Shown: positions 1 to 35,248 of the stretch, piece after piece
Layout of the letters: every line of letters starts with the position of its first letter
Numbering within the stretch: the first letter of the stretch is position 1
From: Gammaproteobacteria bacterium
GTDB lineage: Bacteria; Pseudomonadota; Gammaproteobacteria; Steroidobacterales; Steroidobacteraceae
DNA length: 35,248 bases
Reading direction: 5' to 3'
NCBI GenBank assembly: GCA_003132425.1
Contig: PKXS01000130.1
Coordinates: forward strand, 5,479-40,726
The notes under the pieces: generated by a model
What the model was told of the DNA's origin: nothing
Database searches by the model: none
Seen by the model: only the letters and a program-made list of their open reading frames with translations
Made by a program: the position numbers and the translations under genes

Positions 1-1
1 G

Positions 2-1795
2 CTGCGCGCCGCGGTCTATGACAATCAAAGCCGGCTGGCGCTCGCTCGTCAGGATAGCGTGGGCGCGGACAGCCTCGCCGTTCGCGGTGTCGCCGCCGCC
101 GAGAGTACCGGCACGCCCGAACCGCTGTGGCAGGCATACTTGCAGTTGGCGCAGGTTCTGCGCGCGCGCGACGAGACCGAGCTCGCGATATTTTTCGGCA
201 AGCAGTCCATCGCGCAAATTCAACGCGAGCGCAGTTACTTCGTCGGCGCCGATCGGCGCTTCGATCGCGGCTTCCTGCGCGACAAAGTCGCGGCCTATCG
301 CGAGGTGGCGGACTGGTTGCTCGAGTTGGGCCGCATCGATGAGGGGCTCGCGGTCCTGCAGCTGATGAAGACCGAGGAGCTATCGGACTTCGGCGTGCGC
401 GATGCGACGCCGGCCGGTGAACACGGCATCGAGCTTAGCGCCGAAGAGCTCGCGCTGCGCGATAAGTATGCGCAGGCCGTGCAGGCAGACGCCGCGGCCG
501 GAGAGGAACTCGCGCGCCTCAGCGCTCTGGAGGAGGCTGGGCGCATCAGCCCGACGGAGCGCGAACGCTTGCAGGCGTTGCTCACCGGCAAGGGACTGTC
601 GGAGAGCGAGCGCGCCCAGCGGATTGAACAGGTGCTCGGCGGCAACGCGAACTCTGCTGCCGGCGATCAACAGCAGCGTCGCACCATCGAGGCGCCCGCG
701 CTGGCGCGCGCGGCCCGCGGCTTCGGCGCGGACACGGCGTTCGCCGTGTACCTGCTGACGGAAAATCATTTGCGCATTCTGGTGAGCGCGCGGGACCAAC
801 AAGCAGAGTTTCGCATTCCCGTCGACGCGGCGCAGCTGCAGCGCGATATCGGACACTTCCTCGACGACATTTCCCAGCGCCGCGACGCGACCGCCTTGTC
901 GGACAAGCTATACGCAATCATGGTTCACCCGGTCGACGAGTTCGCCGCACAGCATCGGGTCCATCGCCTGGTATTGTGGCTCGACGGGCCGCTGCGCTAC
1001 GTGCCGGTCGCGGCGCTGCGCGACGGCGAGCGTTACCTGCTCGACAAATACACCATCCAGATCTACGCGCCGGCGCCGGCGTCAAAGGCGGCATTACCGG
1101 CGCGCAGCGGTCCCCCATTGGTGCGCGGTCTCGGCGTCACTCAGGCGGTCGCCGGTTTCCCGGCGCTCCCGGCGGTGGCCGATGAGCTGTGCTACGTGGT
1201 ACGCGGACCGATCGAGGGACTGAACTCGACCAGCGCGGCCTGCGCGGGGCCCGCGACCGGGAACGGCGCCTTGCAGGGCGAGGGTTTTGCGGATGCCGCT
1301 TTCACCGAGGCACGATTCAAGCAATTGCTCGCGGCACCCGGCAGCTTCTCCGTGCTACACATCGGGACGCACTTCCGTTTGCGGCCTGGCAATGCGCTGC
1401 GTTCTTATTTGCTGCTCGGCGACGGCTCGAGGCTCACTCTCGATACCATCGGTGGACTCGACTTCAGCGCAGTGGATGTGGTGACCCTGTCGGCGTGCGA
1501 GACCGGCATGGGTGGTGCGCGCGGCGACGACGGGCGCGAGATCGAAGGACTCAGCACTCTGGTGCAACGGCGCGGCGCCGGCCGCGTGATCGCCAGCCTG
1601 TGGCGGGTCGAAGATGCCAGCACCGCGCAACTCATGCGCACTCTATATAAGGCGTTCACCGCCGCCCATGGCGACGCCGCGCTCGGGCTGCAACAGGCGC
1701 AGCGCGCGCTGCGCTCCCAGAGAAATCACAGCGGTCAAAGCTACGCGAACCCGTACTACTGGGCGGGCTTCTATGTCGCGGGGAGTCATCCCTAA
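2..1795 (+). CDS. CHAT-domain protein, C-terminal part (5' end outside window)
   Basis: The reading frame is open from base 2, so the gene begins upstream; an ATG at base 59 is only the first internal Met. The visible ~597 residues begin with an alpha-helical region consistent with the end of a TPR array. The C-terminal third is a CHAT domain (caspase HetF associated with TPRs), a caspase/separase-like clan CD cysteine peptidase fold. The expected dyad is present: His in 'LHIGTH' (near base 1360) and Cys in 'LSACETG' (near base 1498), followed by the 'GLSTLVQRRGAG' and 'ASLWRVED' blocks typical of the family. The gene ends 'YYWAGFYVAG', also typical of CHAT C-termini. Some CHAT proteins act in bacterial defence or programmed proteolysis, but many have no known substrate and no obvious partner is visible here. 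The family call is firm; peptidase activity is inferred. Confidence 0.9.
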   Translation: MRAAVYDNQSRLALARQDSVGADSLAVRGVAAAESTGTPEPLWQAYLQLAQVLRARDETELAIFFGKQSIAQIQRERSYFVGADRRFDRGFLRDKVAAYREVADWLLELGRIDEGLAVLQLMKTEELSDFGVRDATPAGEHGIELSAEELALRDKYAQAVQADAAAGEELARLSALEEAGRISPTERERLQALLTGKGLSESERAQRIEQVLGGNANSAAGDQQQRRTIEAPALARAARGFGADTAFAVYLLTENHLRILVSARDQQAEFRIPVDAAQLQRDIGHFLDDISQRRDATALSDKLYAIMVHPVDEFAAQHRVHRLVLWLDGPLRYVPVAALRDGERYLLDKYTIQIYAPAPASKAALPARSGPPLVRGLGVTQAVAGFPALPAVADELCYVVRGPIEGLNSTSAACAGPATGNGALQGEGFADAAFTEARFKQLLAAPGSFSVLHIGTHFRLRPGNALRSYLLLGDGSRLTLDTIGGLDFSAVDVVTLSACETGMGGARGDDGREIEGLSTLVQRRGAGRVIASLWRVEDASTAQLMRTLYKAFTAAHGDAALGLQQAQRALRSQRNHSGQSYANPYYWAGFYVAGSHP

Positions 1796-1815
1796 CCCTG
1801 ACAAAGCGGCGGCGC

Positions 1816-1852
1816 GCCCGTCTATATGGGCGTCACGCGAGCGCAGACGGGC
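1816..1852. repeat. Inverted repeat downstream of the CHAT gene
   Basis: GCCCGTCT at 1816-1823 is perfectly complementary to AGACGGGC at 1845-1852, with a 21-nt loop. It lies 20 nt after the CHAT stop codon and has no T-tract, so it is not a canonical intrinsic terminator. It may protect a 3' end, assist termination, or be fortuitous in high-GC sequence. Confidence 0.35.
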
Positions 1853-1979
1853 ACTGGAATCGGCATTCGAACTCCTCGACGGCAAGCTGCGTCGCGCGAA
1901 TACTCTCCAACTCCGGGTATGCACGAGGCGCCACTAAGTATGGTTGGGAATGCCAAGCATTTTTCGCCGGAGGCTCGTC

Positions 1980-3872
1980 ATGATCCATCTGCCCCGCTCC
2001 AGGATACTGAGGCATTTATTACCCGCGGCGGCACTGCTGCTGTCGATGACAAATGCGTGGAGCGCTGCGACAGTTGTCGGAATGAATCTGGTAAGTTCGG
2101 TGCGGACCGGCCGAACGACATTCGATTACAGCTATACGATCGCCGTAAAAAATGGCGCACCCGCGCTGAGCTCAGCCACAGCCACCGTCACGAGTAGCAA
2201 CCCAAACACCGTTATTGTGCAGGGAACTGTTGCCTTGGGGACCTTGCCAAGTAACTCGACTGTAACCAGCAAGAACACCTTCACCCTTCAGCAGAATAGA
2301 CTGGTGGCGTTTGATCCAGCCGCATTGACCTGGGTGATTGCGGGGTCGCCCTCTCTGATCACCGTGCCGAACGTGGTCGGCTTGACGCAGTCTGCCGCGT
2401 CGTCCGCGATTACTAGGGCAGATCTGGTGTTTGGCACGGTAACGACGCAATCGAGCACCACGGTGGTCGCGGGTCTCGTGATCAGCGAGAGCCCGACGGC
2501 GGGCACCAGTGTGGCCTCCGGTTCGGCGGTAAACGTCGTCGTCTCGAGCGGTCCAGCGAAGGTGACGGTGCCGAACGTGGTCGGCGCAACTCAAGCGGCA
2601 GCGACGACTGCGATCACTGCGGCCGGCCTGGTAGTCGGCGCGGTGACGACGCAATCGAGCACGACAGTGGCCCCGGGGCTCGTGATCAGCGAGAGCCCGA
2701 CGGCGGGTACCAGTGTGGCCCCCGGTTCGGCGGTGAATCTGCTCATCTCCACTGGTGGTGGTGGCGCCACCATTACACCCACAATTTCCGTGGGCGATGG
2801 GTTCGCCTGCGCGCTCAAGCATAGCGGTGCGGTTTATTGCTGGGGGTATGGCGGCGAAGGCCAAGTCGGTAATCCCGCGGTTACAGGCAGCACCAGCGTC
2901 CCCGTACCGGTCGTCGGGTTACCGGCCGCGGTCGCAATTTCGGCGGGCTATTACCACACCTGCGCCATCACCAGCACCGGGGCGCCGATGTGCTGGGGGT
3001 GGGATCTGTACGGCGAACTCGGCAACGGCACCACCACGGGCAATCCCACCTTTGCGCCGGTAAAGGTGAGTGGGCTATCCGGCGTGGTGTCGATTTCCGC
3101 CGGCATATACCACACCTGCGCGGTGACCAACGTCGGGGGCGCGTGGTGTTGGGGAGACAACAATGAAGGCCAGCTCGGCAATGGCACCAAGAACAACTCC
3201 TCGGTTCCGGTGCCGGTCACCAACCTATCGAGCGGCGTGGTTGCGATTTCCACCGGCCAGTATTACAGCTGTGCCCTGACCGGCGACGGGGCCGTGTGGT
3301 GCTGGGGCCAAAATTCCAATAACCAATTTGGCGACGCGGGTTTGCCGGCATCAACCACCGTCCCAGTGCAGGTCCTGAACTCGACCGGGACCGGACCCTT
3401 GAGCGGCATCGCCGCAGCTTCCGCCGGAAATTACGGCACCTGCGCGCTGACTACCGCGGGGGCAGCTTTGTGCTGGGGCATAGGGCTCCAGGTAGGAGAC
3501 GGCGGTGTCGGCGGCAACTACCCAGCGATGGTGTCGGGACTTTCCAGCGGGGTAACTTCCGTTGCCTCGGGCGGCGAGCCTTTCGCCTGCGCGGCGAGCG
3601 CGGGGACCGCATTGTGCTGGGGACAAGCCGACGAACCGCTCGGCAACGACAGCAGTGAAAACGAGACCACGCCGGTTACGGTCCCCGGGCCAACGAGCGT
3701 GGCCGCGGTCTCCGCGGGCTTCATGTCTGCTTGCGCCCTTACCAGTACTGGGTCGGTGTGGTGCTGGGGCGGGAATGCCTACGGTGAACTCGGCAACGGT
3801 TCGACCAATGGAGAGAACGGCGCTGCCGTTCAGGTCGTAGGACTTCTGGGAGTCGGCTTCCTGCAGCTATAA
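1980..3872 (+). CDS. Secreted PASTA + RCC1 seven-bladed propeller protein
   Basis: The start at 1980 is chosen over an in-frame ATG at 1944 because GGAGG lies at 1969-1973, 6 nt upstream, and the new N-terminus is a clean signal peptide (basic start, 'LLPAAALLLSM', AWSA cleavage). The product has 630 residues. In order it shows an N-terminal beta-rich region of ~95 residues, two PASTA repeats starting with 'VPNVVG', then seven RCC1-like repeats ending in 'CWG...LGNG' variants, the number needed for a complete propeller. Each blade carries a Cys pair (for example 'CALKHSGAVYC'), which suggests disulfides in the periplasm or outside the cell. There is no catalytic motif, sorting signal or lipobox. 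PASTA domains bind peptidoglycan or beta-lactams in other contexts, and RCC1 propellers bind proteins, so an envelope or extracellular binding role is inferred. Confidence 0.88.
   Translation: MIHLPRSRILRHLLPAAALLLSMTNAWSAATVVGMNLVSSVRTGRTTFDYSYTIAVKNGAPALSSATATVTSSNPNTVIVQGTVALGTLPSNSTVTSKNTFTLQQNRLVAFDPAALTWVIAGSPSLITVPNVVGLTQSAASSAITRADLVFGTVTTQSSTTVVAGLVISESPTAGTSVASGSAVNVVVSSGPAKVTVPNVVGATQAAATTAITAAGLVVGAVTTQSSTTVAPGLVISESPTAGTSVAPGSAVNLLISTGGGGATITPTISVGDGFACALKHSGAVYCWGYGGEGQVGNPAVTGSTSVPVPVVGLPAAVAISAGYYHTCAITSTGAPMCWGWDLYGELGNGTTTGNPTFAPVKVSGLSGVVSISAGIYHTCAVTNVGGAWCWGDNNEGQLGNGTKNNSSVPVPVTNLSSGVVAISTGQYYSCALTGDGAVWCWGQNSNNQFGDAGLPASTTVPVQVLNSTGTGPLSGIAAASAGNYGTCALTTAGAALCWGIGLQVGDGGVGGNYPAMVSGLSSGVTSVASGGEPFACAASAGTALCWGQADEPLGNDSSENETTPVTVPGPTSVAAVSAGFMSACALTSTGSVWCWGGNAYGELGNGSTNGENGAAVQVVGLLGVGFLQL
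2358..2761 (+). repeat. Tandem PASTA-coding repeat (two ~204-bp units)
   Basis: Two adjacent units with a period of 204 nt (68 codons), counted from the two copies of the motif coding 'VPNVVG' at about 2364 and 2568. The 3' halves are almost identical at DNA level around 2440-2520 and 2645-2725 (coding 'TTQSSTT' and 'SESPTAGTSV'), while the 5' halves have diverged more. This indicates internal duplication with possible recent gene conversion. Confidence 0.85.
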
Positions 3873-3875
3873 GCG

Positions 3876-4030
3876 GCGCGGCGGCCACGAGGGCAGCCAC
3901 GATGTTTCCGGATCCATTCGATCCGCCATTCTGAGCAAAACCTCGCCCGTCCCACAACTGGGTGCCGGTGCGCGTGTCGACCAGCCCAGCCTCGGCCTCA
4001 ACCGTGGTGGTCGAATTGAGCACGAATTTT
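3876..4030 (-). pseudogene. Relic of a GNA1162/DUF799-family lipoprotein gene
   Basis: Read on the minus strand, the stretch from about 4030 down to 3880 encodes a segment with the family core: 'VEAEAGLVDTRTGTQLWDG' followed by an Asn/Gly/Ser-rich turn and 'IVAALVAAA'. This matches the conserved 'V.A.A.LVD.RTG..LW.G' block and following Gly-rich stretch of DUF799 (GNA1162) outer-membrane lipoproteins. The N-terminal lipobox region and the usual C-terminal end are missing. Upstream sequence in this frame is unrelated, and downstream the frame runs into the antisense of the RCC1 gene. It is therefore a degraded fragment, not a gene. The rest of the 3873-4263 interval holds no supported gene. 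Confidence 0.6.
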
Positions 4031-4204
4031 CTTTCCTCAGGATTAAGAAGACGCTCACCACGACCAGCGCAGGAGCCAGACGAATGCAGTGAAGCCGAGT
4101 AAGAAGCCGCGTACGATCAGGTAGAGCAACGCCAATCCTGCGCGCAGCGGAATGTGCGGGCATGGCGCGGGCAAGCGGACACAGCCGGCGTTCGCGTATC
4201 GGGG

Positions 4205-4210
4205 TAAAAT
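4205..4210 (+). promoter_or_regulatory. Possible -10 element for the 4264 gene
   Basis: TAAAAT lies 53 nt upstream of the start codon in the spacing expected for a short 5' leader. No convincing -35 hexamer is seen 16-18 nt upstream, so this is a tentative call. Confidence 0.3.
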
Positions 4211-4263
4211 GCCGCAACCGACTTCCGATCGATTAGCACACGATCCAATCTGAGGAGTTCATC

Positions 4264-4620
4264 ATGGTCAGTGTATTGGCGCGCATCGTCGCCTTGGCGC
4301 TGGCGCTGGGACCGGCGATGGCCGCCGTTGCGGCAGGCGATCAGCCCGCGAGCGCGGCCGCCTCGGTATCCGAGAAGGCCAAAGCAATCGGCGACTCGGT
4401 CAAACAGGAAGCCAAGGTGGTCGCGGCCGGCGCGAAGGAAGGGGCCAGGGAGGTTGCGGTGACCGCGAAAGAGGTGGCACACCAAGTTGCCGTTGCGACG
4501 AAGCAAGGCGCGCACGAGGTCGCAACGACCGCCAAGCGCGGCGCGGCTAAAACGAAGGCTGTGGTGACGGGCGATGAACCTGCTAAGCCGCAAAAGCCAC
4601 AGAAGCCGCCGGCGCCCTAA
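4264..4620 (+). CDS. Small secreted Lys/Ala-rich helical protein
   Basis: This 118-residue product is not assigned to a named family. The ATG at 4264 is preceded by GAGGAG at 4252-4257. Residues 1-24 form a signal peptide ('VALALALGPAMAA' followed by AGDQ). The mature part is built of repeating Ala/Val/Lys/Glu segments ('AKEGAREVAVTAKEVAHQ', 'TKQGAHEVATTAKRG') with an ~11-residue periodicity, as in amphipathic LEA-like or apolipoprotein-like helices. It ends in a Pro/Lys tail ('KPQKPQKPPAP'). Such proteins are usually intrinsically disordered in solution and may associate with membranes or nucleic acids; that is inference. It appears to be a single-gene unit, since the next gene has its own probable promoter. 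Confidence 0.72.
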   Translation: MVSVLARIVALALALGPAMAAVAAGDQPASAAASVSEKAKAIGDSVKQEAKVVAAGAKEGAREVAVTAKEVAHQVAVATKQGAHEVATTAKRGAAKTKAVVTGDEPAKPQKPQKPPAP

Positions 4621-4682
4621 GCTCGAAGAACGGCCGCCCGCAGGCAAGCGCGCCCCACTTCTAGCGAAGCGGTGCGGCGCGC

Positions 4683-4688
4683 TACAAT
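4683..4688 (+). promoter_or_regulatory. Possible -10 element for the DUF3617 gene
   Basis: TACAAT in 'GCTACAATGC' lies 38 nt before the ATG at 4727, a normal leader length, and the leader carries AGGAG at about 4715. The -35 region is weak. Confidence 0.35.
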
Positions 4689-4726
4689 GCGCCGCCTCCG
4701 ATACCGTCTTCCCCTAGGAGATCGCG

Positions 4727-5317
4727 ATGCAGAGATTCCTGCTCCCCGCCCTCACCACCCTCACCATGCTCGCAACGCTCGCGGTGCTCACCGCCTATGC
4801 CGCCGGCATGGGCCTGAAGCCCGGTTTGTGGGAAGTGAAGGTCAACAAGATGCTCATCGACGGCCGCGACATGTCGGGACAAATGGCGGCGGCGGCTGCG
4901 CAACGCCAGCAGATGATGGCAAACATGCCCGCCGAGCAGCGTTCCCGCATGGCGGCCATGCTCAAACAAAACGGCGGCGGCCAAGGCAGCGATGGCGGCT
5001 TTCGCATTTGCATCAGCCCCGCGATGGCAAAGCGCGACACCCCGGTCATCGACAAGGAGGGCCGCTGCCGCCCCGCAACGGTGACTCACAACGGCAATCA
5101 AGTAAGCTACGAGTTCAGCTGCACGATTAACGGCTCCACGACCACCGGCAAGGGTAAAGCCACGCTCGCCGCGAATCTGATCACGACGCAGGTCGACATG
5201 ACCGCGACATCGGCGAACGGCAAGACGCGCGTAACGCACAACGAGTCCGAAATGCGCTTCCTAGGCGCCGACTGCGGCGATGTGAAGCCGCCGGACGCGC
5301 AGGCGCACCAGCCCTAG
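4727..5317 (+). CDS. DUF3617-family periplasmic protein
   Basis: The product has 196 residues with an N-terminal signal peptide ('LPALTTLTMLATLAVLTAYA'). The mature sequence opens with the family hallmark 'GLKPGLWEVKV', followed by a Met/Gln-rich helical insert, a Cys-containing 'CISPAMA' block, and the beta-rich 'YEFSCTING...GKGKATL' core. Four Cys residues (in ICIS, GRCRP, FSCT and ADCG) could form two disulfides. This pattern is DUF3617, common in gammaproteobacterial and betaproteobacterial periplasms and of unknown function. A Shine-Dalgarno AGGAG precedes the ATG by about 7 nt. It is transcribed in the same direction as the ABC operon that follows, after a 55-nt gap. Confidence 0.85.
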   Translation: MQRFLLPALTTLTMLATLAVLTAYAAGMGLKPGLWEVKVNKMLIDGRDMSGQMAAAAAQRQQMMANMPAEQRSRMAAMLKQNGGGQGSDGGFRICISPAMAKRDTPVIDKEGRCRPATVTHNGNQVSYEFSCTINGSTTTGKGKATLAANLITTQVDMTATSANGKTRVTHNESEMRFLGADCGDVKPPDAQAHQP

Positions 5318-5372
5318 GCGCAAGCGCGAATAGGCGCTCAGGCGCGGCTTCACCGGTGCCGCGGCCATCACT

Positions 5373-6602
5373 ATGGACGACAAATCCACTCTGCTGAATC
5401 AGCTGCGTATAGATCGCGGCAGCGAACCGGTGCGATCCGGCAAGGGTTGGATCTGGGCGGCCTCGCTCGCCGCCCTCCTGGTGGCGGCCATTGCAGCGTG
5501 GGCGTGGACGCGCCCGGCGACAGTGCCCGTGCATATCGCCGTGGCGCAGGCCCTCGCCGGCGACGGAGCGGCCGCGGCGGGCTCCATCCTGGATGCCTCC
5601 GGCTATGTGGTGGCGCGCCGTCAGGCCACGGTGGCATCCAAAATTACCGCCAAGATGATCGAGCTTGATATCGAGGAAGGCGATCATGTCAAAGCCGATC
5701 AGATCATCGCCAGACTCGACGATACCAACGTCCGCGCCGCGTTGAATCAGGCCAGCGCGCAACTTGACTACGCCAAGGCCGGCCTTGCCGAAACGCAGGT
5801 CAATCTCGCCAATGCCCAGCGTGATTACGAGCGGCAAAAGAGCTTGCTGCAGGGACACTTTGTCAGCCAGGCGACCGTGGACAATGCGCAGACCGCCTTG
5901 GACGCCCTGCGCGCGCAGCTTGCCACCCAGCGCAGCAATGTCGAGGTCGTCGCGCGCGGCTTGAATGTGGCCCAACGCAATCTCGACGATACCATCGTGC
6001 GCGCGCCGTTTGCCGGCGTGGTCACGGTCAAAGCCGCGCAGCCCGGGGAAATGGTGTCGCCGATTTCGGCCGGCGGCGGCTTCACGCGCACCGGCATCGG
6101 CACCATCGTGGACATGGATTCACTCGAAATTCAGGTCGACGTCAATGAAAATTTCATCAATCGCGTGCAGCCTGCGCAGCAGGTCAGCGCGAAACTCAAC
6201 GCCTATCCCGATTGGCAGATTCCCGCACACGTGATCGCCGTGATTCCGACCGCTGACCGCAGCAAGGGCACCGTGACGGTGCGCATTGCGCTCGATCAGA
6301 AGGACGCACGCATCCTGCCCGAGATGGGCGTGCGCGTGTCGTTTCTGGCCGACGCGTCGCAGAGCCGCAGTGGAAAACCGGCGGCCGGCGTCAGCCTGCC
6401 GAGCAATGCGGTGCAGGGATCCGGCACGAGCGGCGCGGTTTTCGTCGTGCACGAAGACACGGTCGAGCGGCGCGCGGTGCGGCTTGGGGCGAGCAGCAGC
6501 GCGAGCGTCACTGTGTTGTCCGGATTGACCGCAGGGGAGCGCGTCGCGGTCGCCGATTTCACCCAGCTTAAGGACGGCGCGAAGATTCGCATCGAGCAAT
6601 AA
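5373..6602 (+). CDS. HlyD/MacA-type periplasmic adaptor of an ABC exporter
   Basis: This 409-residue membrane fusion protein has one N-terminal transmembrane anchor (about residues 25-47). A split lipoyl-like domain follows, opening with 'GYVVARRQATVASKI' and closing after the hairpin with 'IVRAPFAGVVTV'. Between them is a two-helix coiled coil (about residues 110-205, rich in Ala/Gln/Leu). The C-terminal part is a beta-barrel and membrane-proximal domain ('LEIQVDVNENFINRV', 'LSGLTAGERVAV'). It would bridge inner-membrane permeases to an outer-membrane channel, but no TolC-like gene is present in the window. The ATPase follows after 14 nt, so the genes are co-transcribed. Family membership is clear; the exported substrate is unknown. 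Confidence 0.9.
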   Translation: MDDKSTLLNQLRIDRGSEPVRSGKGWIWAASLAALLVAAIAAWAWTRPATVPVHIAVAQALAGDGAAAAGSILDASGYVVARRQATVASKITAKMIELDIEEGDHVKADQIIARLDDTNVRAALNQASAQLDYAKAGLAETQVNLANAQRDYERQKSLLQGHFVSQATVDNAQTALDALRAQLATQRSNVEVVARGLNVAQRNLDDTIVRAPFAGVVTVKAAQPGEMVSPISAGGGFTRTGIGTIVDMDSLEIQVDVNENFINRVQPAQQVSAKLNAYPDWQIPAHVIAVIPTADRSKGTVTVRIALDQKDARILPEMGVRVSFLADASQSRSGKPAAGVSLPSNAVQGSGTSGAVFVVHEDTVERRAVRLGASSSASVTVLSGLTAGERVAVADFTQLKDGAKIRIEQ

Positions 6603-6616
6603 GGAGCTTAAGACCC

Positions 6617-7309
6617 GTGAGCGAAGCCATCGTATCCTTGCGCAATGTCGTGAAGCGCTATGTCCGCGGCAAGCAGACCGTCGAGGTGTTGCAGGGGCTT
6701 AACCTGGATATTCCGCAGGGCGAGTTTGTCGCGTTGATGGGCCCCAGCGGCTCCGGCAAGACCACGCTCCTGAATCTGATCGGCGGCTTGGATACCTCGA
6801 CCTCCGGCGAAGTCACCGTCGCCGGTCAGCGGCTCGACCAACTTAAGCAAGGCGCACTGGCGCGCTGGCGCGCCAATCATGTCGGATTCGTGTTCCAATT
6901 CTACAATTTAATGCCGATGTTGAGCGCTCAGCGCAATGTGGAGTTGCCCTTATTGCTGACCAACCTGTCCGGCGCGCAGCGCAAAGCCAACGCCCTGGCC
7001 GCGCTGACCCTGGTCGGCATCGCCGATCGCGCCAAGCACAAGCCCAGCGAGCTGTCGGGCGGGCAGGCACAACGCGTCGCCATCGCACGGGCGATGGTCG
7101 CAGATCCCACCCTCCTGGTGTGCGATGAGCCGACCGGAGACCTGGATCGTAAATCCGCCGATGATGTGCTGCATCTGCTGCAGGTGCTGAATCGCGAGCA
7201 TGGCAAGAGCATCATCGTGGTTACCCACGACCCCAAGGCCGCCGAGTTCGCCAGCCGCCGGCTGCACATGGACAAGGGCGCGCTGTTGGAAGCCGGGACC
7301 TTGAGCTGA
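6617..7309 (+). CDS. ABC transporter ATP-binding protein (MacB/LolD type)
   Basis: The product has 230 residues, the usual length of a stand-alone LolD/MacB-type ATPase. It starts at GTG 6617, with AAGGAG at 6602-6607. Visible motifs are Walker A 'GPSGSGKT' (residues 42-49), the Q-loop 'VFQFYNLMP', the signature 'LSGGQAQR', Walker B 'LLVCDEPTGDLD' and the H-loop 'VVTHD'. The sequence belongs to the class that works with FtsX/MacB-fold permeases, matching the next two genes. It powers export or mechanotransmission rather than import. The gene is 14 nt after the adaptor and 11 nt before the first permease. Confidence 0.95.
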   Translation: MSEAIVSLRNVVKRYVRGKQTVEVLQGLNLDIPQGEFVALMGPSGSGKTTLLNLIGGLDTSTSGEVTVAGQRLDQLKQGALARWRANHVGFVFQFYNLMPMLSAQRNVELPLLLTNLSGAQRKANALAALTLVGIADRAKHKPSELSGGQAQRVAIARAMVADPTLLVCDEPTGDLDRKSADDVLHLLQVLNREHGKSIIVVTHDPKAAEFASRRLHMDKGALLEAGTLS

Positions 7310-7320
7310 CGCAGCGCCCC

Positions 7321-8487
7321 ATGAAGTACTTCCCGCTCATCTGGGCCACGCTCTGGCGCAAGAAGACCCGCACCATCTTCACGCTGCTCTCCGTGATCGT
7401 CGCCTTTCTGCTGTTCGGCATGCTGGAAACGGTCGACTACGCCTTCGCGCACCCGAGCAGCGGCGCCTTCGGCGCCAACAAGCTGATCACCACCAATAAA
7501 TACTCGATCACCTTGTCGCTGCCCTTTTCCGACACGCAGCAGATCCGCTCGGTATCGGGCGTCGACGAAGTCACCTGGATCACCTGGTTCGGCGCCTATT
7601 ATCAGGAGTCGAAGAACTTCGTGTTCGCCCTGCCCGTCGACACCGACAGCTATTTTAGTCTGCACAAGGACGAGTTCATCGTCGGCGACGCTGCGATGAA
7701 GGCGTACCGCAGCACTCGTACCGGAGCGCTGGTCAATTCCGAGCTGATGAAGAAATTCGACTGGAAGGTCGGCGATAAGGTGCCGCTGCATTCGACCATC
7801 TGGACGCAGAAGAGCGACGGCTCGCTGGACTGGACCTTCGACATCGTCGGCAGCTTTGATGTCAAGGAGCCCACTCAAGCCAGCGCGCAGGCATCGACCT
7901 TGTTGTTCCACTACGAGCTATTCGACGAGGGGCGCAACTTCGGCAAGGGCACCGTCGGCTGGTTCGAGGAGCGGATCAGCGACTCATCGCAGGCCGCCGC
8001 GATTTCCAACCGCATCGATGCGCTGTTCGCCAATTCATCGAACGAAACCAAGACGCAGCCCGCCAATGATTTCACCATGGCCTTCATCAAGCAATTCGGC
8101 GACATCGGCTTCGTGCTGCGCGCAATCCTCGGCGCGGTGTTTTTCACGCTGCTGTTCCTCACCGGCAACACCATGATGCAATCGGTACGCGAGCGCATAC
8201 CGGAGCTCGCGGTGCTGAAGACCGTCGGCTTCGGCGACGGCAAGGTGCTCGGTCTGGTGCTCGCCGAATCTCTGTTGCTGTGCGTGTTCGCCGCAATCAT
8301 CGGGCTAGCCTTGAGTTTCGCGGCTCTGCCGATCATCAAACAGGGTTTACAGGGTGTGGAGCTCTCGCCGCAGGCGCTGCTCCCCGGAATCGTTGCAGCG
8401 GTGTTGCTGGCACTGATCGTGGGTCTGCCGCCCGCGCTACGCGCGATGCGGCTGAATATCGTCGACGCGTTGGCCGACAAGCGTTGA
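7321..8487 (+). CDS. ABC transporter permease 1 (MacB/FtsX fold)
   Basis: The product has 388 residues with the typical MacB/FtsX layout. There is one N-terminal transmembrane helix ('TLLSVIVAFLLFGML'), a ~220-residue periplasmic domain, and three C-terminal helices, the first around 'AILGAVFFTLLFLTG'. The coupling segment 'VRERIPELAVLKTVGF' contacts the ATPase in this family. It is followed by the last two helices and an 'NIVDALADKR' terminus. It would pair with the second permease as a heterodimer. Confidence 0.92.
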   Translation: MKYFPLIWATLWRKKTRTIFTLLSVIVAFLLFGMLETVDYAFAHPSSGAFGANKLITTNKYSITLSLPFSDTQQIRSVSGVDEVTWITWFGAYYQESKNFVFALPVDTDSYFSLHKDEFIVGDAAMKAYRSTRTGALVNSELMKKFDWKVGDKVPLHSTIWTQKSDGSLDWTFDIVGSFDVKEPTQASAQASTLLFHYELFDEGRNFGKGTVGWFEERISDSSQAAAISNRIDALFANSSNETKTQPANDFTMAFIKQFGDIGFVLRAILGAVFFTLLFLTGNTMMQSVRERIPELAVLKTVGFGDGKVLGLVLAESLLLCVFAAIIGLALSFAALPIIKQGLQGVELSPQALLPGIVAAVLLALIVGLPPALRAMRLNIVDALADKR

Positions 8488-8512
8488 GCGCGACGCGACA
8501 AGGAACCGGATA

Positions 8513-9691
8513 ATGTTCAAGCAACTGACCGCCATCAGCCTGATGAGTCTGCAGACCCTGCCGCAGCGCATCGGCGCCTCCAGCGTCATCGTGATCGGCA
8601 TCGCCGGGGTCGTCGCGGTATTGGTCTCCGTGCTGGCGATGGGCGCGGGGTTCCGGCATACACTGGCGGATAGCGGCCGCGCCGATCGGGCAATCGTGCT
8701 GCGCGGCGGCTCCGACGCCGAGCTCAACAGCAATATGACGCGAGAAGATATCGCCGTCATCAGCAATGCGCCGGGCCTCGCCAAGGACGCGAACGGCAAG
8801 GCCCTGCTGTCGAACGAGCTTGTGACCGTGGTGAACATCCCGAAGATCGATACCGGCACCGATGCCAACGTCACCTTGCGCGGCGTCGGCTTGAAGCTCA
8901 CCGAGGTGCGTCCGGAGTTGAAAATCGTGACCGGCCGCATGTTCCGCCCGGCAGTGCGCGAACTGATCGCAGGCTTGGGCGCCGCCAAGCAATTCCGCGG
9001 ACTCACGACGGGAAGCGTGCTGCATCTGCGCAATGCTGACTGGACCGTCACCGGCGTATTCACGAGCAACGGCGACGTTCACGAATCCGAACTCCTGGCC
9101 GACGTCGATACGGTGGGCTCGTCCCTCGAACGCAACGGCTACAGCTCGGCGGTGGCGCTGCTCAACAGTCCGGCCGACTTCACGCCGTTCAAGGATGCGC
9201 TGACGAGCGATCCGCAGCTGAAGGTGGACGTGCAGCGCGAACCGGAGTATTACGCCGCGCAGGCCAAAGACCTGACCAAGATCATCAATGTTGTCGGCAA
9301 CACGGTAGCGATCATCATGGCGATCGGCGCGATGTTCGGCGCGCTCAACAGCATGTACTCGGCGGTCGCCGCGCGCGGGTCGGAGATCGCCACTTTGAGA
9401 GCCATCGGCTTCGGCGCCCTGCCGGTGCTGCTGTCGGTGATGATCGAGGCGCTGGCGCTGTCCTTGCTCGGCGGCATCATCGGCGCCTCGCTGGCGTGGC
9501 TGTTTTTCAACGGACACAGCGTCAGCACGCTCGGCGGCGCCTTCGCTCAGGTCGTGTTCCAGCTGACGGTGACGCGCGCGCTGATCGTCACCGGCATCAT
9601 CTGGGCCTGCCTCATCGGGCTGCTCGGCGGCTTCTTTCCGGCCCTGCGCGCGGCGCGGCTGCCGGTGGCGGAAGCGTTGCGCGCCGCTTGA
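8513..9691 (+). CDS. ABC transporter permease 2 (MacB/FtsX fold)
   Basis: The product has 392 residues with the same topology as the preceding gene: an N-terminal helix ('VIVIGIAGVVAVLVSVLAM'), a periplasmic domain, and three C-terminal helices with the coupling motif 'GSEIATLRAIGFGALPV', ending 'LPVAEALRAA'. It starts 25 nt after permease 1, with GGAACCGG just upstream. Two different permeases with one ATPase and one adaptor resemble the heterodimeric MacAB-like exporters frequent in proteobacteria. The stop codon overlaps the probable TTG start of the amino-acid permease. Confidence 0.92.
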   Translation: MFKQLTAISLMSLQTLPQRIGASSVIVIGIAGVVAVLVSVLAMGAGFRHTLADSGRADRAIVLRGGSDAELNSNMTREDIAVISNAPGLAKDANGKALLSNELVTVVNIPKIDTGTDANVTLRGVGLKLTEVRPELKIVTGRMFRPAVRELIAGLGAAKQFRGLTTGSVLHLRNADWTVTGVFTSNGDVHESELLADVDTVGSSLERNGYSSAVALLNSPADFTPFKDALTSDPQLKVDVQREPEYYAAQAKDLTKIINVVGNTVAIIMAIGAMFGALNSMYSAVAARGSEIATLRAIGFGALPVLLSVMIEALALSLLGGIIGASLAWLFFNGHSVSTLGGAFAQVVFQLTVTRALIVTGIIWACLIGLLGGFFPALRAARLPVAEALRAA

Positions 9692-11115
9692 AGAGGACCC
9701 CACCAGCGGCAAGCGGGCTTCGCCACAGCTTGAAGCAGCGGCACATGACGATGATTGCTCTCGGCGGCGTCATCGGCGCCGGGCTTTTCGTCGGTAGCGG
9801 CGTGGTCATCAAGGCGGCCGGACCCGCCGCAGTCGTTTCTTTTGTGATCACGGGGATGCTGGTCGTGCTGGTGATGCGCATGCTCGGCGAAATGGCCGTC
9901 GCGCTGCCGGCAGTCGGCTCATTCTACGAATACGCCCGCCTCGCCTGGAGCGACCGGCCGGCGCTCGGTGAACTCGCGGGCTTTCTGACCGGCTGGATGT
10001 ACTGGTATTTCTGGGTCATTGTCGTGGCGTTGGAGGCGATCGCCGGCGCAGGCCTTGTCCGCTTCTGGTTGCCCGGCGAACCGATGTGGGTCATCAGCTT
10101 GGCGCTGCTGCTGCTGCTGACCCTGACGAATCTCGTCTCGGTGAGGTCATTCGGGGAGTTCGAGTTCTGGTTCGCCTCGATCAAAGTTGCTGCGATAGTC
10201 GCCTTCTTGGTGTTCGCGGGCGCGTACGTCCTGGGCTTGTGGCCGGCAACGGGTCCCGGAATCGCCAACCTCACAGCGCATGGCGGCTTCGCGCCGAACG
10301 GCATACTTCCGATCCTGACCGGTGCTGTCGCGGCAACGGGTTTCTACTTTGGCGCCGAGATCGTCGCGATCGCGGCCGCGGAAGCGGCAGAGCCCGCCAA
10401 AGCGGTGGCCCAAGCGACCAACTCGGTCATCACGCGCGTCCTGCTCTTCTATGTGGGCTCGATCCTTCTGGTCGTGTGCCTGGTGCCGTGGAATTCGGCG
10501 GGTATCAGCACGCCCTACGTCAGTGCTCTACGTGCGATGGGCATTCCCGCCGCGGCGCAAATCATGAATGCCGTGGTTCTGACCGCGGTGCTATCGGCGC
10601 TGAATTCGGGGCTGTATGCCTCCTCGCGGATGCTGTTCGCTCTGACCCGGCGCGGCGATGCTCCCCGAGGGCTCGCCAAGCTCAACCGCCACGGCGTACC
10701 GGCGCGCGCGATTTTGCTGGGAACGCTGTTCGGTTACGTCGCCGTGGTCATGTCCTATGTCTCGCCGGACACGGTATTCGCCTTTCTGGTCAACTCCTAT
10801 GGAACGGTGGCGATATTCGTCTACGTGCTAATCGCCATTTCCCAACTGCGCCTGCGCGCGCGAGTGGAACGGGAGGATCCGGCGCGGCTTAGGATACGTA
10901 TGTGGGGGTATCCGTACCTGACCTACCTGGCGATCGCCGGCATGCTCGGCATCGTTCTGGCGATGGCCTTCATCCCCGACCAGCGCACGCCGCTCATATT
11001 CGGCGTGATCAGCTTAGGGCTCCTGGTGCTGGGCTTCAGCGCGCGCCTGCGCTTCGGTGGAACGCCGGACATTGCGGCGCTTGCGATGGAGCCCCGTCAG
11101 AACCGCGAATTGTAG
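9688..11115 (+). CDS. APC-family amino-acid permease (GABA/aromatic permease-like)
   Basis: A longer ORF starts at 9496 but overlaps permease 2 by ~195 nt. TTG at 9688 overlaps the upstream stop as TTGA and gives a 475-residue protein. Its N-terminus ('GLRHSLKQRHMTMIALGG') has the spacing expected for this family, where 'L..RH..MIALGG.IG.GLF' lies ~15 residues from the start. About twelve hydrophobic helices are visible, helix 1 carrying 'GGVIGAGLFVGSG'; the later 'EIVAIAAAEAAEP' block is also typical. It would be a proton-coupled importer of an amino acid or amine. Placement after an ABC exporter is unexpected. No strong Shine-Dalgarno is visible, suggesting translational coupling. A substrate such as GABA or an AEP-like amine cannot be decided from sequence. 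Confidence 0.88.
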   Translation: MKRTPPAASGLRHSLKQRHMTMIALGGVIGAGLFVGSGVVIKAAGPAAVVSFVITGMLVVLVMRMLGEMAVALPAVGSFYEYARLAWSDRPALGELAGFLTGWMYWYFWVIVVALEAIAGAGLVRFWLPGEPMWVISLALLLLLTLTNLVSVRSFGEFEFWFASIKVAAIVAFLVFAGAYVLGLWPATGPGIANLTAHGGFAPNGILPILTGAVAATGFYFGAEIVAIAAAEAAEPAKAVAQATNSVITRVLLFYVGSILLVVCLVPWNSAGISTPYVSALRAMGIPAAAQIMNAVVLTAVLSALNSGLYASSRMLFALTRRGDAPRGLAKLNRHGVPARAILLGTLFGYVAVVMSYVSPDTVFAFLVNSYGTVAIFVYVLIAISQLRLRARVEREDPARLRIRMWGYPYLTYLAIAGMLGIVLAMAFIPDQRTPLIFGVISLGLLVLGFSARLRFGGTPDIAALAMEPRQNREL

Positions 11116-11130
11116 GCGTCGCGGCTTTGG

Positions 11131-12495
11131 TCAGCGGCAGCGAGCGCCCTGCCGGACCAGCTCCTTCTGCACCGCGCCAATATTCAGTTGATCGAATGCT
11201 TCGTCACGCTGCAGCGAGATGGCCGCCGCGACTCCGGCGCCTTGGCCGCTCACGGCGCAGCACATCATGTTGCGCGCAGAGGCATGGGAAACCTTGTCAC
11301 CGCCGATGCACCGTCCGGCGACGATCAGGTTGCCGACGCCTTTGGGCACCAGGGCGCGATAGGGTACCTGCCAGTAGCGCCCCGTGGTCGGCAGGATCAA
11401 GATGCCATAACCGTCGATGAACTCCGGAAAGATGCCGATCGCATCGTCGAACCGGCCCTGCTCGCGAACATCGGTACCGGTGAGATTGTAGAGCGCGTCG
11501 ATCTTGCGGGTATCGCGGATGCCGAGCGTCATGCCGAAGTTGCGCAGCTTCGCCTCCTCGCAGCCCGGCATGAAGCCGCGCAGCGCTTCGAGCGCGTAGA
11601 TCGCCTCGCGCCTGCCGCGCATCTCGCCGATGGTCAGATCAGTCGGGTCGGTGCCGTCGATTTCCGGCATATGCACCAGGTTCAGATACGTGAGGTCTCC
11701 CTGGTCGGTGACCGTGCCCCAAGTGCCGGCGACGGTGTGCAGATTCGCCGGGATGATGCCGGCGGCCAGCGCCTGTTTGAACGGCTTGCGCAGGAACGGC
11801 GAGAACAGCTTGTCTTCCTTACCCGTGGTTTCGTAGTCCCATTCACCGTTGCCCGACCAGTCAGCATAGGTCTGCGGATCGGCCTTCACTGCATCGATGA
11901 AACGGCGCTTGTTGACGCCGCTCATGGAGAACATGACGGACGCGGCCAGCATCTGCTCCTTGGGTGTCTTGCGCACTGGGGCGCCGGCGCGGGTCGCGAT
12001 GTCCGCATCCCCGGTCGCATCGATCACGCGCTTGGCAAGCATGGCCTCGCGGCCCGCCTTGCTCTCGGTGATGACGCCGCGAATGGCGCCGTTCTCCATG
12101 ATCGGCGCCACGCACAAGCGGTGCAGCAGCGGCGTGACCCCGGCTTCCTGCACCAGCACGTCGGCCACCCACTTGAACATCTCGGCGTCGAGCGCATGGC
12201 TTAGGGATTGTGGCTCCGGCATCGCCGCGCCCATGGCTTTTGCGCGCTCCTCGAACTCGATGCCGATGCCTTCGCAGTCAACGGTTTGCTCGTGCCGGTA
12301 CCAGGCAAAGCCCTCAACCCCCACTTGCGTGATGTTGCCGCCGAAGCAGCCGTTGCGGTCGATCAGCGCGGTGCGGGCACCGGCACGCGCCGCGGCCAGC
12401 GCCGCCGCAAGACCGCCCGGGCCGCTGCCCACCACCAGGACGTCGGTTTCCAGAACCACATCCAGCGAGCGGACGGGTTCAATAATCGTTGTCAT
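11131..12495 (-). CDS. FAD-dependent oxidoreductase (PF12831 type)
   Basis: The product has 454 residues. The N-terminal Rossmann motif 'VLVVGSGPGGLAAALAAARAG' region lies at residues 18-40 and is followed by 'RNGCFGGNITQVGVEGFAW', which is characteristic of the FAD_oxidored (PF12831) group. 'VIDATGDADIATRAGAP' and the C-terminal 'LIVAGRCIGGDKVSHASAR' FAD-contact block are also present. Members of this group are cytoplasmic and mostly uncharacterised; hydride transfer to FAD is a safe inference, the substrate is not. It converges on the amino-acid permease (15-nt gap) and diverges from the TonB receptor, so all three could serve one imported nutrient. Confidence 0.88.
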   Translation of the reverse strand: MTTIIEPVRSLDVVLETDVLVVGSGPGGLAAALAAARAGARTALIDRNGCFGGNITQVGVEGFAWYRHEQTVDCEGIGIEFEERAKAMGAAMPEPQSLSHALDAEMFKWVADVLVQEAGVTPLLHRLCVAPIMENGAIRGVITESKAGREAMLAKRVIDATGDADIATRAGAPVRKTPKEQMLAASVMFSMSGVNKRRFIDAVKADPQTYADWSGNGEWDYETTGKEDKLFSPFLRKPFKQALAAGIIPANLHTVAGTWGTVTDQGDLTYLNLVHMPEIDGTDPTDLTIGEMRGRREAIYALEALRGFMPGCEEAKLRNFGMTLGIRDTRKIDALYNLTGTDVREQGRFDDAIGIFPEFIDGYGILILPTTGRYWQVPYRALVPKGVGNLIVAGRCIGGDKVSHASARNMMCCAVSGQGAGVAAAISLQRDEAFDQLNIGAVQKELVRQGARCR

Positions 12496-12650
12496 CGCGA
12501 GCTAACCCTTGGATAGCAGTGGTAAAAAAGCATCAGATCGCGTGGCCGCGGACCCAGCGGTCGCTCGGCCGGGCCATCCCGGGGTAAATGAAGCCGCCAC
12601 GAGTGCAGATTATCGTGTTGACGGCGCGCGGGCTATTAGGCAAATCACGC

Positions 12651-12672
12651 GTCACAAAATCAGGTGTCACAA
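12651..12672. repeat. Direct repeat GTCACAA, possible regulator site
   Basis: Two copies of GTCACAA begin at 12651 and 12666. The second lies 18-24 nt upstream of an extended -10 box, where a -35 element or activator site would be. It could bind a regulator shared by the two divergent genes. Confidence 0.35.
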
Positions 12673-12686
12673 TTTGGTCATATTCG

Positions 12687-12695
12687 TGCTATAAA
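12687..12695 (+). promoter_or_regulatory. Extended -10 promoter element of the TonB receptor gene
   Basis: TGCTATAAA fits the extended -10 pattern TGnTATAAT. There is no good -35, which extended -10 promoters can tolerate. It would give a leader of about 185 nt. The alternative TATAAT downstream (12817-12822) would give a leader of about 57 nt. Confidence 0.4.
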
Positions 12696-12816
12696 TTCCG
12701 CGGGCCGCTGCAAGTAAACAACAACGCAAGGGGAGCCTGAACCGTGTCGGGCAAGTGATTCTCAGCCCTTATCTGCGGGTTTAGAGGCCGGTAGGGATCG
12801 ATACTCCTTATATGGA

Positions 12817-12822
12817 TATAAT
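12817..12822 (+). promoter_or_regulatory. Consensus -10 box nearer the TonB receptor gene
   Basis: A perfect TATAAT lies 64 nt before the ATG. No recognisable -35 hexamer is seen 16-18 nt upstream, so it may need an activator. Confidence 0.4.
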
Positions 12823-12886
12823 CGATGGCGAGGGGACGTTGGCGAGATTGATACAGTAGAACTTCATAAGGGAAGGGATCAATAAC

Positions 12887-15559
12887 ATGAATTCAAATTC
12901 GAAATTATCCTATGCAATTGCCGCCATCTTGAGCGGCTCCGGTATGGGTATGGGAATCTCGCACGCGGCAACGGCAACCGACACGACTGCGAGCGATTCC
13001 GAAGGGATCCAAGAAATCGTCGTGACCGCCCAGCGTCGCAATGAGTCGGTCCAGAACGTGCCGATCACGATTCAGGCGGTCACCGGTGAGCAGCTGAAAC
13101 AGCTGAATGTGACGACCCTCGACGACCTGCTGAGATACACGCCGAACGTGACGTTCAGCGGAAACGGCCCGGGCGAGGGCAATATCTTCATGCGCGGCTT
13201 GAGTTCCGGCGGCTCCGGCAACCAATCGCAGTCGACGACTGCGCCGTTCCCGAACGTTGCCCTGTACTTGGACGATCAGTCGATGCAGTTCCCGGCCCGC
13301 AACAATGACGTCTACATGGTCGACATGGAGCGTGTCGAAGTGCTCGAGGGCCCGCAAGGCACGCTGTTCGGCGGTGGAGCGCAGGCCGGCGCCATTCGCT
13401 ACATCACCAACAAGCCGAAGCTCGATGTCACGGAAGGCGACTTCAACGTGGGCTACGGCACGACTGCCGGCGGCGACCCGAACAACAACCTCAACGGGAC
13501 CATCAACCTGCCGCTGATCGCGGACACCCTGGCCATCCGCGCGGTGATCTTCAGCGACCATCGTGGCGGCTACATCTCCAATGTGCCGGCGACGATCTCT
13601 TCGGCTGCCAACCCAGCTACCGGTGTCAATGCCACCCCGACTGCCGGCAACGGGTCTCTCGTGGGATCGAACCTAAATCCGGTGACCTACACCGGAATGC
13701 GCCTGTCGGCACTGTGGAAGTTCAACGACGACTGGAACCTGCTGGTTCAGCAGAACTATCAGAACATGGAAGCGGACGGCTATTTCAACTCCTATCCTCA
13801 GGGTACGGACGGAAATAATCTGCAGCCTTACCAGATCACCGCCTTCACCCCGGCCTACGACAAGGACCGCTACGAAAGCACGTCCTGGACGCTCAATGGC
13901 AATATCGGCAATTTCCTGAAGGCTGTCTACACCGGTAGCTACCTGGACCGGCACATCAATCAGCAGGCCGACTATTCCAATTACATGCGCAGCACCGTGG
14001 GTTCGAACTACACCTGCACCGGCGTGGGTGCCCGATATGCCTACTTCAAGTCAGCCAAGCCGACCACCTGCTACGCACCGGTCGGCGACTGGAACGACAC
14101 CGTCGAGAATACTCACCAGAGCCACGAGATCCGCCTGAGCACCCCCGAGGAGAACCGGCTGCGCGGCCTCATCGGCGGCTTCTGGGAAGATTTCATCATC
14201 AAAGATCAGATGAACTTCAACTACCTGGGCATTCCGCAATGTAGTGCGGCCAACCTCGCGATTTCGGCGGCCGGCGGTCCGGACTGCCTCTCTGCCGTGG
14301 GACCCGTTCCCGGCAACTATGCGACCGATCCCGGCCTGCGCGAAAACTCCAACACGGCGTTCGGCGAGGACGTGAAGCGTGGCTACCGGCAGGCTGCATT
14401 TTTCACCTCCGTCGATTTTGACCTGATCCCGAAGGTACTGACGGTGACCGGCGGGACGCGCTACTACCACTACGACGAATTCGAGCAGGGTTCGGAGTTC
14501 TACAGCGAGACCAGCAGCCCCCTCATCCTCAATCACCCCAATGGAGCCTGCATTGCGGCGGGAGCTTGCGGCTTCGGCATCAACTTGAACAAGAAGGAAA
14601 GCGGCTTCAGGAGCCGCGGCAACCTGACCTGGCACATCACGCCGGACATCATGGCGTACTACACCTACTCGCAAGGCTTCCGTCCGGGCGGCTTCAATCG
14701 CACGAGCTCTCTTGCCAATGGTATGGTCTTCCCCGGCGCGGAGGCCCCGTACACCGCAGGGGTTGGCGCGAGCAAGCAGTTGCTCAAGCCGGTTGGTTAC
14801 GATTCCGACAATCTGACCAACAACGAGATCGGCATCAAGAGTGAATTCCTCGACCATCGACTCCAGGTCAACGGCTCCGTGTACCAAATGGTTTGGAGCA
14901 ACGTTCAGTTGCCGTTGTTCGATCCGGTACATCTTGGCAACACCACCTTCGACATCAACGGGCCAACCTACGTGGTCAAAGGCGTCGAGCTGCAATTGGT
15001 CGCGCGCGTGACGGAAGGGCTCACCGTACAGGGATCGAGTTCGTGGAACAGTACCAACCAGACCAACGCGCCTTGCTTGACCAGCAACAGGGTGAGTGCG
15101 GGCAATCCGACTCCGATCGGCACGTGCATCACCCAGATCAATAGTTTGCCCTACACCAACCCGTACGGTGTGCTCGACACCTCGCCGGCGTTCTCGCCGC
15201 CCTTGCAGTTCAACCTGCGCGCGCGCTACGACTGGACCATGGGCGACTACAAAACGTTCGCGATGGTGGGTGCCAACCATATCGGCAGCCAGCGCGACGA
15301 GCCGGCCAGTTTCCCGGACGGCAACGGACCGTTCTGCAGTCCTATTCCGACTACCACCCTGTGTCTTTACACCATGCCGGGATACACGACCTATGATGCG
15401 GCGGTCGGTGTGGCCAAGGACAGCTGGACGGCGCAGATCACGGGCAGCAACCTGACGAACTCGGATGCGAGTACGAATTCGACCTCCGGTCAGTTCATCA
15501 GGTCCGAAATACCGCTGCGGCCGCGCGTGCTCACGCTGCAGATTGGGTATAAGTTCTGA
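12887..15559 (+). CDS. TonB-dependent outer-membrane receptor
   Basis: The product has 890 residues. A signal peptide (about residues 1-28, ending SHAATA) precedes the TonB box and plug start 'IQEIVVTAQRRNESVQNVP'. The plug contains 'LLRYTPNVTFSG', 'FMRGLSSGG' and 'VEVLEGPQGTLFGGGAQAG'. The rest is a beta-barrel with Asn/Gly/Tyr-rich loops, including 'YYTYSQGFRPGGFNR'. It ends 'LTLQIGYKF' with the terminal Phe required for BAM recognition. It imports a nutrient using TonB energy, and the short plug and long loops resemble the broad SusC-independent receptors of sphingomonads and Steroidobacter. The ligand cannot be read from sequence. It is followed by a strong terminator, so it forms its own transcription unit. 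Confidence 0.95.
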   Translation: MNSNSKLSYAIAAILSGSGMGMGISHAATATDTTASDSEGIQEIVVTAQRRNESVQNVPITIQAVTGEQLKQLNVTTLDDLLRYTPNVTFSGNGPGEGNIFMRGLSSGGSGNQSQSTTAPFPNVALYLDDQSMQFPARNNDVYMVDMERVEVLEGPQGTLFGGGAQAGAIRYITNKPKLDVTEGDFNVGYGTTAGGDPNNNLNGTINLPLIADTLAIRAVIFSDHRGGYISNVPATISSAANPATGVNATPTAGNGSLVGSNLNPVTYTGMRLSALWKFNDDWNLLVQQNYQNMEADGYFNSYPQGTDGNNLQPYQITAFTPAYDKDRYESTSWTLNGNIGNFLKAVYTGSYLDRHINQQADYSNYMRSTVGSNYTCTGVGARYAYFKSAKPTTCYAPVGDWNDTVENTHQSHEIRLSTPEENRLRGLIGGFWEDFIIKDQMNFNYLGIPQCSAANLAISAAGGPDCLSAVGPVPGNYATDPGLRENSNTAFGEDVKRGYRQAAFFTSVDFDLIPKVLTVTGGTRYYHYDEFEQGSEFYSETSSPLILNHPNGACIAAGACGFGINLNKKESGFRSRGNLTWHITPDIMAYYTYSQGFRPGGFNRTSSLANGMVFPGAEAPYTAGVGASKQLLKPVGYDSDNLTNNEIGIKSEFLDHRLQVNGSVYQMVWSNVQLPLFDPVHLGNTTFDINGPTYVVKGVELQLVARVTEGLTVQGSSSWNSTNQTNAPCLTSNRVSAGNPTPIGTCITQINSLPYTNPYGVLDTSPAFSPPLQFNLRARYDWTMGDYKTFAMVGANHIGSQRDEPASFPDGNGPFCSPIPTTTLCLYTMPGYTTYDAAVGVAKDSWTAQITGSNLTNSDASTNSTSGQFIRSEIPLRPRVLTLQIGYKF

Positions 15560-15614
15560 TCGGCTAGTGGTGGATCCAAAGGCGACCGGCTCCGGCCGGT
15601 TGCCGTAGAATCAA

Positions 15615-15641
15615 GGGCGGACATTTGTCCGCCCTTTTTTT
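15615..15641 (+). terminator. Strong intrinsic terminator after the TonB receptor gene
   Basis: GGGCGGACA (15615-15623) pairs with TGTCCGCCC (15626-15634) and is followed by seven T residues (15635-15641). It sits 56 nt after the receptor stop and only 13 nt before the next start codon. TAGAAT at 15606-15611 could be a -10 for the next operon, which would place the hairpin in that mRNA's leader. Confidence 0.9.
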
Positions 15642-15654
15642 CCCCTGGGCGATT

Positions 15655-17670
15655 ATGGATTCTTCGGACGCGAAAACGGCCACATCAGCGCTTGCAACCG
15701 ACGTAGCCCGGATTCGCGCGCTGCTCAGGCAGCAGAAGTTTTCTGAGACTCTCGCCGCGGGTGAAGCACTGCTCGCCGAAGCGGCCGATCAGCGGGAGGT
15801 GCTGCTGTTTGTCGCCATTGCCCAGCGATATCTGGGCCGGATCCCCGACGCACTGAACACGCTAAAGACCCTGGAGCGGCATCATCCGCGCTTCAGCCGC
15901 CTGTATGAGGAGCGTGGGCGCTGCTACGTCGACATGAAGCAGGCGCCGCAGGCCATCGAGGCTTTTCTTAGCGCGGTGAACCTCAATCATTCTCTGCCGG
16001 GCAGCTGGCGCATGCTCGATGGCCTGTACCGCATGACGGGTCAAACCGGTGAGGCCGCGACGGCGGCAAATCACGTGGCGACGCTCGAGAATCTACCGCC
16101 CGAGGTCGTGACCGCGACCGGGCTGTTTATGGACGGCGATCTGGACGCTGCCGAGCCTCTGGTGCGTGCCTATCTGCTGAAGTACGGCAATCATGTCGAA
16201 GCCATGCGCCTACTCGCCGGCATTGGCATTGCGCGCAAGGTGTACGCCGACGCAGAGCTGCTGCTGGCGGCGGTCCTCGAGCTCGCGCCCGGTTATCGTG
16301 CTGCCCGCCAGGAATACGCGGGGGTGCTGGTCGAACTCCATAAGTACAGCGAAGGGCGCCGGCAGCTCGACCAGCTTCTTGAAAAAGACCCCGACAACCG
16401 CGAGCTGAAGACACTCTATGCCTTCAGCTCCGTAGGGCTCGGCGAACACGAACGGGCCATCGGACTGTACCGGGCGCTTCTTCAGGGGACGCCCGAGGAT
16501 GCCGACCTGCATCTGTCCATCGCCCATGCACAGAAGACTCTCGGCCGGCGGCAGGAGGCGATTGAATCCTATCGCAGAGCGGCGGCCTGCCGCCCCGGCT
16601 ATGGCGATGCGTATTGGAGTCTCGCGAACTTAAAAACCTACCGGTTCACGAATGAAGAGCTGGCGCAGCTACGCGCCGCGGAATCGGCGCCGGCAACCGG
16701 TGCCGTCGACCGCTACCACCTGTGTTTTGCGCTCGGCAAGGCACTGGAGGATCAAGGTGAATTCGCGGAGTCCTTCCGCTACTACGAGCGGGGCAATGCG
16801 TTTAAGCGCTCTGAAAGCTGGTATGGCGCCGACATCATCGAGAACAACACCCATCGGCAGATTGAGGTCTGCACAGCTGAGTTTTTCGCCAACCGCCGTG
16901 GCTGGGGCGCGCAGGATCCGGACCCTATTTTCATCATCGGCCTGCCGCGCTCGGGCTCGACTCTGCTCGAACAGATCTTAGCTTCGCACTCGAAGGTCGA
17001 GGGCACGCAGGAACTCGCCGACATTGAGCAGATTGTCAGAAATCTTCGCGGCCATGACCTGGACCCGGAAAATCCGCGCTACCCGCGAATATTGGCACAG
17101 ATGGAGTCCCGGGACTTTCTCAACCTCGGCGAGCAATATCTGGCCGGCACCCGGGTGTACCGCACCGGCAAGCCCTTTCTCATCGACAAGATGCCGAACA
17201 ACTTCCGGCACGTAGGGCTCATTCACCTGATGCTGCCGAATGCACGGATCATCGATGCGCGGCGTGAGCCGATGGCGTGCTGTTTCAGCAATCTGAAGCA
17301 GCTGTTTGCCGGCGGCCAAGAATTCACCTACAGCATCGACGATATCGCGCGTTACTACCGAACGTATCTGGAGTTGATGCGGCATTGGGATCGCGTACTG
17401 CCCGGACGCATACTTCGCATACAGCACGAGGATGTCGTCGATGATCTCGAGGGCAACGTGCGGCGCATGCTTGATTTCTGCGGACTTCCGTTCGAACCCC
17501 CGTGCATTGATTTTTACAAGACGGAGCGTAGCGTGCGCACCGCCAGTTCGGAGCAGGTTCGCCAGCCCCTCAATCGTGAGGGTCTGGATCAGTGGAAGCA
17601 CTTCGAGCCGTGGCTTGAGCCGCTGAAGAACGCGCTCGGCGACGCGCTTAACCACTACCGCGATGCATAA
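15655..17670 (+). CDS. TPR-sulfotransferase A
   Basis: The start at ATG 15655 is preferred to an in-frame ATG at 15625, which lies inside the terminator; it also aligns with the start of the paralogue at 19920. The product has 671 residues. The first ~340 form TPR helices (for example 'GRIPDALNTLKTLERHHP', 'GRRQEAIESYRRAAACRP'). A Sulfotransfer_3 (PF13469-type) domain follows from about residue 424, with the PAPS 5'-phosphosulfate loop 'LPRSGSTLLEQILASH' and the 3'-phosphate block 'IIDARREPMACCFSNLKQLF'. It would transfer sulfuryl from PAPS to an unknown acceptor, with the TPRs probably recognising a peptide or protein. No clear Shine-Dalgarno is visible. Its end overlaps the next gene by 8 nt. 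Confidence 0.92.
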   Translation: MDSSDAKTATSALATDVARIRALLRQQKFSETLAAGEALLAEAADQREVLLFVAIAQRYLGRIPDALNTLKTLERHHPRFSRLYEERGRCYVDMKQAPQAIEAFLSAVNLNHSLPGSWRMLDGLYRMTGQTGEAATAANHVATLENLPPEVVTATGLFMDGDLDAAEPLVRAYLLKYGNHVEAMRLLAGIGIARKVYADAELLLAAVLELAPGYRAARQEYAGVLVELHKYSEGRRQLDQLLEKDPDNRELKTLYAFSSVGLGEHERAIGLYRALLQGTPEDADLHLSIAHAQKTLGRRQEAIESYRRAAACRPGYGDAYWSLANLKTYRFTNEELAQLRAAESAPATGAVDRYHLCFALGKALEDQGEFAESFRYYERGNAFKRSESWYGADIIENNTHRQIEVCTAEFFANRRGWGAQDPDPIFIIGLPRSGSTLLEQILASHSKVEGTQELADIEQIVRNLRGHDLDPENPRYPRILAQMESRDFLNLGEQYLAGTRVYRTGKPFLIDKMPNNFRHVGLIHLMLPNARIIDARREPMACCFSNLKQLFAGGQEFTYSIDDIARYYRTYLELMRHWDRVLPGRILRIQHEDVVDDLEGNVRRMLDFCGLPFEPPCIDFYKTERSVRTASSEQVRQPLNREGLDQWKHFEPWLEPLKNALGDALNHYRDA

Positions 17671-19930
17671 GTTGGGTGTGAAACCGGGCCGCAACGATCC
17701 GTGCCCCTGCGGCAGCGGCAAAAAATACAAGCACTGCTGCGCTCTGCAACCCGCCGCGATGCCGCCGCCGCAAATACTCAGCCCGCGCGAGATCGGCGCC
17801 CTGGTCGAGCTGGTCGATCATGACCGGCTGAGCGAGGCGCAATTCAAGGCCAGTGCGCTCCTCGCGATACACCCGAACGCCGGGATACTGTGGAAGATCC
17901 TTGGTGTGGCGCTCATGCGGCAAGGCAGGGACGCATTACAGGCGCTGCGCAGAACGGCAGAGCTGATGCCGCATGACGCCGAAGCGCACGGCAATCTAGG
18001 ATCGGCCCTGCACGATCAGGGTCAGTGGGCCGAAGGCCTGGCGAGCTTGCGCAGGGCGCTTGCAATCCAGCCCGACGACGTGGCGGCCCTCGTCGATGCC
18101 GCCAATGCAATGAAGGAGCTCGGGCGAGCACGTGAAGCGGTTCCGCTCTACCAAAAGGCGCTGCAGCTCAAGCCCGGGCTCATCGAGGCTCAAAACAATC
18201 TGGGCAACGCGTTTCTGGCGCTCGGTCAGTGTGATGAGGCCGTGGCCTGCTACAGGCGTGCGCTCGAGATCCAACCGGATGATGCAGAAGTACACTGCAA
18301 TCTGGGAAACGCTCTTCGGCAACTAGGAGCGCTTGATGAGGCCATGGCGAGCAGCCGGCGGGCCATAACCCTCGACCCGGCTTTAAGCGTCGCGCACAAT
18401 AACCTGGGGCTCATCTTAGCGGCGCTGGGACAGCGCGAGGCAGCGGTAGCGAGCTTCCGGCAGGCGTTGGAACTGAACCCCGGCTACGTCGAGGCGCTCA
18501 ATAATCTCGGCAACGTGCTGCGCGACCTTGGGGATCGCCGCGAGGCTGCATCCCTCTATACCCGAGCCATCGAACTCGATCCCAAGCGCGCCGAGAGCCA
18601 CTGTAACTTAGGACAAGTGCTGTTCGAATTCCGGCGAATCGATGAAGCGGCGGCGAGTTACACCCAGGCGCTTGGCCTGCAGCCGGACTATGCCTTGGCG
18701 CATTTGAGCCTTGGCACGGCACGGCGCCTGCAGGGTCGCGCGGCCGAAGCGCAGGCAAGCTGCCAGGCCGCGCTCGCCATCGAGCCGAACTACGTCGAGG
18801 CACTGACCCTCCTCGGTGAACTGCGCGCCGATCGAGGTCAATTTTCCGAAGCGGAAGAATTATTCCAGCGAGCGATCGCCATCGATCCGGAATTTCCCTT
18901 TGCGTTTTGCAGCATCGCGGCGCATCGCAAAATGACGGGCGAGGATACTGCGTGGCTTCAGGGCACCGAGGCGTTGCTTGCAAAGCCGCTGCCGCTCGGA
19001 CACGAAATCAGCCTGCGCTACGCTCACGGCAAATACTTTGACGACCTCAGGCAATACGATCAGGCGTTCAGCAGTTACCGGCAGGCAAACGAACTGACCA
19101 AACGCTATGGATCAAACTTCGATGGAGCGAAGCTGACGCAGCGCGTCGATGAGATCATCCAAAGTTTCGATGCGCCGTTCATGCGCCGGTGTCAGGCCCG
19201 CGCCTCCCCCTCGGAGCTTCCGGTTTTCATCATCGGCATGCCGAGATCGGGCACCTCGCTGACCGAGCAAATTCTCGCCTCACACCCGGCCGTGTTTGGT
19301 GCCGGGGAGGTCACTTTCTGGGATGGCGCTTTCGTCGCTTATAAAAAGGCGGGGCTTAAAAGCGAGGCCGGCGCGAACCTGCTGCCCGGCATGGCGAGCG
19401 ACTATCTCGATCGCCTGACGGCCTTATCCGGCCAGGCGCTGCGCGTGGTCGACAAGCTGCCGGCCAATTTCTTGTACGCAGGACTGATCCACGCCGCGTT
19501 CCCGCAGGCCCGAATCATCCACATGCGCCGTCATCCGATCGATACCTGCTTGTCAATCTACTTTCAGAATTTTTTCAATATGGGCCCGTACGCCAACGAT
19601 TTTGACAATCTTGCGCACTACTACGGCGAATACGTCCGCATCACCGATCACTGGCGCGCCGTGCTTCCCGCGGCGACGCTCTTGGAGATGCCTTATGAGG
19701 CGCTGATCGAAGATCAGGAGTTCTGGACCCGGCGAGTGCTGGATTTCATCGGCCTGCCGTGGGACCCAAAGTGTCTGAATTTTCATCAGACGGATCGCCT
19801 CGTCATCACTGCCAGCAAATGGCAGGTCCGGCAAAAGATCAATGCCGCATCGGCAGGACGCTGGAGAAATTATGAGAAATTCGTCGGGCCTCTGCGGCCG
19901 CTGATGGAGTTGTATCCAAATGCACGATAG
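17663..19930 (+). CDS. SEC-C / TPR-sulfotransferase B
   Basis: The product has 755 residues and the start overlaps gene A by 8 nt. Residues 9-26 are a SEC-C zinc motif ('GRNDPCPCGSGKKYKHCC', pattern CxCx8CC). About ten canonical TPRs follow (residues ~35-410; 'PDDAEVHCNLGNALRQLG' and similar, on a 34-residue period). The C-terminal sulfotransferase domain has the PAPS loop 'IGMPRSGTSLTEQILASH' at about residue 523 and the 3'-phosphate block 'IIHMRRHPIDTCLSIYFQNF'. It is more divergent from A and C than they are from each other. SEC-C motifs bind zinc and mediate protein contacts, as in SecA, which suggests docking to a protein partner. The acceptor is unknown. Confidence 0.92.
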   Translation: MHKLGVKPGRNDPCPCGSGKKYKHCCALQPAAMPPPQILSPREIGALVELVDHDRLSEAQFKASALLAIHPNAGILWKILGVALMRQGRDALQALRRTAELMPHDAEAHGNLGSALHDQGQWAEGLASLRRALAIQPDDVAALVDAANAMKELGRAREAVPLYQKALQLKPGLIEAQNNLGNAFLALGQCDEAVACYRRALEIQPDDAEVHCNLGNALRQLGALDEAMASSRRAITLDPALSVAHNNLGLILAALGQREAAVASFRQALELNPGYVEALNNLGNVLRDLGDRREAASLYTRAIELDPKRAESHCNLGQVLFEFRRIDEAAASYTQALGLQPDYALAHLSLGTARRLQGRAAEAQASCQAALAIEPNYVEALTLLGELRADRGQFSEAEELFQRAIAIDPEFPFAFCSIAAHRKMTGEDTAWLQGTEALLAKPLPLGHEISLRYAHGKYFDDLRQYDQAFSSYRQANELTKRYGSNFDGAKLTQRVDEIIQSFDAPFMRRCQARASPSELPVFIIGMPRSGTSLTEQILASHPAVFGAGEVTFWDGAFVAYKKAGLKSEAGANLLPGMASDYLDRLTALSGQALRVVDKLPANFLYAGLIHAAFPQARIIHMRRHPIDTCLSIYFQNFFNMGPYANDFDNLAHYYGEYVRITDHWRAVLPAATLLEMPYEALIEDQEFWTRRVLDFIGLPWDPKCLNFHQTDRLVITASKWQVRQKINAASAGRWRNYEKFVGPLRPLMELYPNAR

Positions 19931-21932
19931 GAGCGCCGCTGCCCATTCTTCGCCGGTTGAAGCGGAGGTTCGACGGATACGCGAACTACTGGAGCAGCGC
20001 CGTTTCACCGATGCCCAAGCCGCCGCGTCGGCGCTGTTGGTGCGGGTGCCCGAAAACCGCGATGTCCTCTTGATGTCGGCAGTGAGCGATCGGTACCTGA
20101 ATAACATCCCCGGCGCGCTCGCGACGCTCGAGCGTCTTGAGCGGCATCACCCCGGATTCAGCCGCCTGTATCAGGAGCGCGGTCATTGCTACGTGGCCAC
20201 GCGTGATGCGCCGCGGGCGATCGACGCCTTTCTTCGGGGGGTGAACATCAATCCGGCGCTGCCTGCGAGCTGGAGCATGCTCGAGGGTCTGTACCGACTG
20301 ACGGGCGATACCGAGAACGCCGCCATGGCCGCCGCGCACGTCGCGACGCTCAAGCGCCTGCCGCCGGAAGTGGTGCACGCCACGGGTCTATTTTCGGACG
20401 GCGAGCTGACCCCTGCGGAGAACATCGTCCGCGCCTATCTCCTGAAGCACGGCAATCATGTCGAGGCCATGCGCCTGCTGGCCAAAATAGGCATCGAGCG
20501 TGAGGTATTCGATGATGCGGAACTGCTGCTCGAGGCCGTCATGCAGCTCGCGCCTGACTATCAGGCAGCGCGCCTCGACTATGTCCGGACGCTGCTGGAG
20601 CGGCACAAGCACCTTCGCGCGCGCGAGGAGCTCGAGACGCTGCTGAAGCTCGAGCCCCGCAACAGGCAATACCTCACGCTTTACGCAACCGCGAGCGTCG
20701 GCCTCGGCGATCACGAGAAGGCGATTGCGCTGTACCGGGAACTCCTCGCGGATGCACCGGGGGCCGCCGATCTGCACCTGTCGGTCGCTCACTCGCTGAA
20801 GACGCTTGGGCACCGCGAAGAATCCATCGCGGCGTACCGTGCGGCCGCCACCGCACGCCCGAGCTTTGGCGACGCGTACTGGAGTCTTGCGAATCTGAAG
20901 ACCTATCGCTTCTCTGACGCCGAGATCGCGCGCATGCGCGCCGAAGAAGCGGCGCCGTCCACTGCGCTGATCGATCGCTACCACCTGTGCTTCGCTCTCG
21001 GCAAGGCCTTGGAGGATCGGGGCGAGTATGCAGAGTCATGGCGCCATTACGAGCGAGGCAACGCGCACAAACGCTCCGAAAGCCGCTACCGGCCCGAAAT
21101 TATCGAGACCAACACGCGCCTGCAGATCGGCATCTGCACGCACGACTTCTTTTCGCATCGCACGGGTGTCGGCGCCAAGAGTTCCGATCCGATATTCATC
21201 GTCGGGCTGCCCCGCTCCGGATCGACGCTGCTCGAGCAAATACTGGCCTCCCATTCGCGCGTCGAAGGCACGCAGGAATTGGCCGATATCCCGCGGCTCG
21301 TCCTCGACCTGCAAGGGCGCGAACCCGATCTGAACAACCCACGCTACCCGGGTGTGCTCGCCGACCTTAAACCCGAGGACTGTCTACGGCTCGGCGAAAA
21401 ATACTTGAGCGATACGCGGGGCTACCGCACGAACAAGCCGTACTTCATCGATAAGATGCCGAATAACTTCAGGCATATCGGCCTCATTCACCTGATTCTG
21501 CCGAATGCCAGGATCATCGACGCCCGGCGCGAACCGATGGCCTGCTGCTTCAGTAATTTGAAGCAACTATTCGCCAGCGGACAGGAGTTTACCTACAGCA
21601 CTGCGGACATCGCGCGCTATTACCGAACGTATCTCGAGCTGATGCGGCACTGGAATGCGGTGCTCCCGGGAAGAATACTGCGAGTGGAGCATGAAGATGT
21701 CGTCGATGATCTCGAAGGCAACGTGCGGCGAATTCTCGATTTCTGCGGCCTCGAGTTCGAGCCGGCCTGCGTCGAGTTTCACAAGACGGAGCGCAGTGTT
21801 CGCACGGCAAGCTCAGAGCAGGTGCGCCAGCCGATCTTCCGCGAGGGGCTCAACCAGTGGAGGAATTACCAACCGTGGCTCGGATCGCTCGAAGATGCAT
21901 TGGGTGATGCGCTGCTCCGTTATCGCGATTAG
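19920..21932 (+). CDS. TPR-sulfotransferase C (close paralogue of A)
   Basis: The product has 670 residues, beginning at ATG 19920, which overlaps gene B by 11 nt. The domain order is the same as in A: N-terminal helices and TPRs, then sulfotransferase with 'LPRSGSTLLEQILASHSRV' and 'ARREPMACCFSNLKQLF'. Identity to A is high along the whole length and nearly complete in blocks such as 'DKMPNNFRH.GLIHL.LPNA' and 'TERSVRTASSEQVRQP'. A and C therefore arose by duplication around B. The phosphonate-type FAD oxidase gene follows after only 16 nt on the same strand, which suggests read-through. Confidence 0.92.
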   Translation: MHDRSAAAHSSPVEAEVRRIRELLEQRRFTDAQAAASALLVRVPENRDVLLMSAVSDRYLNNIPGALATLERLERHHPGFSRLYQERGHCYVATRDAPRAIDAFLRGVNINPALPASWSMLEGLYRLTGDTENAAMAAAHVATLKRLPPEVVHATGLFSDGELTPAENIVRAYLLKHGNHVEAMRLLAKIGIEREVFDDAELLLEAVMQLAPDYQAARLDYVRTLLERHKHLRAREELETLLKLEPRNRQYLTLYATASVGLGDHEKAIALYRELLADAPGAADLHLSVAHSLKTLGHREESIAAYRAAATARPSFGDAYWSLANLKTYRFSDAEIARMRAEEAAPSTALIDRYHLCFALGKALEDRGEYAESWRHYERGNAHKRSESRYRPEIIETNTRLQIGICTHDFFSHRTGVGAKSSDPIFIVGLPRSGSTLLEQILASHSRVEGTQELADIPRLVLDLQGREPDLNNPRYPGVLADLKPEDCLRLGEKYLSDTRGYRTNKPYFIDKMPNNFRHIGLIHLILPNARIIDARREPMACCFSNLKQLFASGQEFTYSTADIARYYRTYLELMRHWNAVLPGRILRVEHEDVVDDLEGNVRRILDFCGLEFEPACVEFHKTERSVRTASSEQVRQPIFREGLNQWRNYQPWLGSLEDALGDALLRYRD

Positions 21933-21948
21933 AGCGCCTGATTGATCC

Positions 21949-23082
21949 ATGATCGCCCCTTCAAAGGAGTTTGACCTCGCAGTCGTGGGCGCCGGCATCG
22001 TCGGGTTGTCCTGCGCGCTGGCCGCCGCCAGGCGCGGCCTCAAGGTGATCGTCATCGAGCGCAACTCGCGCGCCCGCGGAGCCTCGGTGCGCAACTTCGG
22101 CTTGGTTACCGTCACCGGGCAGGATCGCGACACCGTGTGGCACCGGGCCCGCCGCTCACGCGAGGTGTGGCGGGAGGTCGCGGCGAAGGCCGGCATCCCG
22201 ATCGTGCAGCAGGGTCTGTGGGTCGCCGCTCAACGACCGGAATCCGCAGCCCTGCTCGATGCGTTCATGCGTTCCGACATGGCCGAAGGCTGCCGGCTGC
22301 TGGGGCCGTCGGCCGCCCGGCGGCAGTGTCCGGAGTTGCGCACGCCCGGGCTTAAGGCGGCGTTTTGCAGCCCGCATGAGCTACGCGTCGAGTCCCGCGA
22401 AGCGATCCCGATGCTCACCGACTGGCTTGCGCGCGACCACGGCGTCGAATTTCGCTGGGAGACGGCGGTGCATGCGGTTGAACCGCCGAGGCTCGACACC
22501 TCGCGCGGCCCACTGTCCGCCGCGGCGGTGGTGGTGTGTCCCGGCGACGATCTGGTCACGCTGTTTCCCGAGCGGCTGGCGGCTGCGCGCGTCGGCCGCT
22601 GCACACTGCAAATGCTGCGCCTGGAAAGCCCGGGCTTTGCGTTGCCGGGAACGGTGATGTCGGACCTAAGTCTGCTGCGCTATGGAGGGTTCGCAAGCCT
22701 GCCCGAGGCCGGCGTGCTGCGGCGGCGGTTGGAATCGGAGCAGAGCGAGTATTTGCGGCACGGCATTCACCTCATCATCGCGCAAGGGCCCGACGGCAGC
22801 CTGATTGTCGGCGACAGCCATCACTATGACCCTGCCGCGGAGCCGGTCGCCGACGAAGGTGTTTATCGGTTGATCTTCGACGAATACCGGGCCGTGACCG
22901 GCCGGCCCCCGCCGGCCGTCCGGGCGCGTTGGACCGGAACCTATGCGACCGCCAGCGATGGTGCCGTGCTGATCGACGCGCCATCGCTTCGGGCCCGCTT
23001 GGTTGTGGTCACGAGCGGCGTCGGCGCCTCGACCGGATTTGCCATCGGTGAAGAAGTGATCGGCGGCCTGTTTAACGGCTAG
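21949..23082 (+). CDS. FAD-dependent amine oxidase, TIGR03364-like (phosphonate-associated)
   Basis: The product has 377 residues of the DAO (D-amino-acid oxidase) superfamily. The Rossmann motif 'VVGAGIVGLSCALAAARRG' begins at residue 12, followed by 'VIVIERNSRARGASVRNFG'. The short 'RGASVRNFGLVTVTGQ' region resembles the TIGR03364 group, which is recurrently encoded with phosphonate genes. These enzymes oxidatively deaminate 2-aminoethylphosphonate or N-methylated/hydroxylated relatives to phosphonoacetaldehyde-type products, releasing H2O2. Here it precedes the phn operon, consistent with feeding PhnY and PhnA. It may belong to the sulfotransferase transcript because a promoter lies only after it. 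The exact substrate is uncertain. Confidence 0.8.
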   Translation: MIAPSKEFDLAVVGAGIVGLSCALAAARRGLKVIVIERNSRARGASVRNFGLVTVTGQDRDTVWHRARRSREVWREVAAKAGIPIVQQGLWVAAQRPESAALLDAFMRSDMAEGCRLLGPSAARRQCPELRTPGLKAAFCSPHELRVESREAIPMLTDWLARDHGVEFRWETAVHAVEPPRLDTSRGPLSAAAVVVCPGDDLVTLFPERLAAARVGRCTLQMLRLESPGFALPGTVMSDLSLLRYGGFASLPEAGVLRRRLESEQSEYLRHGIHLIIAQGPDGSLIVGDSHHYDPAAEPVADEGVYRLIFDEYRAVTGRPPPAVRARWTGTYATASDGAVLIDAPSLRARLVVVTSGVGASTGFAIGEEVIGGLFNG

Positions 23083-23100
23083 ACAGCGGTGTCAACTGAT

Positions 23101-23131
23101 TATTGTCAACAATATGCAGTTAAGATACGAT
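23101..23131 (+). promoter_or_regulatory. Promoter of the phn operon with overlapping GntR-type operator
   Basis: TTGTCA (23103-23108) and TACGAT (23126-23131) are separated by 17 nt, a good sigma-70 promoter. An inverted repeat TATTGT-CA-ACAATA (23101-23114) covers the -35. TTGTnnACAA is the kind of half-site arrangement bound by FCD-class GntR regulators, so the adjacent regulator probably represses its own operon here. The start codon lies at 23163. Confidence 0.6.
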
Positions 23132-23162
23132 TCCAGACCCCTATCAACGACTGACCGGGTCC

Positions 23163-25090
<1,928 letters not shown>

Positions 25091-25099
25091 GAGAATTCG

Positions 25100-26554
25100 A
25101 TGTCCGCCAGCGCCCAACCGTCAGCACCGCGCGCACCTGTTCGCGAGTCGCTGCGCATTGCAGGCAAGAAAGTGTCCCGCGACCGGGTCATCGAGGTTCG
25201 TCATCCCTACAGCGGCGAACTGGTCGGCACCGTTCCCAAGGCCACCCTCGCCGATGTCAAACACGCGCTGAAAATTGCGCGCGACTTTCGCTCCCCGCTC
25301 ACGCGCCACGACCGCTACACGATTCTCATGAAAGCCGGCGCCATCATCGCCGCCAGGCACGATGATCTCGCGCACTTGATCACGCTGGAATCGGGGCTCT
25401 GCCTGAAGGACTCGCAGTACGAGGTCGGGCGCGCATCCGATGTGCTGCTATTCGCCGCCAACCAGGCGTTGGTCGACGACAGCCAAGTGTTCTCGTGTGA
25501 TCTCACCGCGCATGGGAGGAGCCGCAAGGTCTACACCCTGAAGGAGCCGCTGCTCGGCGCAATCACCGCGATCACTCCGTTCAACCATCCATTGAACCAA
25601 GTGATCCACAAAGTGGCTCCCGTGGTGGCGACCAACAACCGCGTGGTGCTCAAGCCCAGCGAGAAGACGCCGCTGAGCGCATTGGCGCTCGCCGATATCT
25701 TTTACGAGGCGGGGCTGCCGCCTGAAATGCTCTCGGTGCTGACGGGCGATCCGGCCGAAATCGCTGATGAGCTGCTGATGAGCGCGGATGTTGACCTCGT
25801 CACCTTCACCGGCGGGGTGTCAATCGGCAAGCACATTGCCGCCAAGGCAGTCTACAAGCGCCAGGTGCTGGAGCTGGGCGGGAACGACCCGATCATCGTG
25901 CTCGAGGATGCGGATATCGAGGAAGCCGCGACTTTGGCCGCGAGTGGGTCCTACAAGAACTCGGGTCAACGATGCACGGCCATCAAGCGCATGCTGGTAC
26001 AGGAAAGCGTGGCCGACCGCTTTATCGAACTGCTCGTCGAGAAGACGCGTGCCGTCAAGTACGGCGATCCGTTCGATCCTACGATGGATATGGGCACGGT
26101 GATCGACGAGTCATCGGCGCGGCGATTCGAGACGGTCGTGAACGAAGCGGTGGCGGCAGGCGCGAGGCTCTTGATCGGCAATGTCCGCCGCGGCGCGCTG
26201 TATTCCCCGACGGTGCTCGACCGGGTCGCACCGAACATGACGGTCGTGCGCCAGGAAACCTTCGGCCCTGTCTCGCCGGTGATCCGCTTCAAGACGGTGG
26301 AGGAGGCAATCAGCATCGCGAACGGAACCGCCTACGGACTGTCATCCTCGCTCTGCACCAACCGCATCGACATGATTACCCGCTTCGTCAAGGAGCTGCA
26401 CGTCGGCAGCGTGAACGTGCGCGAGGTCCCGGGCTACCGCCTGGAGATGACCCCGTTCGGGGGCATCAAGGATTCTGGGCTGGGCTACAAAGAAGGCGTG
26501 CTGGAGGCCATGAAAAGCTTCTGCAACACGAAAACTTATTCGCTGCCCTGGTAA
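25100..26554 (+). CDS. phnY: Phosphonoacetaldehyde dehydrogenase (NAD-dependent)
   Basis: The product is a 484-residue aldehyde dehydrogenase. It has the NAD-binding region 'AITPFNHPLNQVIHKVAP', 'KPSEKTPLSALAL' and 'FTGGVSIGK', the general base Glu258 in 'LELGGNDP', and the catalytic Cys292 in 'NSGQRCTAIKRM'. The late 'ETFGPVSPVIRF' and 'TPFGGIKDSGLGYKEGV' blocks are complete. The operon position between phnA and phnW assigns it to the TIGR03250-like group that oxidises phosphonoacetaldehyde to phosphonoacetate. An ordinary semialdehyde dehydrogenase cannot be excluded from motifs alone, but the neighbours make this unlikely. It is cytoplasmic. Confidence 0.93.
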   Translation: MSASAQPSAPRAPVRESLRIAGKKVSRDRVIEVRHPYSGELVGTVPKATLADVKHALKIARDFRSPLTRHDRYTILMKAGAIIAARHDDLAHLITLESGLCLKDSQYEVGRASDVLLFAANQALVDDSQVFSCDLTAHGRSRKVYTLKEPLLGAITAITPFNHPLNQVIHKVAPVVATNNRVVLKPSEKTPLSALALADIFYEAGLPPEMLSVLTGDPAEIADELLMSADVDLVTFTGGVSIGKHIAAKAVYKRQVLELGGNDPIIVLEDADIEEAATLAASGSYKNSGQRCTAIKRMLVQESVADRFIELLVEKTRAVKYGDPFDPTMDMGTVIDESSARRFETVVNEAVAAGARLLIGNVRRGALYSPTVLDRVAPNMTVVRQETFGPVSPVIRFKTVEEAISIANGTAYGLSSSLCTNRIDMITRFVKELHVGSVNVREVPGYRLEMTPFGGIKDSGLGYKEGVLEAMKSFCNTKTYSLPW

Positions 26555-26572
26555 CTTAGAGTACGAACGCAC

Positions 26573-28279
26573 ATGGGCAGTACGGTCATTCTTGATTTGA
26601 TGGGCGGAGTCGCGCTGCTCCTGTGGGGACTGCACATGGTCCACAGCGGCATCGTGCGCGCATTCGGCGCCGATCTGCGGCGCCTCCTTGGTATTGCCCT
26701 GCAAAGTAGGCTGCGCGCATTTCTCGCGGGCGCCTTCGTCACCGCTCTTCTGCAGAGCAGCACCGCAACCGGATTGATGGTTGCCTCCTTTGTAACCGCC
26801 GGCACCTTGGATCTTGCTCCGGCTCTCGCCGTCATGCTCGGCGCCAACGTGGGCACGACGCTGGTCGTGCAGATCCTGTCGTTCAACATTGCGGTCGTGA
26901 CGCCCATCCTGCTGCTGACCGGCGTCATCGCGTTCAAGCGCGGCGGGAGAACCCGAACCCGCGATCTGGGCCGTGTCGTGATCGGGATCGGCTTGATGCT
27001 GCTGGCGCTGCACATTTTCCTCGGCGCTCTGGTGGCGACGGAGACCGCGGCTGTCTCACGCGCGCTGCTGGGCGCGATCACCACTCATCCGATTCTGTGC
27101 GTGGCTATCGCGGCCGCCATCACCTGGGCTGCGCACTCCAGCGTCGCCGTCGTGCTCGTCGTGATGTCGCTAGGAGCCGCCCACCTCGTTCCCCCGACGG
27201 CAGTGCTCGCCCTGGTGCTCGGCGCGAACATCGGCAGCGCCCTTAACCCTCTGATCGAGACCAGTCAGCCGGGGAATCCGGCCAGCCGGCGGCTTCCGAT
27301 CGGCAATCTCCTGACGCGCATTGTCGGTTGCGTGCTGGTGCTGCCGTTCCTGCATCCCATCGCGGACATCCTGCAGCGCTACGAGCCGAACCCCGCGCGC
27401 CTGGCGGCTGACTTTCACACCGCCTTCAATATCCTGCTCGCGCTCCTATTCATTGGCCCCCTCGACCTCGTGGCCACGCAGCTCAAACGCTGGCTGCCGG
27501 ACCAGCCGAAGTCCGCGGATCCGGGCACCCCCGTCTATCTCGACTCCACCGCCGCCGGCGCTCCCGCCGTCGCGCTGGTCTGCGCCGCCCGCGAGGTCCT
27601 GCGGATGGGGGATTTGATCGAAACCATGTTGCGGCAGGCGATGACGGCGCTGCTCACGAACGATCGCAAGCTGGTCGCCGACATCAGCCGCATGGACGAC
27701 TCCGTCGACAGCCTCAATGAGGCGGTGAAGCTGTTCGTGACGCGAATGACCCGCGACAGCCTGGATGACCGTGACGGCTATCGCGCCATGGAGATCATTT
27801 CGTTCTCGATCAATCTTGAGCACGTCGGCGATATCATCGACAAGAACCTGATGGACCTTGCGTCCAAGAAGATCAGGCGCGGCATCACGTTCTCGAAGGA
27901 AGGCGAAGCCGATCTCGTTGAGTTTCACCAGCACGTCGTCGATAGCCTGAAGCTCGCGGTCGGAATATTCATGTCCGGCGATATGAACGTCGCCCGTCAG
28001 CTGATTGCGGCAAAGACGCAGCTACGCGAAAAGGAATTCGCGGCCGCCGAGCGCTATCTGGGACGCTTGCGCGAGGGGACGCCGGAAACAATCGAGTCGT
28101 ACTCGCTGGATCTGGACATCTTGCGCGATCTGAAGCGCGTGCACTCGCACCTTTGCTCGGCCGCCTACCCCGTTCTCGAGCGCGCCGGAGCGCTGCAGCG
28201 CAGCCGCCTCAAGGACCCCGGGTTTGGCCGGCGCAAGACTCCGGTAAACCGCCTTCCTACCAAACCACAATTACCGTGA
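26573..28279 (+). CDS. Na+/phosphate cotransporter family protein with PhoU-like C-terminus
   Basis: The product has 568 residues. Residues 1-300 contain two inverted hydrophobic repeats with the family's Gln/His-Ser-Ser motifs ('[15 protein letters not shown]', '[15 protein letters not shown]') and '[12 protein letters not shown]' / '[12 protein letters not shown]'. The C-terminal ~230 residues are a helical PhoU-like domain ('[21 protein letters not shown]'). This is the NptA/YjbB architecture; E. coli YjbB exports phosphate. Placement inside the phn operon (18-nt gap before, 31-nt gap after) points to handling of phosphate released by PhnA. Direction of transport is inference. Confidence 0.9.
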
Positions 28280-28310
28280 ATCTCGATGCGGTTGCAATGA
28301 GGACCCCGTG

Positions 28311-29414
28311 ATGGACGCGATACTGCTGACGCCTGGCCCTCTTACCACCTCCGCCGACACCAGGTCTGCGATGCTCTCGGATTGGGGATCGTGGGACGGC
28401 GCCTTCAACACGCTGACCGCCTCGGTATGCCGGGATTTGCTGGCTATCCTCGATGCGCAAGCCGACCACGTCTGCGTTCCGCTGCAAGGCAGCGGGACGT
28501 TCTCCGTCGAAGCGGCGCTCGGCACGCTCGTTCCGAAGAATGGCAAAGTGCTGGTGCCGGACAACGGCAGCTATTGCAAGCGGATCGTGCGGATCTTGGG
28601 CTATCTGGGCCGCGAGGCCGTCGTGTTGCCGCATGGCGAACAGGAGCCGGCTGACCCTGCGCGGATCGACGCCGCGTTGACGGCCGATGCGGCGATCACG
28701 CACGTGGCGCAGGTGCACTGCGAGACCGGCACCGGGATCTTGAATCCGCTGCCGCAGATCGCGGCGACCGTGGCAAGACATGGCCGCGGCCTGATCATCG
28801 ATGCCATGAGCTCCTACGGCGCCCTTCCCATCGATGCGCGGACACTGCGCTTCGACGCTCTTGTTGCGGCGTCCGGGAAATGTCTCGAGGGCGTGCCCGG
28901 CATGGGCTTCGTGATCGCCCGCAGGGCGACGCTGGAGCGCTCAAGCGGCAACAGTAGTTCGCTGGCCATGGACCTGGTCGACCAGTGGCAGTACATGCAG
29001 AAGACTGGTCAGTGGCGGTTCACGCCGCCCACGCACGTCTTAGCCGCGCTGCGCGCCGCCATCGATCAGTACCAGCGCCAAGGTGGCCGGGAAGCTCGGC
29101 TGCAGCGTTATACCGAGAATTGCGCCGCGCTGGTCTCGGGCATGCGTGCACTGGGCTTCAAGACTTTCTTGCCGGACGCCCTGCAGGCACCGATCATCGT
29201 CACGTTCCATTCCCCGCCCGATCCGGCCTACGACTTCAGCCAGTTCTACGCCCGAGTGCGCGACCGCGGATTCATCCTATACCCCGGCAAGCTGACGGCC
29301 GTGGATACGTTCCGCGTCGGCTGCATCGGCGCGATCGGCCCGGATACTTTGAGGCAGGCGGTGGCCGCGATCGCCGAGGTGCTGCGCGAGATGGGAGTGC
29401 GCCGGCTGGCATAG
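28311..29414 (+). CDS. phnW: 2-aminoethylphosphonate:pyruvate transaminase
   Basis: ATG 28311 is preferred to GTG 28308 because GAGGA at 28299-28303 is then 7 nt away. The product has 367 residues, class V fold-type I PLP enzyme. It opens with '[17 protein letters not shown]' and '[13 protein letters not shown]', characteristic of PhnW. PLP contacts include '[12 protein letters not shown]' and the Schiff-base Lys190 in '[14 protein letters not shown]'; '[15 protein letters not shown]' near the end also fits. It converts 2-AEP plus pyruvate to phosphonoacetaldehyde plus alanine, the substrate for PhnY. It is the last gene of the operon and meets a convergent gene 8 nt later. Confidence 0.95.
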
Positions 29415-29422
29415 GCCTGCTC

Positions 29423-29905
29423 TCACAAGAGGGCTTCCTGCAGCGATACAGTCTTCTTACCGCCCGCGACGCGCTGGCTGCCGACTTCATGAAAGCCGAA
29501 GCGCTGGTGAAAGCGCCGCGAGGCATCGTTCGGCGGGTCGGTATCGAATTCACAGGTAATCCGCTTGAGCCCCCGCTCTCTCGCACGCGCGAACAAGTCT
29601 TCGTACAAGCGTACGGCCAGGTGCCGGCCGCGGGCGGCGGCATCGATGACGATGCGGTCAATGTAGAGGAACTCGACGTAGCGCGCAGCGAACCATCGGT
29701 AATTCGGGCTCTCATAGTCGGCGCCGGCTTCGAGCGCAAGCAAAAACCCCTGCACGGCGCCCTCGACGCAGACGACGCGGCGGTACCAAGCTTGCGCATG
29801 CAGGGATTGAAGCTGCGGCAATGACAACGGACTTAAGAAGCGCTCTGACTCGAGGTTCAGGCGCAACAGCGCTGCAAAGTCCGTTTCGGTGGAGTCTCTG
29901 ATCAT
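29423..29905 (-). CDS. GNAT-family N-acetyltransferase
   Basis: Start is placed at ATG 29905, where homology-like sequence begins ('MIRDSTETDFAALLRLN'); an upstream Met at 29980 adds a low-complexity tail lying in the dioxygenase promoter. The product has 160 residues. The GNAT fold is shown by the acetyl-CoA motif A region 'IDRIVIDAAARGRHLAVRLY' (R-G-R-H-L-A loop) and a later 'RFHQRFGFHEVG'. It resembles the COG3818 group of uncharacterised acetyltransferases. It lies antisense between phnW and the dioxygenase gene. An aminophosphonate acetylase analogous to PhnO is a possible reading, but this subgroup is different and proof is lacking. Confidence 0.82.
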   Translation of the reverse strand: MIRDSTETDFAALLRLNLESERFLSPLSLPQLQSLHAQAWYRRVVCVEGAVQGFLLALEAGADYESPNYRWFAARYVEFLYIDRIVIDAAARGRHLAVRLYEDLFARARERGLKRITCEFDTDPPNDASRRFHQRFGFHEVGSQRVAGGKKTVSLQEALL

Positions 29906-29968
29906 ATGGCATTCCAATGCAATGGCCGCCGACCCTAGCGGGGCCGCATTTAGCGGGACTCCTCCGGG

Positions 29969-29996
29969 TTGACGCCGCATGACTCGTTATTATACA
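29969..29996 (+). promoter_or_regulatory. Promoter of the dioxygenase gene
   Basis: TTGACG (29969-29974) and TATACA (29991-29996) are 16 nt apart. The ATG at 30024 follows AAGGAG at 30012-30017. CGTTA/TAACG inverted half-sites flank the -10 (29985-29989 and 30006-30010) and could be an operator. Confidence 0.6.
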
Positions 29997-30023
29997 CTCG
30001 TTCAGTAACGAAAGGAGAACGGC

Positions 30024-31199
30024 ATGATTGACCCTATTGCCAATCGCGGCGCGGCCTCCGAGGTGTTGTTGAGCGGGGCTAAACTCATCGACAACGAGCT
30101 GGAGGTTTCTTGGGAAAACAAGATTCCCCCGGTCCGATTCTCGCCTTTCTGGCTGCGCGATCACTGTCATTCGAAGCAAAGCCTCAATCCCGATACCCTG
30201 CAACGCCAGGTCGACACGTTCGCGATTCCAGTGGACATCGCGCCTGCCGCGCTCGAGATCGGCGACGGCGGCCGGACCTTACGCATCGTCTGGAAGCACG
30301 ACGGCAGCACCAGCGTCCTGCCCGCGGAGTTCCTGTGGAATATCGCCCAGACCAATGGCCACGACACGGCGCCGCGGCGGCGGCTGTGGGACCACGCCTC
30401 CATGGGAGAGAATTTTCCGACGATGCCCCATGCCGAGATCATGTCGGGCAACGAGGGATTGCTGCGTTGGCTGTCGATGGTCGCGGACTATGGCTTTGCG
30501 TTGGCCTCGGGAGTGCCGCAGAGCATCGAAGCCACCCAGGAATTGGCCACACGAATCGGCTATGTGCGCGAAACCATTTTCGGCGGTATGTGGGATTTCA
30601 CGGCCAATCTGGCGTTCAAGGACACCGCCTACACGTCGGCAGCGATTGGACCGCACACGGACGGCACTTACAGCATCGATTCGCCCGGTTACCAGATGTT
30701 CCATTGTCTGACATTCGACGGCAGCGGCGGGGAGAGCACGCTGGTCGATGGCTTCAAAATCGCGGACCAGATTCGCACGGCCGATCCGATTGCCTTCCAA
30801 ATGCTATCGACCGTGCAGGTGCCGGCGCAATATTTGGGCGACGGCGTTCACCTGCGGGCCGAGCATCCCGTGATCGGCCTGGATCATAACGGCGACTTTC
30901 TCCAAATCGCCTACAACAACTACGACAGGGCGCCGTTTCGGCTGCCGGCGACGCGGATGAGCGCCTTCTATCGGGCACTGAAGCTCTTTAACCAACTGAT
31001 CAACGATCCGGCGAACGAAATCACCATGCGGCTCGCACCGGGCACGGCGCTGTTATTCGATAACTGGCGCGCCTTGCATGGCCGCCGCGCGTATCAGGGA
31101 TTCCGGCGGCTGTGCGGCGCCTATTTGAACAAGGAAGATTTCGACAGCAAATTGCGGGTATTGCGCGCGGCGGCGGCCAATGTCGGGGCTGGGCGGTAG
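30024..31199 (+). CDS. Gamma-butyrobetaine hydroxylase-like Fe(II)/2-oxoglutarate dioxygenase
   Basis: The product has 391 residues. It has an N-terminal GBBH-like domain ('FSPFWLRDHCHSKQS', residues 39-53) and a TauD-fold catalytic domain. The iron triad is His211 and Asp213 ('GPHTDGTY') and His352 ('ALHGRRAYQG'), with the 2-oxoglutarate Arg following. In GBBH three Cys plus a His bind zinc in the N-domain; here only Cys48 remains and positions 50 and 53 are Ser. The nearest functional idea is TmpA, which hydroxylates 2-trimethylaminoethylphosphonate, because the gene adjoins an AEP operon. A carnitine-type hydroxylase is the alternative. The partner TmpB (HD-domain oxygenase) is not in the window. 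Confidence 0.88.
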   Translation: MIDPIANRGAASEVLLSGAKLIDNELEVSWENKIPPVRFSPFWLRDHCHSKQSLNPDTLQRQVDTFAIPVDIAPAALEIGDGGRTLRIVWKHDGSTSVLPAEFLWNIAQTNGHDTAPRRRLWDHASMGENFPTMPHAEIMSGNEGLLRWLSMVADYGFALASGVPQSIEATQELATRIGYVRETIFGGMWDFTANLAFKDTAYTSAAIGPHTDGTYSIDSPGYQMFHCLTFDGSGGESTLVDGFKIADQIRTADPIAFQMLSTVQVPAQYLGDGVHLRAEHPVIGLDHNGDFLQIAYNNYDRAPFRLPATRMSAFYRALKLFNQLINDPANEITMRLAPGTALLFDNWRALHGRRAYQGFRRLCGAYLNKEDFDSKLRVLRAAAANVGAGR

Positions 31200-31239
31200 G
31201 GAAACCCCTTTTCAAAGCACGGCCATCGGCTGCCCTTCG

Positions 31240-32907
31240 CTATCTTCCCGCAAGCCTCGTCGATGAGTCGAAAGTCTTTGCATGCTCTAATTCGGGCCGG
31301 GCGGATTGGGAACCGTTATTCGTCGATTTGAGCAGCGCGGCGTAGTAGCCCTCCGCTTGCGCCTTGTCGCCGATCTTCTCGGCGGCCATGCCGGCGTTGA
31401 ACAGTCCATTGAACCTATTCGGGCTTAGCGTCAATGCCTGCTTGTATTCGACCAGGGCCTCTCGCGGGCGGCCCAATTCGAGCAATATATCCGCCAGCAT
31501 TTCCCGCGCGGGGATATCAACCTCGCCCTGGCCAACCTTGTCCTGCAGATCCGCGCTGTCTCGCATCTGTTGCAGCGACTGCGCCGCGTTGCCCTCCGCG
31601 AACGCGATCCACGCGAGCATTTCGCCACGCGTGATCCGCGCGCCGGTCGACTCGGCCAAGTAGGCGTGTCTGCCCTTCCTCACCTGCTCCATCAAGGAAT
31701 CGTAGTCGGCAAGATCGGTCCGCGCTTGCTGCGCGCGGCGTAGATGCCCATCCGCCACGGCGCGCGCCCAGTAGGTCTGGGTCTGGGTTCCCGGCGGTGC
31801 GTCCTTGATCGGTTCGACCGCGGCCGCCGCCGTCCAATCGCGCATCTCCAGAGCTAGAAAAATCGGCAGCTTGGTCCGGTAGTAGGGAAACATGCCGACC
31901 ATGTAGTGATCGGCCATGTTCGGCATCGCCTGGTAGTGAGCAAGCGCGGCCGCAGAATCGCCGACCACCGCGCGGGCAGCCGCATCTTGGCCGCTTTGCA
32001 GGTATGCGTAAAGCAGGAAATCGTCCGAGTGAAACTGGTCCATGGCGCCACTTAAGTGGCGCGCCTCGGCCGCCTGCGATGCCGCCACCGAGGCACGATT
32101 GGCATCGATGTCCGCCTGCCACATTCCTAATCGCGCAAAGATGTGCCCCGGCATGTGCACCGCGTGCGGCGCCGAGGCGGCAATTTCGCCGTAATGCTCC
32201 GCGGCGGCAAGCCCCTGCGGCGCGAGCGACGGCGTGTCGCAGGCGTGGATGATGTAGTGCACGACTCCCGGATGGTCCGGATATTTCGCGAACAGGGGAT
32301 TGAGCACCGCCATTGCCTTGCGCTCTTGGGTCAAACTGGTGTCATCCGGAGCCACTGACGCGAGCAGCGACAACGCATAGAACGCGCCCGCATCGATATC
32401 ATGCGGATAATCGCTGTAGAGCTTGGCCATCGCGGCCGTGTAGCCTTCGATGCGGGCCTGATAATCGCGCTTGTCGGGCCGAAAGAAGCCGCTGAGCGCC
32501 GCGACATACTCACGCTCGCGCGCGGTTTTCGCCCCGTGCGCTTGCGCGGACTGCATCTCCCGCCATCCCAACGTCATCGTTGCTTCATCGGGCCGGTCCC
32601 ATATTTGGTGGAATACGCTCATCGCGATTCCCCAATGCGCCATGGCGCACGATGGGTTGGCCTTGGCAATCTTCTCGAACTGCGGACGAGCCTCGTCGTA
32701 CCAAAAATCGTGCAGCAACGCGACGCCGCGGTTGAACGGCACGCGCACCGACTCCGCGCAGGACACGGAGAAAGACACCGACCCCAGGCGTTCGCCGGCA
32801 ACCGTTCCCGGCTGACGGATCGAACCATCGGTGGCAGCTTGCGCTGCCAGGGGTAGCCCCGCAAGGCCAATGGTCGCGGCAACGATGAGCGTTGAAATGT
32901 TTTTCAT
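31240..32907 (-). CDS. Secreted TPR-repeat protein
   Basis: The product has 555 residues. A signal peptide covers about residues 1-24 (ending AAQA). Then come 'FNRGVALLHDFWYDEARPQFE' type TPR-like helices, the family-specific 'AMAHWGIAMSVFHQIWD' and 'HAVHMPGHIFARLGMW' blocks, and C-terminal canonical TPRs ('GRPREALVEYKQALTLSPNR'). This is a periplasmic or surface TPR family widespread in proteobacteria and bacteroidetes, of unknown function. It is convergent with the dioxygenase gene (40-nt gap). The -10 box lies only 8 nt upstream of the ATG, and there is no Shine-Dalgarno. Confidence 0.87.
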   Translation of the reverse strand: MKNISTLIVAATIGLAGLPLAAQAATDGSIRQPGTVAGERLGSVSFSVSCAESVRVPFNRGVALLHDFWYDEARPQFEKIAKANPSCAMAHWGIAMSVFHQIWDRPDEATMTLGWREMQSAQAHGAKTAREREYVAALSGFFRPDKRDYQARIEGYTAAMAKLYSDYPHDIDAGAFYALSLLASVAPDDTSLTQERKAMAVLNPLFAKYPDHPGVVHYIIHACDTPSLAPQGLAAAEHYGEIAASAPHAVHMPGHIFARLGMWQADIDANRASVAASQAAEARHLSGAMDQFHSDDFLLYAYLQSGQDAAARAVVGDSAAALAHYQAMPNMADHYMVGMFPYYRTKLPIFLALEMRDWTAAAAVEPIKDAPPGTQTQTYWARAVADGHLRRAQQARTDLADYDSLMEQVRKGRHAYLAESTGARITRGEMLAWIAFAEGNAAQSLQQMRDSADLQDKVGQGEVDIPAREMLADILLELGRPREALVEYKQALTLSPNRFNGLFNAGMAAEKIGDKAQAEGYYAALLKSTNNGSQSARPELEHAKTFDSSTRLAGR

Positions 32908-32915
32908 TGCTGCGG

Positions 32916-32921
32916 ATTATA
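32916..32921 (-). promoter_or_regulatory. -10 box implying a leaderless transcript
   Basis: On the minus strand a perfect TATAAT ends 8 nt before the ATG at 32907. RNA polymerase usually starts 6-8 nt after the -10, which would place the first base at or next to the start codon. No clear -35 is seen. Confidence 0.5.
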
Positions 32922-32991
32922 CGGCAGGGCTCGCCTCCGATCCTGACCTGTGCATGCTCTCCGTCCCGTGCATGCTATGCAGCTATTTCGA

Positions 32992-33420
32992 TCAGGGCTT
33001 TAGCTGCGCCCGAATCTCCCCTGGTTTGTGCTCGGCGCTGTGCACGTTCACGTACAGATTGCCAGCCTTGAAACTCGCGTACTGCTCGTCCGTGAGCTTG
33101 GAGCCTGCCGGGACCAACCACGTATTGTCGGCGCCCTTGGTGAGCGTAATGATGGGCGGCCCGCTCTGACCCGGTGCGCCCACATGAATGTGCGCCACCG
33201 TCCCATCGATGCCCTTAGTCTTGAGGGTGCCGCTGACGGATTTGTCGGCCGCGATCGAAATAGTTCCGGTTCCGGTCGCGGATGTCGCGACCGGCGGCGT
33301 CTCTTCGGCGCCCGTCAACTTCACTTTCACCTCGCCGGCCAAGGCCGATCCGCTGCTCGCAATAAGCGCTGCGGCGGCGACGAGTGCACAAGCACCGGGG
33401 ATGTTGAAAAGCTTGCTCAT
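32992..33420 (-). CDS. CHRD-domain secreted protein
   Basis: ATG 33420 is chosen because GGAG lies 6 nt upstream, whereas the upstream in-frame ATG at 33432 has this signal inside it. The product has 142 residues. A signal peptide ends near 'SSGSALAGEV'. The mature part is a single CHRD domain: 'LTGAEETPPVATSATGTG', 'AHIHVGAPGQSGPPII', and the closing 'YVNVHSAEHKPGEIRAQL'. CHRD domains are beta-rich, found in chordin and many bacterial secreted proteins, with no established bacterial role. No operon partner is evident. Confidence 0.9.
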   Translation of the reverse strand: MSKLFNIPGACALVAAAALIASSGSALAGEVKVKLTGAEETPPVATSATGTGTISIAADKSVSGTLKTKGIDGTVAHIHVGAPGQSGPPIITLTKGADNTWLVPAGSKLTDEQYASFKAGNLYVNVHSAEHKPGEIRAQLKP

Positions 33421-33591
33421 GACTAACTCCATTGGGTTGAGTTACGGTTCACTGTGGAAACGGCTCGGGAATCACATTTCCAGTTTGCCCCCATTGCACC
33501 GTCCGCGCCAGCCCCTCATGAATGTTATCGCGACAGCTCGCAGATCCAATTCACTTCCCAGCTCTGGCCGCCGTCCGCTGAAAATGACTGT

Positions 33592-33684
33592 TCCCTGGCG
33601 CGCCGCGATGCGCTGCTGAATTGGGCCGCCGCCGAGGACGCCTACATCGTCGAAGATGACTATTCGATCCGGCGCCGCGCGTGA
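33592..33684 (+). pseudogene. Relic of a MocR/PdxR-type (GntR-aminotransferase) regulator
   Basis: The frame encodes 'SLARRDALLNWAAAEDAYIV' and then 'EDDYSIRRRA' before a stop. This matches the conserved 'S..RR.ALL.WA...AWIVEDDYDSE.R' block in the aminotransferase domain of MocR/PdxR regulators, normally in the middle of a ~450-residue protein. The DNA-binding half, the PLP lysine region and the C-terminal half are missing. Sequence just upstream (from about 33500) may retain further degraded pieces in another frame. It lies between the CHRD gene and the nuclease gene. Confidence 0.55.
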
Positions 33685-33695
33685 ATCGCATCGTG

Positions 33696-35189
33696 TCATC
33701 CCGCATCTCTCACGTCCATTTCTCTCATCGCATCAAGTAGCACCCGCATCGCCCGACAGTCATCCTCGTTGTAATCCAGAATTCGTTGCTTGACCGCGGG
33801 ATCTTGCGTCCGCACCCACTGATCAAACCACTCGATCGACGCGGCGCCGGATGGATCCGCATCCCGCCACCGGAACTTCAAGAATTTCGCCAGACTTTTG
33901 ATCGACCAATCGAGCGTCGGCCATTCGGACTTGAACACCGCATCAAAATACAAATCGAACGATCGCCCCGGCGAGAATAGCGCCTCGGCATCGGCGGCCG
34001 AACATACCTGCGGATACTTCTGCTGAAGCTTGCAATACTGGGTGCGCTCGTGCTTGGAATAGTGGTACACCATGTAAGCCGCATGCCGGCTTAAGAAGTC
34101 CCAGGCCGCGGCAAACGCATCCCTCTCGCCCCTCTCGTTGGCCTGCTCGGCAAACACCGCGACGAATTTCTCATTGTTCCAATCGCCATTGCGGCGCACG
34201 ATGAACCCATGCAGGTACACCAAATCCCGCATCGGATCGTCTTCAATATCGAAGAACAGCTCGAGCGGATTCGTCGGTAGCTCGACTGGTTTGCGAAAGA
34301 ACGGCACGGGATGCGGATCCACCGCCAATTTCGCCCGGGCCTGCAATTTCGCAAGGGTGGTCGCGGACACTCCGGGAAACGGCGACTTCTTCGCCCCGGC
34401 ATAGCGCGACAAATCCGCGCTCGCCAAACTCCGCACCGTCGCGAACGCATCGGTCAACGCATCGCGTTTTGCCCGCCCCAATTGCGGCAATAGGCTTAGA
34501 TCTCCCGCCGCCTGCATCTCCCGTAAGCAGCTCGACCACCACGCGCAGAGCTTGCACACCGATGCCGCCGCCGGCCGCGGCTTGTGCTCCTGCGCAAGCG
34601 TTCGCTCCACCTCTGATTTGGCGTCGCGATAGAGCTGCGAAATCGACGGACTACGCGGGCCGAGTTTTACATCGAGATCGTATCGGACCTCATCTCCATG
34701 GACGTCCCAGATATACCCGTAGCGGCCCGCAGACGCCCTCAAGCGTTCCAGAATGTCGGTATACAGCGCCAACTGCACGCCGTAGGTCCTCTTCGGCCTC
34801 CGGTCCTCTTCATCGTCCCCGCCCTCATCCCAGCTCCCCGATTTGATGTCGATTGCGGCGTAGCCGGCGCCTTCCTTGCGCAGCAAGTCCGGCTCCCCGA
34901 GCAATTCATCCACCGACAATCGCCCGCCGTAGATCAGCGCCTCGCCTCGCATCATTGCGGTCCGTGTCTGCCGCTCCTTCTCTTCACTGCGGAAAACCGA
35001 TAAGTCCACAAACGGCACGCCCAACCCGGCCATCGTCTCCTTTTCGAACAAGGATCCTTTCTCCCACAGCAACTGCACGAACGGACTCACCGGATCCCGT
35101 TTCGACGGATCGGCAAACGCATCCATCGCGACGCGATGCGGACACGACAAATGGTTGTAGAGCAGCGAAGCGGTAATGCGGTTCGTCAC
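33696..35189 (-). CDS. TM0106-family RecB-like nuclease with DEDD exonuclease domain
   Basis: The product has 497 residues and starts at GTG 35189. The N-terminal half is a Cas4/RecB-type PD-(D/E)xK nuclease: 'LLGEPDLL' and 'AAIDIKSGSW' give the acid and DxK motif, followed by the QxxxY-like 'YGVQLALYTDIL'. A four-Cys Fe-S arrangement is visible: Cys16 ('LSCPHR') plus CxxCx5C in 'CKLCAWWSSC'. The C-terminal half is an RNase H-like DEDD exonuclease (YprB type), with 'LFFDIEDDP' and 'DYNEDDCRAM'. This is the TIGR03491 (TM0106) layout, found with or without helicases in DNA repair or defence contexts. No helicase or CRISPR locus is present here, so its pathway is undetermined. Confidence 0.9.
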   Translation of the reverse strand: MTNRITASLLYNHLSCPHRVAMDAFADPSKRDPVSPFVQLLWEKGSLFEKETMAGLGVPFVDLSVFRSEEKERQTRTAMMRGEALIYGGRLSVDELLGEPDLLRKEGAGYAAIDIKSGSWDEGGDDEEDRRPKRTYGVQLALYTDILERLRASAGRYGYIWDVHGDEVRYDLDVKLGPRSPSISQLYRDAKSEVERTLAQEHKPRPAAASVCKLCAWWSSCLREMQAAGDLSLLPQLGRAKRDALTDAFATVRSLASADLSRYAGAKKSPFPGVSATTLAKLQARAKLAVDPHPVPFFRKPVELPTNPLELFFDIEDDPMRDLVYLHGFIVRRNGDWNNEKFVAVFAEQANERGERDAFAAAWDFLSRHAAYMVYHYSKHERTQYCKLQQKYPQVCSAADAEALFSPGRSFDLYFDAVFKSEWPTLDWSIKSLAKFLKFRWRDADPSGAASIEWFDQWVRTQDPAVKQRILDYNEDDCRAMRVLLDAMREMDVRDAG

Positions 35190-35248
35190 GGCTCGTTCAC
35201 TCGCCAGATCGGTAACGGTTCGATAAATCCGTTGAACTCTATGCCTTG

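Follow-up and report, generated by a model that had tools for sequence, protein, structure and literature searches.

A TonB receptor gene paired with TPR-sulfotransferase genes beside an aminoethylphosphonate degradation cluster: a candidate receptor-modification module in Steroidobacteraceae

Introduction

The eukaryotic tyrosylprotein sulfotransferases TPST1 and TPST2 reside in the Golgi and have no TPR array. O-GlcNAc transferase and SPINDLY, which modify proteins, carry a long TPR array ahead of the transferase; the sulfotransferases described here share this arrangement but have another catalytic domain and another chemistry. In Xanthomonas, RaxST, a PAPS-dependent enzyme modelled on TPST2, acts on a tyrosine of a protein precursor that is exported once sulfated, as described in PMC6637879. 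Protein-tyrosine sulfation ahead of secretion is the likeness proposed for the present locus; however, RaxX is a 60-residue secreted peptide served by a type I secretion system, whereas here the enzyme has a TPR array and a TonB receptor as its neighbour.

Methanobactin operons likewise tie sulfotransferase and TonB transporter genes to one kind of operon: according to PMC3621798, such operons can hold MbnS, which acts on the ligand (two operons), and commonly a TonB transporter (MbnT). In contrast to the present locus, where no such peptide was recognised, MbnS is a PF00685-type enzyme with the ligand peptide as its target. On the catabolic side, PbfD1, annotated as TIGR03364, oxidises N-methyl-2-aminoethylphosphonate, as given in PMC10590968. 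PbfD genes accompany phnWYA or phnWX, and the oxidase studied here, which scores above the TIGR03364 cut-off, similarly lies beside PhnW, PhnY, and PhnA; TonB and sulfotransferase, however, are both absent from the main text of that article.

Organisation of the locus

The window, a stretch of 35,248 nucleotides from a Steroidobacteraceae genome, carries in 5' to 3' order a TonB receptor gene, three TPR-sulfotransferase genes (ST1, ST2, and ST3), a TIGR03364 FAD oxidase gene, and phnR-phnA-phnY-Na/Pi symporter-phnW. The features are as follows.

11131..12495, minus strand: FAD-dependent oxidoreductase (PF12831, Pfam 300 bits), divergent from the receptor
12887..15559, plus strand: TonB-dependent receptor, 890 aa (PF07715 plug, 71 bits; PF00593 barrel, 87 bits)
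13970-13984, plus strand: D362-Y363-S-N-Y366 motif of the receptor; Y363/Y366 are the candidate sulfation site, and Y375 is invariant too
13973..14083, plus strand: predicted extracellular loop of the receptor, residues 363-399, between strands 344-362 and 400-418 (AF2 model)
15613..15641, plus strand: intrinsic terminator in the receptor/ST1 gap, 10 pairs and a T tract
15655..17670, plus strand: ST1, TPR-sulfotransferase, 671 aa, ATG at 15655 (PF13469, Sulfotransfer_3, 175 bits)
17663..19930, plus strand: ST2, SEC-C + TPR + sulfotransferase, 755 aa (PF02810, 41 bits; PF13469, 151 bits)
17690..17743, plus strand: SEC-C (SecA-type metal-binding) motif, ST2 residues 10-27 (PF02810)
19920..21932, plus strand: ST3, TPR-sulfotransferase, 67% identical to ST1 (PF13469, 179 bits)
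21949..23082, plus strand: TIGR03364 FAD oxidase of the PbfD type (N-methyl-aminoethylphosphonate / aminoethylphosphonate oxidase; 416.1 bits against a cut-off of 285.1)
23101..23114, unstranded: perfect inverted repeat TATTGTCAACAATA, likely PhnR operator (inferred)
23163..23849, plus strand: PhnR-type GntR/FCD regulator (TIGR03338, 294 bits against a cut-off of 271.5)
23855..25090 (start approximate), plus strand: PhnA phosphonoacetate hydrolase (TIGR02335, 600 bits)
25100..26554, plus strand: PhnY phosphonoacetaldehyde dehydrogenase (TIGR03250, 849 bits)
26573..28279, plus strand: Na/Pi symporter with PhoU domain (profile matches)
28308..29414, plus strand: PhnW 2-aminoethylphosphonate:pyruvate transaminase (TIGR02326, 505 bits)

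The layout given by the initial annotation is borne out: the receptor gene ends at 15559, upstream of ST1; the sulfotransferase genes, each with a TPR array and PF13469, overlap by 8 nt (ST1/ST2) and 11 nt (ST2/ST3); and ST3 is followed by the oxidase gene after 16 nt. The SEC-C motif of ST2, absent from that description, was also found in L075, L147, and L105 and not in L136, among four relatives scanned. The gene at 30024-31199 was considered as TmpA and rejected, as it scored 267.7 against a cut-off of 400, and the trimethyllysine dioxygenase profile scored above its own cut-off.

Pairing of the receptor and the sulfotransferase

Matches to ST1 are common in this bacterial family, occurring in 89 of 100 genomes at E<1e-3 and in 63 at E<1e-100. 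Of the best 80 of 582 related loci, a set weighted to near relatives of the query and holding several loci from one genome, 74 could be evaluated, and in 64 of these the gene immediately upstream of the sulfotransferase, on the same strand, encodes a TonB receptor. Across the 100 family genomes, 54 have both genes, nine the enzyme only, two the receptor only, and 35 neither. Comparisons within the nine genera having both enzyme states gave 47 concordant and no discordant pairs. The presence/absence thresholds behind both counts were set after the tables were viewed, three settings giving the same picture. The receptor-sulfotransferase neighbourhood is thus not due to chance, and the pairing is well supported. 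Judged by titles and the beginnings of abstracts, no paper was found on a pair of TPR-sulfotransferase and TonB receptor.

The catabolic gene sets next to the pair vary from clade to clade and the sulfotransferase is constant; since the pair is flanked by such differing genes, the receptor is the constant partner of the sulfotransferase. No shared substrate theme (amines, betaine) could be kept, as one group adjoins sugar-acid-like genes (GMC oxidoreductase, MR/MLE dehydratase, HIBDH-like, and MFS). Of the linked uptake, modification, and catabolism system proposed earlier, the gene linkage extends beyond this genome, but the pair is a general module which also accompanies other catabolic sets, and for this reason the suggested sulfation of an imported amino compound is unlikely.

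The sulfotransferase domain

The AF2 model of ST1 has a pLDDT of 90.9, and no signal peptide was seen in ST1 by eye. Comparison of the whole enzyme by Foldseek listed 50 matches, which by title are TPR-type or other repeat proteins; the sulfotransferase matches surfaced instead in the VIA-align comparison of residues 418-670, in which the first seven are tyrosylprotein sulfotransferases (Z 20.4-19.8, 238-242 residues), the top one aligning 241 residues at 2.7 A with Z 20.4. Other sulfotransferases rank lower (Z 16.7 and 16.5). On the model, protein-tyrosine sulfotransferases are therefore the nearest match to the fold of the domain. R432, E453, and K512 are present in 45/45 enzymes and align by HMMER to 8w5z, their counterparts being the arginine of the 5' PAPS loop, the catalytic glutamate, and the lysine of tyrosylprotein sulfotransferases. 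Among the 3' phosphate-binding residues, R537 is found in 45/45, and S545, a serine in ST1, in 37/45 with Gly in the other 8/45. The modelled domain thus resembles TPST1/TPST2 in fold and in the equivalents of the active-site Arg, Glu, and Lys; however, identity is 18-20% and the activity of the enzymes here is predicted. An APS kinase is present for PAPS supply.

The target of the enzyme could instead be a small molecule, peptide, or glycan that is secreted or exposed at the surface and, once sulfated, is bound or imported by the receptor, as has been proposed for MbnS and methanobactin, the latter being imported through MbnT. In keeping with this, the best solved match by sequence is the natural-product enzyme CurM, which sulfates a polyketide (3.6e-8), with tyrosine sulfotransferases following at 2.2e-6. 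The fold ranking, with tyrosylprotein sulfotransferases first, points the other way; moreover, 25 of the 45 largest neighbour clusters listed (ORFs of at least 100 aa) could be named, and none of these was recognised as a precursor, biosynthesis, or exporter gene, and the gene sets that were recognised are catabolic and clade-variable while the enzyme stays. Overall, ligand sulfation seems unlikely. The enzymes next to the receptor look fitted for protein sulfation, and their recurring pairing could reflect modification of the receptor itself.

The receptor loop and its tyrosine motif

The receptor model (AF2, pLDDT 84) is a barrel whose fold matches are TonB receptors. The 82 enzyme-adjacent receptors (counting L154, which ends at a contig edge and whose enzyme is presumed) fall in one clade, in which 90/90 receptors have the motif [DE]-Y-x-x-Y; among other receptors it is present in 2/47. 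Within loop 363-399, the residues invariant in 47 receptors are Y363, Y366, and Y375 only; other loops also hold invariant residues, and a structural role for these tyrosines is conceivable. The motif is common to the receptors beside full-length enzymes but is missing from four whose neighbouring sulfotransferase is shorter (426-542 aa). Motif and pairing each have about one origin on the receptor tree (seven independent pairs, one of which differs), so that their association is not open to independent test.

Receptors were sampled from plug sites (50/50 fetched for G094, 30/44 for G091, and 0/40 for G100), 65 of the 80 fetched sites giving a receptor frame. The motif comparison dropped weak matches (10/65 receptors of G094/G091 and 2/17 of the own genome) and set aside a further four plus two receptors that had a short sulfotransferase beside them or a gene between. 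Paired receptors are not clearly richer in acidic tyrosines overall, and the idea was dropped: they have 0.34 per 100 aa against 0.30 in 17 "unpaired" receptors, which included three otherwise enzyme-associated ones (C93, C100, and C80); the motif comparison was corrected for these.

Eight receptors of the motif clade have the motif and no adjacent enzyme, which favours a third protein as the target: the enzyme would sulfate another envelope or export-path protein needed by all these receptors, and the loop tyrosines would be structural or ligand-binding. A protein substrate is likewise suggested by the TPR arrays, which resemble the array of O-GlcNAc transferase. Nevertheless, the enzyme tracks receptors and no fixed third gene, as the commonest neighbour cluster after the sulfotransferase (89 loci) and the receptor (75) occurs in 15/106 loci; a target encoded elsewhere would escape such a count. 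A third-protein target is accordingly improbable in our estimation.

Linkage to phosphonate catabolism

To our knowledge, outer-membrane uptake of phosphonates is uncharacterised, and no paper on a phosphonate TonB receptor with phnW was found, judged by titles and abstract beginnings. The window oxidase belongs to an aminoethylphosphonate degradation cluster, with PhnR, PhnA, PhnY, and PhnW downstream. No substrate was thought nameable in the initial annotation; since TIGR03364 includes PbfD1, an N-methyl-2-aminoethylphosphonate oxidase (PMC10590968), this compound can be proposed as the substrate of the oxidase.

On the receptor tree, 16/16 phosphonate-labelled receptors fall in one clade of 32 (100% local support) and 0/43 outside it. 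Loci L136-L155 were chosen on account of their phosphonate genes; when these loci and the window are left aside, the clade has 25 rows, nine of them labelled. L104 and L110 have phosphonate genes and no receptor in the tree; in L110, the sulfotransferase has no receptor next to it, and the TIGR03364 gene is some 5 kb away. This clade is put forward as a candidate receptor clade for phosphonates.

The pair may be real and the phosphonate genes here a chance neighbour, as they lie beside only 10/80 related loci (best 80 of 582), with most pairs elsewhere, and 16/32 receptors of the clade are unlabelled. Yet all labelled receptors are in one clade, and the order sulfotransferase-oxidase recurs in sphingomonads, where the TIGR03364 gene directly follows the sulfotransferase at L094 (Novosphingobium nitrogenifigens DSM 19370) and L097, with gaps of 17 and 8 nt. 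The receptor-sulfotransferase pair is within about 10 kb in 6/10 family genomes having TIGR03364, and the receptor or the pair in 8/19 having TIGR03364 or PhnA, for which a rough model gives a chance of about 1e-5 to 1e-7. A chance neighbourhood is, on balance, very unlikely.

Transcription signals

The terminator at 15613-15641, a 10-pair stem 13 nt 5' of the ST1 start, had been overlooked. Terminators were found in the receptor/sulfotransferase gap of 40/65 pairs, with a mean of 1.3 in shuffles and a maximum of 5 in any of 100. A transcript shared by the receptor and ST1 would thus need read-through.

The oxidase had been placed on the sulfotransferase transcript because the only clear promoter was said to follow it. 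The scan does not show this, as it gave two promoter-like sites where 2.5 are expected by chance, and gene order was therefore used as evidence instead. The window scan called neither promoter nor terminator in the ST3/oxidase gap (21932-21949), the nearest sigma-70-like site being at 23103-23131. Since phnR-phnA-phnY-phnW occurs without the oxidase in L149, the oxidase plausibly goes with the sulfotransferase genes. The TATTGTCAACAATA repeat, which likely fits a PhnR operator, has no second copy in the window.

Proposed mechanism

In the preferred scheme, to which we give an even chance, the receptor is modified ahead of export by its own cytoplasmic tyrosine sulfotransferase, at an aminophosphonate locus in this case. 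The module would consist of the TonB receptor, a leaky terminator which would keep enzyme levels well below those of the receptor, and TPR-sulfotransferases with a domain of the tyrosylprotein sulfotransferase type. With PAPS, the cytoplasmic enzymes would sulfate Y363/Y366 (acid-Tyr-x-x-Tyr) of the receptor precursor ahead of Sec passage, placing sulfotyrosines at the mouth of the extracellular loop; the SEC-C motif of ST2, of the SecA type which binds SecB, could bring ST2 to unfolded outer-membrane precursors. Because its clade is linked to such catabolic genes, the probable cargo of the receptor is an aminophosphonate or a larger molecule that contains one. The oxidase may then convert N-methyl-aminoethylphosphonate, and perhaps aminoethylphosphonate, to phosphonoacetaldehyde, PhnW would form the same product from aminoethylphosphonate, and PhnY and PhnA would finish the route to acetate and phosphate.

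More tentatively, and with somewhat less than an even chance, the TonB receptors of alpha- and gammaproteobacteria may include a large group of tyrosine-sulfated surface proteins, most of them modified by their own cytoplasmic TPR-type enzyme at acid-Tyr-x-x-Tyr before export (ST2 docked on SecB via SEC-C), which would give the mouth a fixed anionic patch; one branch of the group would be the hitherto unrecognised route of aminophosphonates across the outer membrane. If the enzyme does sulfate the receptor, protein tyrosine sulfation in bacteria would extend beyond one plant-pathogen peptide to the routine modification of outer-membrane receptors.

As a separate observation, the cluster of the PF12831 oxidoreductase occurs in 10/106 loci, including the window, L056, L057, L058, L070, L140, L142, and L147, and is a repeated neighbour of the phosphonate-clade receptors.

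Gene order and signals of the window

The gene order given in the initial annotation was recovered exactly: the receptor, three consecutive TPR-sulfotransferase genes (ST1 to ST3) and the oxidase.

Genes from receptor to oxidase
12887-15559, TonB receptor
15655-17670, ST1, with TPR array and Sulfotransfer_3 (Pfam)
17663-19930, ST2, with TPR array, Sulfotransfer_3 and N-terminal SEC-C motif (Pfam), overlapping ST1 by 8 nt
19920-21932, ST3, with TPR array and Sulfotransfer_3 (Pfam), overlapping ST2 by 11 nt
21949-23082, oxidase, TIGR03364 (416 bits against a cut-off of 285), 16 nt past ST3

ST1 and ST3 are 67% identical and represent a duplication flanking ST2. A strong terminator (15613-15641), absent from the initial annotation, lies between the receptor and ST1 and ends 13 nt before the ST1 start; since no room for a promoter is left behind it, ST1 is probably expressed by read-through. 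The oxidase is followed, in order, by PhnR (TIGR03338), PhnA (TIGR02335), PhnY (TIGR03250), a Na/Pi symporter (NF037997), and PhnW (TIGR02326), each above the curated cut-off of its model. The perfect palindrome TATTGTCAACAATA, which occurs once in the window (23101-23114), overlies the likely phnR promoter. The symporter (26573-28279) carries a PhoU domain, and the same gene cluster is found in two related loci (L070 and L067). A TauD/gamma-butyrobetaine-hydroxylase-like dioxygenase adjoins PhnW at 30024-31199 (+); it scored under the cut-off for TmpA and exceeded that for trimethyllysine dioxygenase.

Pairing of receptor and sulfotransferase

The window's own assembly (4.08 Mb, 146 contigs) contains 13 Sulfotransfer_3 and 42 TonB barrel matches. 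A sulfotransferase lies directly downstream of a receptor of the window's kind on contigs C105, C140, and C119, and the order is reversed on C93; beside the kin receptors on C9 and C87, no sulfotransferase was found within the stretches examined. Another kin receptor of the same family (C99, 329-2080) has two in-frame stops.

Among the best 80 of 582 related loci from a scan of named genomes, 64 have a TonB receptor directly upstream on the same strand. Of the remainder, six leave no room, two have the receptor downstream, one is divergent, one has another sulfotransferase upstream, and six lack a receptor. By record title, most of these 80 come from alpha- and gammaproteobacteria, among them Steroidobacteraceae, Dyella, Rhodanobacter, Novosphingobium, Maricaulis, and Colwellia, with Eremiobacteraeota (L059), Betaproteobacteria (L102), and Chloroflexi (L114) as exceptions among metagenome titles. 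An intrinsic terminator separates receptor and enzyme in 40 of 65 pairs (the 64 loci and the window), against a mean of 1.3 and a maximum of 5 in 100 shuffles.

The best matches to ST1 and to the receptor were also compared over 100 genomes of the family: both were present in 54, the enzyme only in nine, the receptor only in two, and neither in 35, with presence thresholds (1e-100 and 1e-50) that were set after the data had been seen and with which two other settings agree. Since the nine genera holding both enzyme states gave 47 concordant and no discordant genome pairs, the comparison argues for a dependence that exceeds shared ancestry at the genus level. Overall, the pairing is well supported and we regard it as highly probable; no description of such a pair turned up in the literature searched.

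The sulfotransferase

The AF2 model of ST1 has a mean pLDDT of 90.9. When it was aligned with VIA-align, the first seven rows were all tyrosylprotein sulfotransferases (TPSTs; 8w5z, 5wrj, 5wri, 3ap2, 3ap3, 9wwe, and 3ap1), with Z of 20.4-19.8 over 238-242 residues, and the best other sulfotransferases among the rows shown reached 16.7 and 16.5. By sequence, the CurM sulfotransferase ranked first (3.6e-8) and a tick TPST second (2.2e-6). Arg432, Glu453, and Lys512, kept in 45 of 45 relatives, align with the active-site Arg, Glu, and Lys of TPSTs; Ser631 is kept in 44 of 45 and Ser545 in 37. The enzyme is probably cytoplasmic because its N-terminus, judged by eye, has no signal-like stretch. An APS kinase is encoded in the same genome. 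A precedent for a bacterial protein sulfated before export is the substrate of Xanthomonas RaxST, as described in parts of PMC6637879. Passages of PMC8076867 describe SecB as bound by the C-terminal metal-binding domain of SecA, and proteins with similar domains as suspected Sec accessories. The SEC-C motif is shared by ST2 and three of its relatives (L075, L147, and L105); a fourth (L136) lacks it.

Candidate target in the receptor

An alignment of 47 receptors has 63 invariant residues; those in loop 363-399 are Tyr363, Tyr366, and Tyr375 only, with Cys377, Cys395, and Pro398 nearly so. In the AF2 model of the receptor (pLDDT 84) this loop joins two long strands (344-362 and 400-418) and, because it lies on the long-loop side of the model, it would face outside. 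Asp362 directly precedes Tyr363, and TPSTs favour an acid at -1. In the own genome, G094, and G091, all nine receptors that neighbour a full-length TPR-sulfotransferase carry the motif [DE]-Y-x-x-Y, compared with 10 of the 55 that have no such neighbour; eight of these 10 belong to the same clade. In a joint tree the motif is present in 90 of 90 receptors inside the clade and in two of 47 outside, and its association with pairing is not independent proof because both share one origin. Overall acidic-tyrosine density hardly differs between paired and other receptors. Sulfation of the receptor tyrosines is proposed tentatively.

The motif is missing in four receptors beside shorter sulfotransferases. 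These (L220 to L223, all in G091) adjoin enzymes of 426-542 aa, two of them convergently, and are possibly a second pair type. In a distant family of receptors whose sulfotransferase gene lies upstream (L219 on G091:C3, L201 on G094:C14), the motif is kept as E-Y-S-Q-Y, in which the acid is changed to Glu.

Neighbour genes were clustered and cluster representatives family-scanned, which named 25 of the 45 listed clusters. One group of pairs adjoins a GMC oxidoreductase, MR/MLE dehydratase, HIBDH-like dehydrogenase, aldehyde dehydrogenase, and MFS transporter, another BCCT betaine-type transporters, and a third phosphonate genes. The catabolic sets vary and the receptor stays the constant partner of the enzyme, which speaks against sulfation of an imported compound.

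The phosphonate branch

PbfD1, an Acinetobacter baumannii enzyme that carries the TIGR03364 annotation, converts N-methyl-aminoethylphosphonate with oxygen to phosphonoacetaldehyde and methylamine, according to a 2023 iScience article about FAD enzymes (PMC10590968). This makes a PbfD the best, and a well supported, reading of the window oxidase, which would supply PhnY and PhnA in parallel to PhnW. As the initial annotation proposed, the oxidase is plausibly transcribed from the sulfotransferase side: L149 has phnR-phnA-phnY-phnW without an oxidase, and in the sphingomonad loci L094 and L097 the oxidase follows the sulfotransferase by 17 and 8 nt. By similarity, a PhnX-like gene comes next in both, and L094 also has a DUF5690-like gene; representatives of these clusters in L137 and L110 matched TIGR01422 above cut-off and PF18943, respectively.

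Among the best 80 of 582 loci, ten have TIGR03364, PhnA or PhnW (L056, L070, L075, L079, L104, L078, L094, L097, L106, and L110), five by TIGR03364 and two by PhnW above cut-off, and three by similarity to window proteins; in L110 the sulfotransferase has no adjoining receptor, and L104 has no room upstream to tell. In the 100 family genomes, TIGR03364 is above cut-off in 10 and PhnA in 11. In six of the 10 (the window, G086, G023, G097, G013, and G083), TIGR03364 has a pair no more than about 10 kb away; G063 has no pair in view, and G007, G050, and G061 are at contig edges. Linkage was found in 8 of 19 genomes with TIGR03364 or PhnA (rough binomial chance 1e-5 to 1e-7), a count that takes in G005, where PhnA pieces below cut-off are linked by the receptor alone, at a contig edge.

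A FastTree receptor phylogeny of 75 rows gathers every row that has phosphonate genes, 16 in number, into a single clade of 32 rows (local support 100%); the 43 rows outside it include none. The label changes seven times, against a shuffled mean of 14.8 (0 of 500 shuffles as low). The 32 clade rows include the window and loci chosen because they hold phosphonate genes, seven in all; without these, nine of 25 are labelled. An aminophosphonate-related ligand of the receptor is fairly supported, and no description of a TonB receptor for phosphonates beside phnW turned up in the literature searched.

Together with an MFS transporter, a PF12831 FAD oxidoreductase (window 11131-12495, -) is repeatedly found next to receptors of this clade or diverging from them (L056, L057, L058, L070, L140, L142, and also L147). 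A membrane-protein cluster (representative in L110 DUF5690, PF18943) recurs beside TIGR03364 and PhnX (L094:16313-17632, L110:16561-17892, L138:8613-9908, and others) and is a candidate inner-membrane aminophosphonate transporter. A glutamine-synthetase-like gene also recurs near receptors of the phosphonate clade (L067:4962-6329, L138:16828-18000, and L058:15863-17233); the one scanned (L067) was below cut-off for the GlnA and gamma-glutamylputrescine synthetase models, and the gene's product could act on methylamine set free by PbfD.
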